Shown one piece after another: positions 1-64,000 of a stretch of 64,000 bases of DNA (within the stretch, counting starts at the first letter, position 1; each line of letters begins with the position of its first letter). The notes beneath the pieces were generated by a model. That model saw only the letters and a list, made by a program, of their open reading frames with translations. It was not told the origin of the DNA and did not search any database. This DNA comes from Haloarcula hispanica ATCC 33960. GTDB lineage: Archaea > Halobacteriota > Halobacteria > Halobacteriales > Haloarculaceae. A program made the position numbers and the translations under genes. Location: positions 868,001-932,000 of the forward strand of contig NC_015948.1 of the NCBI RefSeq assembly GCF_000223905.1, read 5' to 3'.

Positions 1-98
1 TCTCGACAAACGTGACGAACGCAACGGGCGGGAACTGACCACAGGCAAGAAGGAGCGCCTCGTTCGTTTTTGTCCCGCTGTGCCGGGTACCTGTCGAG
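1..98. other. Window-edge region; possible 3' end of a plus-strand gene
   Basis: Plus frame 3 is open from the window edge to a TGA at 36-38 and would end a protein in STNVTNATGGN, with two N-glycosylation sequons (NVT, NAT) as in haloarchaeal surface proteins. A T-run at 66-71 follows and could terminate it before the convergent pilin gene. Plus frame 2 is also open, to a TAA at 120-122 inside the pilin gene. On the minus strand an ATG at 100-102 overlaps the pilin stop, but its codons (AGG, CGA, AAA, AGA) are unlike this genome. None can be settled from 98 bases. Confidence 0.3.
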
Positions 99-710
99 TC
101 ATGCAGTTAATTCCTGTCGGATAATAACCGCGTTCGACGGGGTGTGCACGACTCGGACGGTTACCGTGTCGCCCGACTGCAAGTCACAGTCCCCGCCTGC
201 GATTCGGAAGATGATAACGTCACCGGGGCGGAACTCGTCCGTAACCAGTGCCCCGGTATCATCGGCACCGCGCTCCGTGAGCGAGCCAGTGCTCTCGTCG
301 AAGAGATCGTCGCCCTCGATGTTGTCACTCTGTGGCCGGTCACCGGATTTCGCCGGCAGATTGACTAACCGCCCGTGCTTTTCAGTTCCGTCACCGCTAC
401 AGTCGGCACTGACTGCCACTTCGATATCCGAGACACGGACGACATCTCCAGCAACGTGCGTGATACGGACGATGCCCCCGTCGAACCCATCCTGTGCGGC
501 GAACTCACCGTCTGATTGGCCGATTACGGGCGCTGTATCATCCAACGTCTCCGCGAGGTCAACCGTCGCCATAGACAGCACTGCCGCGAGAACGACAGTT
601 ACCGCCACGAGAAGGATAACTGAAATGACCGAAGAGACAGCACGCAACTGACCCGTCACTGGGTCTGCTACTATCCGGTTACATAAAAACACCCGCAACG
701 GGACTGGCAT
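99..710 (-). CDS. Type IV pilin-like protein (archaeal pilin N-terminal domain)
   Basis: Predicted surface pilin or pilin-like protein of 203 aa. Residues 22-29 (LRAVSSVI) resemble the prepilin-peptidase region of haloarchaeal pilins (typically RAVSPVIG), followed by one hydrophobic helix at about 26-48 that would form the filament core. The rest is an acidic, beta-rich head with two cysteines (about 104 and 175). The class III signal has a long N-terminal part (about 22 residues) if the ATG at 708-710 is used; a GTG six codons later would shorten it. It stands alone, with no pilB/pilC-like ATPase or membrane gene near it. It is convergent with whatever lies left of the window. The family is recognised from the N-terminus; its role (adhesion, surface fibre) is inference. 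Confidence 0.8.
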   Translation of the reverse strand: MPVPLRVFLCNRIVADPVTGQLRAVSSVISVILLVAVTVVLAAVLSMATVDLAETLDDTAPVIGQSDGEFAAQDGFDGGIVRITHVAGDVVRVSDIEVAVSADCSGDGTEKHGRLVNLPAKSGDRPQSDNIEGDDLFDESTGSLTERGADDTGALVTDEFRPGDVIIFRIAGGDCDLQSGDTVTVRVVHTPSNAVIIRQELTA

Positions 711-872
711 GAGACGTCGTCTTGAACCGTACATTGCCGGTTCTATCATCGCATTCTGCGGAGGAACCGGTCGTCTTGCCGCCCCGGCAAACAATCGGTA
801 TCGACTGTCGGACCTGCGGCAGACTCCGGCGGTGAGCCACACTGTTTTGCTGGTCCCGTCCGAGCACAGCGT

Positions 873-1856
873 ATGGACAGCGTCCTCGTCATCGGCGGCG
901 GCAGGTTCATCGGCCGACACACGGTCACCGAGTTCCGCGACGCGGGCTACGACGTGACGATGCTCACCCGCGGCCAGCGCTCGAATCCGTTCGCGAACTC
1001 CGATGTCACTCACATCAAGGGCGACCGGAACGAGCGGGACACACTCGAAACCGCCCGCAAGCAGATCGATCCCGACGTAGTCGTCGACTGCGTAGCGTAT
1101 TTCCCGGAAGATGTCCGGGCGGCGACCGACGTGTTTGCTGACGCCGAGGCGTACGTGTACGTCTCGAGCGGCGCGGCCTACGGCGTCGAACGGACGCCCA
1201 AACGGGAGGGAGAGACACCGCTTGCAGGCTGTACCGCCGAGCAGGCCACAACCGACAGCGCGGAGACCTACGGGCCACGGAAAGCTGAAGGCGACCGCGA
1301 GGTGTTCGCCGCCGCGGAGGACGGCGTGCGGGCGATGAGCGTCCGGCCGACCGTCGTGTACGGCCCCTACGACTACACCGAGCGGTTCGCCTACTGGGTG
1401 GACCGCGTGGCCGAGTACGACCGAATTGTGGTACCTAGCGACGGCCTCAGTCTGTGGCAGATGGCCTACGTCGAGGACGTGGCGAGCGCGCTTCGCCTCG
1501 TCGCGGAGCGAGGGACGGCCGGCGAAGCCTACAACGTCGGCGACGAGCACGCGCCGACGCTCCGGGAGTGGGTTGACCTGCTCGCCGGAGTACATGACAC
1601 GTCCGTCGAGACCATCGGCGTCGGCGAGCGTGAGCTCGCGGCGGCGGGACTGGACCCCGACGACTTCCCCATCTACCGCGACTCGCCGCATCTGCTGTCG
1701 ACGGCGAAGCTCCGCGACCTGGGCTGGTCGTCGACGCCCCACGAGACGGCGCTGGCCGTGACCGTCGCCGAGCATCGGGAGAACGACCGAACCGGCCGGG
1801 AGTTCGGCCCGGACCGAGACACGGAAGCGACGCTTATCGACCGCCTGACCGGGTGA
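873..1856 (+). CDS. NAD(P)-dependent epimerase/dehydratase, extended SDR family
   Basis: Sugar-nucleotide-type epimerase/dehydratase or reductase of 327 aa, cytoplasmic. The N-terminal Rossmann fold shows the dinucleotide-binding motif GGGRFIGRH (residues 8-16). The catalytic region holds YVSSGAAYG and the active-site pair YGPRK (Y-x3-K), then VRPTVVYGP, typical of extended SDRs. The C-terminal half carries the substrate domain with AYVEDVASAL and YNVGD. The ATG at 873 fits a leaderless start, with an A/T-poor TATA-like GTTTTGC at about 845-851. It is convergent with the TrmB regulator, 3 nt from its stop. Substrate cannot be told from sequence; nearby glycan genes suggest a sugar nucleotide, but that is inference. 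Confidence 0.85.
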   Translation: MDSVLVIGGGRFIGRHTVTEFRDAGYDVTMLTRGQRSNPFANSDVTHIKGDRNERDTLETARKQIDPDVVVDCVAYFPEDVRAATDVFADAEAYVYVSSGAAYGVERTPKREGETPLAGCTAEQATTDSAETYGPRKAEGDREVFAAAEDGVRAMSVRPTVVYGPYDYTERFAYWVDRVAEYDRIVVPSDGLSLWQMAYVEDVASALRLVAERGTAGEAYNVGDEHAPTLREWVDLLAGVHDTSVETIGVGERELAAAGLDPDDFPIYRDSPHLLSTAKLRDLGWSSTPHETALAVTVAEHRENDRTGREFGPDRDTEATLIDRLTG

Positions 1857-1859
1857 TCA

Positions 1860-2924
1860 CTACGCCCGGCGGAGCGTCGTGTGCTTGACCTCGTAGTCCT
1901 CCAAGAACGCGCCGTATCCGCCGACAGCGATGTGGTCTTGTCCGGTGTCGACGACCAGCGAGTTCTCGAACCCGAAGTCGCTGTTGTGCGGTTCGACGAG
2001 GTTCTGTCGGACATCGACCACCTCGCCGGATATCACTTCGAAATCGTCGTCGGAGCCTGTCGGCCGCGCGTACAGGTCGGCGACGACGGACTCGCCGGCC
2101 CGGAGCGCGAGCGTGGTCGTGAACACGACGGGGCGGAACATGTCGTACCGGGCCGGAAGCGATGGCGGCCGCGAAAGGAGGACCTCCTCACCTATCGGCC
2201 AGTAATTGCCCAGGTAGGAACCGACTAACACCGCCGCGACCGCCTCCTGCGTGAACGTGATCGCGTTCGTCTCGTCGTGGTCCCAGCTGAGCATCGTCGA
2301 CGGCGAGACGAACCCGCGCTGCTGGTCCGTCGCAAGCAACGAGGGCGCGCCGTCGAGGCCGAGACGGACGGCGTTGGCGACGCCCTCCAGTTCCGTCGTT
2401 GCCGCGTCGTAGCTCGACAGCGTCAGAAGCACGAGGATGCCCCGCTCGCGGGCACGGCGGAGCGTGTCGCGGATCTCCGGGAGCCGACGGGCCGGGACCT
2501 GGAGCACGACCTCGCATTCGGCGGCTTCGATGTGCTGTTTCAGGCGCTTGATGATGGTCGGTCTGGATTTGACCACCTCGAAGGAGTTGTCGTCGGCCGA
2601 GTTGTTCTCGTACCGGGTCTGTACTGCCGTCTCCAGCGTGTCGAGTTCGCGCTTCAGCGTGCCGAAAGCCTCCGACGGGGGCGTCGCACGGATGACCGTC
2701 GGCGTCCGATGGTCGTCGACGCTGATGAAGCCGTCCACGGCCAGCGAATCACAGATGTCGTACACGTAGCTTTTGGAGACCCCCGCCGTTTCGGCCACCG
2801 TTCGGGCTGTTGCCGGTCCCTTTTCGACCACGGCGAGGTACGTTTCCGCCTCCGTCTCGGAGAGGCCATACTGCTGGAGTCGGTCCCGAACGGGCGCGCT
2901 GGGTTGGCGTGTGGAGTCAGGCAT
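1860..2924 (-). CDS. TrmB-family transcriptional regulator
   Basis: Sugar-responsive DNA-binding regulator of 354 aa. An N-terminal winged helix (about 14-75) carries the TrmB-type recognition region GVSKSYVYDICDSL. A short coiled segment (about 85-110) follows, then the TrmB effector domain with a PLD-like fold (about 115-245) and an all-beta C-terminal domain. TrmB proteins of archaea bind maltose, trehalose or glucose and switch sugar-uptake and gluconeogenesis genes. The neighbour on the same strand is a secreted GH3 glycosidase, so control of oligosaccharide use is a reasonable inference. I looked for the known haloarchaeal TrmB site (TACT-N7/8-GAGTA) in the flanking intergenic DNA and did not see it. 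Confidence 0.88.
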   Translation of the reverse strand: MPDSTRQPSAPVRDRLQQYGLSETEAETYLAVVEKGPATARTVAETAGVSKSYVYDICDSLAVDGFISVDDHRTPTVIRATPPSEAFGTLKRELDTLETAVQTRYENNSADDNSFEVVKSRPTIIKRLKQHIEAAECEVVLQVPARRLPEIRDTLRRARERGILVLLTLSSYDAATTELEGVANAVRLGLDGAPSLLATDQQRGFVSPSTMLSWDHDETNAITFTQEAVAAVLVGSYLGNYWPIGEEVLLSRPPSLPARYDMFRPVVFTTTLALRAGESVVADLYARPTGSDDDFEVISGEVVDVRQNLVEPHNSDFGFENSLVVDTGQDHIAVGGYGAFLEDYEVKHTTLRRA

Positions 2925-3107
2925 GGATGTCCTGCTGAAACCGTGCTGGCTGATTCTCTGTCACTGGATCGCTGTTTCAGCTAATCTAATCGAACATACA
3001 TAATGATTGGTGGGTGTGGGAGCGGGCCGGCATGTGTCTGTGCGTAGTGGGTATTCGGGGTCCGGTGCGCCGGCGGGAACACCGCGGCGTAGGTCGCGGG
3101 ACCTGTC

Positions 3108-5672
3108 TCAGGATCTCCCACGAACCTCGTCGAGCAGGTCAACAACGTCTTCCATGGTGGGGTCGCGGCTGGTGTTGTTGCCGTTACCATTGTTCCCACT
3201 ATTGCCCCGACCGGGGGTACTCCCTGACCAGTCCGGGAGGCCCGGAACGGGGTCGGGATCGGTGATGCTCGCCGTGTTCTGGACCGTGAGCGTGGCCGTC
3301 GGGCCGTCTTGGCCGACAGTAAGTTCGTACTCACCGGCTTCGACGACCTTCGGGCCAAGTCCGAGCACGTCACCGGGAACGACCTCCAGCGCCGTCAGGT
3401 CGACAGTCACGTCGACTGTGGTCAACTCGCCGGGGCCCAGCGAGACGCGCTCGTAACCGAGCAGCCGGCGTCTCGGCTGGAGCACTGTGCCATAGGACTG
3501 GGTGTTGAACACCTCGACGATGTGCTCGCCGGCCATCCGGCCGGTGTTTGTCACCTCGACGCTGACGGTCACCTCGGACTGGTTCGCCGGGCTGCCGACA
3601 GTGGGCTGAGTGACCGAGACGCTCCCGTACTCGAAGTCGGTGTAGGAGAGCCCGTGGCCGTACTCGTAGATTGCGGTGTTATCTGTCCCGCCTGTCGATG
3701 TTGGGTCGTAACGGGTGTACTGCACGGGTGTGGTACCAACGTTCTCTGGCCAGCTGAACGGGAGCTTCCCAGAGGGATTGTACTCGCCGACCAGCGTCTC
3801 GGCGATAGCGACCCCGCCGTCGCTGCCGGGCTGGCCGGCAAACAGGAGGGCGTCAAGCTGGCTAAACGTTTCTGGAGACCCCCGTGGCGAACCGGCAAGC
3901 ATGACGCCGATGATCGGCGTCGAATCGTCGGTGGACTCGACGACGGTGTCGAGAAGCGCCTGCTGGGACTCGTCGAGCACCAGTTCGTCCCGGTCACCGA
4001 ACCCTTCGTTGTGGGTTCCCTCGCCGAGCACGACGACGACGACATCGGATTCAGGTCCAGCCGACTCGACCCGTGACCGCTGCTCGGCGGTAAAGTCGAA
4101 GTTACCGTTCTCGTCGCTCTGCTGGTTCTCGCCGTCGCCCTCGCCGGCCCACCAGGTGGTGTTCTCGTACGAGGTGGGAACGTGCGTGAGACTGCCGACG
4201 CGAGCGCGGAGCTCCGCTTCGAGGAGGTTCTGGCGCGGGAACGGGCCGCCGGCGCTGGCCCCCTGCCAGCCGAGCGTCCAGCCGCCGTGTTGCATCAGCG
4301 CGCGGGTGTTGTTGCCGTTGCTGTCGACGCCGGGGCCTGTCAGCAGGACGCTCTCGTCGCCGGATAGCGGGAGCGTGTCATCAGTATTTTTCAGGAGGAC
4401 CATCGACTCCTTTGCCATCGTCTCGGCGGTCTCCTGTGCGCCGCCGAGCACGGTCTCGATGCGGGACTCGTCGACTGTCGGCTGCTCGAACAGGCCGAGG
4501 TCGGCCTTTAGTTCGAGGATCCGCCGGACTGCCTCGTCGATGCGCTCCATCGGGATGGCGCCGTCCTCGACGAGGCTGACCACGGTGTCGATGAACTGAA
4601 CCGGGCCCGGCGCGTCACCGCCGTTGCCGATCATGTACATGTCGACGCCGGCGTTGATCGCCATCTCGGTCGCCGTCTCGAAGTCGGGTGCGTAGTCGTG
4701 GTTCGTGATCATCCGGTTCAGGTCGTCCCAGTCGGAGACGACCATCCCCTCGTAGCCGTAGGTGTCCCGGAGCAGCGTCGTCAACAGCCAGTGGGAGGCG
4801 TGGGCCGGAACCCCGTTTATCGAGCCGCTGTTGACCATCACCGTGCCGGGCTCTGATTCCAGTGCCTCCCGGTACGGCGGGAGGATGTTCGTCCGGAGGT
4901 CACGTAGCGATGTCGAGGCCGGTGCGCGGTCGTTGCCGTTGTTCGGGACGGAGTAGGCCGCGAAGTGTTTGACACACGCCGTCAGCCGGTCGTCGTCCTC
5001 AAGCGCTCGCGCCCGCGCTCGCGAGACATCTGCTTCGAGTTTCGGGTCCTCGCTGATGCCCTCGAAGAAGCGGCCCCAGCGGGGGTCCCGCTGGAGGTCC
5101 GTCGTCGGTGCGAACGTCCAGTGTGCCCCCATCGACGCCGTCGCGTCGCTCGTGTGCCGTTCGGCCTCCGCGATCAGACTCAGGTCGCGCGTCACACCCA
5201 TGTTCAGCCGCTGGGGGAACACCGTCGCGCCCTCTAGCAGCCCGTTGCCGTGCGTGGCGTCGACGCCGTAGAGGAACGGGATGTCGTGGTCGGCGTTGTC
5301 GAGGTTGTACTGCTGTAGGGCGTTGATGCCCTGGACTACGGCGTTGGCGTCGAAGCTCGGCGGCTCGGCCCCACCCGAGAGGATCGACCCGATGCCGAGT
5401 TCGCTGAAGTACTCGCCGACCGTGTCGACCCCGAAGCTGTCGGGCACGTTCGATTCCTCCGGCTCCGCCTCGAAGGAGCTAATCGCGACCTGTGTCATCT
5501 GGGCCGCTTTCTGCTCCAGTGTGAGGTCGCCGATGAGCGAATCGACGTCCGGTTGCGCCGCGGCGGTCCCAACACCTGCGCCGGTGGCGGCCGCTGCCGT
5601 GGCCACACCGGTCGCTTTCAGAAATGTCCGCCGAGACGCCTGCATACCGTCGTCAGTCGTGTCATGTGCCAT
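3108..5672 (-). CDS. Secreted GH3 beta-glycosidase (Tat substrate)
   Basis: Extracellular glycoside hydrolase family 3 enzyme of 854 aa, probably beta-glucosidase-like. A Tat signal is clear near residues 12-45 (SRRTFLKAT then an Ala-rich stretch ending AAAQP). The (beta/alpha)8 domain holds LTLEQKAAQMTQ, LYGVDATHGN and KHFAAYS, with the nucleophile Asp expected in VVSDWDDL. The alpha/beta sandwich domain follows (GDESVLLTGPGVDSN, VVVVLGEGTHNEG), then GHGLSYTDF and a fibronectin-III-like domain (VTVSVEVTNTGRMAGEH). After it comes an S/G/N-rich linker and a short acidic tail, DPTMEDVVDLLDEV. A TTG lies five codons upstream, but the ATG at 5670-5672 is preferred: a TATA-like TTAATAATT lies about 27 nt upstream and the signal peptide is then of normal length. 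Exact glycan specificity is unknown. Confidence 0.9.
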   Translation of the reverse strand: MAHDTTDDGMQASRRTFLKATGVATAAAATGAGVGTAAAQPDVDSLIGDLTLEQKAAQMTQVAISSFEAEPEESNVPDSFGVDTVGEYFSELGIGSILSGGAEPPSFDANAVVQGINALQQYNLDNADHDIPFLYGVDATHGNGLLEGATVFPQRLNMGVTRDLSLIAEAERHTSDATASMGAHWTFAPTTDLQRDPRWGRFFEGISEDPKLEADVSRARARALEDDDRLTACVKHFAAYSVPNNGNDRAPASTSLRDLRTNILPPYREALESEPGTVMVNSGSINGVPAHASHWLLTTLLRDTYGYEGMVVSDWDDLNRMITNHDYAPDFETATEMAINAGVDMYMIGNGGDAPGPVQFIDTVVSLVEDGAIPMERIDEAVRRILELKADLGLFEQPTVDESRIETVLGGAQETAETMAKESMVLLKNTDDTLPLSGDESVLLTGPGVDSNGNNTRALMQHGGWTLGWQGASAGGPFPRQNLLEAELRARVGSLTHVPTSYENTTWWAGEGDGENQQSDENGNFDFTAEQRSRVESAGPESDVVVVVLGEGTHNEGFGDRDELVLDESQQALLDTVVESTDDSTPIIGVMLAGSPRGSPETFSQLDALLFAGQPGSDGGVAIAETLVGEYNPSGKLPFSWPENVGTTPVQYTRYDPTSTGGTDNTAIYEYGHGLSYTDFEYGSVSVTQPTVGSPANQSEVTVSVEVTNTGRMAGEHIVEVFNTQSYGTVLQPRRRLLGYERVSLGPGELTTVDVTVDLTALEVVPGDVLGLGPKVVEAGEYELTVGQDGPTATLTVQNTASITDPDPVPGLPDWSGSTPGRGNSGNNGNGNNTSRDPTMEDVVDLLDEVRGRS

Positions 5673-5814
5673 GACAGGCGCACCCAAACAGTGATGTTAA
5701 TAATTGTTTTTGGAAAACTGGCGTGTAATTGTTGTCAAAAGATTTCGGTTACTGCACAGTCGGACCGCCAGTTGCACCTAAACTGTTTTCACGCGTGCCC
5801 GGAGACAGGCAACC
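5673..5814. promoter_or_regulatory. Divergent promoter region between GH3 glycosidase and egsA
   Basis: This 142-bp A/T-rich spacer serves two divergent genes. The stretch GATGTTAATAATTG at about 5692-5705 gives a minus-strand TATA box about 27 nt from the GH3 ATG. CTAAACTGTTTTC near 5779-5791 gives the plus-strand box for the dehydrogenase. Between them lies a small inverted repeat GTTTT-TGG-AAAAC at about 5705-5717, overlapping the GH3 promoter, where a repressor or activator could bind. The protein that binds it is unknown; the TrmB regulator 3 kb away is one candidate. Confidence 0.5.
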
Positions 5815-6873
5815 ATGTTCGAGAAACGCACCTGGATTCGCCTCCCCCGGAACGTCGTGGTCGGGCACGGAGTCCTCGGGCAGACGATAGAGGCCGTCAG
5901 CGAACTCCACCTGACTGGCCGGCCGCTGGTCGTCTCCAGTCCGACGCCACACGATGTCGCCGGCAAGCGGGTCGTCGCACAGTTCGAGGACGAGGGGTAC
6001 GACCCATCCGAGATCGTCATCGAGGAGGCCAGTTTCGACGCCGTCCAGCAGGTCATCGACCACGCGAGCGACATCGACGCGGGCTTCCTGCTTGGTGTCG
6101 GCGGTGGGAAAGCTATCGACATCACGAAGATGGCGGCCGACGACCTTGGACTGGGGTTCGTCTCGGTGCCAACGGCCGCGAGCCACGACGGCATCGTCTC
6201 CGGCCGCGGCTCGGTCCCCGAAGGTGATACGCGCCACAGCGTCGCCGCCGAACCGCCGCTGGCCGTCATCGCCGACACCGAGGTGCTGGCAGAGGCCCCC
6301 TGGCGGCTGACCACTGCTGGCTGTGCCGACATCATCTCGAACTACACTGCGGTTCGGGACTGGCAGCTCGCCCATCGCCTGAAGAACGTCCACTACTCGG
6401 AGTACGCCGGCGCGCTCTCCCAGATGACCGCCGAGATGCTCGTCGAGAGCGCTGACTCGATAAAGCAGGGGCTCGAGGAGTCATCCTGGATTGTCGTGAA
6501 AGCGCTCGTCTCCTCCGGCGTCGCGATGTCCATCGCTGACTCCTCCCGGCCGGCGAGCGGCGCAGAACACCTGTTTTCCCACCAGCTGGACCGGCTCGTC
6601 CCCGACGGCGCGCTCCACGGCCATCAGGTCGGTGTCGGCTCGATAATGACCGAGTACCTCCACAGCGGCCAGAAAGGCAAGTGGCGAGACGCCAGAGACG
6701 CGCTGGCGGCCATCGGCGCGCCGACGACGGCAGACGAACTTGGTATCGACGACGAGACGGTGATCGAAGCGCTGACCACAGCTCACCAGATCCGCGACCG
6801 CTACACGGTGCTCGGGGACGGTATGAGTGAAGAAGCGGCGATCGAAGCGGCGACGGTCACCGGCGTTATCTAA
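5815..6873 (+). CDS. egsA: sn-glycerol-1-phosphate dehydrogenase [NAD(P)+]
   Basis: Reduces dihydroxyacetone phosphate to sn-glycerol 1-phosphate, the stereospecific backbone of archaeal ether lipids; cytoplasmic, zinc-dependent, 352 aa, normal family length. The nucleotide-binding motif GVGGGKAIDITK is at about 94-105 and PTAASHDGIVSGRGS at about 119-133. Zinc ligands are expected at Asp 172 (GCADIISN) and at the histidines in GAEHLFSHQ and LHGHQVGVG. The start is leaderless-like, with CTAAACTG about 30 nt upstream. It overlaps the convergent NUDIX gene by 4 nt. This gene is one of the clearest signs that the DNA is archaeal. Confidence 0.96.
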   Translation: MFEKRTWIRLPRNVVVGHGVLGQTIEAVSELHLTGRPLVVSSPTPHDVAGKRVVAQFEDEGYDPSEIVIEEASFDAVQQVIDHASDIDAGFLLGVGGGKAIDITKMAADDLGLGFVSVPTAASHDGIVSGRGSVPEGDTRHSVAAEPPLAVIADTEVLAEAPWRLTTAGCADIISNYTAVRDWQLAHRLKNVHYSEYAGALSQMTAEMLVESADSIKQGLEESSWIVVKALVSSGVAMSIADSSRPASGAEHLFSHQLDRLVPDGALHGHQVGVGSIMTEYLHSGQKGKWRDARDALAAIGAPTTADELGIDDETVIEALTTAHQIRDRYTVLGDGMSEEAAIEAATVTGVI

Positions 6874-7385
6874 ACCAGTTCCGCGACCGCGACATCGCTT
6901 GAGTCGTCCCATCGAATCGACGCTTCGGCCTCAGCGACCGTCTCGGCGTCACTGCCGCCGGGCGCGGCCCTGTTGATTTCGGCGTCGAACACGATACTGA
7001 GTCGATACACCGTCTCGGCGTCCGGGTCTGCCTCGTTTCGCACACCACAGATGGTCGCCCGAACCGCGTCCCGAATGGTACACGAGACGCCGGCTGTTTC
7101 GGTGACGACTCGTTCGGCCGCTGCCGCCGGCCGCTCGGCCCCCTGTGTCTGTCCCTGTGGTATCTCCCAGGACCCGTCGGCGTCGCTGAGTAGCACGTCG
7201 CCCGACTCGTTGTGGACGAATGCGTGTACGTCCACCTGTCCTTCCCGTGAGCGCTCGACAGCACGCTGGTACGCCTCCGAACCCACCGAAAAGGTGGTCT
7301 GGTCCACCGGCGTCGAGCCGAACTCCTGTTCGAGCCGGGCGAGGCGTTCCTGCACCCGCGCTCGCGAGCGCTCGGCTATCTCCAT
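6870..7385 (-). CDS. NUDIX-fold hydrolase-like protein
   Basis: Protein of 171 aa with a NUDIX-like core at about 50-140: VDVHAFVHNESGDVLL, then WEIPQGQTQGAERPAAAAER and VVTETAGV. The NUDIX box is degenerate: where GX5EX7REUXEEXGU is expected, the glutamate pair of REUXEE is only partly kept (RVVTET), so activity is uncertain. The first 45 residues form a charged helix. An ATG 48 nt upstream (7431-7433) is possible, but a TATA-like TAATAAATCC at 7408-7417 sits 27 nt before the ATG at 7383-7385, so the shorter start is chosen. Possible roles are nucleotide-sugar or ADP-ribose cleavage, or a non-catalytic ligand-binding protein. Confidence 0.72.
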   Translation of the reverse strand: MEIAERSRARVQERLARLEQEFGSTPVDQTTFSVGSEAYQRAVERSREGQVDVHAFVHNESGDVLLSDADGSWEIPQGQTQGAERPAAAAERVVTETAGVSCTIRDAVRATICGVRNEADPDAETVYRLSIVFDAEINRAAPGGSDAETVAEAEASIRWDDSSDVAVAELV

Positions 7386-7505
7386 ACGAAACGGTGCTTC
7401 GGCAGCGTAATAAATCCGCCTGAACGCTCTCACAGTTTGAAACTACCCTGTGCGCCGGCTGTGATCCCCCGTAATACCGTCCGTCACAGCATTCGGCCGG
7501 ACCTC

Positions 7506-9314
7506 TCAGACGTGCTCGTTGAGGAACTCGACGACAGCGGTGTAGGCCTCGATGCGGTTCTCCCGCTTGCTGATGCCATGTCCTTCGTCGTCGAAGACGA
7601 GCTTCTCCACGGGAACTCCCCGTTCGGCCGCCTGCTCGGCGATCTGCTCGGCCTCGCCGACCGGAACACGCGGATCGTTGGCCCCGTGGAGGACGAACAG
7701 CGGCGCGTCGATGCGGTCGACGTTGTTGATCGGCGAGATGGATTCGAGGAACTCCCTGTCCTCGTCGAGAGAGCCGTACTCGGCCTCGCGGAGTTCGCGT
7801 CGCCAGTCACCGGTGTTCTCCAGAAACGTCACGAAGTTGGCGATGCCGACCACGTCGACGCCGGCCGCCCAGAGGTCGGGGTACTCCGTCAACGCCGCCA
7901 GCACCATGAAACCGCCGTAGGAGCCGCCCATCGCCACGATTCGGTCGGGATCGACAGCCGAGTGATTGTGGAGCCAGTCGACGCCGGCCCGTAGGTCCTT
8001 TACCGAGTCCATCCGCTTTTCGACGTCGTCGAGGCGCGTGTAAGCCTTTCCGTAGCCGGTCGACCCGCGGACGTTGGGCTCGAAGACCGCGTACCCCCGC
8101 GAGAGGAAGTACTGGGTCAGGCCCGAGAACGACGGCCGGCGCTGACTCTCCGGGCCGCCGTGGATGTCGACGATGACGGGCGTGTCGCCGTCAGCACTGG
8201 CCCCGTTCGCACCGTTCGGCAGGGAGAACAGCGCTGGAACCTCTCGCCCGTCGAAGGAGTCGAACCGGACGACCTCTGGCTCGATGAACGTCTCGCGCGG
8301 GATGCCGGCCGTCGAAGCGGCCGTCCACTGTTCGCTCTCGCCGGTTTCGGCCTCGACGACGAACACGTTGGTATTGACCCGCCGCCCGGTGACGCTAACG
8401 GCGAAACGCTCGGCATCGGGGCCCCAGGCGACGCCGCCAGCCAGCCCGCCCGGCAGGTCCGGCGTCGGGAACGTCTCAATGGTTGTCGGCCCTGTCAGTT
8501 CGCCGACGGTGAGTTCGTTGTAGCCGTCGACGTTGCGCGAGTACACGAGACGGCCACTGTCCTTATCAAGTGCGACACCGTCGATGTTCCACTGGTCGTC
8601 CGAGCGCACGATGTCGAGGTCGCCTTCAAGCGAGAGGCGGGCGAGTTCGAGCGTGTCGCTCTCGGCGTCGGTGACGAGATACACCGCATCGCCCTCCGGC
8701 CCCCACGACGCGCTCGTGTACCTGACCTTCCCCTCGTGTGGCGTGAGATGGCTGAGGTCTTCGCTATCGATGTCCAGCACGTAGATGTCCTGGTCGAAAC
8801 TGGAGTGGGCTTCGCTGACCAGCAGGCGCTCGCCGTCGGGCGAGAAGCCACCCACCGAGAGCCAGCCGTCGCCCTCCCAGACCAGTTCCGCGTCGTCGCC
8901 GGTTGCGTCGCGGTCCTGCACGTAGATGTCGAAGGCGGCTTCGTCGCGGCGGTTCGACGCGAAGGCGAAGCGCTCGCCGTCCGGCGACCAGCCGCCCCAG
9001 CGGTGTTTCGCGTCGGGCATCCCGGTGAGGTCGTGGACGCGCCCGTCCGCGTCGAGCCGGTACAGTTGCGCCCGCTCGTTGCCGCCCTCGTCCATGCCGA
9101 AGACGAGTTCCTGGCGCTCGGGCGAGTAGTCGACGAAGCTCACGGTGTCGTCATAAAAAGTCAGTTGCTCGGGCCAGCCCTGTGGCTCGGTAAGCGACCA
9201 GAGCTGGGCGACGCCGGTCGTATTCATCAGGAAGGCGAGCGTCCCGTCCGGCGCGAACGAACTGCCGTAGGCGCTCCGGACGTTCAGATAGCGAGAGAGG
9301 TCGTACGCGGTCAC
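7506..9314 (-). CDS. S9 family (prolyl oligopeptidase/acylaminoacyl) peptidase
   Basis: Serine peptidase of 602 aa, probably cytoplasmic, cleaving short or N-acylated peptides. The first about 350 residues form a beta-propeller made of repeats such as SPDGERFAFASNR and FSPDGERLLVSE. The C-terminal alpha/beta-hydrolase domain has the oxyanion-region motif VDIHGGPESQ, the nucleophile elbow GGSYGGFMVL, an Asp near LHGANDPRVP and the catalytic His in DEGHGISKREN. The longest open frame begins with a TTG at 9341. The GTG at 9312-9314 gives MTAYDLSRYLNVRS, the usual start of this family in haloarchaea, and a T-rich box (GGGTTTTG) lies about 28 nt upstream. No signal peptide is seen. Confidence 0.9.
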   Translation of the reverse strand: MTAYDLSRYLNVRSAYGSSFAPDGTLAFLMNTTGVAQLWSLTEPQGWPEQLTFYDDTVSFVDYSPERQELVFGMDEGGNERAQLYRLDADGRVHDLTGMPDAKHRWGGWSPDGERFAFASNRRDEAAFDIYVQDRDATGDDAELVWEGDGWLSVGGFSPDGERLLVSEAHSSFDQDIYVLDIDSEDLSHLTPHEGKVRYTSASWGPEGDAVYLVTDAESDTLELARLSLEGDLDIVRSDDQWNIDGVALDKDSGRLVYSRNVDGYNELTVGELTGPTTIETFPTPDLPGGLAGGVAWGPDAERFAVSVTGRRVNTNVFVVEAETGESEQWTAASTAGIPRETFIEPEVVRFDSFDGREVPALFSLPNGANGASADGDTPVIVDIHGGPESQRRPSFSGLTQYFLSRGYAVFEPNVRGSTGYGKAYTRLDDVEKRMDSVKDLRAGVDWLHNHSAVDPDRIVAMGGSYGGFMVLAALTEYPDLWAAGVDVVGIANFVTFLENTGDWRRELREAEYGSLDEDREFLESISPINNVDRIDAPLFVLHGANDPRVPVGEAEQIAEQAAERGVPVEKLVFDDEGHGISKRENRIEAYTAVVEFLNEHV

Positions 9315-9388
9315 AACCGGTGGGAGGGCAGGGACCGGCAAAACCCTTTGTGGCGGCCGTGGTCTGATTCAGCGGAACGCGGCGGCTG

Positions 9389-11173
9389 TTATCCAGCTAG
9401 TCGCTTGAGTGGCTCCTCACCCTGCCAGCGGGCGTACGCGTACGAGGCGACGAGGAGGATGCCACCCAGTACGAGGAACGAGAGGGTCCGGGCGAGCGTA
9501 TCGAGCCCCTGCGTGTCGTAGAGGAACACCTTGGTCGTCACCAGGCCGAGGACGACGACGCCCTGGAGTCGACGACTGCGGTCGTCCAGCGCGAGGCCAA
9601 CCCCGACGAACGCGAGCCCCAGGACGGCCCACGCAACCGACAGCCCCGCCCCCGAAAGCTCCAGTCCCAGAAGCACCACCGCGAGCCCGGTCGCTGTCCA
9701 GACGTACGGCGCAGCCACCGAGAGTTCGCGGTCAGTGCTTGGCACCGTCGTCGATGCGCCGCCGAACCACCGACCGAGCGCGTAGAAGACCGCGATTCCC
9801 AGCAGGTATGCGGCTGGTCGCCCCATCGCGGTCGCCAGCGGGTCCGCGAGCGAGAACGCCGGTAATTCGGTCGCGTCCACGGCGAGCAGTTTGGCGACGG
9901 TCCCAACGGCGACGAGGTGCCCGCCGATACGAACTGCCCTCGCGTCGCGGCGAAATCCGAGCGCCAGCGCCCCACAGAGCAGGAGGAGGAGCCCAGCGGT
10001 CGCGAGGAACGGGTCGGCCCCGAGGACGACGCTGATGGCGAGTAGCACGACGGCCAGCACCCCAGCCGCGCTGTCTTGCTGTCCGAGGCGTGACTCCGTG
10101 ACGGCGTAGACGCCGCCGAGAGCGAGTCCGACTGCGCCGACAGCCACCCCGTCCGGCGCTGTCGGGATGAGTCGACGAACGACGCCTTCCAGCAGGATCG
10201 CGGCGAACACGGCATTGAGCCCGGTCGTCGCTTCCACCAGTCGGCGGTGCCATCGGTCCGTTCGGTCGCTTGCACGGAGCACGTACACACCAGCGGCGTA
10301 GACGGCGAACGTCGCGACGAGAACAGCGGTGGCAACCGCTTCGGGTGGCTCTAGCCTGTTCATCCAGGCGATGTGGAGCACGTAGGCCGGGAGGACGCTC
10401 CCGAGGACGAGCCGGCTCCACGGCCGGACGGCGGCGATGGTCACCAGCCCGGCCGTGAGAAGCACGACGTAGGCCGGCGAGACGACGAAGGACGCGGCGT
10501 CGAGTCCGACGTAGGCCGTGACGTATCCCAGCAGGAACGCCTCACCGGCAACGGCCGGCGCGTGGTCCCGCACCGAGAGAACCGCGGTGGCGGCCACGAG
10601 AGCCGTCAGGACGAGCAGGACCGCCCACAGCGGCGCTCCGATGGCGGCGCGGTACGACTCGAAGCCGTAGGCCGCGTAGACGCTGAAATACGCGATGGCG
10701 AGGCCGGTCCCCGCGACGAGCCGACCCCATCGGTCGTAGCCCTGCCGCTCGGCGGCGTACCGACCGCCCGCGAGCAGTATGAGCCCGCCCGCTGTGCCGG
10801 TGAGCACACGCCCGAGCGGGCCGAGGTAGCCCGCTTCGATAGCCAGACGAATGAAGAAGACGACGCCGACCACCAGCGCGAGCCCGCCGACCCCGCCGAG
10901 CCACTTCATCCCGATGTCGCGCTCCCAGTTCCGCTCGTCGACAGGCGCGTCGCTGTCGGCTGTCTCGCCGGTCTCTGGCGCTGTCTCCGAACCGTGTGTG
11001 GCCTCCGATTCGGGAGCCGCCGTGTCCGCTTCAGTGGTTGCAGTTTCGTCCCCGACAGACGGAGGCGGGTCGGTGTCCAGTTTCGATTCCAGGGCGGTGA
11101 TGCGTGTCTGGAGGGCATCGACCTCGGCGCGGAGGTCACGTACTTCCGCTTCGAGGTCGTCATCATCGCTCAT
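9389..11173 (-). CDS. DUF2339 polytopic membrane protein
   Basis: Integral membrane protein of 594 aa. Residues 1-40 form a heptad-rich coiled coil (EAEVRDLRAEVDALQTRI), followed by an acidic low-complexity stretch to about 95. From about 100 to the end there are roughly 15-18 short hydrophobic helices with very few charged residues, as expected for DUF2339. Loop motifs WERDIGMKWLGG and GGLILLAGGRYAAERQGYDRW match what I know of the family. The function of DUF2339 is not established. The ATG at 11171-11173 is chosen over upstream codons because GTAATAAAC at 11198-11206 is a well-placed TATA box. It is divergent from the glycosyltransferase. Confidence 0.82.
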   Translation of the reverse strand: MSDDDDLEAEVRDLRAEVDALQTRITALESKLDTDPPPSVGDETATTEADTAAPESEATHGSETAPETGETADSDAPVDERNWERDIGMKWLGGVGGLALVVGVVFFIRLAIEAGYLGPLGRVLTGTAGGLILLAGGRYAAERQGYDRWGRLVAGTGLAIAYFSVYAAYGFESYRAAIGAPLWAVLLVLTALVAATAVLSVRDHAPAVAGEAFLLGYVTAYVGLDAASFVVSPAYVVLLTAGLVTIAAVRPWSRLVLGSVLPAYVLHIAWMNRLEPPEAVATAVLVATFAVYAAGVYVLRASDRTDRWHRRLVEATTGLNAVFAAILLEGVVRRLIPTAPDGVAVGAVGLALGGVYAVTESRLGQQDSAAGVLAVVLLAISVVLGADPFLATAGLLLLLCGALALGFRRDARAVRIGGHLVAVGTVAKLLAVDATELPAFSLADPLATAMGRPAAYLLGIAVFYALGRWFGGASTTVPSTDRELSVAAPYVWTATGLAVVLLGLELSGAGLSVAWAVLGLAFVGVGLALDDRSRRLQGVVVLGLVTTKVFLYDTQGLDTLARTLSFLVLGGILLVASYAYARWQGEEPLKRLAG

Positions 11174-11197
11174 ACACTGACACGTTGCGCAGTCGCT

Positions 11198-11206
11198 GTA
11201 ATAAAC
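11198..11206 (-). promoter_or_regulatory. TATA box of the DUF2339 gene
   Basis: GTAATAAAC (plus-strand reading) lies 25-33 nt upstream of the ATG at 11171-11173. This supports a leaderless transcript and the short start. Confidence 0.6.
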
Positions 11207-11301
11207 ATCCAGTCGAACGACAGTTCCGACGGCCAATCCGCCATCTGTCGCCGTCAACCGCGAACGGGTGGATTTTTGAGCGGCCACGTCGTCGCACCTG
11301 T

Positions 11302-12360
11302 ATGCGTGTCGCGGTCGTCGCCATGGAGACGAGTCAGTACCGGGACACAGTGGGACGGACCCGGCTGGAGCGGGTGGCTACCGAACTCGCCGCTGCCGGT
11401 CACGACGTGACCGTGTTCTGTTCGCAGTGGTGGCCGGGATTCGACAATCAGCGCGAGCGCGACGGCGTCACGTACCGCGCCGTCACCGTCTCGCCGACCG
11501 TCCCCTCCTTCTGTGTCCGCCTTCCGGCCATGCTCGCCCGGTTCCGCCCGGATGTCGTCCACGTTCACCCGACGCCGTCGTCGGTCGCACTCGCGGCCAA
11601 GACCGGTGCAACGCTCTCTCGCGCGCCGCTTCTCACGGAGTGGTATGGGGACGAAGACGTGCCCGAAAGCCGCCGGGCCAACCTCGCGCTCCGCGCGTCG
11701 GACTGTCTCGTCACCCCCTCCGAACTCGTCCGCACGCGGGTCCGCGAGCGGGGAGCGACGGCGGACCAGACCGCGATTCTCCCACAGAGCATCGACATGG
11801 ATCTTGTCCGGGAAGTCGACCCCGACGAGGAGATCGACGTGGTGTACGCCCATCGGCTGGACGGCAGCGCGAACGTCGAGTCGCTGCTGCTCGGACTGGC
11901 GGAACTCAGACAGAAGGGTTGGTCGGCGACGATCATCGGCGACGGCCCGGAGCGGGAGTACTACGAACAGGAGGCGGCCGACCTCCGCATCGACGACCGC
12001 GTGACCTTCGCTGGCGCGTGCGACATCGAGGAGCGCGTCTCGATCTACAAGGGTGCGCACGTATTCGTCCAGACGGCATTCCGAGAGTGTTTCGCAACGG
12101 ACCTCCTCTGGGCGATGGCCTGTGGCTGTATCGGCATCGTGGAGTACCAGGCCGAGTCGTCGGCCCACGAACTCATCGAGCAGCGCGACCGTGCCTTCCG
12201 GGTGACGAACCCACAGGAAATCGCCGACAAAATCGCCGAATCGGCCGACTTCGAGCGCCGGACCGTCGACGAGTCCTGTGCCGAGTTCGACCACGCACAG
12301 GTCCGTGCAGAGTACGAGGACCTGTACGAGTCACGTATCGAGGAGACCGGTCTTTTCTAA
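11302..12360 (+). CDS. Glycosyltransferase family 4 protein
   Basis: GT-B glycosyltransferase of 352 aa, cytoplasmic or membrane-peripheral. The N-terminal Rossmann domain has RVATELAAAGHDVTVFCS and FRPDVVHVHPTPS. The C-terminal donor-binding domain has ATIIGDGPEREYYEQ, RVTFAGACDIEERVSIYKGA and a GT4-type E-x7-E-like region in FRECFATDLLWAMACG. The acceptor is unknown; roles in S-layer or lipid glycosylation are possible. The ATG at 11302 has a T-rich TATA-like box GGATTTTTG at 11269-11277, favouring this start. Its 3' end is 48 nt from the convergent antiporter gene. Confidence 0.87.
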   Translation: MRVAVVAMETSQYRDTVGRTRLERVATELAAAGHDVTVFCSQWWPGFDNQRERDGVTYRAVTVSPTVPSFCVRLPAMLARFRPDVVHVHPTPSSVALAAKTGATLSRAPLLTEWYGDEDVPESRRANLALRASDCLVTPSELVRTRVRERGATADQTAILPQSIDMDLVREVDPDEEIDVVYAHRLDGSANVESLLLGLAELRQKGWSATIIGDGPEREYYEQEAADLRIDDRVTFAGACDIEERVSIYKGAHVFVQTAFRECFATDLLWAMACGCIGIVEYQAESSAHELIEQRDRAFRVTNPQEIADKIAESADFERRTVDESCAEFDHAQVRAEYEDLYESRIEETGLF

Positions 12361-12408
12361 TCGGAACGCCGTTCAGACGCGCTGACGACGGGGACAAATC
12401 GCCACCAG

Positions 12409-14148
12409 TCAGTACGGGATGACGCGGAACCCTTCGGGGAGCACCAGCCCGAACACGAGGAACAGCGCGGCCGCGATACCTGCCGCGATGAGAGCGTAGG
12501 GCGCTTGACTCCGGACGTGGACCATGTGGTCGCTCCCGCTCGTCGACGACGCGAGGACGGTCGTGTCGCTGATGGGCGAGGTGTGGTCGCCGAAGATGCC
12601 GCCGCTGAACACCGCGCCGAGGACGAGCGGGAGGTTCGCGCCCGTCGAGAACGCGAGCGGGATGGCGATGGGGAACATGATGCCGTAGGTCGACCACGAC
12701 GAGCCATCGGAGAAGCTAACAAAGGAAGTCACGAGGAAGACGCCCACCGGAATGATGAACGCCGGCACGCCGCCGAAGACGTTCGTCACGAACGACGAAA
12801 TACCCAGTATCGTCACCGCGTTCTGGATGGAACTGGCGAACATCAGGATGACGGCCGCAAGGAGGATGCCCTTGAAGCCGACCATCATCGCGTCGGTGGC
12901 ATCGTCGTTGGACGGGATGTCGCCCTTCCAGCGATACAGCAGGAAGGCGAGGATGAGTGCCGAGAAGGACGCGAGACCCAACTGGACGCCGCCGATGTTG
13001 AACGCCCACGGGCCGCTCGGCGGCGTGATGAGCTGCCAACTGCCGAGCTGGAGCAGCGTGGCCCCCATCCCTTCCTTCCCCTTGACGTAGATGACGGGGC
13101 TGGCCCGCCAGAACATCGCGCCGAGGCCGACGACGATCATGGTGAGAATCGGCCAGGCGAAGTTCCGCCAGTCCGGCGTCGCGGTCTCTGACACCTCGTA
13201 CTCGTCCATCTCCGCGGAAATCATCGGGTCGGCGTCGTCGCCGACGACTTTCCCCTCGTTTCTCGCTCGGGATTCCTCCGTCCCCATCCCGTAGATGTTT
13301 GGCACGACCTGCCACGCGACGAGTCCCGCGAGACCGAGCGCGATCCAGGAGTAGAAGCCGGTAAACAGCGTGTTGAAAAACAGCGGCCAGACGGCACCGG
13401 TCGCCGCGGTGACCTGCTCGCCGCCGGTGTTCACGAAGTTGGTCATGCCCGAGGGCAGCGTCCCCTGCTGCTGTGCCTCGACGAGGCCGCCTCCGATGAA
13501 GCCGACCATCGCCGCTCCCCACGTCGAGTAGAACGCGAGCCGGGACGCCGGGGACCCCGCTGAGTCGACGTAGTAGGCCAGTTTGGCCCGCGAGACGTCG
13601 AACTTGTCGGTCAGCGGGCGCATCATCGAGCCGACCACGAGACAGTTGAAGTAGTCGTCGATGTGGATTGCGATACCGGCCAGGAAAGCGGCCTTCTCGG
13701 CGTCTGCGGCGGATTCAGCCCGCGCCACCAGCGCCTCCAGCACGCCCTGTATCGCACCGGCTCGAATCATTAGTCCGATCAGCCCGCCGATGGCGAAGAT
13801 GGCGAGCAGGACGTTCTTGACGTACCATTCCCCGAACAGCGGGGCCGTGGCGATGATTTCCGGCACGAGCTTCAGCCCGAAGAGCGCTCCGAGTACGATG
13901 CCACCGACGCCGACCGTCCAGGGACTCCCGTCTTCTGCCTGTGGCTGAACGGTCGCCACCTCACCGCCGGCGGTGATCAGATCGGACGGGACCCCGACAG
14001 CCTGGGGGTGTAATGCGCCGACCAGCACGCCTGTGATGACGATGCCCACGAACAGCCCGATAAGAGCGTCCCGGGTGTACCAAGCGAGACCGATAGCGAC
14101 GAGCGCGGGAACGACAGACCACGGTCCAGCCGCGATTCCCTCAACCAT
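12409..14148 (-). CDS. NhaC-family Na+/H+ antiporter-type transporter
   Basis: Polytopic transporter of 579 aa with about 12-14 helices (NhaC/CitMHS-like IT superfamily). Recognisable segments are PLFGEWYVKNVLLAIFAIGG, HIDDYFNCLVVGSMMRP with the buried charged DD pair, YSTWGAAMVGFIGGG and, near the C-terminus, FSDGSSWSTYGIMFPIAIP and FGDHTSPISDTTVLASS. The GDHTSPISDT motif is typical of NhaC proteins. Sodium extrusion coupled to proton entry is the textbook role, but members also exchange carboxylates or amino acids. A TATA box at 14171-14180 precedes the ATG by about 26 nt. Monocistronic. A second NhaC-family gene lies at 57.2-58.8 kb. Confidence 0.88.
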   Translation of the reverse strand: MVEGIAAGPWSVVPALVAIGLAWYTRDALIGLFVGIVITGVLVGALHPQAVGVPSDLITAGGEVATVQPQAEDGSPWTVGVGGIVLGALFGLKLVPEIIATAPLFGEWYVKNVLLAIFAIGGLIGLMIRAGAIQGVLEALVARAESAADAEKAAFLAGIAIHIDDYFNCLVVGSMMRPLTDKFDVSRAKLAYYVDSAGSPASRLAFYSTWGAAMVGFIGGGLVEAQQQGTLPSGMTNFVNTGGEQVTAATGAVWPLFFNTLFTGFYSWIALGLAGLVAWQVVPNIYGMGTEESRARNEGKVVGDDADPMISAEMDEYEVSETATPDWRNFAWPILTMIVVGLGAMFWRASPVIYVKGKEGMGATLLQLGSWQLITPPSGPWAFNIGGVQLGLASFSALILAFLLYRWKGDIPSNDDATDAMMVGFKGILLAAVILMFASSIQNAVTILGISSFVTNVFGGVPAFIIPVGVFLVTSFVSFSDGSSWSTYGIMFPIAIPLAFSTGANLPLVLGAVFSGGIFGDHTSPISDTTVLASSTSGSDHMVHVRSQAPYALIAAGIAAALFLVFGLVLPEGFRVIPY

Positions 14149-14170
14149 GCCGGCTGGTCTAAGTGGCGCT

Positions 14171-14180
14171 ATATTAATGT
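14171..14180 (-). promoter_or_regulatory. TATA box of the NhaC gene at 12.4-14.1 kb
   Basis: ATATTAATGT is centred about 26 nt before the ATG at 14146-14148. It supports this start and a leaderless transcript. Confidence 0.6.
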
Positions 14181-14249
14181 ACGTGTTCGGACCGACGGGG
14201 CGGTCGCCCAGACGAAACCCGTTTGAGCGTCGGTCCCCTCCATTTGGTA

Positions 14250-16112
14250 GTGACAGTCGAGGAGCCAGCAGACCGAGACGAGGACTCGGACCCCGCAGAA
14301 CTCGAACTCGACGCCGTCTACGACGCTATCGATGCCGTCGGCCGCCCACATCTGACGGCGACGGAGTTCTCCCGGAAAACGGACCTGACGCCAGACGAGG
14401 CCCGGGAAGCACTGGAGCGCCTCGCCGACGACGGCGACATCGAGCGCCAGGACGTGTCCGAGGTCGAGTCCGTGTGGTACCCGGCGGACATCGCCGAGGT
14501 GACAGACCGCGAGCGCGTCGTTCTGTTCCCCGACCGCCGCGAAGTGGTCGTCGAACACCCCGACCAGTTCACGCGGGCGCAACTCTCACAGTTCGCGCGC
14601 CTGCAGGACACCAACCGTTCGGGTGGGTACGTGTACGAACTCCGCGAGGAGGACATCTGGGCCGCGCCACACGAGTCTCTAGACGCCCTCCTGACGACGA
14701 TGCGGGACGTGCTGGGCGAGCGCTCGCCCCACCTCGAAGAGTGGGTGACGAGCCAGTGGGAGCGCGCCCGGAAGTTCCGCCTGAAGACCCACGAGGACGG
14801 CTACGTCGTCCTCGAAGCCGAGAGCGATGACCTGATGGGCAACGTCGCCCGGCCGAAACTCGACGACGACCACCTCCGGGCCCCCATCTCGGATTCGGAG
14901 TCGTGGGTCAACGAGGACGCGACCGCCGAGATCAAGCGCACGCTGTACGAGGCGGGCTATCCGGTCCGTGACGACCGCGACTTAGAGACCGGCGACGCCA
15001 TCGAGATGGACCTCCGCCTGCGCCTGCGGGATTACCAGCAGGACTGGGTCGAGCGGTTCACCGAGCAGGGCTCTGGCGTGTTCGTCGGCCCGCCGGGGTC
15101 GGGCAAGACCGTCGCCGCGATGGGGGCGATGGCCGCTATCAGCGGTGAGACGTTGATTCTCGTCCCCTCGCGCGAACTCGCGACCCAGTGGCACGACGAA
15201 CTGGTCCGGCACACGACCCTGACCGACGACGACATCGGCGAGTACCACGGCGGCGAGAAGAACATCCGGCCGGTCACCATCGCAACCTACCGCACCGCGG
15301 GGATGGACCGCCACCGGAAGCTGTTCGACCAGCGCAAGTGGGGCCTCATCGTCTTCGACGAGGTCCATCACGTCCCGTCGCCGATTCACCGCCGGAGTGC
15401 GGACCTCCAGACCAAACACCGGCTGGGCCTGACCGCCACGCCGACGCGGGAGAGCGACGACGAGGAGGAGATATTCACGCTCATCGGCCCGCCCATCGGG
15501 ACAGATTGGGGCAAACTGTTCGACGAGGGCTACGTGGCCGAACCCGAGGTCGAAATCCGCCTCGTACCGTGGGGCAACGAGACCGAGCAGTCCGAGTACA
15601 GTTCCACGTCGGGCCACGACCGCCGACAGGCTGCCGCCAGCAACACCGGAAAGATTGACGAGATACACTACGCGCTGGCCGAGAACCCCGCCGCGAAGGC
15701 GCTTGTGTTCATCGAGTACCTCGACCAGGGCGAGGCCATCAGCGAGGCCATCGACGCGCCGTTCATCAGCGGCGAGACGCCACACGCCCGCCGGGAGAAA
15801 CTGTTCGACGAGTTCCGCCGGGGCGAACTGAACACGCTGGTCGTCTCCCGCGTCGGTGACGAGGGCATCGACCTCCCCGACGCCGAACTCGCCATCGTCG
15901 CTTCTGGACTGGGCGGGTCCCGTCGGCAGGGCGCACAGCGGGCCGGGCGGACGATGCGCCCCGCCGGCGACGCCCGGATGGTCATTCTCGCGACGCGAGG
16001 GACCACAGAGGAAGACTTCGTCCGCCGCCAGATGCGCCACCTCGCTTCGAAGGGTATCCGCGTGACCGAGACGGAGGCCGAGGCCGTCGAGCCACCCGAA
16101 GCCGAAGAGTAA
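14250..16112 (+). CDS. Rad25/XPB-like superfamily 2 DNA helicase
   Basis: ATP-dependent DNA translocase of 620 aa. Residues about 1-85 hold a winged-helix-like domain (TATEFSRKTDLTPDEAREAL). A damage-recognition-like region follows to about 250. The helicase core has RLRDYQQDWVERF (Q-motif region), Walker A VGPPGSGKTVAAM, LVPSRELATQW, Walker B DEVHH, GLTATPTRE and, in the second RecA domain, EGIDLPDAELAI and the arginine-finger motif QRAGRTMRP. The protein ends in an XPB-like FVRRQMRHLASKGI. In archaea XPB-type helicases are linked to DNA repair, often with Bax1 nuclease; no Bax1 is seen here. The frame opens upstream at a TTG (14223), but the GTG at 14250 gives a typical acidic start. Confidence 0.88.
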   Translation: MTVEEPADRDEDSDPAELELDAVYDAIDAVGRPHLTATEFSRKTDLTPDEAREALERLADDGDIERQDVSEVESVWYPADIAEVTDRERVVLFPDRREVVVEHPDQFTRAQLSQFARLQDTNRSGGYVYELREEDIWAAPHESLDALLTTMRDVLGERSPHLEEWVTSQWERARKFRLKTHEDGYVVLEAESDDLMGNVARPKLDDDHLRAPISDSESWVNEDATAEIKRTLYEAGYPVRDDRDLETGDAIEMDLRLRLRDYQQDWVERFTEQGSGVFVGPPGSGKTVAAMGAMAAISGETLILVPSRELATQWHDELVRHTTLTDDDIGEYHGGEKNIRPVTIATYRTAGMDRHRKLFDQRKWGLIVFDEVHHVPSPIHRRSADLQTKHRLGLTATPTRESDDEEEIFTLIGPPIGTDWGKLFDEGYVAEPEVEIRLVPWGNETEQSEYSSTSGHDRRQAAASNTGKIDEIHYALAENPAAKALVFIEYLDQGEAISEAIDAPFISGETPHARREKLFDEFRRGELNTLVVSRVGDEGIDLPDAELAIVASGLGGSRRQGAQRAGRTMRPAGDARMVILATRGTTEEDFVRRQMRHLASKGIRVTETEAEAVEPPEAEE

Positions 16113-16139
16113 GCCAGGGGCGCTGGCTGTGAGTCGCGC

Positions 16140-17633
16140 TTATTCTGTGTCGGTGTCGAGTCGGCGCGCCGTCTCGGCCACGTCCTGAATCTTCTCCGTC
16201 TGCTCTTCGTTCGTCGCCGCGAGGTCGTCGAGCTGTGCTGACATGTCGTCGATGCCGCTCGACAGTTCGTCGATCATGCTGGCGACCTCCTCGGTCGACG
16301 CCGCCTGGTCGTCGGTGGCCGCCGAGACCTCCTGGATGCCCTGTGCTGCCTCGTTGACCGCCGACACGATCTCTTCGAGTTGTTCGGCCGCCGTCTCGAC
16401 CTGATCGATGCCCTCCGTCACCTGCTCTGTCACGGTTTCGAGGCTCTCGACGGCGTCGACGGTCTCGTCTTGGATCTCTGTGACGGTGTCCTCGATCTGG
16501 TTCGCGTGTTCCTGTGAATCTCCGGCGAGCGTCTTGATTTCGTCGGCGACAACGGCGAACCCGTCGCCCGCCTCGCCGGCGCGTGCGGCCTCGATAGACG
16601 CGTTCAGCGCGAGCATGTTGGTCTGGTCCGCGATGTCGTTGATCACCTCGACGATGTCGTCGATCTCGTCGGCCTGCTCCCGGAGGCCGGCGATGTCTGT
16701 GGAAACCGTATCGACAGCGTCGTCGACGTCGTTCATCATGGCCGCGGCCTGCTGTGCGGCTTCGTTCCCGCGTTCCGCCTTTTCCTCGGCCGATGTGCTG
16801 GTACTCGCGACTTCTTCGGCGGTCGAGGCGATCTCCTCGATGGTTGCGCTCATATCCGCGACCTCGCCCGCCACCTCGTCCATCGACTCGGACTGTGTCT
16901 CGGCTGTGTCGGTGATTTGTTGGTTCGTCTGGGCGACCTCCTCGGCTGAGGCGCTCAGTTCGTCGATGGGCTGCTGGAGTCCGCTCTCGACCTCCTCCAT
17001 CAGCGCCTGCTGGTCATCGATTGCCGATTCCAGACGCTGGCTGTACGAGTCGATGTAGGTGTCCATCGCCACCTGCTGATCGAGGTTGAGGAGTTTGAAC
17101 ACGGACAGCGCCCGCGCCTGCATCTCTTCGAGTGCCTCGTCCCGGGCGGCGTCGCCCGACTGTAGGTCCTCGACGATTGTCCGCAGGAAATGTTCGAAGT
17201 AGATGCTGTAGGCCCCGAGATAGATCTTCGGGCCGAGGTCGAGCATGTCGTGAATCTTCCCGATACGGGCCCGGTTCTCGAAGTACTGTTTGTCGTAGCT
17301 CCCGGCGACGAGGTCGCGGAGGTACTGTGACTGTGTGTTTTTGAGCTGGTCGACCGACTTGGTGGACCGCCCGAAAATCTCGATGGTTTCGTCGAACGAT
17401 TTGAGGTGATCGTAGAAGTCGTCGACGACAGATTCGGCCCGGGCGTTCGTCTTCGCTTCCATCGCGGTCAGATTGTCGACGTCCGACTCGTCGAATCCGG
17501 TGAACTCCTTCCGCCAGCGTATCTCCCCGGCGTCCAGTCCGATACGATCGGTAAGCGTTCCGCCGTCGACCGCTTTTCTGTCAGAAGAACTGATGCGCTC
17601 TCGGGAGTTCTTACTCCCGTCCCGTAATTCCAT
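16140..17633 (-). CDS. hemAT: HemAT-type globin-coupled aerotaxis transducer
   Basis: Soluble oxygen sensor for taxis, 497 aa. Residues about 35-190 form a globin domain; the proximal haem ligand is His 128 in [16 protein letters not shown]. There is no transmembrane helix and no HAMP domain. The C-terminal half is a methyl-accepting signalling domain built of long coiled coils, with the CheA/CheW-contacting hairpin tip at [20 protein letters not shown]. Haem-bound oxygen is expected to change CheA kinase activity and drive aerophobic or aerophilic swimming. The ATG at 17631-17633 has a TATA box (CTTATATG, 17657-17664) 28 nt upstream, so the seven extra upstream codons are excluded. No other che gene is in the window. 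Confidence 0.95.
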
Positions 17634-17656
17634 GGCGGACCTCCACCGATACAAAC

Positions 17657-17723
17657 CTTATATGTTCGCTCCCGATTTTCATTGTTGAGAGATATCGGGA
17701 ATAATCCCCCCAATATAGTGGGG
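17657..17723 (-). promoter_or_regulatory. hemAT promoter with upstream inverted repeats
   Basis: The TATA box CTTATATG (17657-17664, plus-strand reading) is followed, further upstream of the gene, by an inverted repeat CCCGAT (17671-17676) / ATCGGG (17694-17699) with a 17-nt spacer. Beyond it is a short C-run/G-run hairpin (17706-17711 with 17720-17723). The repeat lies where haloarchaeal activators and repressors usually bind. The regulator is unknown. Confidence 0.5.
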
Positions 17724-17818
17724 AAATTGCTTGTGCCGCCCAGGCCTAACGCACCGAACAACTGCCCGAGTAGTCCTGGTTATAGAACCCTTCTCCACAC
17801 GAACGCAAGTCCCCTGAT

Positions 17819-18456
17819 TCAGTTGTGACCCGGCAGTGTCTCGCTGTCCTCCGGTTGTGCCCGGAATATGGCGAAGGTCCCTCCGAGTTCATCGTCGACC
17901 GGTTCGACCGATTCGACGCGAAAGCCGGCTTCCGTCAGTAGATCTGCGCTACGTTCACGACCGTGGAAACTCCAGGCCATGGCGGTGCCGGTATCCAGCC
18001 AGTCGTCGTTCGTGCCTTCCCATGGGTCGTCTCCTAGCGCGGCCAGGAGTTGCCCGCCGGGCCGGAGCACGCGCTCAAATTCGGAAAAGACAGTGGCGTG
18101 TTCGTCCTTTGGAACGTGGATGACGGCGTGGTAGGAGACAACGGCTCGAACGTATCGTCAGCGAACGGGAGCGTCGCCAGGTCACCACGGACCAGTCCGT
18201 CGGAGTCGACAGTATCACGAGCGGTACGGAGCTGTTCGGCTGAGATATCCAGTCCGATGGTATCGTGCTGATCGGCGAGAACTTCCATTGCCGGCGTACC
18301 CGCACCACAGCCCGCATCGAGGACGCGACTACCATCAGGGAGGGCCGCTGCAAGCGATTCGACAAGGGTCCGTTCGCGACCGTTCCCGTCCCGCTTCTCG
18401 GCGTAGGTACTCGCAATCTCGTCGTACCCCTCGCGGACAACGTCTCGCTGATCCAT
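17819..18456 (-). pseudogene. Class I SAM-dependent methyltransferase, frameshifted
   Basis: The start at 18454-18456 reads a normal methyltransferase: YDEIASTYAEKRDG, motif I VLDAGCGAGTPAMEVL, IGLDISAEQLRTAR and GDLATLPFADDTFE. At about 18143-18147 the frame shifts by one base. The expected FDAVVSYHAVIHVPKDEH then continues in the next frame, through RVLRPGGQLLAALGDDPWEG to a stop at 17819-17821. Adding one base restores an uninterrupted 212-aa protein of usual length for the family. The protein as encoded is cut after wrong-frame residues at about 140 aa and lacks the C-terminal part of the fold. Either a genuine disruption or a sequencing error explains it. Substrate is unknown. Confidence 0.88.
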
Positions 18457-18522
18457 ACCAGCGGTGCTCGGTGGTGGCGTAAGTGCTTTCGGTCTGGTGG
18501 AATTACGGACAAACAGCGCCGC

Positions 18523-20994
18523 TCAGTCCTCGAATTTCTCCGGGTTCTGAGCTGCCTCAGCGACCCGAACCGCGGCAACGTTCTCCGGGACGTCGTGGAC
18601 GCGAACGATGTCGGCCCCCCGTTCGGCCGCCAGCGTCGTCCCGGCGATGGTCGCCTCCAGACAGTCGCCCGCTTCCTGTCCGACCAGCCCGAACAGGGAC
18701 TTGTGGGAGTGCCCGACCAGGATTGGACAGCCGAGTGCCTCGAACTCCGGAAGTCGGTCGAGCAGTTCGAAGTCCTCCGTGGCAGCTTTCCCGAAGCCGA
18801 TGCCCGGGTCGACGATGATCTGGTCTCGGTCGAGTCCGGCCTTTTCCGCGAGCAGGACGCGCTCCGTCAGCTGGTCGATGCAGTCCCCCACCACGTCGTC
18901 GTAGTGGATGTCGCTGTCGGGGTCGACCGGCGTCTCGATGGAGTGCATCACGACCACCGGCACGTCGTACTCGGCGGCGACAAGGCGCATCTCGGGGTCT
19001 TCGAGGCCGGAGACGTCGTTCAGGATGTCCGCACCGGCGTCGAGCGCCGCTCGCGCGACTGGGGCCTTCCGCGTGTCGACGGAAATGGCGACGTCCAGCT
19101 CCGAAAGCGCCTCGATGACCGGCACCACGCGGTCGATCTCCTCCTCGACCGGGACCGGTTCGGCACCGGGCCGGGTCGACTCCCCGCCGATGTCGAGGAT
19201 ATCCGCGCCGTCCTCGACCATTTGCTCGGCGCGGGCGACGGCGTCCTCGACGGCGTTGTACTCGCCGCCGTCGTGGAAGGAATCCGGGGTGATATTGCAG
19301 ATACCCATAACGGCTGTGCCGTCGTCCCAGGGATACGCTGCCGACGTGTCTGGCTCGGACTGTTGGATGGACAGCGCCCCCCGCAGTTCGTCGGCGAAGG
19401 ACGCGAGCCCGTAGGGCTGGCCGTCCAGCTTCTCCGCGAGGCGCTTGTACTGGGCCATCGTCGCCATCATGACCACGTCGGTTGATTCCTCCTCTTGGCC
19501 GTCCAGCCCAGAGACGGCACATTCGCCGCCCAAGGACAGCAGTTCCTCCTTGAGATACTGGGCCTGTCGCGGCTGGACGCGGGTACGCAGGACGCGGTGG
19601 ACGCCCTTCCCCCGCATCCGCCAGGCCCCGGTATCGGTGACGTGGGCGCTCTCGATGGTCTCGCGGGCCTCGGCCAGCGAGTCGACCTGCTTGGGGATCA
19701 GCGAGCGCGACCAGCCGGTCCGGGCCTCCCGGACGGCGTACAGCGACCCGGTCACGAGGACTGCATCACCGGAGTCCGCGGCGTCGAGTGCGATATCGAG
19801 CGCCCCGGATACGTCGTTTCGCGTCTCGATGGTGGCGTCGGTCGCGTTCTCAACCGCGGTCGCGACAACCTGGTGGGACTCCGCCCGGTCGACGTCAGGC
19901 TGGCAGGCGACGACGTGGTCCGGGTCCGGTAACGCCGCGGCGATGCGCTCGTGGTCCTTGTCGACCATCGCCCCGATGACGACGTAGAGGTCGTCGTAGT
20001 CGAACGAGGACAGCGTCTCCGCGGTGCGCTCGATGCTCCCGGGGTTGTGTGCCCCATCGAGGACGACCAGCGGCGACTCGTTCATCACCTCGAACCGACC
20101 GGGCCAGTGGGCGTTTCGCAGGCCGCGTTCGAGATCGGACTGCGAGACGTCCGCGACCTGCCGGCACAGTGTGGCTGCGATTCCGGCGTTCTGTGCCTGA
20201 TGTGCGCCCAGCAGCGGGAGGGAGGTATCGACGCTCCAGTCCGGGCCGTCGACCGAGACCGACCCCTCCAGCCCCTCACGACCGCCGTAGTTCACGGATA
20301 TATCGGCCTCGCTCTCGGCCGGGCTCTGGTCTGTCTCGACGGCGCTCCCAACGGTCACGACATCGTCGGTGAACTCGCGGACGGCCGCGAGCGCGTCGCC
20401 TGTCATCCCGGTCACCAGCGGATTGCCGTCCGGGGCGACGTGGGCCTTGTCGTGGGCGATTTCCTCGACGGTATCGCCGAGGATGTGGGTGTGTTCGAGC
20501 GTCACGGACGTGACGGCGCTTGCGACCGGATCGACCACGCTCGTGGCGTCGTACCGGCCGCCGATACCGACCTCCAGCACTGCAACGTCGACGTCCTGGC
20601 GGTCGAACTCCCACAGCGCCATCGCAGTCATCGTCTCGAAGAAGGTGGGCGAATCATTGGCCGCGCCCTGCTCGGTCACGTACGCCTGAACCGATTCGAC
20701 GAACTCGACGAGCGCGGCCTCGGAGAGCTTCCGGCCGTTGATACGGATTCGCTCGCGCACGTCGTCGAGATGCGGGGACGTGTACAGTCCGACATCGAGG
20801 CCTGCTTCCCGCAACGTTCGTTCGACCATCCGCGCGGTGGACCCCTTCCCGTTGGACCCCGCAATCTGGACGCAGCGAAGCCCCTCCTGTGGGTCACCGA
20901 GCGACGATAGCAGGTCCTGCGTGGCATCAGTACCGGGTCGCGAGGCGAACCGGCGCAACTCGAAGAGGAAGTTCGCGGCCTCGTGGAACTCCAT
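18523..20994 (-). CDS. folCP: FolC-FolP fusion: folylpolyglutamate/dihydrofolate synthase plus dihydropteroate synthase
   Basis: Bifunctional folate-biosynthesis protein of 823 aa. Residues about 1-430 are a Mur-ligase-type FolC domain with the P-loop AGSNGKGSTARM (45-56), YTSPHLDDVRERI and VVLDGAHNPGS. Residues about 560-823 are a complete TIM-barrel dihydropteroate synthase: MGICNITPDSFHDGG, DIGGESTRPGAEPV, ISVDTRK, ILNDVSG, VDPGIGFGK and the phosphate-binding GHSHKSLF. Between them lies an extra domain of about 100 residues (KGVHRVLRTRVQPRQAQYLK). FolC-FolP fusion is known in haloarchaea and joins formation of dihydropteroate to its glutamylation. The gene is monocistronic here; GTP cyclohydrolase and other folate genes are not in the window. 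Confidence 0.94.
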   Translation of the reverse strand: MEFHEAANFLFELRRFASRPGTDATQDLLSSLGDPQEGLRCVQIAGSNGKGSTARMVERTLREAGLDVGLYTSPHLDDVRERIRINGRKLSEAALVEFVESVQAYVTEQGAANDSPTFFETMTAMALWEFDRQDVDVAVLEVGIGGRYDATSVVDPVASAVTSVTLEHTHILGDTVEEIAHDKAHVAPDGNPLVTGMTGDALAAVREFTDDVVTVGSAVETDQSPAESEADISVNYGGREGLEGSVSVDGPDWSVDTSLPLLGAHQAQNAGIAATLCRQVADVSQSDLERGLRNAHWPGRFEVMNESPLVVLDGAHNPGSIERTAETLSSFDYDDLYVVIGAMVDKDHERIAAALPDPDHVVACQPDVDRAESHQVVATAVENATDATIETRNDVSGALDIALDAADSGDAVLVTGSLYAVREARTGWSRSLIPKQVDSLAEARETIESAHVTDTGAWRMRGKGVHRVLRTRVQPRQAQYLKEELLSLGGECAVSGLDGQEEESTDVVMMATMAQYKRLAEKLDGQPYGLASFADELRGALSIQQSEPDTSAAYPWDDGTAVMGICNITPDSFHDGGEYNAVEDAVARAEQMVEDGADILDIGGESTRPGAEPVPVEEEIDRVVPVIEALSELDVAISVDTRKAPVARAALDAGADILNDVSGLEDPEMRLVAAEYDVPVVVMHSIETPVDPDSDIHYDDVVGDCIDQLTERVLLAEKAGLDRDQIIVDPGIGFGKAATEDFELLDRLPEFEALGCPILVGHSHKSLFGLVGQEAGDCLEATIAGTTLAAERGADIVRVHDVPENVAAVRVAEAAQNPEKFED

Positions 20995-21111
20995 GGTCGG
21001 GCTATCGGAGCCGCTCGCTTTAGCCTGTCGGACTGTTGCGTGTGTCCGGCGCGAAGACGCCCCGAACAGCCTGCTTACCCAACTGGTCTCCCACTGGCCT
21101 GCCGGCGACAG

Positions 21112-21828
21112 TTACGCCTGGTCGCTACGCTCGCGCGTGGCCCACCGACCGACCGCGCTCGACAGAATCAGGAACGCGGCACCCAGCAGCGGTGCCGGGT
21201 CGATCTTCGCTTCCGGTCGCTCGTCCGTGTCCGTCTCAGTGGGCTCCGTCTCCACTTGTTCCAGAGTGTCCGTCTCGGTCTCTGACTTGGGAGCGCCAGA
21301 TAGCTCCGTACCCGTCCCAGTATCCTGCCGCCGGGACTCGGACTCAGTCCGTGGCATCTCTGTGGCCAGCGACGTTTCCTGCGCCTCTGGAGCCGGCGTC
21401 TCCTCGGCGTCTTCTACCGCTGCTGTCGGCTCGAACTCCGTCTCGGCCGGTGATGGCGTGTCGACGCTCGGTTCAGCCGGTGGTGGCGTTTCGTCTGGAC
21501 GTTCCGTGGCCCATTCCGACGCGTCCTCGTCGGTGCTCCTGGCATCGGTTCCATCAGCGTTGCGGCGGCGGTACCACCAGAGCCAAGCCGTTGCCGCGCC
21601 GAGCGCGATGAGGGACAGCCCCGTGCCGAGCAGCCCCCACTGTCGCCACAGCGACCCGAGGCGGTCCGTGAGACTGGGGCCGGAATCCTCGGCCCCGTCC
21701 GGCCCCGCCGGTCCCGGTGATGGGCCAGTAGTGGTATCGTCGACAACGGCGACGCCGGGAACGGCGTCGAGCGCCGAGGCGATGGCGTCTCGCTCCACCT
21801 CGACTTCGAGAAACGTGGGTGCGTCCAT
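21112..21828 (-). CDS. Membrane protein with long acidic loop, unknown function
   Basis: Unrecognised protein of 238 aa. Residues 1-30 are a small soluble segment (FLEVEVERDAIASALDAV). One transmembrane helix is at about 67-87 (LLGTGLSLIALGAATAWLWW) followed by RRR. A roughly 120-residue Glu/Thr/Pro-rich disordered stretch follows, then a second hydrophobic helix at about 212-228 near the C-terminus. The TATA-like GTAAAACCC at about 21852-21860 sits about 27 nt before the ATG, within the gap to the next gene, so it has its own promoter. It may act together with the SHOCT-containing membrane protein next to it; that is only positional inference. Confidence 0.65.
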   Translation of the reverse strand: MDAPTFLEVEVERDAIASALDAVPGVAVVDDTTTGPSPGPAGPDGAEDSGPSLTDRLGSLWRQWGLLGTGLSLIALGAATAWLWWYRRRNADGTDARSTDEDASEWATERPDETPPPAEPSVDTPSPAETEFEPTAAVEDAEETPAPEAQETSLATEMPRTESESRRQDTGTGTELSGAPKSETETDTLEQVETEPTETDTDERPEAKIDPAPLLGAAFLILSSAVGRWATRERSDQA

Positions 21829-21869
21829 ACGTGACCCGTCGTCGGGCGACTATGTAAAACCCGCTCAGG

Positions 21870-22409
21870 CTATTCCCGGGCGGGCTCGTACTCGGTGTCG
21901 GTCGCCGCGGTCCGCGGTAGGTCGGTCTCCATGTCGACGGCGTCCAGCAGTTCAGAATCCGGGTTCTCTGACTCGCCGAGAAGCGCCTGCAGTTCCCGCT
22001 CGTACTCGGCCTCGGAGAGGTCCCCCTCGACGTACCGGCGCGTCAACGCCTCGTGTCGCTCCTCGACTGTCGGCTCCGGCGGCGCGAACACGTCGGCGAG
22101 GCCGAGCGACGCGAGCGGTGGCACGACTGATTCGAGACGGGTGAGCCCACCAGCGACGCGCTGGCTCTTCGGCACCGACGCCCGCCGGGCCAGCGCACGG
22201 ACCAGCGCGACCGAGAAGACGATGTCAACGCCCACTAGGAGCAATGTGCCAAGCAGGAACCCGGCGAAAGTCTGGATGACCGCGCCGCCGCCGAGAAGCG
22301 CCCCGACTGTCGCGACGACACCGACGATTCCCAGCCCGACAGCGCCCAGCGTCGTCAGAACGACGGCGGCAAACAGAAGCAGCAGCCGGTTATCTCTCAC
22401 CCAGTTCAC
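21870..22409 (-). CDS. SHOCT-domain membrane protein
   Basis: Protein of 179 aa with two or three N-terminal transmembrane helices (about 9-72) and a C-terminal SHOCT motif at about 122-146 (RYVEGDLSEAEYERELQALL), a short helical element frequent at the ends of haloarchaeal membrane proteins and thought to mediate oligomerisation. The tail is acidic. The start is a GTG at 22407-22409 giving MNWVRDNR; a T-rich element at about 22430-22438 fits a leaderless promoter. It precedes the 238-aa membrane protein on the same strand by 41 nt. Function unknown. Confidence 0.75.
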   Translation of the reverse strand: MNWVRDNRLLLLFAAVVLTTLGAVGLGIVGVVATVGALLGGGAVIQTFAGFLLGTLLLVGVDIVFSVALVRALARRASVPKSQRVAGGLTRLESVVPPLASLGLADVFAPPEPTVEERHEALTRRYVEGDLSEAEYERELQALLGESENPDSELLDAVDMETDLPRTAATDTEYEPARE

Positions 22410-22445
22410 ACCAACGATAGCCGGAGGCCGTTGAAATGGTTTGTG

Positions 22446-23432
22446 TCAGCGCTCGTTCTCTCGCGACTCCGGATCGCTTTGGGGAATTTCGTCGGTCGCC
22501 GGCACGTACGAGCGGCCCGAAGCGGACCACCCGCCCCAGATCCACTCCCGGATGGTGAGCTGGCGCTTGGACCCCTGATCTCGCGCTGTTTCGAGCCGCC
22601 GTTCGGTCGTATGGAAGTAGTTGACGACGGTCACGAGCACGACGCCGCCGACGGAGTTGCCGAGAAGTACCGGGAGAACGAACTGCCAGAGGCCGACAGA
22701 CAGCGCCAGCTCGCCGATAAACACGAGATAGAACATCTCCGTCGCGGAGACGACGACGTGATAGAGGTTTCCGAAGGGAATCGCCAGGAAGGCGATGTAA
22801 ATCAACACGAGCCGGGAGATGCTGTCCCGCAGCGAGTAGTCGACCCAGACGACGCCGGCGACGATGAGGCCGGCGAACACCGCCTTCGAGAACAGCGTTA
22901 GCTGAGAGGTCGCGATAGCTTTCTGGGCGAAGCCGGCGGCGGCCGCCGCCGCGTCGGCGGAGAGAACGTCGGTCGTCGCCAGCGCGAGCGCGCCGAGCAT
23001 CCCGCCGAAGAGGTTCGAAATCAGGACGACGACCCAGATACGGAGCAGCGACGGGATGCTCGCCAGCCGTTCGAGGACAAGCGCGACCGGCGGGAGTGTG
23101 TTCTCCGTGTAGAGCTGATAATCCCCGAGAATGATGAAGACAAACCCGAGCGGGTACAACAGCGCGCTCAATATCGGGTCGCCGCCGGTCTTCGCGTACA
23201 ATGACGCGTACAGCATGAACGTCACTGTGATAGCGAACCCGCCCGCGACGCCGGCGAAGAACATCTCGCGAGTCCCGACTGTCACCTCCTCGTCGGCCGC
23301 GACGATGATGCGCTGGAAGATCTCGTCCGCGGAGAACCGGTCACGGATGACACTCCCACCCGCTGGGGCACCGCTCCGAGAGACGTCCACAGCGTCGCGG
23401 ACAGCTTCCTCCCTGTCGTTGTCGTTTGCCAT
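22446..23432 (-). CDS. Formate/nitrite transporter (FNT) family channel
   Basis: Pentameric FNT-type anion channel of 328 aa. A charged cytoplasmic N-terminus of about 55 residues leads into six helices with FNT hallmarks: FFAGVAGGFAITVTFML, YPLGFVFIILGDYQLYTEN, the half-helix break near ISNLFGGMLGALAL, FGNLYHVVVSATEMF and LLGNSVGGVVLVTVVNYFH. It likely moves formate, nitrite, acetate or hydrosulfide across the membrane; the pore-lining His typical of formate/nitrite members may be the one in GNLYHVVVS. A T-rich box at about 23454-23463 lies 27 nt upstream of the ATG. No formate or nitrite enzyme is adjacent, so the substrate stays open. Confidence 0.85.
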   Translation of the reverse strand: MANDNDREEAVRDAVDVSRSGAPAGGSVIRDRFSADEIFQRIIVAADEEVTVGTREMFFAGVAGGFAITVTFMLYASLYAKTGGDPILSALLYPLGFVFIILGDYQLYTENTLPPVALVLERLASIPSLLRIWVVVLISNLFGGMLGALALATTDVLSADAAAAAAGFAQKAIATSQLTLFSKAVFAGLIVAGVVWVDYSLRDSISRLVLIYIAFLAIPFGNLYHVVVSATEMFYLVFIGELALSVGLWQFVLPVLLGNSVGGVVLVTVVNYFHTTERRLETARDQGSKRQLTIREWIWGGWSASGRSYVPATDEIPQSDPESRENER

Positions 23433-23497
23433 CGGGAGCGGGTTCTAAAGCCTCGACAAAACCTCTTTCGTTGCCGGCTACCGGTTGCGCTGCGGTC

Positions 23498-23582
23498 CCG
23501 CTCAGTCGTGCCGGAACCACCGATAGACTCGTGCCACTCGTCTACCGAGGCTCAGACACGCTCTCGCTACCGCTCAGTCGTG
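23498..23582. repeat. 13-bp direct repeat at the purNH 3' end (72-bp period)
   Basis: CCGCTCAGTCGTG occurs at 23498-23510 and again at 23570-23582, exactly 72 bp apart. The second copy contains the stop and last codons of the PurN-PurH gene (ending SFRHD). The first would read WFRHD plus stop in the same frame. It looks like a duplicated 3' end left behind the gene. Confidence 0.6.
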
Positions 23583-25154
23583 TCTGAACGACCGCTGCCC
23601 GGTGAACACCATCGCCATGTCGTGTTCGTCCGCGGCCTCGATGACGCTCTCGTCGTTCTTCGAGCCGCCGGGCTGGATAACCGCCTCGATGCCGGCGTCG
23701 GCGGCCTCTTCAATGCCGTCCGGGAACGGGAAGAAGGCGTCCGAGGCCATCACCGCGCCCTCGGCGTCCTTCCCCTCGGCGTGTTCGTCGGCCTTCATCG
23801 CGGCCAGCCGGACGGCGTCGACCCGGGACACCTGCCCCATGCCGATGCCGACCGTTTCTGTCCCGTCGGCGAAGAGGATGCCGTTGGACTTGACGTGTTT
23901 GAGCGTGTGCCAGGCGAACAGCAGCGACTCGATCTGCTCGTCGGTCGGCTCGCGCTCGGTGACGACTTCAAGATCGTCGACTGAGAGGTGCTGGGTGTCC
24001 CGCTCCTGAACGAGTCGGCCCCCAACGAGGGGCTTTTCGGTCAGGCTGTCGGTGACCTCGAAGTTCTCGTTGACATCCAGCACGCGGAGATTCTCCTTCT
24101 CGAACAGTACATCGAGCGCGGCGTCGGTGTAGCCGGGCGCGACGACGACCTCCTTGAAGGAGTCGATGATCTGCTCGGCGGTGGCGGCGTCGCACTCGCG
24201 GTTCAGCGCGACAATACCTCCAAAAGCGCTCATCGGGTCCGTCGACAGTGCCTTCTCGTAGGCGTCGGCCACGGAGTCGGCAGTCGCACAGCCGGCCGGG
24301 TTGGTGTGTTTGATGACCGCCGCGGCGGGCTCCTCGAACTCCTTGATGAGGTTCAGCGCGCCGTCGGCGTCGTTGTAGTTGTTGTACGACAGCGCCTTCG
24401 CACCCTCGTTGAGCTGGTCGGCGTGGACGACGCTGGCCTCCGAGACGGTCGTGTCAGTGTACAGCGCGGCGTTCTGATGGGGGTTCTCCCCATAGCGCAG
24501 ACTCGATGCGAGGTCATCCGAGACGATGCGGCGGGCAGGGAAGTCTCCGCCCTCGTCGCCCTCTACTGAGACCGTGCCTGCATCCCAGTCGATGGTGACG
24601 CGGTCCTCGGCGAACCACTCGATGACGCGCGGGTAGGCGGTGAACTCGCCTTCATAGAGCACGCGCTCTTTGAGACTGTCCTCGTCGTCACCTTCGAAGA
24701 CGGGAATCGGTTCCTGCGTGACGATGGGGCCGCCGTCGACGCTTTCATCAAGGACGTGGACGGTACAGCCCGTCACCTTCACGCCGGCGTCGAGGACCTG
24801 CTCGTGAGCGTTCGCCCCGGTGAAGTTCGGCAGCAGGCTTGGGTGGACGTTCAGCGCGGTCGGTGTCTCGTCGAGGAACGTCTCGCTGAGGACGCGCATA
24901 TACCCGTCCAGCGTGACGAGGTCGAAGTCGTACTCCGAGAGGGCGTCGAGGACGCGCTCCTCGTGGGACTCGCGCGACTCGTCCGCGTCGTGCTCGACGA
25001 CCTCGGTCGGGATGCCGCGCTCGGCGGCTGCTTCGAGCACCGGCGCGTCGGCGTCATTGGTCAGAACGACGGCGAACTCCGCCCCGCCCGGGGCGCGGTC
25101 CGCGATGTTCATGAGATTTCGGCCGCGGTTACTGGCCATACCGGCGAGTTTCAT
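23574..25154 (-). CDS. purH: PurN-PurH fusion: GAR transformylase plus AICAR transformylase
   Basis: Two formyl-transfer steps of purine synthesis in one 526-aa cytoplasmic protein. Residues about 1-185 are a PurN-like formyltransferase with the catalytic set Asn-His-Asp ([25 protein letters not shown]). Residues about 200-526 are the AICAR formyltransferase part of Pur[53 protein letters not shown] and [12 protein letters not shown]. The IMP cyclohydrolase domain of bacterial PurH is absent, as expected in archaea that use a separate PurO. The ATG at 25152-25154 gives [14 protein letters not shown], the proper family start; nine upstream codons are excluded. Confidence 0.93.
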
Positions 25155-25299
25155 GTGGGACTGACCGACCGGACCGTGCAAAGTTGTTGCGAAACCCCCG
25201 GCCGGTCTGTGGCGTGCGACCGAGCCACATTAGCTATGTCTGTATTCTCGGCGTGTACCGGTTCGGTGCGCATTTGTAGCCCGCCGCCAACTCGCCCGT

Positions 25300-25854
25300 A
25301 TGGCGAAGCTACGGTGTCAGCGCGCGGGTGCGGTCGCCGCCGTCGGTGGTGTCGTCTGGGTTGGCTGGGCCGTGGTGCTGTCCGCGACCGGTCAGACCGA
25401 AATGAGTACCTCCATCCTCGCCGGAACCGCCCTCTCCGCACTCGGTGTCGTAGCCGGTCACTATGCCATTGAGGATTTCTACGGCGCACGGATGAAGCGG
25501 CCAGGGACCATCGGTGCGTGGGCCGGCGGCCTCGGCGGCCTCGTTTTCGCCGTCGGACAACTGGTCCGCCTCCTCTCCGGTGGTAGCGAGGCGGTCATCG
25601 CGGTCGGCGTACTCGTGCTGGTCAGCGGGTCGTTACTGGTCACCGTCGGTCTCGTCAGGACGCGCATCCAGCCGCCGTGGCTGGGCGTGTTGCTTGGCCT
25701 CGGGACTATCGCGTTCCTCGGGTTCGAAGTCCAGCCAGCGGCGGCAACCGTCTACGGCCTCGCGTGGGTCGCACTTGGACAGGACCTCTATCGCTTTGAC
25801 CCACCGGATGGCCGCTTTGGCGATGCCGACGGCGACTACGGCTGGCTGAGTTGA
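25300..25854 (+). CDS. Small polytopic membrane protein, unknown function
   Basis: Hydrophobic protein of 184 aa with about six predicted helices arranged in three hairpins: about 8-27, 35-54, 70-89, 95-115, 122-138 and 145-158. Short polar loops (EDFYGARMKRPG, VRTRIQPP) and a short acidic C-terminal tail (DPPDGRFGDADG) are all that lies outside the bilayer. Similar small multi-helix proteins are common and uncharacterised in haloarchaea. No neighbour on the same strand is close enough for an operon. I do not recognise a family. Confidence 0.65.
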   Translation: MAKLRCQRAGAVAAVGGVVWVGWAVVLSATGQTEMSTSILAGTALSALGVVAGHYAIEDFYGARMKRPGTIGAWAGGLGGLVFAVGQLVRLLSGGSEAVIAVGVLVLVSGSLLVTVGLVRTRIQPPWLGVLLGLGTIAFLGFEVQPAAATVYGLAWVALGQDLYRFDPPDGRFGDADGDYGWLS

Positions 25855-26102
25855 GGATTGGCCGGCTAGCGGGACCATCTCTTCGCTCTCTGTCGAAGGT
25901 ATTTCGATGTGGACGAAAATATGGCTACTTGATATGTGTCATCGGCTTCGGCAGCAGCGGCAGTTATTTGAAATTATTCTGGACTTAGATTGACGCAGCC
26001 GAGTAACCACAATATCAGGGGTGCGGACCTCCTCGCTCGCGAAGATATTGTAGCTCAAAAACCATAATATTCATTAGTAAGATATCCTCTGTTAATAGTG
26101 TA
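25855..26102 (+). promoter_or_regulatory. A/T-rich upstream region of the alcohol dehydrogenase gene
   Basis: This 248-bp spacer drops sharply in G+C, most in 25900-26100. TATA-like elements are ACCATAATATTC near 26060-26071 and TTAGTAAG near 26075-26082, the latter about 26 nt before the ATG. The gene's first 20 codons are also unusually A/T-rich (CTACTAGAA, AACAGTACAAGAA) compared with the rest of the frame. Regulation is likely but no clear operator is seen. Confidence 0.45.
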
Positions 26103-27170
26103 ATGCAAGCAGTACTACTAGAAGAGTTTCAGGAGCCGCTAACAGTACAAGAAGTCGAACGCCCCGAACCGGAGCCGGACGGTGCCGTCGCCGAGGTCAT
26201 CGGCTGTGGTATCTGTCGGTCCGACTGGCACTGCTGGCAGGGGGACTGGGACTGGTTCGGGTACCGGCCTGACCCGCCACACGTCCTCGGTCACGAGCCG
26301 ACAGGCCGGATTGTCTCTGTCGGCGAAGACGTCGAAAACATTGAGGAGGGACAGGAGGTCGCCATTCCGTTCAACTTCGCCTGCGGGAACTGCGACCTCT
26401 GTCGAAACGGGCGGGAAAACATCTGCGAGAACCACATCGGTCTCGGGTTCATGAACCAGGCCCCCGGCGCGTTCGCCGAGGAGGTCCACATTCCCAACGC
26501 CGACCTCAACGCCGTTCCGCTCCCGGACGGTATCGACGCCGAGTCGGCCGCCGGGATGGGCTGTCGGTTCATGACCTCGTTCCACGCGATGGCCCACCGC
26601 GCACCGGTCAGTGCCGGCGACGACGTTGTTATCCACGGCTGCGGTGGCATCGGGCTCTCGGCGGTTCACATCGCGAACGCCCTCGGCGGCAACGTCATCG
26701 GAGTCGACCTGATGGACGAGAAACTGGAGCGCGCGGAAGACCTCGGCGCTGTCGCCACCGTCAACGCACAGGCGGTCGACGACCCCGCAAAGGAGGTCAG
26801 GGACATCACTGACGGCGGGGCCGACGTGTCCGCAGACGCCCTCGGTATCGCAACGACCTGCCAGAACGCGGTGAACTCGCTCCGCAAAGGCGGCACGCAC
26901 GTCCAGATCGGACTGACCACCAGCGAGGAGGCGGGGATGGTGTCGCTCCCGACCGACGAGTTCGTCGCCAAAGAAATCGATTTCAAGGGCTCACTCGGGC
27001 TCCAGCCATCGCGGTACAGCGAAATGCTGGACATGGTGGAATCGAGCAAACTCGACCCGACGGCGCTGGTCGAGGACACGGTCGACATCCACCAGGTACC
27101 CGACGAACTGGCCGCGATGAGCGACTACAACACGGTCGGTATCCCGGTCTGCAACGAGTTCAGCAACTAA
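26103..27170 (+). CDS. Zinc-dependent alcohol dehydrogenase (MDR family)
   Basis: Medium-chain NAD(P)-dependent alcohol dehydrogenase, 355 aa, cytoplasmic. The catalytic zinc site is shown by GCGICRSDWHCW (Cys about 38) and LGHEPTGRI (His-Glu about 61-62). The four-Cys structural zinc lobe is at about 93-111 (CGNCDLCRNGRENIC). The Rossmann fold carries GCGGIGLSAVHIAN at about 180-193, with an Asp at the end of strand 2 (VIGVDLMDEK) that favours NAD+. A tryptophan-rich WHCWQGDWDWFGY near the active site suggests a bulky substrate. Physiological substrate unknown. It is flanked by unrelated genes. Confidence 0.92.
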   Translation: MQAVLLEEFQEPLTVQEVERPEPEPDGAVAEVIGCGICRSDWHCWQGDWDWFGYRPDPPHVLGHEPTGRIVSVGEDVENIEEGQEVAIPFNFACGNCDLCRNGRENICENHIGLGFMNQAPGAFAEEVHIPNADLNAVPLPDGIDAESAAGMGCRFMTSFHAMAHRAPVSAGDDVVIHGCGGIGLSAVHIANALGGNVIGVDLMDEKLERAEDLGAVATVNAQAVDDPAKEVRDITDGGADVSADALGIATTCQNAVNSLRKGGTHVQIGLTTSEEAGMVSLPTDEFVAKEIDFKGSLGLQPSRYSEMLDMVESSKLDPTALVEDTVDIHQVPDELAAMSDYNTVGIPVCNEFSN

Positions 27171-27303
27171 CGACGCGGCCTCCTCTTTCACCCGAACCCC
27201 CGCTCCCCACCTTTCTCGCCGTCACACCACGCCTCGCTGCCGCACCGCGTCGCGGTTGCGGGAGAACGACACGCTTTTTCGCGCCTCCCGCGCACACTCG
27301 GGT

Positions 27304-28686
27304 ATGACCGAGAGAGGGCCACTGGCCGCCGTTTCGCCGCTCGACGGCCGATACGCCCGCTACACCGAACCGCTCGTCCCGTACGCCAGCGAGCGGGCGC
27401 TGATGCGCGCCCGCGTGGAAGTCGAAGTCGAGTATCTCATCGCGCTTGCCGACCTCGACGCCACGCCGCTGTCAATCGACGACGGCCAGCGCGCGACGCT
27501 CCGGGCGCTGTACGAGGAGTTCGACGACGAGGACGCGAGCGTCGTCAAACAGCTCGAAACCGAGGGCTACGGCGAGTACGCGGCGACCAACCACGACGTG
27601 AAGGCCATCGAGTACTTCATCCGGCTGGGGATGCCCGACGACCTCGACGCCGCCAACTGGATTCACTTCGGCCTGACCAGCGAGGACGTGAACAACCTCG
27701 CCCAGCGGCTGCTCGTCAAGCCCGCCGCCGAGGAGGTGCTGGTGCCCGAACTCCGCGAGATTCGGGATACGCTGGTGGAGATGGCCCACACCTACGCTGA
27801 CGTGCCGATGCTGGCCCGCACACACGGCCAGCCTGCGACGCCGACGACGTTCGGCAAGGAGATGGCCGTCTACGCCTCGCGGCTGGGCCAGGCCATCGGT
27901 CGGGTCGAGCGTGCTGCTGAGGGCCTCTCCGGAAAGCTCGCCGGCGCGTCGGGAACCTACGCGGCCCACGTCGCCGCCTACCCCGACGTGGACTGGCCAA
28001 CGTTCGCCGATTCCTTCGTCGGCGACCTCGGCCTGGAGCACGAACCGCTGACGACGCAGGTCAACCCCTGTGACGACCTCGCGGTCCTGTTCGATGCGCT
28101 CCGGGGCGCGAACAACATCCTGCTGGACCTCGACCTCGACGTGTGGCTGTACGTCTCGGACCGCTATCTCGGCCAGGAAGCCGTCGAGGGCGAAACGGGG
28201 TCCTCGACGATGCCCCACAAGGTCAACCCAATCGACTTCGAGAACAGCGAGGGGAACCTCTCGAAGGCCAATTCCGACCTCCACTTCCTCGGCGACTACG
28301 TCACGAACTCCCGGCTCCAGCGGGACCTCTCGGACTCGACGGTCAAGCGCAACATCGGGGCCGCCTTCGCCCACTGTCTCATCGGCTACAGCAAGTGCCA
28401 GAACGGGCTGGCGAAGGTCGTCCCCAACGAGCAGGTGATGCGCGACGACCTCGCCGCGACGCCGGAGATCATCGGCGAAGCCGTTCAGACGATCCTCCGG
28501 CGCGAAGGGTACGCCGACGCCTACGAGCAGGTCAAAAAGGCCACTCGGGGCCGCGAGGTCACCATCGAGGACTTCCACGATATGTTTGCCGACCTCGACG
28601 TGAGCGACGAGGTCCGGGCCGAACTGGAGGCGCTGACGCCGACCGATTACACGGGGATCGCGGCGCAGCAGGCCGACGACATCTGA
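27304..28686 (+). CDS. purB: Adenylosuccinate lyase
   Basis: Catalyses two fumarate-releasing steps of purine synthesis (SAICAR to AICAR, adenylosuccinate to AMP); cytoplasmic homotetramer, 460 aa, normal length. Fumarase/aspartase-superfamily regions are seen: TNHDVKAIEYFI, HFGLTSEDVNN, LARTHGQPATPTTFG and the signature GSSTMPHKVNPIDFEN with the mobile catalytic Ser loop. The protein starts MTERGPLAAVSPLDGRY, as usual for PurB; 16 codons upstream in frame are excluded, and CGCTTTTTCGC at about 27270-27280 gives a T-rich promoter element. It lies about 2.1 kb from the PurN-PurH gene, which is on the other strand. Confidence 0.95.
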   Translation: MTERGPLAAVSPLDGRYARYTEPLVPYASERALMRARVEVEVEYLIALADLDATPLSIDDGQRATLRALYEEFDDEDASVVKQLETEGYGEYAATNHDVKAIEYFIRLGMPDDLDAANWIHFGLTSEDVNNLAQRLLVKPAAEEVLVPELREIRDTLVEMAHTYADVPMLARTHGQPATPTTFGKEMAVYASRLGQAIGRVERAAEGLSGKLAGASGTYAAHVAAYPDVDWPTFADSFVGDLGLEHEPLTTQVNPCDDLAVLFDALRGANNILLDLDLDVWLYVSDRYLGQEAVEGETGSSTMPHKVNPIDFENSEGNLSKANSDLHFLGDYVTNSRLQRDLSDSTVKRNIGAAFAHCLIGYSKCQNGLAKVVPNEQVMRDDLAATPEIIGEAVQTILRREGYADAYEQVKKATRGREVTIEDFHDMFADLDVSDEVRAELEALTPTDYTGIAAQQADDI

Positions 28687-28777
28687 GCGCCGCTGTCTCG
28701 CCGGTGCTGTTTTCGGGTCGACGTACCACCGCGGGGAACGCAACTATCACGAGTGTGGCCGCCTTCGTCAGGGGTAG

Positions 28778-30085
28778 ATGGTCCTCGGCACTGACACCCG
28801 GGTCCTGACGCTCGCGTTCGCTCGGATGGCGGACGCGCTGGGCAACTCGTTTCTCATCATCGTGCTCCCCCTGTACATCGCCAGCGGACAGGTGTCGCTC
28901 GCCGGTATCGCCGGCCAGCAGATACTCGGGTTCACCCTCCAGACGGAGACGCTCATCGGTCTGGTGCTCTCCCTGTTCGGCCTGTTGAACAGTTTCGGCC
29001 AGCCTTTCACCGGGCGGCTCTCGGACCGGACCGGTAAGCGCCGGATTTTCGTCCTCACCGGGCTGGTGCTGTTCGCTATCGGCAGCGCGGCCTACCCGTT
29101 CCTCTCCTCGTACTGGACGGTCCTCGCCGCGCGGGCATTTCAGGGACTCGGTGCGGCGTTCACGATTCCGGCGACGGTGGCGCTGGTAAACGACTACGCG
29201 GCGAGTGACGCCGAGCGCGGCGGGAACTTCGGCGTGTTCAACACTTTCCGGCTCATCGGCTTCGGGTTCGGGCCGATAATCGCCGGCGTCGTCATCACCG
29301 GCGGACTCGCCGCGAACGACGTGGTGACCTACCGATTCGCCGGCACCGCGATATCCGGCTTCACCGCCGCCTTCGCCATCGCCGTGCTGGGCGCTGTCGT
29401 GAGCTTCGTCCTCGTGTGGGCCCTGATTCAGGATCCACCGGTCGATGCCGAAGCGGGCAAAGACCTCTCGATAGCGATTCTGGACCGAGAGGGGGAGGGG
29501 CTCGATTCAGTGTTCGTCCTCGGTATCGGCACCTTCCTAATGGCGGCCACTATCGCCCTGTTTGCCACGCTCGAAGGGCCAATTCGGATGCGGCTGGACG
29601 AGTCGACCCTGTTCTTCAGCGTCCAGTTTGCCGCCGTCGTCATCGCGAACGTCGTCTTTCAGGTACCCATCGGCCGAGCGAGCGACCGGTTTGGTCGACG
29701 GCCGTTCATCGTCGCCGGGTTCGTCATCCTTGTTCCGTCGGTGTTCGCACAGGGTGTCGTGACAGGCCCGTGGAGCATGCTTCTGGCGCGGTTCGTCCAG
29801 GGCATCGCCGTCGCGCTCGTGTTCGCCCCGTCGCTCGCTCTTGCCGGTGATCTGGCCGGCGCGAGAGGGTCCGGGACGACGCTGTCTGTCCTGACAATGG
29901 CGTTCGGTCTCGGCGTCGCTATCGGGCCGCTGGCGTCGGGCCTGCTGTACAACTTCGGGTCGTTCAGCACGCCCTTCACTGCCGGTGCCGCGCTCGCGTT
30001 TGTCGGTCTCGTTCTGACGTACACACAGGTCGAGGAGACGCTGGCCCTCGGGCAGGAACCCGACCAGCCGACACCCCAGGACTGA
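28778..30085 (+). CDS. MFS transporter (drug/metabolite efflux type)
   Basis: Major facilitator superfamily permease of 435 aa with 12 predicted helices. The characteristic loop 2-3 motif is GRLSDRTGKRR at about 78-88, and its repeat in loop 8-9 is GRASDRFGRRP. FQGLGAAFTIPATVALVNDY and GLGVAIGPLASGLL resemble drug/H+ antiporter helices 4 and 11. A central cytoplasmic loop of about 50 residues separates the two halves. The C-terminal tail is acidic. Substrate unknown. It starts 91 nt after purB and is followed 90 nt later by the phosphoribosyltransferase; co-transcription is possible but not shown. Confidence 0.88.
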   Translation: MVLGTDTRVLTLAFARMADALGNSFLIIVLPLYIASGQVSLAGIAGQQILGFTLQTETLIGLVLSLFGLLNSFGQPFTGRLSDRTGKRRIFVLTGLVLFAIGSAAYPFLSSYWTVLAARAFQGLGAAFTIPATVALVNDYAASDAERGGNFGVFNTFRLIGFGFGPIIAGVVITGGLAANDVVTYRFAGTAISGFTAAFAIAVLGAVVSFVLVWALIQDPPVDAEAGKDLSIAILDREGEGLDSVFVLGIGTFLMAATIALFATLEGPIRMRLDESTLFFSVQFAAVVIANVVFQVPIGRASDRFGRRPFIVAGFVILVPSVFAQGVVTGPWSMLLARFVQGIAVALVFAPSLALAGDLAGARGSGTTLSVLTMAFGLGVAIGPLASGLLYNFGSFSTPFTAGAALAFVGLVLTYTQVEETLALGQEPDQPTPQD

Positions 30086-30175
30086 GCCGGTGACGCAGCC
30101 ACCCGCTCGGTCGGCCGCCAGCCCCGGTGACGACTGACCGGAATGATTAGGATGTACGATTCCGTATAGTGTGGT

Positions 30176-30820
30176 ATGTTCACAGACCGCTCGGATGCGG
30201 CGCAACAGCTCGTGGCCGCGCTGCGCCGGCGGGATGTCGTCGGCGATATCGTCGTCACGCTCGCACCGAACGGCGTCCCCGTCGGCAACGTGGTCGCTGA
30301 CGCGACCGGGCTCCCGATGGATGTCATCGTCATACAACGTATACGCGCTCCAAACCACCCTGAGCTGACTATCGGAGCCGTCGCGCCGGGGGGCTTCTCG
30401 TGGATCAACAGCCCGATGATGCGGTTCCTAGACGTGAACTGGGAGTACGTTCAGGAGGCGAAGACGCACGCGAGCGACACCGTCGAGTCGCGAGCGGTCG
30501 ACTACGGCGAGACATGGGGGCCGCTTGACGTGGCTGGCAAACGGGTTCTGCTGGTCGATGATGGGATTCCGACAGGTGCGGCGATGCGTGTCGCAATACA
30601 GCGTCTCCAAAAGGCAGGCGCGAACGAGGTTATCGCCGCTGCCCCTGTCGCACCGCCGGACGTGCTTGAGGAGGTACAGCGGTGGGCCGACGACGTTGTC
30701 GTCCCGCTAAAACCGGCGGCGTTTCAGGCCACCGCGGACTACTACGAGGAGTTCGACAGCGTAACAGACGAAGACGCGACGACGGCGCTCTCCGACCTCG
30801 TCCAGCGGCGGTCGGCGTAG
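30176..30820 (+). CDS. Phosphoribosyltransferase-domain protein
   Basis: Type I phosphoribosyltransferase of 214 aa. The PRPP-binding motif VLLVDDGIPTGAAMRVAI is at about 123-140. The N-terminal part has LAPNGVPVGNVVADATGLPM, DVIVIQRIRAPNHPELTIGA and a mobile flexible loop. This pattern matches the ComF/HPRT-like PRTases of predicted function often annotated only as PRT domain proteins. It may salvage a purine or pyrimidine base, or act in a biosynthetic side pathway. It is convergent with dapE (25 nt apart). Confidence 0.82.
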   Translation: MFTDRSDAAQQLVAALRRRDVVGDIVVTLAPNGVPVGNVVADATGLPMDVIVIQRIRAPNHPELTIGAVAPGGFSWINSPMMRFLDVNWEYVQEAKTHASDTVESRAVDYGETWGPLDVAGKRVLLVDDGIPTGAAMRVAIQRLQKAGANEVIAAAPVAPPDVLEEVQRWADDVVVPLKPAAFQATADYYEEFDSVTDEDATTALSDLVQRRSA

Positions 30821-30845
30821 GCCAGTCCGTCGGCGAGGCCGCCAC

Positions 30846-31973
30846 TCAGATCAGCCGTTCAACCGTCTCCCGTACGGCTCGCGCGGCGGTTCGCACTTCT
30901 GAGAGGCGGACGTACTCGCGTTTCGAGTGCGCAACGGCCCCTATCTCGTCGCTCAGGTCACCGGGGCCGAACACCACAGTCGGCCCGTTACTTGCGAAAT
31001 ACGAGGCCTCTGTCGCGGCCCCGAACTGTCGAACCCCGCCGCCACTAGCTTCCTGCAGTGTGCGGACCAGTTCCGCGTCGGTGTCGGTCGCAAACGCCTC
31101 GGGGAACGGCGTATCCGGGCGGATGAGGTCCACGGTGAGGTCCATCGACTCCGGGAGCCACTGTTCGAGGTGGGCCTGCAGGTCGGCACAGAAGGACTCG
31201 CTGGTCTCCGGCGGGACGCTCCGCCGGTCGAACGTGATGGTGCATTCGGCCGGGACCTGATTGGTCGCTTCGCCGCCCTCGACCATCGACGGGGTGAGAA
31301 TGGGGTAGCCAAGCGTTTCGTGTTCGCCGGGGCCTGTCTTCTCGTCGTATGCCTCCATCGCCTGCAGAATCGGCGCGGCGGCCCGAATCGCGTTGTGGCC
31401 GCTGCCGGGGTCGGCGGCGTGGGCGCTCTCGCCGTGGATGGTGACTGTCCCCTCGAACTGGCCGCGAGCGGCGGTACACACGTCGAGGCCGGTCGGTTCG
31501 CCGACGATGTAGCCGTCGGCGTCGACTGTGTCCGCGAGGTGTGCGCCGCCGGTCTGTGTCGTCTCCTCGTCGGTGGAGATCGCCAGCGTGACGCGGCCGT
31601 TGTCGGGCGTCACGGTGAGGAACGCATCGAGGAGTGCCGCGAGCGGCCCTTTCGCGTCGCAGGCGCCGCGGCCACAGACGATGTCGCCGTCCCCGTCACC
31701 GCCAGAGCCATCAATACTCTCGTCTGGCCCCGGCGGCTCCGTCCGCCGCTCGTAGGGCAGATGCGGCGGCACGGTGTCTATGTGCGTGTTGAGCAGGATA
31801 TGGGTCCCGTCGGTATCGCCACGGGACACGACGACGTTACCGAGGTCGTCTATCTCCGGGTACTCGCCGGCGTCTTCGAGCGTGTCGACCAGCAGCGAGC
31901 GCATGTCATCGACGCGCTCGTGTGACGGCGTTTCGACGGCCTGCCGGTGGAACGAAGGGATGTCGAACGCCAT
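30846..31973 (-). CDS. dapE: M20-family deacylase, probable succinyl-diaminopimelate desuccinylase
   Basis: Zinc hydrolase of 375 aa that would release LL-diaminopimelate from its N-succinyl form. Metal-binding segments are NTHIDTVPPH (His-Asp), GRGACDAKGPLAAL (bridging Asp), STDEETTQTGGAH (catalytic Glu plus metal Glu) and YIVGEPTGLDV. The dimerisation domain sits in the middle (GESAHAADPGSGHNA), and the last His ligand is near the C-terminus. It overlaps lysA by one base (stop and start share an A), so the two are translationally coupled and the function is assigned from this context; other M20 deacylases look similar. Confidence 0.85.
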   Translation of the reverse strand: MAFDIPSFHRQAVETPSHERVDDMRSLLVDTLEDAGEYPEIDDLGNVVVSRGDTDGTHILLNTHIDTVPPHLPYERRTEPPGPDESIDGSGGDGDGDIVCGRGACDAKGPLAALLDAFLTVTPDNGRVTLAISTDEETTQTGGAHLADTVDADGYIVGEPTGLDVCTAARGQFEGTVTIHGESAHAADPGSGHNAIRAAAPILQAMEAYDEKTGPGEHETLGYPILTPSMVEGGEATNQVPAECTITFDRRSVPPETSESFCADLQAHLEQWLPESMDLTVDLIRPDTPFPEAFATDTDAELVRTLQEASGGGVRQFGAATEASYFASNGPTVVFGPGDLSDEIGAVAHSKREYVRLSEVRTAARAVRETVERLI

Positions 31974-33208
31974 TACCGCTCCATGCGAGTCACGTCCGCC
32001 AGCGTCTCACGCTCCCGCACGATGCGGGTCTCGCTGTCCTCGAACGCGACTTCCGCCGGCCGCGGCTGGGAGTGGAACTGGTTCGCCAGTTCGTAACCGT
32101 ACGCGCCGGCGTTGCCGATGGCGAGCAGGTCAGTCCGCTCGGGTCGGGCGATGGGTCGGTCAGTACAGAACACGTCGGCGCTCGTACAGCACGGACCACC
32201 AACGGACACCGGTTCGGCTTCCCGGCCCGGCGCAGTGACGTTCCGAATCGGGTGGTAGGAGCCGAACATTGCCGGTCGGATGAGCGTCGCCAGCGAGGCG
32301 TCGACGCCGACGACGGTCGCCGCCGGCGTCTCCTTGACCGTGTTGACCTCGGTGAGAATCAGTTCGGCGTCGGCGACGACGTAGCGACCGGGTTCGAGTT
32401 TGACCTGCGCGTTGAGGTCCCCGACCGCCTCGCGGACCTTCTCGCCGACGGTATCCATGTCCAGCGGCTCGACAGTCTCCCTGTAGGGAACGCCGAAGCC
32501 GCCGCCGAAGTCGACAAAGTCCAGTTCCGCGCCGTCGGCGATGACTGCTCGGCCCATGTCGGCGACCTTGGCGATGGCTCGGCAGTGGTCGTCTAAGTCG
32601 TCGTGGAGAACGCCGCTGCCGGCGTGGGCGTGCAGGCCGACGAGGTCGAAGCGCTCGCGCACGTCGGCCGCGACTTCGGGCACCTCATCGTAGGGGATGC
32701 CGAACTTGGCGTCTTTCCCCGTCGCCACTTTCTCGTGGTGGCCCGTCCCGATGCCGGGGTTGATGCGGATGGCGACCCGGCCGTCGTAGCCGCGTTCTTC
32801 AAGGCGGTCGAAGGTGTCCCGCGCGCCGGCCGTAATCGTCAGGCCGGGGTTCTCGGCGGCCAGTTCGACGGCACGGTCGAGGTCGTGATCCGGCGGATTG
32901 ACGGCCGTGTACTGGAGCGTGTTCGGGTCCGCGCCGGCATCGATAGCCCGCTGGAGTTCCCCCCAGGCCGCACACTCGATGTCCGCGCCCGTCTCAAGCA
33001 GTTTCGAGAGGACGGCCTGTCCGGTGTGGGCCTTCGCGGCGTACATGACATGGGCGTCGGGGAACGCCGCGGCAAATCGCTCGTAGTTCTCGGCGACGCG
33101 GTCGAGATCAACGACGTACAGCGGCGTGCCGTGCTCGGCAGCCACCGCCTCCAGACGCTCGTGGTCCCAGTCCGCGAGGCGGCGGACCGGCGGCGAGTCG
33201 TGGCTCAT
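31973..33208 (-). CDS. lysA: Diaminopimelate decarboxylase
   Basis: PLP enzyme that makes L-lysine from diaminopimelate; 411 aa, cytoplasmic. The fold-III barrel carries the PLP lysine in VMYAAKAHTGQAVL, LHAHAGSGV (the usual HIGSQ region), the phosphate-binding FGGGFGVPY and KLEPGRYVVADA. The C-terminal beta domain has the substrate-binding GGPCCTSADVF and NAGAYGYELANQFH. The ATG at 33206-33208 is chosen over a 46-codon upstream extension, which is arginine-rich and unlike the family. The stop overlaps the dapE start. The next upstream genes on this strand are not dap genes: a 4.5 kb block separates it from dapD. Confidence 0.93.
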   Translation of the reverse strand: MSHDSPPVRRLADWDHERLEAVAAEHGTPLYVVDLDRVAENYERFAAAFPDAHVMYAAKAHTGQAVLSKLLETGADIECAAWGELQRAIDAGADPNTLQYTAVNPPDHDLDRAVELAAENPGLTITAGARDTFDRLEERGYDGRVAIRINPGIGTGHHEKVATGKDAKFGIPYDEVPEVAADVRERFDLVGLHAHAGSGVLHDDLDDHCRAIAKVADMGRAVIADGAELDFVDFGGGFGVPYRETVEPLDMDTVGEKVREAVGDLNAQVKLEPGRYVVADAELILTEVNTVKETPAATVVGVDASLATLIRPAMFGSYHPIRNVTAPGREAEPVSVGGPCCTSADVFCTDRPIARPERTDLLAIGNAGAYGYELANQFHSQPRPAEVAFEDSETRIVRERETLADVTRMER

Positions 33209-33397
33209 TGGGGAAACCACGGTGTCGGCGGCTAACAAGGGTTCCGTTTCGATACACACAGCGCCCCAACTGGCCATCTCTCTATCGGGCGACGGTCGGA
33301 TGCGGACGGTGCTGCGCAACAATCGTCTGTCGGCGCGTGAGGACACACCGGTATGTGAGCCGTGCCTGCCGATTCGAGCCAGCAGTACTGTTCCCGG

Positions 33398-33877
33398 TTA
33401 CTCTGTGCGTTCTGTCGACCGTTCTCGAACGTGTACGACACCGTCGTTTGTCACATCAATGCGGAGTGGCACCTGCACCGTGTCCTGCTGAATCGCCCCA
33501 TCGACGGCGTCATCGATGAGTTGCAACAGATTCGAGGAGCCGTAATTGACCTCCACACCGGCCTCATCACAGGCGGCATACACCGTCGGTGGAATATCGT
33601 AGATATCGGTCCCGGCTTCGATGTCAACACAAACGGGTGCGGTCAGGGTGTTTGCGAAGGCGACCGTCTGGCGTGCTTTTTCGACGTTTTCTCTCGCATT
33701 GCGCTCGATACTTGAAATATTCGCGCGTGACGTGCCGAGCAACTCCCCGATATCGCTCTGACGGACATCGTTTTCGCGGAGCGCAAGTACCTCCGCTTGC
33801 CGGCGCGTTAGCACGCTCTCGTCCGCATCAAAGCCGACAGCAGCGAGCAGTTCGCCCGGGTCGATTCGTTCATCCAT
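33398..33877 (-). CDS. Tfx-family DNA-binding protein
   Basis: Archaeal regulator of 159 aa. The N-terminal helix-turn-helix at about 20-62 (LTRRQAEVLALREN, QSDIGELLGTSRANISSIER) is of the sigma-70 region 4/LuxR type, as in Tfx. The C-terminal domain has ICVDIEAGTDIYDIPP-like residues (VCVDIEAGTDIYDIPPTVY) and is likely a ligand or oligomerisation domain. The founding member binds the promoter of a molybdenum formylmethanofuran dehydrogenase operon in methanogens. The ATG at 33875-33877 gives MDERIDPGELL. It sits 121 nt downstream of an aldehyde dehydrogenase operon on the same strand, so it may regulate it. Ligand unknown. Confidence 0.82.
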   Translation of the reverse strand: MDERIDPGELLAAVGFDADESVLTRRQAEVLALRENDVRQSDIGELLGTSRANISSIERNARENVEKARQTVAFANTLTAPVCVDIEAGTDIYDIPPTVYAACDEAGVEVNYGSSNLLQLIDDAVDGAIQQDTVQVPLRIDVTNDGVVHVRERSTERTE

Positions 33878-33998
33878 AGCCACAGGTCGGTAGCTGGACT
33901 GAAAACAACGTTGTTGCCAGCCGCGAGCGGCCATCCCTGGCCGTACTAAGTAAGGTGGACTGACCCTGAGCGACAGCACAGACTGCTGACTGCCGAGT

Positions 33999-34370
33999 TC
34001 ACTGTTCGGTAACGGACACAGCGCCTGGCGACTGCCAGCGGGTCACGTCGCCGCTTGGGTGGCGTGCCATGACAATCGATTCGGCGTCGTGTGACCGGGC
34101 GAACCGCTTTACCATGGCCGTTTCGGTGAAGTCATCCGGGGCATCGATATACACACGTCTGGTCAGCCCATCTGTATGCAGTGACACCCATCCGGCCAGC
34201 GCCAGTTCGGTTTTGGGGTCTCGTGTCCCCGCAGCAGCGTCGGGCACCACTGCCCGGAACAGCCGCTCGTGCATCCCTGACGGGACGACGTATTTCGTCC
34301 CGTCGGGGGCGATGGACACGTTGGCGGCTTCAATCTGTCCGGGAGGGACTTGCGGGAACGGGACGCTCAC
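33999..34370 (-). CDS. Conserved-looking small protein coupled to aldehyde dehydrogenase
   Basis: Unrecognised soluble protein of 123 aa. Its GTG start (34368-34370) begins one base after the stop codon of the aldehyde dehydrogenase gene, so it is certainly translated from the same message. The sequence is mixed alpha/beta with no signal or membrane helix. Visible patches are APDGTKYVVPSGMHERLFR, LALAGWVSLHTDGLTRRVYI and SIVMARHPSGDVTRWQSPG. The tight coupling suggests an accessory or partner role for the dehydrogenase, for example as a small subunit or substrate-delivery protein, but this is inference only. Confidence 0.7.
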   Translation of the reverse strand: MSVPFPQVPPGQIEAANVSIAPDGTKYVVPSGMHERLFRAVVPDAAAGTRDPKTELALAGWVSLHTDGLTRRVYIDAPDDFTETAMVKRFARSHDAESIVMARHPSGDVTRWQSPGAVSVTEQ

Positions 34371-34371
34371 A

Positions 34372-35898
34372 TCAATCGAGTGAAATATTCACCGTCTTCG
34401 TCTGCGTGTAATGTTCGATCGTTTCCTCGCCGATCTCTCGACCGATTCCCGACTGCTTGTATCCGCCGAACGGCTGGCCTGCCGGGAAGTCGTTGTAGGT
34501 GTTGACCCAGATGTTCCCCGCTTCGATGTCTTTTGCACACTGGTGCGCCTTCGAGAGGTCTTCTGTGAGGACTCCTGCTGCGAGACCGTAGTCGACATCG
34601 TTAGCCAGTTCCATCATCTCATCGTACTCGCTCCAGCTGAACACTTCCTGAACCGGGCCGAAGATTTCTTCCTGGACCGGTTTGCTGTCGTGGTCAATCT
34701 CGTCAATAAGTGTCGGCGCGACGAAGCAGCCATCCGAAAGGGCTTCGTCGTCCGGCTGACTCCCTCCGGTGACGAAAGCGGCTCCTTCCTGTTCTGCCTC
34801 CTCTATGTAGCCCAGCGTCCGCTCGACCTGCTCTGCGGTCACTTTCGGGCCGAGGTCTGTCGCCTCCAGCAGTGGGTCATCTACAGTTAGGTCCTCGGCT
34901 GCAGCCGCAAGCTCATTCAGGAACTCGTCTTTGATGTCTTCATGGACGAACAACCGTGACCCGGCACAGCAACACTCACCGGTGTTAAAGAAGATTGCCG
35001 TAATCGTCGTCTGGACAGCCTGTTCCAGGTCTGCATCGGGGAACACAATGAGTGGACTCTTTCCGCCCAGTTCCAGCGTCACGTCGGTGATGGTTTCGGC
35101 GGCGCTTTGCATCACTTTACTCCCGATTTCTGTCGATCCAGTGAACGCTAGCTTCCGGATGTCAGGGTGTTTCGAGAGCGGCTCCCCTGCCTCCGGACCG
35201 AACCCGGTGACGACGTTAACGACGCCGTCGGGAATCACATCTTCCGTAATTTCCATCAGTTTGAGAATACTCAGCGGCGTCTCCTCGGCAGGCTTCAGTA
35301 CGACGGTGTTACCGGCCGACAGCGCCGGGGCGAGCTTCCAGGCCGCCATCAGCAACGGGAAGTTCCACGGGATTATCTGTCCAACAACCCCATACGGCTC
35401 CCGGAGCGTCTGGACGTGCCGGCTGTCGTCAGTTTCAATGGTCCGTCCCTCGCCCGACCGAGCGAGACCTGCGAAATACCGGAAGTGGTCGATAACGAGG
35501 TCAATATCGATCCGAGCCTCGCTAATCGGTTTCCCGTTATCTAAACTTTCGAGCTTCGCGAACTCCTCGCTGCGCTCCGCAATGGCATCTGCGATACTAT
35601 CCAGCATTGCCTGGCGTGCGCCTGTAGACATATCGCTATACGTCTCGTCGTAGGCGTCCCATGCGGCCGCAACTGCACTGTCAATATCCTCCGCAGTGCC
35701 GGCTTGCACTTCCGCAAGCGGTTCACCGGTTGTCGGGTCTATCGTTTCGAATGTCTTCCCGGCGCTACTCTGGACCCATTCCCCACCGATGTACAGTTCC
35801 CGCCGATCCGGCAGCACCTCGTTTGCCGCCTGTTCGTGACGCTTCTTTATCGCTGACTTCCGCTCGGTTGCGCTCTGCTGCTTGCTGTCACTAGACAT
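34372..35898 (-). CDS. Aldehyde dehydrogenase (ALDH superfamily)
   Basis: NAD(P)-dependent aldehyde oxidation, 508 aa, cytoplasmic. Key motifs are IIPWNFPLLMAAWKLAPAL, the cofactor helix FTGSTEIGSKVM, the general base Glu in LELGGKSPLIVF and the catalytic Cys in FNTGECCCAGSRLFV, where three cysteines lie together as in betaine-aldehyde and retinal-type ALDHs. EEIFGPVQEVF and PFGGYKQSGIGRE close the pattern. An N-terminal charged extension of about 30 residues (KQQSATERKSAIKKRHEQ) is not part of the catalytic fold. Codon third positions look less G+C-rich than in the dap genes, hinting at later arrival. A TATA box at 35927-35935 precedes the ATG. Confidence 0.92.
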   Translation of the reverse strand: MSSDSKQQSATERKSAIKKRHEQAANEVLPDRRELYIGGEWVQSSAGKTFETIDPTTGEPLAEVQAGTAEDIDSAVAAAWDAYDETYSDMSTGARQAMLDSIADAIAERSEEFAKLESLDNGKPISEARIDIDLVIDHFRYFAGLARSGEGRTIETDDSRHVQTLREPYGVVGQIIPWNFPLLMAAWKLAPALSAGNTVVLKPAEETPLSILKLMEITEDVIPDGVVNVVTGFGPEAGEPLSKHPDIRKLAFTGSTEIGSKVMQSAAETITDVTLELGGKSPLIVFPDADLEQAVQTTITAIFFNTGECCCAGSRLFVHEDIKDEFLNELAAAAEDLTVDDPLLEATDLGPKVTAEQVERTLGYIEEAEQEGAAFVTGGSQPDDEALSDGCFVAPTLIDEIDHDSKPVQEEIFGPVQEVFSWSEYDEMMELANDVDYGLAAGVLTEDLSKAHQCAKDIEAGNIWVNTYNDFPAGQPFGGYKQSGIGREIGEETIEHYTQTKTVNISLD

Positions 35899-36377
35899 AT
35901 CTACGGCAAATATTTCATGCTATCAATACTTAAAGTTTCAGGGTGGTGTAGCCAGTAGCGATTACAAAAACTCGGAACTCGGCCAAAAAGAAACCACTAT
36001 AGGTTTCACCTTGCCCAATACAGTCCTAATACACGCTCGATATGTCGCCTGTGAGACCGCTGGAGAGCGTCGTCAGGAACCGCTGTCGTCTTATAACTAA
36101 AAGCACATACCGATACAGAAACGCTCGTTTCGGTCCAGTCCCAGAGGCCGATGTCCACGTTTCGAGGGCCGCTACTCCGCGCACCCCACTCTCTCTGCGT
36201 GCGTCTTCTGGCTCCATTGTTTTCAGTGTCTCCTCTCCATCGGCGACGACAACACCGCGGCGCGGACAGACCGCTCGGTCTGGACGAGTGCGGCCCGGCT
36301 CACACCGTTCGGGTGGCGTTCTCGCTGCCTGATAATGTTATCACACATTTATCATGTTCCCAATACAATCAAATCGC
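35899..36377. other. 479-bp intergenic region, divergent promoters
   Basis: The right side of the aldehyde dehydrogenase gene and the left side of the bactofilin-like gene are separated by 479 bases with reduced G+C up to about 36120. The ends hold the two promoters: TACTTAAAG (35927-35935) reading left and CATTTATCA (36346-36354) reading right. A short inverted repeat AGACCG-CT-CGGTCT lies near 36268-36281. No open frame has convincing codon usage. The middle may be the scar of an insertion. Confidence 0.5.
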
Positions 36378-37496
36378 ATGTCTTCCAGACTCGCCAGCGG
36401 CGGCCTCCGGGTCGCTACGCTCGCGCTCGTGTCGCTCGTTTTGCTATCGACTGTGGCCGGTACCGTTGCCGCGCAGTCGTATCAGGGAGCAAGCGGAACC
36501 ATAATCATCGGACCTGACGAGACGTACGACAGCGTTGAGGGGGTCGCCGGGACGGTCATCGTTCGCGGGACGGTGACCGGAGACGTCGAAACCGCGGCAG
36601 GGACCGTCCACGTCACCGAGGCCGGTGAGGTGGGTGGGAACATCGAGGCTGCGGCGGGGACTGTCCGTATCGACGGCACTGTCGGCGGCAACGTCAGCGT
36701 CGCCGGCGGGACAGTCGAGATCGGCGAGACAGCCCAGATTGGCGGACACCTCGAAGCAGGTGCTGGCTTCCTCGCGATTCATGGGACGGTCAACGGGACC
36801 GTCCGTGCTGGTGCAGAGGAGTTCGTCCTCGGGCCGACGGCGTCGGTCGGCGGCGACGTCCGCTACGACGCAGCCACGTTCACCCGCGATCCCGAGGCCA
36901 CCATCGGCGGGAGTGTCGTTCAGGACGAGAGCATCGGCGACAGCGCCGGGCCGGACTCCGGCGAGTTCGCGCTTCCGTCATGGATCGGTGTCGTCTACGG
37001 CCTGCTCGTAAACCTCCTGCTGGGTGCGATCCTACTGGCCGCCTTCCCGTCGTTTTCAGCGCGCGTCGCCGGACACGTCGCGGAGCGCCCGGCGAAGTCC
37101 GGGGGCGTCGGCCTGCTGACACTCGTCGCCGTGCCCGTCGTCCTCGTCGTTCTCCTGTTCACCATCGTCGGCATCCCGCTCTCGCTGGTCGGTGCCGTCA
37201 TTTTCGGCGTCGCGGTGTGGGTCGCCGTCGTCTACGGCCAGTTCGCCGCTGGGTCGTGGGCGCTCTCGCTCGCTGACCGGGAGAACCGCTGGCTCGCGCT
37301 CGTCGTCGGCCTCATCGGGTTTGCAATTCTCGGTGCGATACCGGTTGTCGGGTGGGTGTTCGAACTGCTTGCGCTTTTACTCGGCCTCGGCGCACTGGCA
37401 CTCACCCTCAGAGAGTCCTACCAGCGCCGTGGGAACGTCGCAGACGGGCGGCAAACGACACTTGACGAGATCGACAGCGATACCACCGCGGCCTGA
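36378..37496 (+). CDS. Bactofilin-like repeat protein with C-terminal membrane domain
   Basis: Membrane protein of 372 aa. A signal peptide (about 8-33, ending VAAQS) is followed by about 140 residues of a beta-solenoid: short units of the form GTVxVxGTVxGDV recur about every 17-20 residues (VIVRGTVTGDVETAAGTV, VRIDGTVGGNVSVAGGTV, LAIHGTVNGTVRAGAEEF), as in polymer-forming bactofilins. The C-terminal half has about four helices from residue 208 (VVYGLLVNLLLGAILLAAF, VVLVVLLFTIVGIPLSLV). The topology puts the solenoid outside the cell, unlike bacterial bactofilins. The ATG at 36378 has a TATA box 28 nt upstream. It lies opposite to the dap genes that flank it. Confidence 0.8.
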   Translation: MSSRLASGGLRVATLALVSLVLLSTVAGTVAAQSYQGASGTIIIGPDETYDSVEGVAGTVIVRGTVTGDVETAAGTVHVTEAGEVGGNIEAAAGTVRIDGTVGGNVSVAGGTVEIGETAQIGGHLEAGAGFLAIHGTVNGTVRAGAEEFVLGPTASVGGDVRYDAATFTRDPEATIGGSVVQDESIGDSAGPDSGEFALPSWIGVVYGLLVNLLLGAILLAAFPSFSARVAGHVAERPAKSGGVGLLTLVAVPVVLVVLLFTIVGIPLSLVGAVIFGVAVWVAVVYGQFAAGSWALSLADRENRWLALVVGLIGFAILGAIPVVGWVFELLALLLGLGALALTLRESYQRRGNVADGRQTTLDEIDSDTTAA

Positions 37497-37694
37497 AGTC
37501 CGAGCGACACGCCGCCGTTGGCTCCCCTCCAGTCACTCAGCTTCGATACTCAACAACTCTTGACCGTGGCGTAGACTGTCTCAACTATCAGTCCGTCCAC
37601 CAGATGCGCCCGCCGGACGAGGTGATGCCGAGAGCGCTCTCCACGGTCGAAACTCCATTGCTCGCGGGTCACTTCGCTCACCGTTCGCTTTACC

Positions 37695-37718
37695 GAGGGC
37701 CGCGCTTCGCGCGCCCTC
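37695..37718 (-). terminator. Hairpin just after dapD
   Basis: GAGGGC-CGCGC-TTC-GCGC-GCCCTC forms a near-perfect stem (one bulged base) ending 1 nt from the dapD stop codon. It could end transcription or protect the 3' end. There is no T-run directly after it, so an ordinary archaeal terminator is not assured. Confidence 0.45.
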
Positions 37719-37719
37719 G

Positions 37720-38550
37720 CTACTCCCGAAGCGCGTCTTCTCTCTCCGTCGCTTCCAGCGTCTCCTCCTCGACATCGGTCGCCACCACAGCGGGCTTGTA
37801 CGCCCCGCCGGGAATCAGGTCGTTCTCGCCGACTGAAGAGTCGACGAAGCGCTGGAAGGCGCGCCGTTCCGGCGGCAGTTCGCCGTACAGTACCTCGTCC
37901 TTGACGAGATCGTAGACGGGAATCCGCGGCGTCAGGAGCGTGTTCTCACCGACAATCGAGCCTTCGCCAACGACGAAGCCGCTGGTGACGCGACAGCCAG
38001 CGCCCAGCGATACCTCGTCCTCAACGATGACTGGGGCGTTCTCGACCGGTTCGAGGACGCCGCCGATGAGCGTGTTCGCGCCGAGCTTGACGTTCTCGCC
38101 GATCTGGGCGCAGGAACCGACGGTGTCACAGGAGTCGATGAGCGTCCCGTCGCCGACGTACGCCCCGATGTTGACGAACGAGGGCGACATCATGATGCAG
38201 TCCTCACCGAGGTACGCGCCACGGCGGATGGTCGTGCCGTCCGGCGTGTTGCGGGTCCCGCGCTCGCCGAGGTCCTCAGTCTCCCGGAGTGGGAGCACGT
38301 CGTGGTAGTCGACGCCGCCGTACTCCCGGGCGACGGTCTCGCGCAGGCCGAAGTTCAGCAGAATGCCCTGCTTGACCCACGCGTTCGCCTCCCACTCGCC
38401 GCCAGACTTCTCCGCGGCGCGGACCTCGCCGGCTTCCAGCGCCGTGAGGAATTCATCGAGTACAGCGAGGTGGTCGTCGGTCGTGTCGGCCGCCGAGAGG
38501 CCGTCCTGTTTCCGTTGCCAGAGGTCGTCGATATCGGCTTCGAGGCTCAT
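37720..38550 (-). CDS. dapD: 2,3,4,5-tetrahydropyridine-2,6-dicarboxylate N-succinyltransferase
   Basis: Succinylates tetrahydrodipicolinate in the succinylase branch of lysine synthesis; 276 aa, cytoplasmic trimer. After an N-terminal helical domain (about 1-95) a left-handed beta-helix of hexapeptide repeats runs to about 245: LGEDCIMMSPSFVNIGAYVG, GTLIDSCDTVGSCAQIGENV, KLGANTLIGGVLEP, VSLGAGCRVTSGFVVGEGSI. These are the textbook DapD repeats. The order on the minus strand is dapA-dapB-(zinc ribbon)-dapD, then the pathway is broken by the bactofilin/ALDH block before lysA-dapE. Together with DapE it shows that the succinyl, not the acetyl or dehydrogenase, branch is used. Confidence 0.94.
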   Translation of the reverse strand: MSLEADIDDLWQRKQDGLSAADTTDDHLAVLDEFLTALEAGEVRAAEKSGGEWEANAWVKQGILLNFGLRETVAREYGGVDYHDVLPLRETEDLGERGTRNTPDGTTIRRGAYLGEDCIMMSPSFVNIGAYVGDGTLIDSCDTVGSCAQIGENVKLGANTLIGGVLEPVENAPVIVEDEVSLGAGCRVTSGFVVGEGSIVGENTLLTPRIPVYDLVKDEVLYGELPPERRAFQRFVDSSVGENDLIPGGAYKPAVVATDVEEETLEATEREDALRE

Positions 38551-38636
38551 ACCACCCGGTTGCGACGCCGGGGGCTTACCTATCGGGGTTTCGGGATGGG
38601 TGTGCTACCATGCCGCATTTTCCGTCTGTCGTTCTC

Positions 38637-38768
38637 TCAGTCGGACCCGCGGCCGGGGATGTACCCGCATTCCCGGCACATACTGATGCGCGGTGCCGTC
38701 GCTTCGAATTCACTGGAACATCGTGGGCAATCGGTCGCTGGTAGTTGTACGTGCTGGTTCGTAGCCAT
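38637..38768 (-). CDS. 43-residue zinc-ribbon protein
   Basis: Very small protein found by reading the gap between dapD and dapB. It starts MATNQHVQLPATD, has two CxxC knuckles (CPRC at 14-17 and CREC at 31-34) around SSEFEATAPRISM, and ends GYIPGRGSD. The four cysteines should hold one zinc ion. Such mini zinc-finger proteins are frequent in haloarchaea and some affect swarming or biofilm formation. A perfect TATA-like CATATAAG at 38791-38798 lies 27 nt before the ATG, so it is leaderless and independently transcribed. Codon use fits the genome. Function unknown. Confidence 0.82.
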   Translation of the reverse strand: MATNQHVQLPATDCPRCSSEFEATAPRISMCRECGYIPGRGSD

Positions 38769-39047
38769 AGACGATACGCGGCAACTCCGACATATAAGGC
38801 TGACCGTGGTATTGAGAGAGGTATTCGAGTGTGTATTATCACATATTCATATTTTCCGAATACCGGGTGTCAATATGGTCGCCGCTCACCGATCCGTCGA
38901 TAGTAACAATTGAAACGATTTACACACTGATCGCACTACAGTCGTCCGATCAGGTGTGCATTGATTTTCAACGGCTACTATAGAACCGCAATCAATTACG
39001 GCGAGTAGACCGCTGAAAACCGTCCCGTGTTTCCCCTCCGGTCTCCT
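38769..39047. other. A/T-rich spacer between dapB and the zinc-ribbon gene
   Basis: The 279 bases hold the zinc-ribbon promoter at the left end (38791-38798) and an A/T-rich stretch at 38815-39010 with no coding frame of genome-like codon use. A loose inverted pair TTGATT (about 38962) / AATCAA (about 38990) is visible. In other lysine clusters dapB and dapD are adjacent, so this spacer with its small gene looks like added DNA. Confidence 0.4.
38791..38798 (-). promoter_or_regulatory. TATA box of the 43-aa zinc-ribbon gene
   Basis: CATATAAG is centred 27 nt before the ATG at 38766-38768, the ideal leaderless spacing. It is the main support for the small gene being real. Confidence 0.65.
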
Positions 39048-39797
39048 TCAGGCGTCTACAACGTCGCCGAACTCGTACCAGCCGGCGTCGCAGCCGACGA
39101 GCCACGTCGCCGCGTCCAGTGCGCCGGCGGCGAACACACCGCGGTCCTCGGCCCGGTGGGAGAGCGAGAGGACTTCGTCGTTGCCGGCCAGTACGAGTTC
39201 GTGCTCCCCGCGAATGTCACCGGCTCGCCTGGCGAACACGCCGATTTCGTCGTCGTCGCGCGGTGCGTGCCCTTCCCGGCCGTACACCGGCTCTACGTCG
39301 CGCTCCTCTTGGATCACGTCGAGGATGCTGTTGGCCGTCCCCGACGGCGCGTCGACCTTGCGGTTGTGGTGGGTCTCCATGAGTTCGAGGTCGTAGTCGT
39401 CGAGCGTCCCGACGGCCTCGCTGACGAGGCGCTGGAGGACCTGAATTCCCTGCGAGAAGTTGGTCGCCTTCAGCAGCGGAACCTCCTCACTGGCGTCTCG
39501 CAGACTGGCCATCCCGTCCTCGTCGAAGCCGGTGGTTCCGACGACCATCGAGACGCCCGCTTCGACGCAGGCTTCGGCGACGGTCAGCGCACCCTCTGGG
39601 ACAGCGAAGTCGACGACAACGTCCACGTCGTACTCCCGGAGCGCCTCGGCGGCATCGGCGAGGTCGACGACAGGGACGCCGTCGACCGCGTTGGTATCGC
39701 TGGTCGCAAAGCCGACCACGACCTCGCTGTCGGTGGCGGCCTCGATGACAGCGCCACCCATCTGGCCGGTGACGCCGTTGACCGCCACCCGCGTCAT
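39048..39797 (-). CDS. dapB: 4-hydroxy-tetrahydrodipicolinate reductase
   Basis: NAD(P)H-dependent reductase of the lysine pathway, 249 aa. The Rossmann motif GVTGQMGGAVIEA is at about 9-21, GTTGFDEDGM marks the nicotinamide loop, and ATNFSQGIQVL and ETHHNRKVDAPSGTANS give the substrate-binding and catalytic HH-RK region, the DapB signature. A C-terminal HELVLAGNDEVLSLSHRAED completes the dimer domain. Its ATG overlaps the dapA stop by 4 nt (ATGA), so it is translationally coupled to dapA. Confidence 0.95.
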   Translation of the reverse strand: MTRVAVNGVTGQMGGAVIEAATDSEVVVGFATSDTNAVDGVPVVDLADAAEALREYDVDVVVDFAVPEGALTVAEACVEAGVSMVVGTTGFDEDGMASLRDASEEVPLLKATNFSQGIQVLQRLVSEAVGTLDDYDLELMETHHNRKVDAPSGTANSILDVIQEERDVEPVYGREGHAPRDDDEIGVFARRAGDIRGEHELVLAGNDEVLSLSHRAEDRGVFAAGALDAATWLVGCDAGWYEFGDVVDA

Positions 39798-40714
39798 CGC
39801 TCGGCCTCCGCGTACTCGTCTTCGAGGTCTTCGGTTTCGAGCGTCGCGAGCACGTCACGCAGGTGGTCGAGGTGTTCGTCGGACAGGCGGGTTAGCGGCG
39901 AGCGGAGGTACGCCGGGCCGTAGCCTCTGATCCGCATTGCCTCCTTGACCGGGATGGGGTTCGTCTCGACGAACAGTGCGCGGAACAGCGGGCCGAGTTC
40001 GTGGTGAATCGCTCTCGCTCGCTCGAAGTCGCCGGACAGCGCCGCACCGACCATCGCGCAGGTGCGCTCCGGTTCGATGTTGGCCGAGACGGAGATACAG
40101 CCGGTCCCGCCGACCGACAGCATCGGTAGCGTCATCCCGTCGTCGCCGGACAGCACCGCGAAGTCCTCGTCCTGCGTGCGTTCGATGATCTCTGAAATCT
40201 GTCCCATGTCGCCGCTCGCAGCCTTGTAGGCCCGGATGTTCGGGTGTGCGGCGAGTTCGACCGCCGTATCCGGGTCGATGTTCTGGCCCGTCCGCGAGGG
40301 GACGTTGTAGACGATCTGTGGCAGGTCGACGGCGTCAGCCAGCGTCGTGTAGTGGTCGAGGAACCCCTGCTGTTCGGGCTTGTTGTAGTACGGCGAGATG
40401 AGCAACAGCGCGTCAGCGCCGGCCTCGGCGGAGCGCCGGGACAGCTCCAGCGCTTCCTTGGTGTTGTTCGACCCCGAGCCGGCGATGACCGGCACGTCGT
40501 CGACGGCGTCGATGACCGCCTCGACGACCTCGATGTGTTCGTCGTGCGAGAGCGTCGCCGATTCACCGGTCGAGCCGACCGGAACGAGGCCGTCGACGCC
40601 GGCGGATTCGAGCCGCTGGGCGTCCTCTTGGAGTGTTTCGAAGTCGATACTGCCGTCCTGGTGGAACGGCGTGCACATAGCCGGGAACACGCCGCGGAAG
40701 TCGATAGCTGTCAT
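39794..40714 (-). CDS. dapA: 4-hydroxy-tetrahydrodipicolinate synthase
   Basis: Condenses pyruvate with aspartate semialdehyde, the first committed step to diaminopimelate; 306 aa TIM barrel. The signature GSTGESATLSHDEH is at about 47-60, the catalytic Tyr in QIVYNVPSRTGQN, and the Schiff-base lysine in IRAYKAASGDMGQ (about 165). SVGGTGCISVSANI also fits. It is first in the dapA-dapB pair. Upstream (40715-41226) no strong TATA box is seen at the usual distance, so the mRNA may have a leader. Confidence 0.94.
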   Translation of the reverse strand: MTAIDFRGVFPAMCTPFHQDGSIDFETLQEDAQRLESAGVDGLVPVGSTGESATLSHDEHIEVVEAVIDAVDDVPVIAGSGSNNTKEALELSRRSAEAGADALLLISPYYNKPEQQGFLDHYTTLADAVDLPQIVYNVPSRTGQNIDPDTAVELAAHPNIRAYKAASGDMGQISEIIERTQDEDFAVLSGDDGMTLPMLSVGGTGCISVSANIEPERTCAMVGAALSGDFERARAIHHELGPLFRALFVETNPIPVKEAMRIRGYGPAYLRSPLTRLSDEHLDHLRDVLATLETEDLEDEYAEAER

Positions 40715-41226
40715 TGCTGAGTGTGTGGTGTCGCTGTGGGTTCGGTTGTCCGGTCGGAAACGGTGCGATAGCCGGCCGATACCGCCGGCTGTTGTGTGTC
40801 AAACGTCCTGACCCGAGACGGAGTCGCCACGTCCGCCACGAGTCGCTAAAACGTCGGCTTGCGTTTCGCACGGACGACGCCCTCACCGGGGAGCCACGAG
40901 GCGGTTCCGGACTGACGGCGTCGTCGCATGGTCGAGTAACCAAGCGTGACCGACTTAGCTTTTGTGTTCTCGCTGTCGCCTTTCACAGTGCATTCGAAGC
41001 CTTATCGAGTCGTCGCATGGAGACGGCGGGACCCCCCATCGTGTGGCAGTACGCCAGCGTTTCCCTCGGCTTGTCTGGGAGACGCTGCTGGAGCAGGCCC
41101 GACTGCATTTTGGTATTTGCGTCCTGTCTGAAACAAGCGGTCAGAGGTGTACACATTACATTCTGACAATAACACATAAGTATCGGTCACAAAACACATA
41201 CTGCAAGGTACATAATATCGGCAGGT
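40715..41226. other. 512-bp gene-poor region upstream of dapA
   Basis: I see no convincing gene here. The left half (40715-40950) is G+C-rich and would hold the dapA promoter or a leader. The right half (40950-41226) becomes A/T-rich towards the lipoprotein gene, with CATAATATC at 41209-41217. CGTCGCATGG occurs at about 40924 and again at about 41011. Frames on both strands in 40983-41177 have poor codon use for this genome and look like remnants rather than genes. Confidence 0.4.
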
Positions 41227-41880
41227 ATGCGTCGAAGACACTATCTTTTAGCCACCTCCAGCGTCTTCGGATTCGCCGGCTGTTCGAGTACCAGCAGTGA
41301 TCCGACCGAGACAGCTGCAAAAACGGAAACCGAGAACACTGAGCAACAAACAGCTGGAAATACCGAAGAGATGACAGAGCGTCAACTCAGTGGTCACATT
41401 CGGCCAGCTGAGAGTCCTGAGTCCCCGGTAAAAGAACTCTCGTGTGAGAAGGGCAACTTCACTCGCCACCCGCCAATGTATGACGAAGGCTCCGTTCCGT
41501 GGGGAGATACCGGGTATGTATCACTACGGATTGATGGGACAGCGTTTGAATACGGTGACACAGCCCAAATTACGCTGACAAACACGTCTGATAGCACCCT
41601 CACTCTGGGTCTTAAGTATCTGTACCAGATCGAACTGCTCACTGAAGATGGCTGGCAAGATGTCCGTGGACAGACCGGGGACGATGAGTTTCAATACGTG
41701 GATATGGGTACCGAGGCAGCGCCTGGGCAGGTATTTGAATGGTCGCTCCGTCTGACCGAAGAGGGGGTTGTTCCTGACGAGAAGGATTTTACTGTGTGTC
41801 CTGAACTCGTCTCCGGTCGGTATCGGTTCGTCTACTGGACAGTTACTCCGGTAGCAGTTGCGTTCGACCTCCAGAAGTAG
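41227..41880 (+). CDS. Tat-exported lipoprotein, unknown function
   Basis: Secreted lipid-anchored protein of 217 aa. The N-terminus MRRRHYLLATSSVFGFAGCS has a twin-arginine and a lipobox ending in Cys 19. A Ser/Thr/Glu-rich spacer (about 20-60) leads to a beta-sandwich-like domain with GDTAQITLTNTSDSTLTLG and FEWSLRLTEEGVVPDE, resembling immunoglobulin-like folds that stand at cell surfaces. Two cysteines (about 71 and 198) could form a disulfide. Base composition is more A/T-rich than the flanks (third positions include many A and T), suggesting recent gain. No substrate-binding motif is recognised. Confidence 0.78.
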   Translation: MRRRHYLLATSSVFGFAGCSSTSSDPTETAAKTETENTEQQTAGNTEEMTERQLSGHIRPAESPESPVKELSCEKGNFTRHPPMYDEGSVPWGDTGYVSLRIDGTAFEYGDTAQITLTNTSDSTLTLGLKYLYQIELLTEDGWQDVRGQTGDDEFQYVDMGTEAAPGQVFEWSLRLTEEGVVPDEKDFTVCPELVSGRYRFVYWTVTPVAVAFDLQK

Positions 41881-42080
41881 GCTGTTTTGCGCTTGTCCGA
41901 GTGAAACACAGTGCTCACTAAGTTGACTGCACTCCTCGGTAGTAAGACCGTCTTATTGACATATTCTATCCACGGCTAGAGCTGCTGAAGCGACAACAAC
42001 TGGTTAGTTGGGGCATAATTACGCCGTTCTTTCACGTTTGTATCCCGAAAGCATATTCGGGCCGATAGCCAATACCTGAT

Positions 42081-42578
42081 ATGACAGTTTCCCAGCCGGG
42101 ACAGCGCGTGGCCGTACTGGCCGACGCGCAAAACCTCTATCACACTGCCCGGAGTCTTTACTCGCGGAACATCGACTACGAGGCACTACTGGAAGAGGCC
42201 GTTGACGGCCGCGAACTGACCCGCGCAATCGCCTACGTCATCCGCGCGGATTCGCCCGAAGAGGAGTCGTTTTTCGAAGCGCTCGTCGACATCGGCTTCG
42301 AGACGCGCATCAAGGACATCAAGACGTTCCAGGACGGATCGAAGAAGGCCGACTGGGATGTCGGGATGAGTCTCGACGCGGTCTCGCTAGCGAATCACGT
42401 CGATACGGTCGTGCTCTGTACCGGCGACGGGGACTTCGCTCGTGTGTGTCGGTATCTCCGCCACGAAGGCTGTCGCGTCGAAGCGATGGGCTTCGAAGAG
42501 TCGTCCTCCGAAGACCTCAAAGCGGCCGTTGATGGGTTCATCGATATGAGCGACGATTCCGACCGGTTCCTGCTATAG
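42081..42578 (+). CDS. NYN/LabA-like PIN-fold protein
   Basis: Protein of 165 aa with the NYN (PIN-like) ribonuclease fold. The first acidic motif is VAVLADAQNLYHTAR (Asp and Asn), the middle has KKADWDVGMSLDAVSLANHV, and the last conserved element is LCTGDGDFARVCRYLRHEGC. These acidic residues normally bind magnesium in RNA-cleaving members. It has no fused RNA-binding domain. In other prokaryotes LabA-type proteins act in RNA processing or unclear regulation. GCATATTCGG (42051-42060) provides a promoter about 26 nt upstream; monocistronic. Confidence 0.87.
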   Translation: MTVSQPGQRVAVLADAQNLYHTARSLYSRNIDYEALLEEAVDGRELTRAIAYVIRADSPEEESFFEALVDIGFETRIKDIKTFQDGSKKADWDVGMSLDAVSLANHVDTVVLCTGDGDFARVCRYLRHEGCRVEAMGFEESSSEDLKAAVDGFIDMSDDSDRFLL

Positions 42579-42711
42579 CCGACCCAGTGTGTGGGCGGTC
42601 GCTCCGGCGCTGTCTCCACCACTGGCCCAACCGTAACCGGAATAGCTTCCTGTGGCTCGACGGGCTCAGAGCTACTTGTGCTCGGGTTTCGAAGGAAAAG
42701 GCTCTCGGCGG

Positions 42712-42894
42712 TTAGACCGGGCGACCGTCTTCTGACGTTCCAACGAGGAGGGCTCCGGCGGCCAGCCCAAGTGCAGCCAGCGCTCCGGCAGCGGCCGGGA
42801 TGCCGATGTCGATTGCCCCTGTACCAAGGATGAGCACGGTGCTGATCGCCAGCAGCGCAGCGCCCAGAATCACTTTTCGCGTGTCTGTAGCCAT
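42712..42894 (-). CDS. 60-residue two-helix membrane protein
   Basis: Small hydrophobic protein: MATDTRKVI, a helix at about 9-29 (GAALLAISTVLILGTGAIDI), a short turn, a second helix at about 31-50 (PAAAGALAALGLAAGALLVG) and the tail TSEDGRPV. A very good TATA box GTATAAATTT at 42921-42930 lies about 30 nt before the ATG at 42892-42894, which supports this short frame over a long upstream extension of poor codon use. Unknown function; probably self-associating in the membrane. Confidence 0.7.
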   Translation of the reverse strand: MATDTRKVILGAALLAISTVLILGTGAIDIGIPAAAGALAALGLAAGALLVGTSEDGRPV

Positions 42895-42920
42895 GTCACC
42901 CGTCACTTGGAAGTCATCCG

Positions 42921-42930
42921 GTATAAATTT
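42921..42930 (-). promoter_or_regulatory. TATA box of the 60-aa membrane protein gene
   Basis: GTATAAATTT lies about 30 nt upstream of the ATG at 42892-42894. The element is almost symmetrical, so it could also drive rightward transcription into the gene-free stretch. Confidence 0.55.
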
Positions 42931-43448
42931 CCCCAAAATCGACGGAGGAAAGTATGGTACTAGGAAGCAATGCCCACATCTTTCCTGAGAGACGCCACCG
43001 CTCCGGCCCGGCAGATCGGAAATTCCGGCCCACCTGCATAACTGAAGCAGCAAACACATCCCCGTGTAGTTCCCCCGACCAGTTGGGTCACAGAGACGGC
43101 GTGTTGCCACATGCTGAGGATAGTCGGTACACCCTCGCGCTCGTCACGGAACAGGCGCGAGATGGAGACCCACTGCAGTTCCAGGCGTCGTGGTCGGATC
43201 GCTGACCGCGGATCGGATACAGAGGCACACGCCCCGTGTACTCGGGCCGGGGCGACTGACGGAGCGAACCAATGGCATTCCGGTTCGGGACTCCGTCACC
43301 CATAGGGCCGGACCGGTGATTCGGAACGGATTGGGGGAGTGGCATTCACCATCGCCACACGATTTCGGTCGGCCGTGGTTCGGGCAGCCACGGTCGGGCA
43401 AACATTTCCTTTCGGACTGCGTCGAACAGTGGCACGGACAGAACCGAA
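42931..43448. other. Gene-free G+C-rich stretch with several hairpins
   Basis: About 520 bases without a frame of genome-like codon use on either strand. Several stems are visible: CGCCCCG/CGGGGCG near 43231-43253, CCGTGG/CCACGG near 43373-43394, and AACCG/CGGTT near 43441-43454 next to the PUA gene's TATA box. A structured untranslated RNA is possible. I searched by eye for RNase P and SRP RNA signatures and found only chance matches. Confidence 0.35.
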
Positions 43449-43481
43449 AGGCGGTTTATCACCCGGCATCGAACACGGGCA

Positions 43482-43949
43482 ATGAGTAACGACGAGTTCT
43501 GCGGACTCCGGCGCGCGGCCGACTACCAGTTCGGCGGTGGCGGCGGGACAGCGCTGTTCGCCGGCGCTGACGCCCTCGACGTAACACACACCAGCTCCGG
43601 CCGTCCGCGGCAGGTCCATGCCACGGATGGCCGGATCGCTACGTACGGCGACGACGGGCGCTTTCGGCTCGGACTCGCCGGCGGGAGCAGACTCCTCGAT
43701 GCCTTCGACGGGCCGCGACACCGCGTGGTCGTCGGCGACGAGAGCGAGCCCTTCATCCGTGAGGGCCGCAACGCCTTCGCGAAGTTCGTCCAGTCCGCCG
43801 ACAGCGCTCTCCGTCCGGGCGACGAAGCCCTCGTCGTCCACGAGGACGGCTATCTACTCGCCGTCGGTCGCGCGGAACTGCCCGGCAGCGGCATGGACGA
43901 CTTCGAGACGGGCATGGCCGTGAAGGTCCGCCAGGGCGCAGAGAACTGA
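43482..43949 (+). CDS. PUA-domain protein
   Basis: RNA-binding-type protein of 155 aa. The N-terminal half (ADYQFGGGGGTALFAGADAL, ATDGRIATYGDDGRFRLGLAGG) is the domain found before PUA in archaeal tRNA-guanine transglycosylase-related proteins. The C-terminal half is a PUA domain: RVVVGDESEPFIREGRNAFA, SALRPGDEALVVHEDGYLLA and VGRAELPGSGMD. PUA modules bind tRNA or rRNA. The promoter GTTTATC at 43454-43460 lies 25 nt before the ATG. The NAC-TrmI pair of translation genes lies 1.6 kb away, so a role in RNA modification or ribosome work is plausible. Confidence 0.82.
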   Translation: MSNDEFCGLRRAADYQFGGGGGTALFAGADALDVTHTSSGRPRQVHATDGRIATYGDDGRFRLGLAGGSRLLDAFDGPRHRVVVGDESEPFIREGRNAFAKFVQSADSALRPGDEALVVHEDGYLLAVGRAELPGSGMDDFETGMAVKVRQGAEN

Positions 43950-43985
43950 CAGAAAGCATTTGCTGCTCCCTCCGGGACGAGCGGT

Positions 43986-44432
43986 ATGCACCGCCGAACC
44001 CTCCTCGCCGCACTAGCGCTCGCCCCGATTGCCGGCTGTGTCGCGCCCGGTGACACCGCTACGGCGAGCGATCAGTCGACGCCCACCGCCACGCCGACCG
44101 CAGAACCGGCGCCGCCGACGATGACGGCGCCGCCCGACGACCCGATTCTGTTCGTCGTCCACAACGGCACGGACGACGAACTGACCGTCTCCGTCGCCAT
44201 CACGCACGACGGGACAACGGTGCTCGACGAGACAGTGACGCTGGCCGCCGACGAGACTGCAGAGTACGACCCGGACATCCATGCGCCCGGAGCGTACGCG
44301 CTGACAGTCGCCGTCGACGGCGGACCGACCCGGAGCCGCGACCTCCCCATCGACCGCTACGACGTTCGGGCGGGGTCGAACCACTACGTAGAAATCTACC
44401 CGGACGACATTCAGATATTTGCCGAGGAGTAG
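43986..44432 (+). CDS. Small Tat lipoprotein
   Basis: Secreted lipid-anchored protein of 148 aa. Its signal MHRRTLLAALALAPIAGCVA has an RR pair and a lipobox with Cys 18. A Thr/Pro-rich stalk (about 20-55) carries one beta-sandwich domain: ILFVVHNGTDDELTVSVAI, TVLDETVTLAADETAEY, GAYALTVAVDGGPTRS and NHYVEIYPDDIQIFAEE. This pattern is common in haloarchaeal surface lipoproteins of unknown role. It ends where the AEC transporter gene ends on the other strand (adjacent stops). No partner is evident. Confidence 0.78.
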   Translation: MHRRTLLAALALAPIAGCVAPGDTATASDQSTPTATPTAEPAPPTMTAPPDDPILFVVHNGTDDELTVSVAITHDGTTVLDETVTLAADETAEYDPDIHAPGAYALTVAVDGGPTRSRDLPIDRYDVRAGSNHYVEIYPDDIQIFAEE

Positions 44433-45383
44433 TCACAGCACCAGTCCGGACTGCAGCAGCCACACGAGAACCGTCACCGTCACCGCGCTGACGACGGTCG
44501 TCAGGAACACGGTCGCGCTGACGAATTCGCCCGGCGAGCAGTCGCCAGTCTGATGGCTGAACGCGCCGACGAGGATGATGGTCGTCACGCCGGTCGGCGT
44601 CGCCAACAGGAGCACGACCACCCGCGCGACTGTCTGGTTCTGGAACCCGATTGCGAGCACCGCGGCAAACGCGAGCACTGGCGCCAGCAGGAGTTTCAAC
44701 GCGCTGGCGATCCCGACCGACCGGAGATTGCTGTTCCCGTCGACGTTTGAGAGCTGGATGCCGAGAATGAGCAACATCACCGGAATCGAGGCGTTGCCAA
44801 GCAGTTCGAGTGTCTGCATCACCGTCGAGTCTGTGGGCGGCACCGCACCGATCCATCGGAGCGCGAGCGCGACAACGACAGCGTAGACGAGTGGGACACC
44901 GAACACGCGGCGCATGTCCGCCAGCGGGCTGCTGCCACTGCCCCGGGCGGCAATGTAGATGCCGAGCGTGTAGAGCATCACGCCCTGCAGCGCGGTCACG
45001 AGGACGGCCGTGCTGCGCCCGGTCGCGCCGAAGGCGAAATCCGCCAGTGGAATGCCGTAGTTCCCGGTGTTGGGAAAGATAGACACGAGGACAAACGCGC
45101 CCAGCAAGGGTTCCGAGTGGCCCGTGAGGCGACCGACACCCTCTGCGAGGAGGACCATTGCGGCGGTGAACAGCACGACAGCGAGGACGACGCTCAGAAT
45201 CGTATTGCCGGCCAGCGAGGACGTTGTCAGGCTGTGGACCACCAGCGCGGGCGCGAGAACGTACACCGTGATGGTGTTGAGCGCGTCGGGGTCGGTGCCT
45301 TTCACCCGGCCGAGGGCGAAGCCGGCCGCAGCGACGGCGACGACCGGGAGGATGGCCGTAGCGAAGATCGTCAGCAGTGACAC
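44433..45383 (-). CDS. AEC (auxin efflux carrier) family transporter
   Basis: Polytopic permease of 316 aa with ten helices in two five-helix repeats. The N-terminal repeat has ILPVVAVAAAGFALGRVKG and the middle NTGNYGIPLADFAFGATG, the broken-helix NxGxxGxP region typical of the bile/arsenite/riboflavin-AEC superfamily. The second repeat has GNASIPVMLLILGIQLS and ATPTGVTTIILVGAF. Members carry malate, malonate or other organic anions out of or into cells. Substrate unknown. Isolated on the minus strand between two plus-strand blocks. Confidence 0.88.
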   Translation of the reverse strand: MSLLTIFATAILPVVAVAAAGFALGRVKGTDPDALNTITVYVLAPALVVHSLTTSSLAGNTILSVVLAVVLFTAAMVLLAEGVGRLTGHSEPLLGAFVLVSIFPNTGNYGIPLADFAFGATGRSTAVLVTALQGVMLYTLGIYIAARGSGSSPLADMRRVFGVPLVYAVVVALALRWIGAVPPTDSTVMQTLELLGNASIPVMLLILGIQLSNVDGNSNLRSVGIASALKLLLAPVLAFAAVLAIGFQNQTVARVVVLLLATPTGVTTIILVGAFSHQTGDCSPGEFVSATVFLTTVVSAVTVTVLVWLLQSGLVL

Positions 45384-45529
45384 GGCGGGGATGGACGGGC
45401 GAGCCTTAGAATCGTTACGAAGCCGCGGGAGCGTGCCGGTTTCGGCCGGTCGACAGAACGGTACCGCGACGAACTTCGGCCCGAGCCCGGGTCGCTACGC
45501 TTTTCTGCCCTGCCCCGCCAGTCCTACGT

Positions 45530-45925
45530 ATGTTTGGCGGAGGCGGCGGGATGAACCCGCGCAAGATGAAGCAGATGATGGAACAGATGGGCATCGACAT
45601 GGAGGACATCGATGCGCAGGAAGTAATTATCCGCACACCTGACGAGGAACTCGTCTTCGACGACGCGGAGGTCCAGCTCATGGAAGCGCAGGGCCAGAAA
45701 ACGTACCAGGTCGTCGGCGAGCCTGAGAGCCGCGAACTCGGCTCCGGCGAGGGCTCGGCCGCGGCGGCTGCGGATGATGCCGACGAGAGCGGTAGCGACT
45801 CCGGCGTCGACGAGGACGACGTCGAACTCGTCGCGATGCGGGCGGGCGTCGACGAAGACACTGCGCGAGAAGCGCTGGAAGCCAACGACGGCGACCTCGC
45901 CGACGCGGTCGACGAACTGGAGTAA
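45530..45925 (+). CDS. nac: Nascent polypeptide-associated complex protein
   Basis: Ribosome-bound chaperone that shields new polypeptides; 131 aa, homodimer in archaea. The N-terminus is [20 protein letters not shown], with the basic ribosome-contact region, followed by the NAC barrel ([31 protein letters not shown]). A disordered acidic Ser/Ala linker leads to a UBA domain at about 92-131 ([20 protein letters not shown]). The TATA-like CGCTTTTCTG at about 45497-45506 precedes the ATG by 27-28 nt. The stop is separated by one base from the start of trmI, an arrangement kept in many archaea. Confidence 0.95.
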
Positions 45926-45926
45926 C

Positions 45927-46649
45927 GTGGCGTATCTCTTCGTCCACGAAGACCGCGAGTACCTGCTGGACCCCGGCGAGCGCTTCGAGTCCGACCTCGG
46001 TATTCTGGAGGTCCCCGAGGACGTGGAACCGGGCGATGTCGTCGAGACGCATCTAGGCACCGGTTTCACCGTCCGCCGACTGCGCGGCCCGGACCTGTTC
46101 ACCCACCTCGAACGCACCGGCGCGCCGATGATGCCCCGCGACGTGGGGCTGGTCGTCGGCAAGACCGGCGTGGCAGCGGCGGACCGCGTCCTCGACGCCG
46201 GCACCGGGACCGGCATCCTCAGCGCGTACATGGGCCGCATTGGCGCTGACGTGGTCACCTACGAGCAGGACCCGGAGTTCGCCGAGGTGGCGCGACAGAA
46301 CATGGAGATCGCTGGCGTCGCGGACACCGTCGAGGTTCGGACCGGCGACATCACCGACGACCTCGACGACCTCTCGGGCTTTGACGTGCTGACGCTCGAC
46401 ACCGAGGACGCCCCGACTGTGGTCGAGCGAACGCCGACGCTGCTGGACCGTGGCGGATCGCTGGCGGTGTACTCCCCGTTCGTGGAAAACACGCGCGAGG
46501 TCGTGGCGACGGCCACCGAGGTCGGTCTTGACGGCGTCGAGACGCTCGACACCATCCAGCGGGAGATGGACTTCGACGACCGCGGCTCCCGCCCATCGAC
46601 CGGTGGCGTCGGGCATACCGGCTACCTGACATTCGCGCGGCGGCCCTGA
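45927..46649 (+). CDS. trmI: tRNA (adenine-N1)-methyltransferase TrmI
   Basis: Methylates adenine 57/58 of the tRNA T-loop with S-adenosylmethionine; 240 aa, tetrameric in archaea. The N-terminal small beta domain is VAYLFVHEDREYLLDPGER-like, followed by LFTHLERTGAPMMPRDVGLV and the Rossmann methyltransferase core: DAGTGTGILSAYMGRIGADV (motif I), YEQDPEFAEVARQNM and LDTEDAPTVVER (motif IV region). It ends VGHTGYLTFARRP. The GTG at 45927 is chosen because it follows the nac stop by one base and gives the normal N-terminus. Confidence 0.92.
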   Translation: MAYLFVHEDREYLLDPGERFESDLGILEVPEDVEPGDVVETHLGTGFTVRRLRGPDLFTHLERTGAPMMPRDVGLVVGKTGVAAADRVLDAGTGTGILSAYMGRIGADVVTYEQDPEFAEVARQNMEIAGVADTVEVRTGDITDDLDDLSGFDVLTLDTEDAPTVVERTPTLLDRGGSLAVYSPFVENTREVVATATEVGLDGVETLDTIQREMDFDDRGSRPSTGGVGHTGYLTFARRP

Positions 46650-46725
46650 CGGCTTCTGTCAGGCTACCCAAACCCCTGTCGTTGGGGTCGACTTTAAACA
46701 TGTAGTAGCACGTACACTGTACTGC

Positions 46726-46935
46726 ATGAGCGAATCAGAAACGCCGATGGAGACGACAACCTGGCCAGAGCTCGCAATCGGACTCTACGACCGCCTGACC
46801 GGGCGCAACGCGGAAATAACGTACGACTTCGACGACATGGAAGTCGACGTCCCGAGCAAGGCCGGCGAGGACGCCGAGCACGCTCGCTGGCGAGTCGATG
46901 GCACGCTGACTATCACGACACGCGATAACGACTGA
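46726..46935 (+). CDS. Small acidic protein of 69 residues
   Basis: Acidic protein beginning MSESETPMETTTWPELAIGL, with a short amphipathic helix YDRLTGRNAEI and two beta-like strands (ITYDFDDMEVDVPSK, WRVDGTLTITTRDND). No membrane helix. A TATA box ACTTTAAAC at 46691-46699 lies about 30 nt upstream. It is followed after 2 nt by the 126-aa gene, so the two form an operon. Not recognised; the pattern is like small haloarchaeal proteins of unknown function. Confidence 0.7.
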   Translation: MSESETPMETTTWPELAIGLYDRLTGRNAEITYDFDDMEVDVPSKAGEDAEHARWRVDGTLTITTRDND

Positions 46936-46937
46936 CA

Positions 46938-47318
46938 GTGGTCACCACGGCGAAGGCGGTCGGCGATCTGTTCGACCAGGTCGAGCGAAAGCCGGACCTG
47001 CTCGTCGACGCCGACCTGACCGTCGAGCGCGACGGGGTCGCGTTCAGCGTCCGCGGGTACGACGACCTCGTCGCCGTCGACCTACCGTCTTTCGGGGCGG
47101 CGCTCACCCTCTGGCGGGACCGACCGGTCGAGGGAAGGGACGCCGCCGCGGCGCTGACTGTGGCCGGACTGACGGCTGAAATCCGCGTTCGTGGTGCGCC
47201 CGTGGCCCGCCTCGGCGCGGACGCCGTTCCGAGCTCGCTCGCGAAACGACTCGGTCTCGGGCCGATAGAACTGTTCCTCGACGGCACGCTTCTGGCGCTT
47301 ACGCCACGGCGCGGATGA
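46938..47318 (+). CDS. Unknown protein in operon with a 69-aa protein
   Basis: Soluble protein of 126 aa starting with GTG 2 nt after the previous stop. Predicted alpha/beta: AKAVGDLFDQVERKPDLLVD, an Ala/Gly- and Val-rich middle (AAALTVAGLTAEIRVRGAP) and ADAVPSSLAKRLGLGPIELF at the end. No motif, signal or helix bundle is recognised. Its last 20 bases overlap the convergent 203-aa gene. It presumably works with the 69-aa protein. Confidence 0.65.
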   Translation: MVTTAKAVGDLFDQVERKPDLLVDADLTVERDGVAFSVRGYDDLVAVDLPSFGAALTLWRDRPVEGRDAAAALTVAGLTAEIRVRGAPVARLGADAVPSSLAKRLGLGPIELFLDGTLLALTPRRG

Positions 47319-47910
47319 GGTCAAGCAGTTCGGACCGGTAGTCCGACGGCGTCCGCCGGAGCGCTTCCGGCGGATTCTCAATATCCAGGAGTGTCGCCAG
47401 CGACCGGTCGGGGTACGCGCCGGCGGCGATACGGAACCCCTCGCCGTGCCAAACGCCGACCCAGCCGGTAATCGACAGCGTCGCGTCGGCCGTTTCGAGG
47501 TCGAGTTCGGCGCTGTAGGTCCGGAGCCGCGCCCGGTCGCCGCTGTCGACGCGAACCCGCTCGCTCCGCCCGCGTTCGACGGACTCGAACCCTCTGTCGG
47601 CCAGTTCGTCGGCGAAGGCCGACTGAGCCTCCGAGCGGACTGTCGGGAGAATCACCGCCTGGCCGATACCCGGCGCGAGCGGCGGGGTAAACGACAGTGC
47701 GGTCGCGAAGAAGAACCGCCACTGGTGGTCGAGCCCGACCGCGTCCCGGACGGCTTCGCGTGTCTCGGCGGCGTCGTACACCTTCGTTGCCCCCTCGACG
47801 CGGGCCGTCGGCAACTGAAAGACAGTTTCGACGCTCTCGTCGACGAGCTCCCAGCCGCCGTCGCGCAGCCGGTCCGCGGGAACGTCCGGGAACGCGGGGT
47901 CAGTGGGCAC
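47299..47910 (-). CDS. Conserved haloarchaeal-type protein of unknown function, co-transcribed with tfs
   Basis: Protein of 203 aa with GTG start (47908-47910), 9 nt after the stop of transcription factor S. Beta-rich: TVFQLPTARVEGATKVYDAA, WRFFFATALSFTPPLAPGIG, RTYSAELDLETADATLSITG and VGVWHGEGFRIAAGAYPD. It resembles uncharacterised haloarchaeal proteins that have a similar repeat of hydrophobic strands; I can assign no domain name with confidence. No signal peptide. The position in the tfs message suggests a housekeeping link, but no function follows from sequence. Confidence 0.7.
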   Translation of the reverse strand: MPTDPAFPDVPADRLRDGGWELVDESVETVFQLPTARVEGATKVYDAAETREAVRDAVGLDHQWRFFFATALSFTPPLAPGIGQAVILPTVRSEAQSAFADELADRGFESVERGRSERVRVDSGDRARLRTYSAELDLETADATLSITGWVGVWHGEGFRIAAGAYPDRSLATLLDIENPPEALRRTPSDYRSELLDLIRAVA

Positions 47911-47919
47911 GGTCCGGCC

Positions 47920-48246
47920 TCAGTGGTCGTCCTCTCGCCACTTGTGTTCGCACTCGGTACAGGTGAAAAAGCGCGTCTCGGACTCGTCGGCCGCGCGGAT
48001 CTGTTTCATCTCGTAGAAGGCCCGCTCGTTGCCACACTCGGGACAGCGTGCGCCCGTCGTCGGTCCCATGTCTTCGGCGTCGACCTCGGAGGTGTCGACG
48101 ACTTCCGACTCCTCCTGGCCCTGCGTGGTGACGGCCATCTCCTGTTCGGTCTCGGCGTTTCGAGCCTTTTCGTAGCCACAACTACCGCAGACCCAGCGCT
48201 CGTCGTCCGTTTTCATCATCGAACCGCATTCGTCGCAAAACTCCAT
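47920..48246 (-). CDS. tfs: Transcription factor S (TFIIS/RPB9-like)
   Basis: Transcript-cleavage factor that rescues backtracked RNA polymerase; 108 aa. The N-terminal zinc ribbon has CDEC and CGSC pairs (about 4-7 and 20-23) and the C-terminal ribbon has CPEC and CTEC (about 69-72 and 95-98). The loop between the last pairs carries AADESET with the acidic Asp-Glu pair that inserts into the polymerase active site, followed by RFFTCTECEHKWRE. The linker between ribbons is unusually long and acidic. A TATA box (GTTAAATAC, 48276-48284) lies about 34 nt before the ATG. Confidence 0.95.
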   Translation of the reverse strand: MEFCDECGSMMKTDDERWVCGSCGYEKARNAETEQEMAVTTQGQEESEVVDTSEVDAEDMGPTTGARCPECGNERAFYEMKQIRAADESETRFFTCTECEHKWREDDH

Positions 48247-48275
48247 TGTAGTACCACCGTTTGCCTGCCGACCGT

Positions 48276-48284
48276 GTTAAATAC
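48276..48284 (-). promoter_or_regulatory. TATA box of tfs
   Basis: GTTAAATAC is centred about 34 nt before the ATG, leaving a leader of a few bases. It would drive tfs and the 203-aa gene behind it. Confidence 0.55.
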
Positions 48285-48363
48285 CCGGTTTCGCCCAGGC
48301 CGTTCTGTCGGTCCCCATCGCTGTGCAGTGCGGAAGCTTAGCAAAATCGGAGTGCCGACGGTA

Positions 48364-49458
48364 TCAGTCGTTGCGAACCCACGCCGAACAGGGTTCCATG
48401 TCGTCCATGACCTCGCCGTGGAACGAACAGTACGGCTCGATATCGCCGTCCTGCATCACGTACTCGAAGTGCCGGCAGTTCCCGCAGTAGGTGTCCGGTT
48501 CGCCCTGGTGGACCGCCGTCTCGGTAATCGCGTCGTGCCCCGCCGTCGCCGTGCCACCGTCGGTCGATGTGGACCCTTCCGGGCCGGCCTCAGCTATTCT
48601 CGGGTCGAGCGCGTTCTCGGAAGGGCCGGTTTGCTCCGTTCCATGCGACGTGGTGTTCCGCTGACCGATGTTCGATCGAGGGGTCGCCTGACGGTCCGAC
48701 TGTCCCTCTGTCGCTGTGCCGCTGTCCGACCGTCGCTTGGACCGCGTGCTGCGGTCAGACTGCGTGCCGCCCGTCGGCTGTCGACTGCGGCCGTTGGCCG
48801 TGCGCGTAGTGCCCGAGCGCTGTCCGGTCCCGCCGTCGCTGACAGCGCCCTCGTCGGTCGCACTCGCTCGGTTCGTCTGCGTCTCGACCGTGCCGTCCGG
48901 GTCCTGTCCGAAAAACCCGATGCCGCCCAGTCCCGGCAGCGTCCGGGCTTCCTCGACGAGACGGATCGTCCCTTCCTCGGTCACTTCCATGCGTGCCGTC
49001 CCGCCGGGGTCGTTTCGCGTCTTGAACGTCGCAAGCGACGCGAACAGGCACCAGAACGTCGTCACGATACCGGCGAAGTAGACGACGCCGGTGAGCAGTG
49101 CCAGCAGCGGGTCGCTGCTGGTCCAGCTGTAGGGATACAGCGACCGGAACAGCACGACGCCGACTGTTGCGACGCCCGTGCCACCGAGGGCGGTCAGCCG
49201 GATTCGACGACTGGCCGGTAACACCGCGAACACGCCGAGGATGACCGACGGCAGCCCGAGCCCGGCGATGACGCCGGCGATCCGCCTGGCTGCGTAGGCG
49301 TCCAGCCCGTATCTGTTTCCGATGCCGGTCGTTGCGAGCGCGATTGCCCCGACGAGTCCGGCAACACCAACGAGAAACAGGGCTGTCCCGACGAGTTGCT
49401 GGCGGCGCGATGCGACGCGCCCAACCTCCCCTTCGTACACGTCGGTGAGACTAGTCAT
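48364..49458 (-). CDS. Four-helix membrane protein with C-terminal Cys/His zinc motif
   Basis: Protein of 364 aa. Four transmembrane helices lie at about 22-42, 58-80, 88-106 and 122-146, followed by a beta-like region (TARMEVTEEGTIRLVEEA). From about 190 to 310 there is a Ser/Thr/Arg/Gln/Gly-rich disordered linker, poor in acidic residues compared with most proteins here. The last 40 residues hold CGNCRHFEYV and PYCSFHGEVMDDMEPC, a four-Cys cluster likely to bind zinc or an iron-sulfur group. I recognise the layout from haloarchaeal membrane proteins but no function. An ATG at 49456-49458 starts it. Confidence 0.75.
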   Translation of the reverse strand: MTSLTDVYEGEVGRVASRRQQLVGTALFLVGVAGLVGAIALATTGIGNRYGLDAYAARRIAGVIAGLGLPSVILGVFAVLPASRRIRLTALGGTGVATVGVVLFRSLYPYSWTSSDPLLALLTGVVYFAGIVTTFWCLFASLATFKTRNDPGGTARMEVTEEGTIRLVEEARTLPGLGGIGFFGQDPDGTVETQTNRASATDEGAVSDGGTGQRSGTTRTANGRSRQPTGGTQSDRSTRSKRRSDSGTATEGQSDRQATPRSNIGQRNTTSHGTEQTGPSENALDPRIAEAGPEGSTSTDGGTATAGHDAITETAVHQGEPDTYCGNCRHFEYVMQDGDIEPYCSFHGEVMDDMEPCSAWVRND

Positions 49459-49587
49459 GCAGTATACTACTGCTACATCCGATAAAACTACCCGTCAGAC
49501 AGATGCATGACGCGGGCACGCGCGTGATTCACCAAGTGCGCGAGCCGTTCCGAAAGCACTAATCGGACCCACGGGAACAGTTCGGGT

Positions 49588-49875
49588 ATGAGCGACGACG
49601 AAAGCGAGGACGCGGAGGAGCCGGCTGTCGAACTCGGCGACGGACCCGACGTTGCCGGTGCGCCGCTGGCCCGCGTCTCGGCCCGGCTCACCTGGGGCAT
49701 CGAACACAGCACTATCGTCGACCGCGAGGGGGACACGACGATTCGGACGCCGGACGGCCCGCAGGAACTCGCAACGGTGCTCGAGGACGTCGACGTTCCG
49801 TACTTCGCCGACCGCCAGGAGTTCGAGAACGCGGTCCGGGACGTCATCGGGACCGGCCCCATCCCGACCGAGTGA
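49588..49875 (+). CDS. DUF5789-type small protein
   Basis: Acidic protein of 95 aa. The conserved core LARVSARLTWGIEHSTIVDR, followed by GDTTIRTPDGPQELATVLED, is that of DUF5789, a family of small haloarchaeal proteins of unknown role. A negatively charged N-terminal tail (SDDESEDAEEPAVELGDG) precedes it. It is alone on the plus strand, with about 130 nt of upstream sequence shared with the divergent membrane-protein gene. Confidence 0.78.
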   Translation: MSDDESEDAEEPAVELGDGPDVAGAPLARVSARLTWGIEHSTIVDREGDTTIRTPDGPQELATVLEDVDVPYFADRQEFENAVRDVIGTGPIPTE

Positions 49876-50025
49876 GGGCGGGAGCGGACTTCTGTGGCAC
49901 CAGCACGACCCATCCCAGTTACAACTGCTGTGATCTGTGCGGCGTGTGTTATCACCCCCTTATACTCGCGGTCCGATATCGCGTCGAACCACAGGCTTTG
50001 ATAGCGTCTGTTGCGGAGACAGCGT

Positions 50026-50226
50026 GTGTTCCACAGAAGTGGCCTCTCCTGGAAAGAGCGTGCCGCCTTCGCTGTCTGGGGACTCGGGGTATTCATCGTC
50101 CTCCGGACTCTGTACGACGTATTCGGCGTGGCAGGGCGAGAACTAGCTATCGCGGCTGGTGTCCTGGTTTTTGGCTCGTTCTACAGCGTCTTCATGCCAG
50201 TCTGGCGGCGGTTCTCAGCGGAATGA
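50026..50226 (+). CDS. Small two-helix membrane protein
   Basis: Hydrophobic protein of 66 aa: MFHRSGLSWKERAAFAVWGL, first helix at about 12-31, a turn DVFGVAGREL, second helix at about 38-56 and a short basic end (WRRFSAE). The GTG at 50026 is preferred over the TTG five codons upstream because CTTTGAT at about 49996-50002 gives a promoter about 27 nt before it. No function known. Confidence 0.6.
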   Translation: MFHRSGLSWKERAAFAVWGLGVFIVLRTLYDVFGVAGRELAIAAGVLVFGSFYSVFMPVWRRFSAE

Positions 50227-50324
50227 CTCACACGAAGAACCGGCGGGACGGACACAGCGGCGTCACCGTTCCGACGCAGTTGGATCCACTATCGTAACGC
50301 CACAACGCAACAGTTTGCTACCTG

Positions 50325-50489
50325 TTACCGCATATTTTCGAGCGCATACACCGTGTCGGAGATGAGCCATTCCGTCTCACAATCGGCGTGCTCGATACTG
50401 AGCGCGTTGAAGGTCTCTCGTCCGTCATCAACCGTTATTTCGAACGCTCGGCTACGAAGCGACTCGGGATGGGGACTCGGTGGGGACAC
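50325..50489 (-). CDS. 54-residue soluble protein
   Basis: Small protein found in the gap after the two-helix protein. From the GTG at 50487-50489 it reads MSPPSPHPESLRSRAFEITV, then DDGRETFNALSIEHADCE and TEWLISDTVYALENMR, then stop. The ending (W-x-x-SDT-x-x-x-L) resembles a group of small haloarchaeal proteins with a beta-hairpin core, which I know only as uncharacterised domains of unknown function. TTTATCGG about 25-30 nt upstream is a promoter. Codon use is normal. Confidence 0.65.
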   Translation of the reverse strand: MSPPSPHPESLRSRAFEITVDDGRETFNALSIEHADCETEWLISDTVYALENMR

Positions 50490-50578
50490 ACATCTCCATC
50501 ATAGAGTGGGACCGATAAACGAGTCGATTCGCCGCGACAGGCCCATTACGCGCCGATTGGCCGCCGTCTGGCGATTGG

Positions 50579-50743
50579 TTATGAATCGCCCGACTCGCTC
50601 ACTTCGGCTCTGCCGCGGTGCTTGCCGAACAGGTACGCGGCCACGACGAGTGCGAGGGGAACGACGAGAAACATCCCCATCGTGACGAGCATGACGACCA
50701 TTTCAGTAGTACCGGGCATCCCGGGAAACAGGAGGAGGGCCAT
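50579..50743 (-). CDS. 54-residue single-helix membrane protein
   Basis: Starts MALLLFPGMPGTTEMVVMLV, continues with one long hydrophobic helix to about residue 38 and ends in a charged tail (GKHRGRAEVSESGDS). The opening LFPGMPGTTE resembles the N-termini of haloarchaeal TatA proteins (FPGLPGGPELL), but the amphipathic helix of TatA is not evident. A promoter CTCAAAAGTC at 50765-50774 lies 26 nt upstream. Function unknown. Confidence 0.7.
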   Translation of the reverse strand: MALLLFPGMPGTTEMVVMLVTMGMFLVVPLALVVAAYLFGKHRGRAEVSESGDS

Positions 50744-50845
50744 ACGCCCCGTACATCCGCCTGTCTCAAAAGTCCAACTCAGGGTCCACTGTTTAGCGTC
50801 GGGTACGCAGACCGGGAATCGCGTTCTACCACCGGCAGCCCCGCG

Positions 50846-51616
50846 TTAGACGTGTGGCTCCGGGAGCAGGTCGTCGAATGCCTGTCCGTCCAGCCATTCG
50901 CAGAGCCTGACGAGCTGTTCGGTCGCGGCCTCGAACATCTCCGCCCCCTTCTCGGCCGTGGCGTCGGTCTGGTCGCCGAGAACACCATTGCCAGTGTTAT
51001 CAGCGGCATCGTAGAAGGTCCGCGAACCGTACTTCTTTGTCTCCGCCGCCTCGACGCTCGGAATCCCGCCGTCCCGTGCGTCTTCGAGGCGGTCGTCGTG
51101 AACCAGTTCGGCGCGCAAGTGTTGGATCATGGCCGTCTCCTTCGGCCCGCCGTGTGGCCCGTTCTGCTCGAACAGGTCGTCCACGAGGTCCGGAATGCTC
51201 TCGTCCCACATCCACTCGATGGCGTACAGCACTTCGTCGTCCCGGAGCCGCCGGCCGACCTCCCGGAGGTGCTCGACGTTCCCGCCGTGGGCGTTCACGT
51301 AGATGACCCGGTCGATGCCGTGGTACGCCAGGTTCCGGGTGAACGACTCGACGTAGTCGCGAAACACCGGCGCGTCGACCCACATCGTCCCGTTGAACTG
51401 TCTGTGATGGGGGCTCACGCCGACGTTGATGGTCGGGGTGCAGAGGTAGCCAGTCCTGTCGGCGGCTTCTCGGGCGAAGGCTTCCCCGATGAGATGGTCC
51501 GTCGCCAGTGGGAGATGCGGCCCGTGTTGCTCTGTCGACCCGAGCGGGACGAGCGCGAGCGACTCCGTCTCGAAATAGTCGCCGAGGTCCGGCCAGGTCT
51601 CGTCGGCAAGGTACAT
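50846..51616 (-). CDS. Creatininase-family amidohydrolase
   Basis: Metal-dependent cyclic amidase-type protein of 256 aa, cytoplasmic. Metal ligands of the family are visible: LGSTEQHGPHLPLATD (Glu-His-Asp), VIYVNAHGGNVEHL (His) and the C-terminal Glu in GGPKETAMIQHL. Members hydrolyse creatinine or act as archaeal formamide hydrolases in riboflavin and F420 synthesis (ArfB). The sequence alone cannot choose between them. Starts at the ATG at 51614-51616. The M24 creatinase-like protein at 53.5 kb is on the same strand, with an alpha-glucosidase between. Confidence 0.84.
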   Translation of the reverse strand: MYLADETWPDLGDYFETESLALVPLGSTEQHGPHLPLATDHLIGEAFAREAADRTGYLCTPTINVGVSPHHRQFNGTMWVDAPVFRDYVESFTRNLAYHGIDRVIYVNAHGGNVEHLREVGRRLRDDEVLYAIEWMWDESIPDLVDDLFEQNGPHGGPKETAMIQHLRAELVHDDRLEDARDGGIPSVEAAETKKYGSRTFYDAADNTGNGVLGDQTDATAEKGAEMFEAATEQLVRLCEWLDGQAFDDLLPEPHV

Positions 51617-51694
51617 ACCACTGCTGGTGACGGACGCGTCTTGAATCTGTGCTTCGCCACGGCCCCGCGGCGGGATTCAGGTAGTACGAAGGAC

Positions 51695-53392
51695 TCAGTC
51701 GAACAGCTCGTAGACGCGAGCCTCGTACGGCGCGAGCGTCACCGTTTCCGGGTTCTGGTCGTCGTGGTCGTAATTGCACTCTCGCAGCGTCGCATCGGCG
51801 TACTCGACCGGCAGGTCGAAGGTTTCCGTCGCGTCGTCGAAGTGCAGGACGACGAGGACTTTCTCGGTTCCCGAGTCCGTCGACAACGACCGCGTGAAGG
51901 CGAAGACGGTTTCGTGGTCGGGGAGCAGGTCGGTGTAGTCCCCGTACACGAGCACGTCTCTGTCGGAGCGTAACTGGATGAGCCGCTGGTAGTAGCTGTA
52001 AACGGAGTCCGGATCGGCCTGCTGGTCGGCCGCGTTGATCTCCCTGTAGTTCGAATTGACCTGAATCCAGGGGTCGCCGTCGGTGAAACCGGCGTTTCTC
52101 GAGTCGTCCCACTGCATCGGCGTTCGGGCGTTGTCGCGGGTCCGGTAGCCGACGATATCTTTCACGTCATCGTACTCCTCGACCCCGTCTCGGTCGAGTA
52201 ACTCTCGCGCGTGGTTGATAGCGTCCACGTCGCGGAGGTCGTCCATCGTCTCCCAGTCGGCGTTCGTCATCCCGAGTTCCTGCCCCTGATAGATGTATGG
52301 CGTGCCACGGAGCGTGAGGATGAAGGTTCCGAGTAGCTTTGCGGATTCCCGGCGGTAGTTCTCGGGGTCGCCGTAGCGGGAGACGCTCCGCGGCTGGTCG
52401 TGGTTCTCCCAGTACAGCGTGTTCCAGCCGTCCGCCGCCAGCCCGTCCTGCCAGCGGCCGATGATACGCTTCAGTTCCGGCAGGCTCCAGTCACCGACAG
52501 ACCACCGCTCGCCGTCAGCGTAATCGAGTTTCGTGTGCTGGAAGTGAAACGCCATGTCCAGCGGGCCGTCTGTGTCGGCGTACTCGAGAGCCGATTCGAC
52601 GGTGAGCTGTGGCATCTCCCCGACGGTCATCACGTCATAGTTCGATAGCACTTCCTCGTCTAACGCCGTCAGGTACGACAGCATCTCCGGGCCGTCGATG
52701 AAATGCTCGGCGCCGACCCACTCGCTGTCCGGGTCGCCGTCGGGCAGCCCCTCGACTTTCGACAGAAGGTTGATGACATCCATCCGGAAGCCGTCGATGC
52801 CCTTCTCCAGCCACCACTCGATGGTGTCGAAGATGTCCGTCCGGACCGAATCGTTGCGCCAGTTCAGGTCCGGCTGTGAGGTGTCGTACAGGTGGAGGAA
52901 GTACTCGCTGCGCTCCTCGTCGTACTCCCACGCGGAGCCCCCGAAGAAGGACTCCCAGTTGTTCGGCGGCACGGGGTCGCCGTCTTCATCTGTCCCGCCC
53001 TCGCGCCAGATGTAATAGTCCTCATACTCCGGGTCGCGCTGGCGGGATTTCCGAAACCACTCGTGCTGGTCCGACGTGTGATTGACGACGAGGTCCATGA
53101 CGAGCCGCATATCCCGGTTGTGGACCTCTTCAACCAGCGCTTCCCAGTCGGCCATCGTCCCGAACTCGTCGTAGATGGCCTGATAATCGCTGATGTCGTA
53201 GCCGTTGTCCTTCTGGGGAGAGTCATACACCGGGTTGAGCCAGATGACATCGACGCCGAGGTCGGCGACGTAATCCAGGCGCTTGATGATGCCCTGCAAG
53301 TCGCCGACGCCATCGCCGTCGCTGTCGTTGAAGCTCCGGGGATAGATCTGGTAGACGACTGCTTCCTTCCACCAGGCGCGCGCTGCGGTCAT
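51695..53392 (-). CDS. GH13 alpha-glucosidase (oligo-1,6-glucosidase/trehalose-hydrolysing type)
   Basis: Cytoplasmic alpha-glucan hydrolase of 565 aa, no signal peptide. The (beta/alpha)8 barrel starts WWKEAVVYQIYPRSFNDSDG, the calcium-like DGDGVGDLQGI loop is present, and conserved regions are DLVVNHTSDQHEWF, GFRMDVINLL (catalytic Asp), GEMPQL (acid Glu region) and ENHDQPRSVSRYGD (His-Asp). The C-terminal beta domain ends with PVEYADATLREC and TVTLAPYEARVYEL. The sequence pattern is of oligo-1,6-glucosidase or alpha-glucosidase rather than amylase. It may process oligosaccharides released outside by the secreted GH3 enzyme, which lies far away. Confidence 0.93.
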   Translation of the reverse strand: MTAARAWWKEAVVYQIYPRSFNDSDGDGVGDLQGIIKRLDYVADLGVDVIWLNPVYDSPQKDNGYDISDYQAIYDEFGTMADWEALVEEVHNRDMRLVMDLVVNHTSDQHEWFRKSRQRDPEYEDYYIWREGGTDEDGDPVPPNNWESFFGGSAWEYDEERSEYFLHLYDTSQPDLNWRNDSVRTDIFDTIEWWLEKGIDGFRMDVINLLSKVEGLPDGDPDSEWVGAEHFIDGPEMLSYLTALDEEVLSNYDVMTVGEMPQLTVESALEYADTDGPLDMAFHFQHTKLDYADGERWSVGDWSLPELKRIIGRWQDGLAADGWNTLYWENHDQPRSVSRYGDPENYRRESAKLLGTFILTLRGTPYIYQGQELGMTNADWETMDDLRDVDAINHARELLDRDGVEEYDDVKDIVGYRTRDNARTPMQWDDSRNAGFTDGDPWIQVNSNYREINAADQQADPDSVYSYYQRLIQLRSDRDVLVYGDYTDLLPDHETVFAFTRSLSTDSGTEKVLVVLHFDDATETFDLPVEYADATLRECNYDHDDQNPETVTLAPYEARVYELFD

Positions 53393-53489
53393 ACACAGGG
53401 GTAGCCTGACACGTCGCTTAAATCCACGGGTTCATACAACACCCGTTGTAAACTGCTTACCTTGCCGGGCAATGGGGGACCCAGTACCG

Positions 53490-54572
53490 CTACAACTCTA
53501 GCACCGTGTGTCGCGGCAGTTCGAGGTCGTAGCCGACCGCCGAAACCGTCTCAGTCGGCCAGTCGCCGGTCCCGGACAGCAGTTCGATGTCGTCGTCGGA
53601 GACGAGATACGTGTCTTCGCTCTTTGTCCCGTCGATAGTCGGGTTCCAGGCGTACCCATGTGGCAACGCGACCTCGCCCTCATGTCCAGGCGTGGCGATC
53701 CACTCACGGCCGGCGAAGCCCGTTGCGCCGCCCTGATGATGGTTCTGCCACTCACCCTCCCAGCCGACCGCGGCGTAGGCGTCCTGAATCGCGTCGAAGA
53801 CGTCGCCCGCTGTGCCGCCACCCTGACCGACCACCTGTGTCGCGGCCAGCGCAGTGGTCTCGACGCGGGCGGCCTTGTGGGTTCGCTCCATGAGCCACTC
53901 CGGCGGGTCGAACGCGACCGCCCGGGTGGTGCTGACGTGGAGCCCGTCTCGCTGGACGGTCACCGATATGAGCGCGTAGTCGCCGAGTTCAGTGTCAGTC
54001 GAGGTGTAATGGCGGTATAATTGCGCCCGCTCGGCGCTGCCAACGAGCACGACGGGCGTGGCGATGCCCCGGCCTTCGAGCTTCTGTCGAAGCACCGCGG
54101 TCACATCGAGTTCGGTATGCGAGGGTTCGACTTTCCGCGCGACAGCCTCGACTGCTTCAGCCGTGTCTCGCGCGAGGTCACGGCACTGCTTCATCTGGGT
54201 CTCGGTCAGCGGCTGTCGGAGTTGTGTGGCGTCGACTGACTCGAAGCCGGGGACATCGAAATCAGCCGCCGCCGGGGCCGGACTCGCATCAGCAACAGCC
54301 TCGGCCAGTGACTCCGCGTGCCAGTCGAACGTCGCAACGGTCACATCGCCGTCGAGTTCCTCGTCACGGAGCCGCGGCGCTTCGATGTTATTGGCGACGA
54401 CCCGTACGCCGTCGCCGTCGTAGCCCGCGGCGGCGACGCCGATGTCACCCTCCCGGTCGACGACATTGTCGCCTCCCCCTGTGAGCCATGCGAAGGAGTT
54501 CGGTCGGGCGAACCAGACGGCTTCGAGTCCCGCTGTCCGGAGATACTGGTCGAGTCGGTCTGTGAGCGTCAT
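53490..54572 (-). CDS. M24 (aminopeptidase P/creatinase) family protein with incomplete metal site
   Basis: Pita-bread-fold protein of 360 aa. An N-terminal creatinase-like domain (about 1-125) begins TLTDRLDQYLRTAGLEAVWF. In the C-terminal M24 domain the positions of the two Asp metal ligands are changed: ALISVTVQRDGLHVSTTRAV has neither of the usual Asp residues. The third ligand His is present in NHHQGGATGF, the Glu before Pro is changed (YAWNPTIDG), and the last Glu remains (SEDTYLV). It therefore resembles non-metal creatinases or an inactive homologue more than Xaa-Pro peptidases. The ATG at 54570-54572 is used; upstream codons are not family-like. Confidence 0.85.
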   Translation of the reverse strand: MTLTDRLDQYLRTAGLEAVWFARPNSFAWLTGGGDNVVDREGDIGVAAAGYDGDGVRVVANNIEAPRLRDEELDGDVTVATFDWHAESLAEAVADASPAPAAADFDVPGFESVDATQLRQPLTETQMKQCRDLARDTAEAVEAVARKVEPSHTELDVTAVLRQKLEGRGIATPVVLVGSAERAQLYRHYTSTDTELGDYALISVTVQRDGLHVSTTRAVAFDPPEWLMERTHKAARVETTALAATQVVGQGGGTAGDVFDAIQDAYAAVGWEGEWQNHHQGGATGFAGREWIATPGHEGEVALPHGYAWNPTIDGTKSEDTYLVSDDDIELLSGTGDWPTETVSAVGYDLELPRHTVLEL

Positions 54573-54700
54573 ACCCTGACATCCCGCCGGCCCCAGTAAA
54601 AACCAGGGACAACACGCGACAACAGGACTGGCGCCACAGGTCTCCCACAGCGGCAATTACGACACATATCTTGCTCCTATCGTGTTCGACGCCGCTCCTG

Positions 54701-54780
54701 ATACTGCCGGCTGTAACTATTTCAAGAGATTCGCCACCCCGAAGTGGCGATATTCTTCACAGACTTACAGCCGGCAGTAT
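54701..54780. repeat. 80-bp near-perfect palindrome (long inverted repeat)
   Basis: Outer arms ATACTGCCGGCTGTAA (54701-54716) and TTACAGCCGGCAGTAT (54765-54780) are exact inverted copies over 16 bp. Inside is a second perfect hairpin, TCGCCAC (54731-54737) / GTGGCGA (54744-54750), with the flanking AAGAgat / tatTCTT also pairing. The structure ends 3 bases before the nucleoside hydrolase stop codon at 54784-54786. It could be a terminator or RNA-stabilising hairpin, or a small mobile (MITE-like) element with terminal inverted repeats. Confidence 0.75.
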
Positions 54781-54783
54781 GAC

Positions 54784-55743
54784 TCACTCGGCGATGCCGC
54801 TGTCAGGGTCCCGGGACTGGAGCAGCGAGTACATGACGGACTGGAAGGCGTCGCTGTCGACGGATTCTACGACATGGGTGTTCGGGTCCCCGTCGGTCAC
54901 ACCGTTGACGTCGACGCTGGTGTACCCGCGGGTGAGCCCGTCGCGGTCGTCCACCGCGACGTGGTACGTCGACACCGCCTCGCGGAGTTCCGGATACGCC
55001 AGCAGCGCGGCGGTGACGCTGTCCGGGAGTGCCGTCCATCCGGGGTCATCGGGGCCCTCGCTGTTGAACGCCCGGGCCTGCTCGGTTACCGATTCGAAGA
55101 ACGACGCCAGTTCAGTGTCGAACGCCGACACCGCCTCGAACTCGGAGGAGCCAAACACTGCGTCTCGAAGACACACGCCCCAGTCGACGAGCGTCACCTC
55201 GAAGGCGTCGAACACGCGTTTGGCAGCGTCGGGGTCGACCCACAGATTGAATTCCGCGGCAGGAGTGACGTTCCCCTCACAGTTGACGTTCCCGCCCATC
55301 ACCCACACCTCATCGACAAGCTCCGGAAGTTCAGGCTCGCGGGCGTACGCCAGCGCCAGATTGGTCAGCGGGCCGATGCAGAGCAGCGTGATTTCGCCAG
55401 GGGCCGCCCGACAGCGGTCGACGATCTTGTCGGGGCCAAACCCTGCCGCCGACTCGATACCGGTGTCGGGGAACACGTCCCCGCCGAGGCCGTCCTCGCC
55501 GTGAATGTACGTCGCGTGTTCGAACTCCTTGAGAAGCGGCTGTCTCGCCCCTTCGTAGACGGGTACGTCGAGAGAATCGGCGATATCGAGCGTGTACTTC
55601 GCGTTCTCGATCTCTCTGTCGAAGGGCACGTTGCCGGCGACGACCGTGATAGCTTCGACGGTAACTCGGTCACTGAGACAGGAAAGGAGAATCGCCTGTG
55701 TGTCGTCGCCCGCGGTGTCCGTATCGATGATGACGCGTCGCAT
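54784..55743 (-). CDS. Nucleoside hydrolase (IunH/URH family)
   Basis: Calcium-dependent N-glycosidase of 319 aa that splits ribonucleosides into base and ribose. The calcium-binding N-terminus is VIIDTDTAGDDTQAILL; further family motifs are VVAGNVPFDREIENAKYTL, ITLLCIGPLTNLALA, WVMGGNVNCEGNVTPAAEF and NLWVDPDAAKRVF. The C-terminal His of the active site of many members is less clear here (THVVESVDSD). A good TATA box CATATAAAT at 55763-55771 lies 24 nt before the ATG. Nucleoside salvage or use as carbon source is likely. The palindrome follows the stop. Confidence 0.92.
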   Translation of the reverse strand: MRRVIIDTDTAGDDTQAILLSCLSDRVTVEAITVVAGNVPFDREIENAKYTLDIADSLDVPVYEGARQPLLKEFEHATYIHGEDGLGGDVFPDTGIESAAGFGPDKIVDRCRAAPGEITLLCIGPLTNLALAYAREPELPELVDEVWVMGGNVNCEGNVTPAAEFNLWVDPDAAKRVFDAFEVTLVDWGVCLRDAVFGSSEFEAVSAFDTELASFFESVTEQARAFNSEGPDDPGWTALPDSVTAALLAYPELREAVSTYHVAVDDRDGLTRGYTSVDVNGVTDGDPNTHVVESVDSDAFQSVMYSLLQSRDPDSGIAE

Positions 55744-55762
55744 ACGCCCTCGTCGTATGGCA

Positions 55763-55771
55763 CATATAAAT
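55763..55771 (-). promoter_or_regulatory. TATA box of the nucleoside hydrolase gene
   Basis: CATATAAAT is centred 24 nt before the ATG at 55741-55743. It supports this start over the 32-codon longer frame. Confidence 0.6.
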
Positions 55772-55866
55772 CGTTCCGGGACACAACTGCGTGCCACAGT
55801 TGTCTGTGCGACACTCGATAGCGGTGGGTGAACGGCCAACTGCTACGATACTGCAGACCGCCGGGG

Positions 55867-56880
55867 TTACACCATTTCGAGGCGGTAGCCGCTGTCGTCA
55901 CCGAGCGATTCGTACACGATGCGTGCGGCAGCGATGTCCTGAATCGCGAGCCCGGTCGAGTCGAAGACGGTAATCCCGGACAGGTCCTCGCGGCCCGGCG
56001 CGTTCCCGACGACGATCTCGCCGAGTTCGGCGTCGATATCCGACTCGTCGATTTCACCCGTGCTCCAGGGGACGTTTATCTCGCCGGAGTGGGTCGTCTG
56101 TTCGAAGTCGTCGATGACGAGGGTCGCCTCGCGGATGACCTCCGTGTGGAGTTCCTGCTTCCCTTCGGCGTCGGCACCCATGGCGTTGACGTGGGTGTGT
56201 TCCCCGAGGTCCTCAAGCGTGACGATGGGATCTTCGACCGGCGTCACGGTCGAGAGAACATCACACTGGGCCGCCTCGGAAATCGTGCCGGCTCGCACGT
56301 CGAACTCGTCGCCGAAGGTGTCGATGAACCGCTGGACGCGGTCGTCGTCGAGGTCGCTGACGACGACGGATTCAATCGGTCGCACCTGCGAGATGGCCTC
56401 CAGTTGCGTGTAGGACTGGACGCCGGCACCGATGATGCCCAGCGAGGACGCGTCCTCGACGGCGAGGTGGTCCGTCGCCACGGCGGCGGCCGCCCCGGTT
56501 CGCTTCATCGTCAGCGTCGTGGCGTCCATCACGGCAAGCGGGAAGCCGCTCTCGGGGTCCGTGTACACGAGCGTCCCCATCACGGTCGGCAGGTCGAACT
56601 CGTCGGGGTTGTCCGGGTGAACGTTCACCCACTTGATGCCCGACGCCTCCCAGTCGTCCGTTTCGAGATAGGCCGGCATCGACCGGAAGTCCCCGTTGTG
56701 CTGTGGCAGGTCGATGTAGGACTTCGGCGGCATCTGCGCCGTGTCGTTTTCGTATGCGGCGAACGCGGCCTCGATGGCCGGCACGAGGTCGGCCATCTCG
56801 ACGGCCGCCTCGATGTCCGTACTGGGGACGATAGTCGTCTGATTGTCCTGTCGTGCTGTCGAATATAGTGAGTTGCTCAT
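55867..56880 (-). CDS. Ornithine cyclodeaminase/mu-crystallin family protein
   Basis: NAD-dependent enzyme of 337 aa acting on an amino acid: cyclodeaminase, archaeal alanine dehydrogenase or ketimine reductase. The family pattern is seen in KSYIDLPQHNGDFRSMPAYL, GIKWVNVHPDNP, LAVMDATTLTMKRTGAAAAV, the Rossmann motif LGIIGAGVQSYTQLEAI and HVNAMGADAEGKQEL. The key catalytic Asp of ornithine cyclodeaminase is expected in IDESDIDAELGEIVVGNAPG-like context. It is last in the minus-strand set led by the NhaC transporter gene. Substrate not determined from sequence. Confidence 0.86.
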   Translation of the reverse strand: MSNSLYSTARQDNQTTIVPSTDIEAAVEMADLVPAIEAAFAAYENDTAQMPPKSYIDLPQHNGDFRSMPAYLETDDWEASGIKWVNVHPDNPDEFDLPTVMGTLVYTDPESGFPLAVMDATTLTMKRTGAAAAVATDHLAVEDASSLGIIGAGVQSYTQLEAISQVRPIESVVVSDLDDDRVQRFIDTFGDEFDVRAGTISEAAQCDVLSTVTPVEDPIVTLEDLGEHTHVNAMGADAEGKQELHTEVIREATLVIDDFEQTTHSGEINVPWSTGEIDESDIDAELGEIVVGNAPGREDLSGITVFDSTGLAIQDIAAARIVYESLGDDSGYRLEMV

Positions 56881-56959
56881 AGTGGTTCGAATCTGTGATA
56901 TCGGTTTATTCGATCGCGCTATACTGATTCAATGTCCGTCTCGGCGCTCGTTGGCAATC

Positions 56960-57232
56960 CTAGAACGACCCCTGAGACAGCGTTTTGAGGTGGGTGAGAC
57001 GGCCGCGGTGCTCCGCGTCGTCGAACGATTCGACCTTCGCGAGGACGCGACAGCCGACGATGTCTGCCTCACCGTTCTCGAAGTAGAGGCGGGTCTCGCC
57101 GACCAGTGCGACCAACTCGCCGGATTCCTCGTCGAGTTCCGTGACGTACACCTCTATCTCTTCGCCCGCCTCGAACGTCGGCGTGGTCGTCCTGAAGGAC
57201 ATTCCGGTGAGGAACTTACTGAATATGCTCAT
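56960..57232 (-). CDS. TRAM/OB-fold-like small protein coupled to a transporter
   Basis: Protein of 90 aa beginning MSIFSKFLTGMSFRTTTPTF, with EVYVTELDEESGELVALVGE, TRLYFENGEADIVGCRVLAK and VESFDDAEHRGRLTHLKTL: five-stranded barrel pattern like TRAM or S1 nucleic-acid-binding domains. The ATG overlaps the stop of the NhaC-family gene by 4 nt (ATGA). Haloarchaeal TRAM-like proteins are abundant and are thought to bind RNA. Being co-translated with a transporter is unusual. The N-terminal phenylalanine-rich segment is hydrophobic but short. Confidence 0.72.
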   Translation of the reverse strand: MSIFSKFLTGMSFRTTTPTFEAGEEIEVYVTELDEESGELVALVGETRLYFENGEADIVGCRVLAKVESFDDAEHRGRLTHLKTLSQGSF

Positions 57233-58782
57233 AGACGGGTCACATCCTTGGATTTGCGGTCAGTGGTGTATTCGAGCCCGAAGCCGGTCAGTGCGGAGAG
57301 CAGGAACACACCGAACAGGAACCAGCCGTGGAAGACGTACGGCCACACCTGCACGGGGTTGACGACCATCGCACTGGTGAACCACTCGTACTGGTTCGGG
57401 AGGCCTTGCAGCGTCGCGAAGCCGATGAGCACGCCGCCGCCCCACGGGAAGATGTACCCGAGCGCCGAGGTGTTCGCGTCGAGGATATTCGCTCGACGGT
57501 AGCTGTTGATGTTGTACCGCTGGCCGATGCGGGCGATGTACGGCGCGATCGCGATCTCTGCGGCCGTGTTGATCGTGATCATCGAGTTGACGAGGGCAGT
57601 GCCGACCACCATCGTCGTTTCGGCCTTGCGAACGCCCGTTGCGACGTTTTCGAGGAGCCACTCCTGGATCGCCTCGAAGCCACCGCCACGGATCATGATC
57701 TCTGACCCGGCAACGATGAGCAACACGAGAACGATTAGCGGGAAGAACCCGGCTGCACCGTTGTAGATCGACCCGGTGACGCCAGCGTTTTGCGGCGCGA
57801 CCACTTCCGCGATGGGAAGCGAGCCAGCCCAGCTTGCGGCCGAAGACGTTTCCGGGACCTTGAACAGCAACACGGCACTCAGCGGTGCGAGACCGAAGAC
57901 GATGTTGAAGGCAACGGCGACGACGAGGCCCCACGAGATCGCCTCGACGATGTGTCGGCCCATGACTGCCGTCACAATGACGACGAGCATGGAAATGAGA
58001 TGCAACAGTCCCGCCGGCTCGCTGTTCTGGACGAACAGGTCCTGTGCCTGCTGGGAGATGTCCAGCCCGGGCATCGCGTTCCCGGCGAAAACGTACGCCG
58101 CGAGCGCCAACACCGCAGCGATGATGGCGTACTTGAACCGCGAGGCGACGACGCCGCCGATGTCGGCGTCCTGTGTCACCGCACTCACGATTGTCGTATC
58201 ACTGACCGGTGCCAGGTTGTCGCCGAAGACAGCCCCTGAGAGAATTGCTCCGAACAACAACACCGGATTCGCACCGAGCAGGATGCCGGCCGGGAAGAAC
58301 AGCGCCGAGAAGGCGACTGCCGCGCCGTACCCGGTGCCGATACCGGTCGTGAAAAGCGCAGCGAGGATGAAGGTGGCGGCGGGGAACAGCGCGCCCCCGA
58401 CTTCGGCCGCGTTCGCTGCCCAGACGAGTCCGCCGACGAAGCCACCTGCCTGCAGCGTGTTCGAGAACATCCCTGCCCAGAGCCACGCGACGACTGCCGT
58501 CGCGGCGACCCGCTTTGTCATCCCATCGAAGATGGTGTTCGCGTAGTTCTTCCAGTCTCCCTTGGCGAAGAACATCCCGACGATGAGCGCCACGAGCATC
58601 CCCGCGACGAGTCCAGTCGTGTCCCCGATACCGAACAGGCCACTCTGGACAATTGCCCACAGGATAAACAACCCTATGGGAATGACGCTCATCCACCGTC
58701 CGCCGTAGAACTCGATTGCTTCGACGTCCGGACCAGAGATCTCCTCGATCTCTGTCCCATCGCCACTATCCGTGTCTGACAT
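57229..58782 (-). CDS. NhaC-family transporter (probable amino-acid or organic-anion antiporter)
   Basis: Membrane transporter of 517 aa with about 12 helices. An acidic N-terminal segment of about 25 residues precedes FYGGRWMSVIPIGLFILWAI. Family motifs are ALFTTGIGTGYGAAVAFSAL, GAVFGDNLAPVSDTTIVSAV (the DNxxPxSDTT signature) and NINSYRRANILDANTSALGY. It differs in size and loops from the NhaC protein at 12.4-14.1 kb. NhaC relatives exchange sodium or protons for malate, lactate or amino acids; being divergent from an IclR regulator and leading an ornithine-cyclodeaminase gene points to amino-acid or related uptake. Confidence 0.88.
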   Translation of the reverse strand: MSDTDSGDGTEIEEISGPDVEAIEFYGGRWMSVIPIGLFILWAIVQSGLFGIGDTTGLVAGMLVALIVGMFFAKGDWKNYANTIFDGMTKRVAATAVVAWLWAGMFSNTLQAGGFVGGLVWAANAAEVGGALFPAATFILAALFTTGIGTGYGAAVAFSALFFPAGILLGANPVLLFGAILSGAVFGDNLAPVSDTTIVSAVTQDADIGGVVASRFKYAIIAAVLALAAYVFAGNAMPGLDISQQAQDLFVQNSEPAGLLHLISMLVVIVTAVMGRHIVEAISWGLVVAVAFNIVFGLAPLSAVLLFKVPETSSAASWAGSLPIAEVVAPQNAGVTGSIYNGAAGFFPLIVLVLLIVAGSEIMIRGGGFEAIQEWLLENVATGVRKAETTMVVGTALVNSMITINTAAEIAIAPYIARIGQRYNINSYRRANILDANTSALGYIFPWGGGVLIGFATLQGLPNQYEWFTSAMVVNPVQVWPYVFHGWFLFGVFLLSALTGFGLEYTTDRKSKDVTRL

Positions 58783-59111
58783 GCATTCTGTGCCTCGTCA
58801 GATACACACGCAAAAGATCATGATAATAACTATCTCTCCGGTAACAAATCACAGGAGCCGTCTCTGGTGAAGTCTTGTCTCGTTCCGGCCGCTGTAGCTA
58901 TATAAAAGTCCACTTCTATTGGATCTGGGACAGCATCCTAACCTTATATATCGCACAAATCCCGGAAGACGTACTAATTTCGGGCGTGAGATTATAAAAT
59001 ATAGCTATAGGTAATCACACTCTCAGTAGATATCACGTTTGCACATAATATCCACAGAACCGGTTCCACTATGTCCGGACCTTTTTATATTACTATCAAG
59101 TCCACAGTGGT
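58783..59111. promoter_or_regulatory. Divergent NhaC/IclR regulatory region with palindromes
   Basis: A 329-bp A/T-rich spacer with no coding frame. TATA-like elements are at 58810-58818 (minus, for the transporter), 58907-58916 and 58942-58951 (plus-reading, no gene assigned), 58991-59002, and 59084-59092 (plus, for the IclR gene). Two palindromes are near the IclR start: GAACCGGTTC (59057-59066), about 18 nt upstream of its TATA box, and CCACAGTGG (59102-59110) directly before the ATG. They are good candidates for IclR operators. Confidence 0.6.
59057..59066. promoter_or_regulatory. Candidate operator GAACCGGTTC
   Basis: This perfect 10-bp palindrome lies 18 nt upstream of the IclR gene's TATA box, where a dimeric regulator could activate or repress. 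A second palindrome CCACAGTGG sits at 59102-59110. Confidence 0.5.
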
Positions 59112-59864
59112 ATGGACAGCTCTAGCGGTCGTCGTCTCCAGACGACCGAAACCTCCCTTGCGATCATCGATGCGGTAAACGAGCTGGGGGAGGCTCGAAT
59201 GAGTGAGCTTGCGGACCGGCTGGACCTCTCGACGAGTACCATTCACGTTCACCTCAAGACACTCTTGGATCAGGAGTATCTGGTCAAACGGGGCGAGCAG
59301 TACCGACTCGGTATGAAGCTGTTCCACCTCGGAGAGGGCGCTCGGACCCGAAACGAGTGGTACGAGGTTGCCCGTCGCAAAACACACGAACTCGCCGATA
59401 GCTGTGGCGAGGAGGTCACGTTCGCCGTCGAGGAGTACGGGCGTGCGATAACGCTGTTCAACGTCGTCGCTAACGTCCCGTCGAAAGGGTTCCAGGTGGG
59501 CCGGTACTACTACCTGCACAACTCGGCAGTCGGCAAGGCGATTCTCGCCGCGTTGCCGGAGACCCGAGTCAACGAGATTCTCGACCGGTGGGGGCTGCCA
59601 GCCGAGACAGAGTATACTGTCACGGACCGGGAAACCCTCATGGAAGACATCGAACGCACGAACGAGCGCGGCTATTCGGTGAACGATCAGGAAGCGGTCG
59701 AGGGGCTTCGCTCGGTCGGCGTACCGGTCACCGCCCCACACGGCGGCGTCCTCGGCGCACTGGACATCTCCGGCCCGCTGTATCGGCTGCCGCCGAACGA
59801 AGAACTCGCGTCGATGCTGCAAGACGTTGTCGAGGAGTTGGAGTCAGAACTCGGAGTGGAATAG
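59112..59864 (+). CDS. IclR-family transcriptional regulator
   Basis: Regulator of 250 aa. The N-terminal winged helix (about 8-70) has LQTTETSLAIIDAVNELGEA and the recognition region RLDLSTSTIHVHLKTLLDQE. The effector domain (about 80-250) holds EVTFAVEEYGRAITLFNVVA, YLHNSAVGKAILAALPETRV, NERGYSVNDQEAVEGLRSVG and VPVTAPHGGVLGALDISGPL, all typical of IclR. The ligand is probably a small organic acid or amino-acid derivative. Its divergent position to the NhaC-TRAM-OCD genes and the palindromes between them suggest it controls that operon and itself. Confidence 0.93.
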   Translation: MDSSSGRRLQTTETSLAIIDAVNELGEARMSELADRLDLSTSTIHVHLKTLLDQEYLVKRGEQYRLGMKLFHLGEGARTRNEWYEVARRKTHELADSCGEEVTFAVEEYGRAITLFNVVANVPSKGFQVGRYYYLHNSAVGKAILAALPETRVNEILDRWGLPAETEYTVTDRETLMEDIERTNERGYSVNDQEAVEGLRSVGVPVTAPHGGVLGALDISGPLYRLPPNEELASMLQDVVEELESELGVE

Positions 59865-59997
59865 GCATTCGGTTGCGCTCGCGGTCCCGGAGGCGTTCAG
59901 CCGCGCTTGGGGTCACAAATGCTGAACAGGGACCGGGACGCTGGCTCTGACAGTACGGACCCGGCAAGGCGAAGCATGGATCGACGCCGTACCGTCG

Positions 59998-60744
59998 TCA
60001 GTACCGGCCAGCGTCTCTCGGGCCGAGAAGCGTGGCCTCGACTTTCCGGAGGTGTTCATGGAACGTCGTCTTCGCGATATCGAGTTCGTCGGCCAACTCG
60101 CTCCCGCTTACCGCCCTCGGGTAGTCGTAATAGCCGCGTTTGCGGGCCAGTTCGAACACTTCGCGCTGCTTGTCGGAAAGCTGCCGGACAGCCAATCCAT
60201 CGCGTTCTCTGCTTCCGGTGGTCGCCGACGTGATCTGCGTGATGGTGATTGTTGCGCCTTTCTGTTCACACACGGCGTCGAGTTTCTCCTGTATCGTCGC
60301 CCGCGATTCGTCGATGGCGACCGTCCAGTACTCGGTCCCGTTGCGGATTCGAATCGGCTCCTGGTTCATGAACCCGTGTGAGACCAGCGCGTCGTGGATG
60401 CTCTCCTCGGGGCCGTACTCGACGAGCAGCGTGCTCGTCGCTTTGTTTACTGGTGCGGATATGCCGCCGAAGCTGCGACGGGTATCCATCTCTGTGACTG
60501 TCTCGGTGTGGTCGGACGCCCGAGTCGCCGCGACGAGTGCGTCGACCGCGTCCGCCGACTCCGCGTATGCGACGACGTGGGCCTTGACCTTCTCGTCGAC
60601 CAGATACGCGGCGTTGACCAGCAGTCTGGCCGAGGTGGCCGCCGTCACCTCCCGCATCCAGCAGTCGGGATGCTCCAGTTCGAGTGTCAGCTGGAGACCG
60701 CCACTGGCCGAGTTAGCGGTCGCATCGGAGCCGTCAGCGCCCAT
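59998..60744 (-). CDS. HTH_10 (bacterio-opsin activator-like) regulator
   Basis: Haloarchaeal regulator of 248 aa. The C-terminal domain (about 185-245) is the HTH_10 type: LSDKQREVFELARKRGYYDY, PRAVSGSELADELDIAKTTF and HEHLRKVEATLL. The N-terminal part has the Bat-like LTLELEHPDCWMREVTAATS and LLVEYGPEESIHDALVSHGF, a ligand or protein interaction domain without PAS or GAF homology. It starts 126 nt from the DgcN-like gene and is transcribed away from it, so it is the natural candidate regulator of the dgc-like pair. Effector unknown. Confidence 0.87.
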   Translation of the reverse strand: MGADGSDATANSASGGLQLTLELEHPDCWMREVTAATSARLLVNAAYLVDEKVKAHVVAYAESADAVDALVAATRASDHTETVTEMDTRRSFGGISAPVNKATSTLLVEYGPEESIHDALVSHGFMNQEPIRIRNGTEYWTVAIDESRATIQEKLDAVCEQKGATITITQITSATTGSRERDGLAVRQLSDKQREVFELARKRGYYDYPRAVSGSELADELDIAKTTFHEHLRKVEATLLGPRDAGRY

Positions 60745-60870
60745 CGTTCTCTCCGGGTCCTGAGACGTGACTGTGCTTGGTTGCGTTTGCTTTCACCACG
60801 GGGAATCGTCCTCCAGTGGTCTCACTGAGTGCCACACATGTAAGGCTCTGGTTTGTCAGTCACGTCGGCG

Positions 60871-61926
60871 ATGTACATCAGTATGGACTTGCGGCGAAAA
60901 TACGACGAAGGCACGCCCGCCGTTGTGCTCGCAGAGGGCGAGTTCGGACAACCGGAAGGCAAGACGGCCAACGGAATCGTCATGCACGGAGAGCTGTTCG
61001 ACGCGCAGGCCGTCGTGGACTCGACGTGTCCGAGCCCCAACGCCGGAGCGGCCCTCGATTGGCCGGCTGCCGACGACGTGCCGGTCGTCGAAACCGTCAC
61101 CGAAGCGCTGAACCGAGCCCCGGACACAGCCGTCCTCGTCATCGGCGTTGCGCCCGCTGGCGGTGACCTTCCGGCGGCCTGGGTCGAGGCTATCCAGCGT
61201 GCGATGGAACGGGGCTGTGACGTCGTCTCCGGCCTGCACGTCTTCTTGAGCGAGCGCCCAGCCTGGACCGAGCGCGCACAGCAACACGGTGTCGACCTCG
61301 TCGACGTCCGGAAACCGCCGTCCGTCGCCGACCTGACGCTCGGCGACGGCCGCGGGAGCGAAGCCGACGCGGACGTGGTCCTGACGATGGGGACCGACTG
61401 TGCGGTCGGGAAGCGAACGACGACCTTCGAACTGTACCGGGCAGCGGCCGACGCCGGACTCGACGCCGGCTGGGTCGCGACTGGACAGACCGGCATCCTC
61501 GTCGGCGCGGACCGCGGTGTCGTCATCGACCGGGTTCCGGCCGACTTCGTTTCGGGCATCGTCGAGGACATGGTGCTCGACGTCGCAGCGGACCACGATA
61601 TCGTGTTCGTCGAGGGGCAGGCCGCGCTCACGCACACCGCATACGGCGGGGTGACGCTCGGGTTGCTTCACGGGGCGGCCCCCGATGCAGTCGTGCTAGC
61701 CGACGACCCTTCTCGGGAGGCCCGGTCCCATTTCGACGACCTCACCGTGGCCGGTGTCGAAGCCGAACGTCGCGCGATTACCGACCTCGCGGATACGACA
61801 GTCGCCGCGCTCTCCACCTGGGGCGATCCGGAGGAAGAAGCCGCTCGGACAGGCCTGCCAGCGGCGAACACCTACGACGATGACGGCCCGGAGACACTCC
61901 TCACGGCCGTCCTGGAGGCGCTATGA
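60871..61926 (+). CDS. DUF1611 P-loop protein, DgcN-like
   Basis: Protein of 351 aa. The N-terminal Rossmann-like domain (about 15-130) has GKTANGIVMHGELFDAQAVV, and the C-terminal domain carries a P-loop-like TMGTDCAVGKRTTTFELYRA and VEGQAALTHTAYGGVTLGLL. The family matches DgcN, which in marine bacteria transfers an acetyl group from acetyl-CoA to D-glutamate in a D-glutamate breakdown route. Other members are uncharacterised. The ATG at 60871 is chosen because GTAAGGC at about 60839-60845 lies about 28 nt upstream; an ATG 12 nt later is also possible. It overlaps the next gene by 4 nt (ATGA). Confidence 0.82.
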   Translation: MYISMDLRRKYDEGTPAVVLAEGEFGQPEGKTANGIVMHGELFDAQAVVDSTCPSPNAGAALDWPAADDVPVVETVTEALNRAPDTAVLVIGVAPAGGDLPAAWVEAIQRAMERGCDVVSGLHVFLSERPAWTERAQQHGVDLVDVRKPPSVADLTLGDGRGSEADADVVLTMGTDCAVGKRTTTFELYRAAADAGLDAGWVATGQTGILVGADRGVVIDRVPADFVSGIVEDMVLDVAADHDIVFVEGQAALTHTAYGGVTLGLLHGAAPDAVVLADDPSREARSHFDDLTVAGVEAERRAITDLADTTVAALSTWGDPEEEAARTGLPAANTYDDDGPETLLTAVLEAL

Positions 61927-63002
61927 CCCGTATCGACCGCATCTCCGTCGAACCGCTCGATCACGAACTCCGCGAACCGTTCGAAATCTCGCTTGGCACT
62001 CGGGAGAAAGCGCGGAATCTGGTCGTTACAGTGGAGACAGATTCTGGCGTGGTCGGCCACGGTGAGGGGTCCCCGCTGCCGCCGGTGACCGGCGAGACGC
62101 AGGCGGCCGCCGTGGCGACCGCCCGGTCGGGTACGTCGCTGCTTGAGGGAGCGTCTCTCGCCGATTACCGCGAACTCGTCAGTGACCTGCGGGCAGCCGT
62201 GCCCGGAGGGGTTTCAGCACTGTTCGCCGTCGAGACGGCACTGCTCGACGCCTACTGTCGCGACCGGGCCATCCCGCTCTCGGAGCTGTTCGGCGGAGCG
62301 CCGACCACAGTTACGACGGATATCACCGTTCCGATAGTCACGCCCGATGCGGCAGCCGAGCGAGCCACGCGGGCCGCAACTGCGGGCTTCGACCACATCA
62401 AGGTCAAAGCCGGCGGAGAGGTCGGCGCTGACGTGGCCCGGACTGTCGCAGTCGCGGACGCCGCGCCCGACGCAACGATTACCGTGGACGCGAATCAGGG
62501 CTGGACGCCGAAGGCCGCAGCGACGTTTGTCGACGAGGTGACCGCGGCCGGGGTCGACCTCGCCCTGGTCGAACAGCCGACGCCGAAAGACGACATCTGC
62601 GGGCTTGCGAGAGCGCGCGACAGACTCCCGGTTCCCGTCGCCGCGGACGAGACCGTGTTCACGCCGGCAGACGCAACGGCCGTGGTTCGCGAAGGGGCTG
62701 CCGACGTGATCAACGTCAAACTCGGGAAATCGGGGCTCCTCGGGGCAGCGGCGATTGTGAACATCGCCGAGGCCGCCTCCCTCGACTGTATGCTCGGCTG
62801 TATGCTCGAAGGCGCAACCGGGATCGCGACGAGCGCCCACCTCGCCGCTGGGCTCGGTGCCTTCGATTACGTCGACCTGGACGGCCACCTGCTGTTTGAC
62901 GAGTGTCCGCCGTCAATGTCGTTCGGCCCGCGTATCGATATCGACGGGCCGGGACACGGGGTTTCACCGCCGGCGGCTGTGTGTGACGCGACTGAACGCT
63001 GA
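61923..63002 (+). CDS. Enolase-superfamily epimerase/racemase, DgcA- or dipeptide-epimerase-like
   Basis: Enzyme of 359 aa in the muconate-lactonising/epimerase subgroup. The capping domain is about 1-125. The barrel has HIKVKAGG (KxK base), TVDANQGWTPKAA (first metal Asp), VEQPTPKDD (second metal Glu), VAADETVFTPADA (third metal Asp-Glu) and INVKLGKSG (second base Lys). Known members invert L-Ala-D/L-Glu or N-acetyl-D-glutamate (DgcA). Overlap with the DUF1611 gene, as in bacteria with the D-glutamate route, argues for the latter. A dipeptide epimerase role cannot be excluded. Confidence 0.87.
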   Translation: MTRIDRISVEPLDHELREPFEISLGTREKARNLVVTVETDSGVVGHGEGSPLPPVTGETQAAAVATARSGTSLLEGASLADYRELVSDLRAAVPGGVSALFAVETALLDAYCRDRAIPLSELFGGAPTTVTTDITVPIVTPDAAAERATRAATAGFDHIKVKAGGEVGADVARTVAVADAAPDATITVDANQGWTPKAAATFVDEVTAAGVDLALVEQPTPKDDICGLARARDRLPVPVAADETVFTPADATAVVREGAADVINVKLGKSGLLGAAAIVNIAEAASLDCMLGCMLEGATGIATSAHLAAGLGAFDYVDLDGHLLFDECPPSMSFGPRIDIDGPGHGVSPPAAVCDATER

Positions 63003-63043
63003 CGCTGTGTGGCGTTTCTCTACGCAAAATAGCGTCCGAGCGG

Positions 63044-64000
63044 TTACTCTGCCGACTCCGCCGCCTCTTCGACATCGGGACCGTCCTCGGAAGCATCGCT
63101 ACCGGTTGTCGCTCCGTCTGCATCCCCGCCGTCGGTTGCCGCACTGTCCGCAGTGGCGGGGTCGTCGGCTGCTGCATCGGCCGCCGACTCGCTGTTGTCT
63201 GAATCGCTTCGTTCGTCAGCTGGCTCCGTAGTGTCAGTGTCAGCTTCGAGCGATTCGGCCATCTCAGCCATCGCTGCAGCGGATTCGTCCGGCCGGTCCA
63301 GCACCGCCTCGGTGTGCATCCGCATCTCCTCGCTGGTCCGGATCGTCCCGTCGACCGTCGCGTTCTCGTGGAGTTCGACGGTCGTCCCCGAGATGTCGCC
63401 CCAGATCTTCGCTCCCGGGCCGACACGGACGGTGCCGCTGCGAGTCGTTACGTCCCCTTTGATCTCCGTGCCCCGGCCGACCACGATATCGTCTTTCGCG
63501 CGGAGGCTCCCGAAGACGACCGTGTCACGGCCGACTTCGAGGGACTTCGCGCGGATGTTGCCGTGGAGCCGGCAGTCGTCGCCGACCGTTGCCGGCGTCG
63601 AGACGCGCCAGGCGTCGTCCGAGACGCTCGCACCGCGTGGAATCAGAACCGGGTCGTGCTCGTCACTGCCGTCGTCTAGCATCTCGTCGATTACTTCCTC
63701 GGCCGCGTCTTCCTCGCCGATGCGGAGGAGTTGCGAGAGGTAGACGAACAGGAAGACGATGGTCGGCATCGGGTTCCGGATGACGATCCAGCCGTTCGCC
63801 TCGAACCCGTTCTCGATGTCCACGTCGTCGCCGATATCAAGGTCGCCCGCGACACGGAGTTCGCCGCCGATGTGTACCCGTTCGCCGATGTAGGCGTCTT
63901 CGCCGACGAGGACGTTGTCCGCGACGTCACACCACATATCCAGCCGACAGTCACCTTCGGCTTCGATGTGGCCGCCAAAGCGGACCCGCTCGTCGGCGAT
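63044..64000 (-). CDS. Bactofilin-like polymer-forming protein, partial
   Basis: The 3' part of a gene that runs past the right edge: the frame is open through 64000 (IADERVRFGGHIEAEGDCRL precedes MWCDVADNVLV). At least 318 residues are seen. Repeats such as IGERVHIGGELRVAGDLDIG and GDDVDIENGFEANGWIVI, then VFGSLRAKDDIVVGRGTEIK and VRVGPGAKIWGDISGTTVEL, form a beta-solenoid with hexapeptide-like spacing. A hydrophobic stretch (PMPTIVFLFVYLSQLL) sits between two solenoid parts. The C-terminal 100 residues are a very acidic Ala/Asp/Glu-rich tail. It may be a cytoskeletal or envelope scaffold. An internal ATG at about 63937 would be a false start. Confidence 0.82.
   Translation of the reverse strand: MADERVRFGGHIEAEGDCRLDMWCDVADNVLVGEDAYIGERVHIGGELRVAGDLDIGDDVDIENGFEANGWIVIRNPMPTIVFLFVYLSQLLRIGEEDAAEEVIDEMLDDGSDEHDPVLIPRGASVSDDAWRVSTPATVGDDCRLHGNIRAKSLEVGRDTVVFGSLRAKDDIVVGRGTEIKGDVTTRSGTVRVGPGAKIWGDISGTTVELHENATVDGTIRTSEEMRMHTEAVLDRPDESAAAMAEMAESLEADTDTTEPADERSDSDNSESAADAAADDPATADSAATDGGDADGATTGSDASEDGPDVEEAAESAE

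Follow-up and report, generated by a model that had tools for sequence, protein, structure and literature searches.

A DapF-free lysA-dapE cassette and a variable gene-cargo gap in the lysine cluster of Haloarcula hispanica, with a predicted decarboxylation-first route to lysine

The succinylase branch of the diaminopimelate (DAP) pathway, dapA-B-D-C-E-F-lysA, is represented among the haloarchaea by HVO_1096-1101 of Hfx. volcanii. The dehydrogenase branch, as in C. glutamicum, uses meso-DAP dehydrogenase (Ddh) and has no need of DapF. The gap left by dapF in Haloarcula, and the question of what fills it, have been recognised at least since 2012, when a genome paper suggested that another gene replaces it in Har. 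marismortui and others (PMC3402447). According to the account in a 2023 paper (PMC10433800, citing Hochuli 1999), labelling indicates that Har. hispanica makes lysine by a dehydrogenase-type route; neither Ddh nor DapC had been identified, and in that account the labelling result has so far no matching gene.

Two enzymes of the pathway have been described at the level of individual residues. In the T. maritima DAP decarboxylase (DAPDC), Glu315 recognises the distal amine whilst Arg249 and Arg285 bind the distal carboxylate, and an engineered E315T variant lost most of its DAP activity, gained activity towards 2-aminopimelate, a preferred substrate without the distal amine, and kept its D-stereopreference (Marjanovic et al. 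2021, PMC8277567). In H. influenzae DapE, Ser181 contacts the terminal carboxylate of the pimelate moiety in docking (PMC5919655).

The window analysed here is a 64-kb stretch (64,000 nucleotides) of Har. hispanica DNA, in which the lysine genes and the gap that divides them are arranged as follows.

39794..40714, minus strand: dapA, dihydrodipicolinate synthase (PF00701, E=1.7e-92)
39048..39797, minus strand: dapB, dihydrodipicolinate reductase (PF01113, PF05173)
37720..38550, minus strand: dapD, tetrahydrodipicolinate N-succinyltransferase (PF14805; NF008808 above cut-off)
33209..37719, no strand: gap separating dapD from lysA, with cargo that varies among congeners (blastn places its junctions at ~33255 and ~37660-37715)
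31973..33208, minus strand: type-B lysA, DAP-decarboxylase homologue with F315, T342, F378, H379 and Q381 (alignment; monophyletic clade)
30846..31973, minus strand: type-B dapE, M20 succinyl-DAP desuccinylase homologue with Gln172 (profile match, alignment)

Coordinates and family profiles agree with the sequence-only reading that dapA-dapB-dapD and lysA-dapE all lie on the minus strand. The dapA, dapB, dapD, dapE and lysA homologues are those of the succinylase branch and stand in the same order, and profile matches place both DapD and DapE, the pair by which the succinylase pathway is recognised, in Har. hispanica. We retrieved the dapD regions of ~60 relatives and also searched the relatives' genomes (145 for dapF). 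Together these showed dapA-dapB-dapD-lysA-dapF-dapE to be contiguous in most other haloarchaeal families. In these outgroups dapF sits between lysA and dapE; unlike them, the window cluster has no dapF there. It further differs from the succinylase branch in LysA, where the distal-amine Glu, both Tyr residues and the YNxR motif are changed, and in DapE, where Arg172 has become Gln.

The absence of dapF extends beyond the cluster. The Har. hispanica genome gave no PF01678 match above cut-off and no dapF protein match, the Haloferax volcanii control being positive. Two PF01678 matches fell below the cut-off, the better of them proline-racemase-like and the other PhzF-like, as judged from motif and length only. 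A dapF protein search of the 145 relatives found the gene in 71 and not in 74. Ddh (PF16654) was found in 0 of the 145, with a positive C. glutamicum control, and a hidden meso-DAP dehydrogenase was therefore rejected. The 2023 paper (PMC10433800) counts the dap genes among those conserved in Har. hispanica, with dapF apparently one of them; the latter point conflicts with the near genus-wide absence of dapF in our analysis.

This split across the relatives is accounted for by two types of lysA. We found dapF in 67 of 67 genomes with canonical LysA but in only 4 of 72 with the window type, a near-perfect linkage (Fisher p ~3e-35); those genomes whose lysA was not fetched were typed by identity to the window LysA (at least 64% for type B, at most 62% for canonical). 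Three of these four (G026, G029 and G064) carry their dapF copies in unrelated operons outside the lysine cluster and were rejected as breaks in the pattern; the fourth, G046, has dapF beside type-B lysA. True exceptions are Halohasta, L188 and H-GB1-1, in which dapF lies directly upstream of type-B lysA with no DapE nearby. Among 38 named type-B genomes, ranging from Halosimplex and Halovenus to Natrialba, Natronococcus and Halonotius, DapF scored above the Pfam cut-off only in two Halohasta species.

The two types of LysA are distinguished by five linked substitutions, Y315F, E342T, Y378F, N379H and R381Q, which lie in the window at the codons given below.

32264..32266, minus strand: LysA codon 315, Phe replacing a conserved Tyr (alignment)
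32183..32185, minus strand: LysA codon 342, Thr at the position of T. maritima Glu315 (alignment)
32066..32077, minus strand: LysA codons 378-381, FHSQ in place of YNxR (alignment)

These five columns divide 111 type-B sequences completely from 64 canonical ones, and four bacterial LysA sequences from the PDB match the canonical set at all five. Positions 337 and 374 likewise differ between the 111 and the 64. Counted from the PLP-site Tyr, and from one of the two Arg residues to the other, the spacing equates E342 with T. maritima Glu315 and Y378 with Tyr351. The distal-amine Glu is thus present in 64/64 canonical and 4/4 PDB sequences and replaced by Thr342 in 111/111 of type B, in which the distal-carboxylate pair (Arg275 and Arg311, corresponding to T. 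maritima Arg249 and Arg285) is invariant. Type-B LysA therefore has the same Glu-to-Thr change as the engineered T. maritima E315T enzyme, with the carboxylate-binding Arg residues likewise kept, but it is natural, carries four further linked substitutions and is known here from its sequence. Loss of the Glu with retention of both Arg predicts that the substrate has a distal carboxylate and no free distal amine, a description that N-succinyl-DAP fits. The window LysA scores 325.6 bits against TIGR01048 (diaminopimelate decarboxylase), above the cut-off of 297.9 for the ordinary enzyme, so routine annotation would hide the difference.

DapE differs in step with LysA. Of ~375 DapE positions, the indel region aside, only 172 and 140 separate the partners of the two LysA types.

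31458..31460, minus strand: DapE codon 172, Gln; Arg in dapF-bearing clusters; aligns with H. influenzae DapE Ser181 (alignment)

Position 172 is Gln in 84/84 type-B partners and Arg in 58/58 canonical partners, and position 140 is Gln, Met or Arg in the former and Ser or Thr in the latter. The linkage between LysA type and DapE residue 172 is perfect: among unique LysA/DapE/dapF combinations, 86 join type B with Gln172 and no dapF nearby, 58 join canonical LysA with Arg172 and an adjacent dapF, and none are mixed. As residue 172 aligns with the docked carboxylate contact Ser181, the carboxylate concerned would be the one that is lost if decarboxylation came first. The best NCBIfam match of the window DapE is the succinyl-DAP desuccinylase NF006402. 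It belongs to the same M20 deacylase superfamily as ArgE/DapE and the N-acetyl-lysine/[LysW]-lysine deacylases; enzymes of that superfamily are known to deacylate N-acyl-lysines, whereas action of the window DapE on N-succinyl-lysine is a prediction.

Phylogenies suggest that these gene sets have moved as units. Type-B LysA forms one clade within haloarchaeal LysA (SH-aLRT 99%), with two intermediates at its base, L282 (YEFHQ) and L283 (FSFHR), and a single branch (94%) of the DapE tree divides type-B from canonical sequences. Since each type-B protein is a single clade, some of the discriminating columns may have been inherited rather than selected. Taking the dapD tree as a proxy for species relations, we counted 14 switches of LysA type, at least 6 of them on well-supported branches, which shows repeated exchange. 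On this tree dapF changes with LysA type in 5.2 of 6 independent pairs; no pair goes the opposite way. The simplest reading is that haloarchaea have two exchangeable cassettes, a canonical lysA-dapF-dapE and a DapF-free lysA(B)-dapE(B).

Our best explanation of the locus, which we consider an even proposition, combines stepwise arrival of cargo at a seam between modules with a DapF-free cassette in which LysA(B) uses N-succinyl-DAP and DapE(B) desuccinylates the product. In this scheme LysA(B) would decarboxylate the free, pyruvate-derived end of N-succinyl-DAP to give N-succinyl-lysine, from which DapE(B) would strip the succinyl group to give lysine. At the free end, LysA(B) would either accept an L centre or meet a D centre formed by DapC. 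The substrate, the reaction order and the configuration at that end are inferred. Decarboxylation before desuccinylation would make DapF unnecessary, and because the N-succinyl intermediate is asymmetric, our own reasoning is that the label would stay unscrambled without Ddh. Independence from DapF would be shared with the dehydrogenase branch, to which the Har. hispanica labelling was assigned; in contrast to that branch, the relatives searched have no Ddh, and dapD and dapE are retained.

Several observations sit uneasily with this route. Retention of dapF beside type-B lysA in Halohasta, L188 and H-GB1-1 counts against it. A check of 18 type-B genomes, mostly picked for having no dapE beside lysA, found 13 without window-type DapE (E<=1e-30); another deacylase or another route would be required there. 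The D-stereopreference kept by E315T further suggests that LysA(B) may not accept an L-configured free end.

Other accounts of how DapF became dispensable were weighed against the same evidence. LysA(B) might instead decarboxylate free LL-DAP after the usual DapE step, a changed stereospecificity removing the need for an epimerase. The tracking of dapF loss by LysA type would suit this, as changes in the distal pocket could alter the centre that faces PLP; yet free LL-DAP still presents a distal amine, which leaves the loss of the amine-binding Glu unexplained, and the DapE Arg172Gln change is equally unaccounted for. LL-DAP is moreover symmetric and should scramble the label, whereas the labelling reported for Har. 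hispanica was of the dehydrogenase type. We regard this account as improbable. The D centre might also be made by a meso-DAP dehydrogenase that escaped recognition, or by a D-forming transaminase; this reading, compatible with either substrate for LysA(B), seems to us slightly less probable still. It would agree with the reported labelling and with the lack of an identified dapC in haloarchaea, but PF16654 was absent from all the genomes searched, the retention of dapD in the cluster, and of dapE at most type-B loci, makes a plain Ddh bypass unlikely, and with meso-DAP as substrate there would be no advantage in losing the distal-amine Glu.

Substitution of DapF by a non-orthologous DAP epimerase, with LysA still acting on meso-DAP, is also unlikely in our view, if somewhat less so than these two. 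The 2012 genome paper (PMC3402447) proposed as much for Har. marismortui and others, and proline-racemase-like and PhzF-like proteins are present in the Har. hispanica genome. The distribution of the proline-racemase homologue is nevertheless wrong for a general substitute, a role for which we rejected it: it is missing from about half of the genus and from most type-B genomes, and present in dapF-bearing ones. A substitute epimerase would also leave the linked active-site changes in LysA and DapE unexplained.

The N-succinyl-DAP route leads to a wider proposal, in which we place confidence just short of even: that haloarchaea contain a further, widespread variant of the DAP pathway, with an evolved LysA and a co-evolved DapE that use neither DapF nor free DAP, its two-gene cassette having spread horizontally and displaced lysA-dapF-dapE several times. 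The linked residues of LysA and DapE join the dapF gap and the labelling puzzle in one assay-ready hypothesis. If it is true, many haloarchaea finish lysine by a different order of steps, and a route that avoids free meso-DAP would be the natural counterpart of the engineered enzyme. A search of an open-access library gave no report of a decarboxylation-first lysine route, which is not proof of novelty.

Between dapD and lysA, as the sequence-only reading had described, lie an oppositely oriented bactofilin-like gene, an aldehyde dehydrogenase (ALDH) operon and a Tfx regulator.

36354..37496, plus strand: bactofilin-like beta-helix with transmembrane helices (AlphaFold; Foldseek 6rib, TMt 0.72)
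34372..35898, minus strand: ALDH of the BADH-like subfamily (PF00171, 3e-176; below the equivalog cut-off of TIGR01804)
33999..34370, minus strand: 123-aa ORF beside the ALDH gene (no Pfam or NCBIfam family; in 18/145 relatives)
33398..33877, minus strand: Tfx family DNA-binding protein (PF14601; NF003054 above cut-off)

The ALDH scored 548 bits against TIGR01804, for which the cut-off is 669. A predicted right-handed beta-helix core, modelled by AlphaFold at residues ~50-190 with pLDDT ~90, speaks for the bactofilin label; the best Foldseek match is the Thermus bactofilin 6rib, with probability 1.00 but an E-value of 8e-3. The likeness to bactofilins lies in this predicted domain. The window protein differs from them in a signal or transmembrane helix before the beta-helix and several transmembrane helices after it, and has no Pfam match. 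The 123-aa ORF, which gave a poor structure model (pLDDT 50), adjoins the ALDH gene in most of the relatives that carry it.

The observation that the block has A/T-richer spacers was borne out in part by the base composition profile. Low GC (53-61%) is confined to ~33250-36400, which spans the Tfx gene, the 123-aa ORF, the ALDH gene and the spacer upstream of it, and the three genes have GC3 of 0.62-0.71. The composition of the bactofilin-like gene resembles that of the host (GC 66%, GC3 0.78), so the 4.5 kb block is not one compositional unit. We found no tRNA within the 64-kb window, no convincing terminal repeats at the block ends and no integrase or transposase among its ORFs. The block thus shows none of these marks of a mobile element, and tRNA-associated integration was rejected.

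Within the genus, shared sequence ends ~45 bp upstream of lysA and restarts at the dapD stop. The intervening contents differ among congeners, and the block is not common to all relatives. The ALDH-DUF-Tfx operon occupies the site in eight genomes (the window, G003, G005, G018, G019, G021, G028 and G031) and the bactofilin-like gene in 12, four having both modules. Near-empty spacers of 157-219 bp occur in G012, G014 and G017, and other congeners hold a 450-aa ORF, a 560-590-aa multi-helix ORF or a 180-aa ORF. On a flanking-gene tree of the genus, presence of the ALDH requires three changes and that of the bactofilin-like gene seven, and G019, with the ALDH operon at the site, still carries a bactofilin remnant. 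These independent changes and the remnant indicate separate additions to an ancestrally contiguous cluster.

The earlier proposal of an insertion into an ancestral operon therefore stands as to ancestral contiguity, the outgroups keeping their dap genes together, and as to the addition of genes, but fails as to a single event. That one 4.5 kb insertion broke the operon and nothing further happened is very improbable. The contiguous outgroup clusters, the low-GC portion and presence or absence at a fixed site would all fit it; however, the two modules behave independently, congeners with one module only share the same junctions, the gap elsewhere holds other genes, and the loss of dapF is left out of account. 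The dapD-lysA gap is a turnover hotspot that was filled in separate steps, with losses. As lysA-dapE is itself an exchanged cassette, the gap is also the seam between two modules, and the block is accessory cargo, unrelated to lysine, at this permissive seam. The ALDH gene and its 123-aa partner were found at other locations too in other genomes. A second variable gap in the cluster is the dapB-dapD spacer, which ranges from 0.02 to 3.8 kb among relatives.

Four loci in relatives (L181, L183, L188 and L202) have dapF directly preceding a type-B lysA, the kind found in the window, with no dapE nearby. This is a third arrangement, unexplained by the proposed mechanism, in which LysA would decarboxylate N-succinyl-DAP before DapE removes the succinyl group, DapF being dispensable. 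Two LysA sequences at the base of the type-B clade have intermediate motif states at columns 315, 342, 378, 379 and 381, namely YEFHQ in L282 (genome G130) and FSFHR in L283 (genome G087). Neither dapE nor dapF was found near lysA at these two loci, both genomes being incomplete.

DapF-like genes were also seen outside the lysine cluster in three relatives' loci:

L147, 8389-10498: pair made up of a DapF-like gene and a ~400-aa gene of unknown function, apart from the main lysine cluster
L289, 4330-6416: the same kind of pair, likewise apart from that cluster
L148 (G029), 8498-15568: DapF-like gene with neighbours, adjoining TrpG/PabA-like and chorismate-mutase-like ORFs

The genes at L147 and L289 may form a separate biosynthetic pair; at both, a similar ~175-aa ORF follows on the opposite strand. 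At L148 the DapF-like gene also has a distant LysA paralogue (31%) beside it, and the region resembles a small natural-product cluster.

The ALDH gene and the 123-aa ORF of unknown function (33999-35898 in the window) co-occur in 18 of the 145 genomes. Outside the core Haloarcula group this pair sits at other locations; Tfx was observed next to it at the dapD-lysA site.

Two further window ORFs lie next to or between dap genes:

41227-41880, plus strand: lipoprotein-like ORF adjoining dapA, low in GC (53%, GC3 0.53)
38637-38768, minus strand: 43-aa ORF between dapB and dapD, with a zinc-finger pattern CPxC...CxxC

Of the congeners fetched, just a few had a match to the former. Since the dapB-dapD gap varies too, several congeners have the conserved stretch of the latter at a long distance from dapD.

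Follow-up and report, generated by a model that had tools for sequence, protein, structure and literature searches.

The palindrome between the nucleoside hydrolase gene and its downstream neighbour in Haloarcula hispanica ATCC 33960 is very probably a copy of a haloarchaeal MITE, most likely moved in trans by a transposase of the IS630 group into a T-N-A target. This reading of sequence comparisons also covers the copies that lie flush with stop codons and the retained fold. The palindrome was studied within a window of 64,000 nucleotides of contig NC_015948.1, to which all positions below refer unless another record is named.

In the proposed mechanism, an IS630-group transposase supplied in trans most likely recognises the MITE ends TACTG[C/T]CGGCTGTAA. 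The enzyme would move the MITE and join it to T-N-A, preferably in the context C-TNA-G, whereby three bases are copied; insertion and duplication are demonstrated by comparison of sites. Insertions within genes are mostly lost. Stop codons, often found as C-TGA, are good targets, and the duplication restores the stop. Since the stop is both a good target and rebuilt, about half of the usable copies are located flush with the 3' end of a gene. The palindromic fold may matter as a hairpin, either for transposition or at mRNA 3' ends, and an effect of the element on the hydrolase mRNA is possible. A DNA transposon could in this way spread through gene-dense genomes at little cost, as its three-base target is often a stop codon that is rebuilt by the insertion.

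Boundaries and target site of the element

The preliminary description of the palindrome listed exact outer arms, a nested 7-bp hairpin and pairing between the two, all following the nucleoside hydrolase gene. All of this was recovered: the arms (54701-54716 and 54765-54780) pair at 16 of 16 positions, the hairpin is formed by TCGCCAC and GTGGCGA, the intervening region contributes a few pairs, and the neighbouring gene is identified as a hydrolase by Pfam (Table 1). A repeat finder gives arms of 37 nt with 81% complementarity and a 6-nt gap. Folding is strong for the + strand as DNA (z -7.1) and for the - strand as RNA (z -6.7), with none of 200 shuffles equalling either. The bases of the outermost A-T pair are part of the TGA target duplication, and the element proper therefore comprises 78 bp. 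It is too short for a transposase and contains stops in three of six frames. Both flanking genes are encoded on the - strand. The window copy is located beside a stop codon and not on one, as the hydrolase stop starts one base past the right TGA.

Table 1. Features of the palindrome locus in the window.
Feature	Position	Strand	Basis or remark
78-bp MITE, TACTGCCGGCTGTAA...TTACAGCCGGCAGTA	54702..54779	.	palindrome, copies, target repeats, empty sites
Left target repeat TGA	54699..54701	.	two here, single in relatives' empty sites
Right target repeat TGA	54780..54782	.	two here, single in relatives' empty sites
Left terminal inverted repeat (outer stem)	54702..54716	.	arm pairing; element positions 1-14 paired across copies
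Right terminal inverted repeat (outer stem)	54765..54779	.	arm pairing; pairing across copies
Inner hairpin, 7-bp stem	54731..54750	.	folding; stem covaries among copies
Nucleoside hydrolase gene, PF01156	54784..55839	-	stop codon 54784-54786; mechanical start, true start may be further in
M24-type peptidase-like gene (PF00557, 36.6 bits), next downstream	53490..54656	-	mechanical start; internal ATG near 54570 likelier

Exact T-N-A direct repeats flank 144 of the 193 copies extracted with their end motifs, namely TGA in 68 cases, TCA in 58, and TAA and TTA in nine each. The remaining 49 copies have no exact TNA repeat. The set includes three overlapping pairs and one repeat, and thus at most four double counts. 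In an earlier, stricter set, the middle base was equal on both sides in 148 of 160 copies, and the identity of this otherwise free base points to a real duplication. The target logo of the extracted copies reads C-TNA-G.

Comparison of the window locus across 32 genomes of the same genus yielded ten empty sites (L199-L208) and two occupied ones, with 20 genomes unscored due to diverged or absent flanks. Six of the ten empty sites retain TGA. Precise insertion is the economical reading of this pattern, compared with precise loss in ten genomes. Genome G001 contains the element at the same place as the window copy. At this shared site, the element (54702-54779 compared with G001:C18:106105-106184) is 98% identical, more than the 401-bp flanks at 87% and 93%, which perhaps reflects constraint or conversion. 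In a separate alignment of 53600-55900 with G013:C8:201688-203900, the left flank is 99% and the right flank 93% identical, a contrast pointing to a boundary of recombination at the insertion site or close to it.

Distribution of copies and conservation of the fold

The suggestion that the palindrome could be a MITE-like element with inverted ends is borne out by its multiple copies, their target duplications and the empty sites at the window locus, which together identify it as a MITE. In the host genome, the arm sequence, sought along the lines proposed in the preliminary description and with up to two mismatches allowed, was located 19 times per strand, compared with a single occurrence of the reversed control. 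BLAST with the window copy returned 18 distinct host-genome places at E <= 1 after both-strand matches were merged, and a typed consensus added three, giving at least 21. Among the 32 same-genus genomes (own included), 27 match the window copy and 26 the typed consensus. When one genome per species was scanned with a pattern, at least 120 stretches matched, and the 80 listed all carry haloarchaeal names. The patterns used for collecting copies demand good ends and are biased toward intact copies. Matches were also obtained in 12 plasmid records from Haloarcula, Halomicrobium, Natribaculum and Haloplanus; a copy on the second contig has the same coordinates in plasmid pHH406 of Haloarcula hispanica N601. 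The phage records searched for the element gave no matches. The element is a non-coding mobile element scattered through salt-loving archaea. A related 108-bp element with the ends TACTGGTGGCTGTAA (L096:917-1024) represents another size class of this type of element.

Haloarchaeal repeats of comparable type have been described. According to the available text of PMC3119063, the MITEs of Haloquadratum walsbyi are likewise free of a transposase and have transposon-related terminal inverted repeats and target duplications. TNA targets or placement at stop codons are not described in that text; the comparison is by description only, and those MITEs may include the present family. The Small Mobile Repeats (SMRs) of Haloquadratum resemble the present element in their inverted ends and their size of about 80-110 bp, but are described in the same partial source as having no target duplication and ends unrelated to known transposons (PMC3119063).

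Conservation of the fold was assessed with 24 copies of 78 bp that are less than 80% alike, compared with 300 column shuffles and with slid registers. Column shuffles leave relatedness in, which makes the slid registers the better control. In the outer stem, and likewise in the inner hairpin at positions 29-37, paired cells and two-sided changes exceed all 300 shuffles and the slid registers. Among these diverged copies, positions 1-14 of the outer stem are paired in 95-97% of cells. The values for positions 23-26 were reached by one to three of the 300 shuffles, and positions 15-22 pair less than the shuffles. The same picture was obtained with 37 copies at 86%. Thus, diverged copies maintain a hairpin whose internal loop is open. 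Its upkeep may be due either to selection for the fold or to palindrome-templated repair, both of which would leave a trace of covariation. The sole Rfam match of the element at E <= 1, mir-627, scored 22.5 bits against a cut-off of 86 and was taken as a chance result of the long hairpin.

A probable IS630-type partner element

Two identical elements of 1070 bp are present in the host genome; their IS630-type transposase is split over two frames. One end of this insertion sequence (IS) starts with TACTGTCGGCTG and matches 13 of the first 14 MITE bases; the other end, TACTCACGGACA, is a weak match with nine of 14. The DDE half of the transposase scores 142 bits with NF033545 and the protein at locus L234 scores 241 bits, both above the cut-off, whereas the N-terminal half of the own-genome transposase reaches 91.7 bits, below the cut-off of 100. 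The IS630-type transposase of the partner IS also matches DDE_3. The split in the own-genome copy (L227:1498-2519) is located near a run of seven T, and half-length transposase frames also occur in several relatives, with L234 and L352 each consisting of one long frame. A programmed frameshift is possible.

Related transposase loci were inspected for similar ends in two sets. In the first set of 32 loci, seven have paired TNA-flanked ends 1.0-1.1 kb apart, six of them with equal flanks; four others have only shorter pairs and 21 none. In the second set, for which TNA flanks were required and the ranking favoured equal flanks, such ends were found at 18 of 30 loci, three of the 30 repeating elements of the first set. 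Flanks were equal in 13 of these 18, and the other five have TNA on both sides with a differing middle base. When the favouring rule and the demand for TNA were dropped, 26 of the 30 loci gave a pair, and the 13 with equal flanks were all TNA. In the host genome, one IS copy lies between two TAA triplets, and its empty sites in G011 and G019 hold these three bases once; the other copy is flanked by TGA and TCA. The partner IS does not show the 2-bp TA duplication. Its duplication is a 3-bp TNA, as seen from direct repeats and from the empty sites in G011 and G019.

A transposase match at E <= 1e-20 is present in 36 of 146 genomes of the family. Genome G001, the closest relative, which has many MITE copies, gave no IS630 match at this threshold, so the MITE is not always found beside its likely helper. 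The consulted part of PMC3119063 reports that the MITEs of H. walsbyi are in some cases mobile even where the genome lacks an intact transposase. None of the IS630-type loci examined yielded an autonomous element whose ends are exactly those of the MITE. When the arms were considered as fused left and right IS ends (bases 15-26 compared), the ends sorted to neither arm clearly. In plasmid pHsi540 of Haloarcula sinaiiensis (L327:1-1277), a copy of the MITE follows a transposase gene of the IS630 family at a distance of about 280 bases.

Transposases with TNA-like 3-bp targets are also known from other families, for example the IS5-type group. A MITE belonging to such a family is an unlikely alternative, to which the single closely shared end of the own-genome IS and the occurrence of the MITE in G001 would nevertheless lend some weight. 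The 3-bp TNA duplication is, in addition, not the classical IS630/Tc1 target (partial text of PMC7386202). Against this, IS630-type elements of the host genome and of its relatives have a similar end motif and, where their flanks agree, duplicate TNA as well. Assignment to the IS630 group remains the preferred reading.

Precedents for an IS630 partner and for three-base targets exist outside the archaea. In Streptococcus pneumoniae, RUP is believed to be moved by IS630-Spn1 and is likewise a short intergenic MITE with ends resembling an IS630 element; as described in the available portion of the source, RUP is 107 bp long and has sites with TA, whereas the present element has 78 bp, is mostly foldback and duplicates TNA (PMC2229807). 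The classical duplication of Tc1/mariner elements is TA. The partner IS shares with the IS630/Tc1/mariner group a DDE transposase, of the IS630 type, and the 3-bp TAA of Fot elements (pogo group) provides a precedent for its target length, as far as the partial text of PMC7386202 goes. Unlike in Fot, the middle base is free here (TGA, TCA, TAA, TTA) and the hosts are archaeal (PMC7386202). The present family would connect a repeat found widely in haloarchaea with a group of IS630-type elements that duplicate TNA and not TA.

Stop codons as targets

The position of copies relative to genes was analysed by scoring codon usage, with the window as training set, for the 121 copies with exact repeats whose flanks extend over 600 bp at either side. 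In 58 of these, a coding-like frame ends with the duplicated triplet as its stop codon. Insertion there rebuilds the stop, since the neighbouring gene terminates with the duplicated triplet. Merging of shared flanks left 116 independent sites, of which 56 coincide with a stop and 14 lie within predicted genes. By origin, the 56 comprise seven of ten sites in the own genome, 37 of the 81 contributed by the species scan and 12 of the 25 from other sources. Relative to the gene, the element is in sense orientation at 12 of the 56 stop sites, antisense at seven and ambiguous at 37.

As a control, stop codons make up 16% of non-genic TNA sites and 32% of non-genic CTNAG sites. The logo-weighted expectation is 26% on stops, compared with 48% observed (P 4e-7). 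A local control considered the logo-weighted TNA sites 1-40 bases after stops and gave 53-62% expected on the stop, with 53 of 70 (76%) seen; with the most generous logo, P was 0.01. Strong targeting of stop codons as such is reduced by this local control. Most of the excess comes from the CTNAG preference and the loss of insertions inside genes, and a small extra preference for stop codons beyond these two is possible. It is doubtful that the transposase actively favours stop codons beyond its sequence preference, for example through the state of DNA or polymerase at gene ends, and that the element evolved for gene ends, duplicating the stop, leaving the host gene intact and providing with its conserved hairpin a portable mRNA 3' end.

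Gene-end placement also bears on an alternative in which selection at the window locus produced a plain terminator of transcription for the hydrolase gene, or a hairpin at the 3' end of its mRNA. The strong hairpin just past the stop codon fits such a function, as does the placement of 53 of the 116 sites exactly at a gene's stop codon by a stricter score. By this score, nine other sites are at 1-20 bases after a stop and 17 have no stop within 300 bases. A single copy with transcript 3' ends inside it had been named in advance as favouring a plain terminator, yet the same sequence is present at no fewer than 21 genomic places. It is also absent from the locus in ten relatives, in a presence/absence pattern with a 3-bp duplication, and its hairpin is not followed by a U-run on the transcript strand. 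The - strand of the element showed no terminator-like pattern; the only such hit belongs to the + strand and runs antisense to the two flanking genes. Origin as a terminator is therefore highly improbable. Even less probable is an IS200/IS605-type palindrome-associated element, similar to the PATEs of Haloquadratum and mobilised in single-stranded form by a Y1 transposase. Strong hairpins and the lack of a gene would agree with such an element, but PATEs are described in the consulted part of PMC3119063 as having neither terminal inverted repeats nor a duplication. The present copies have terminal inverted repeats, and three out of four (144 of 193) a 3-bp target duplication.

Among the papers listed from the open-licence literature, none describes the present family or stop-codon targeting in its title or the beginning of its abstract, and the terminal sequence strings retrieved only papers unrelated by title. 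The available parts of PMC10969869 and PMC5756416 contain nothing on haloarchaeal MITEs or stop-codon targets.

Annotated records provide examples of gene-end placement, with no unbiased rate. Of six annotated plasmid records, each inspected at its best place, one shows a coding sequence whose end is flush with the element, a universal stress protein gene of Halomicrobium urmianum; two further records carry no annotation. Two places in H. hispanica N601, chosen because they had been flagged beforehand, are both flush, with genes for a CPBP protease and an M48 metalloprotease. Such loci offer natural presence/absence pairs in a tractable archaeon, in which it can be asked whether stop-codon hairpins alter transcript ends. 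The M48 locus is occupied in two genomes, and in G003 the flanks meet with a 3-bp overlap. Among 15 scorable relatives without the element, 13 have TGA at the same codon, and the other two have TAA and TAG.
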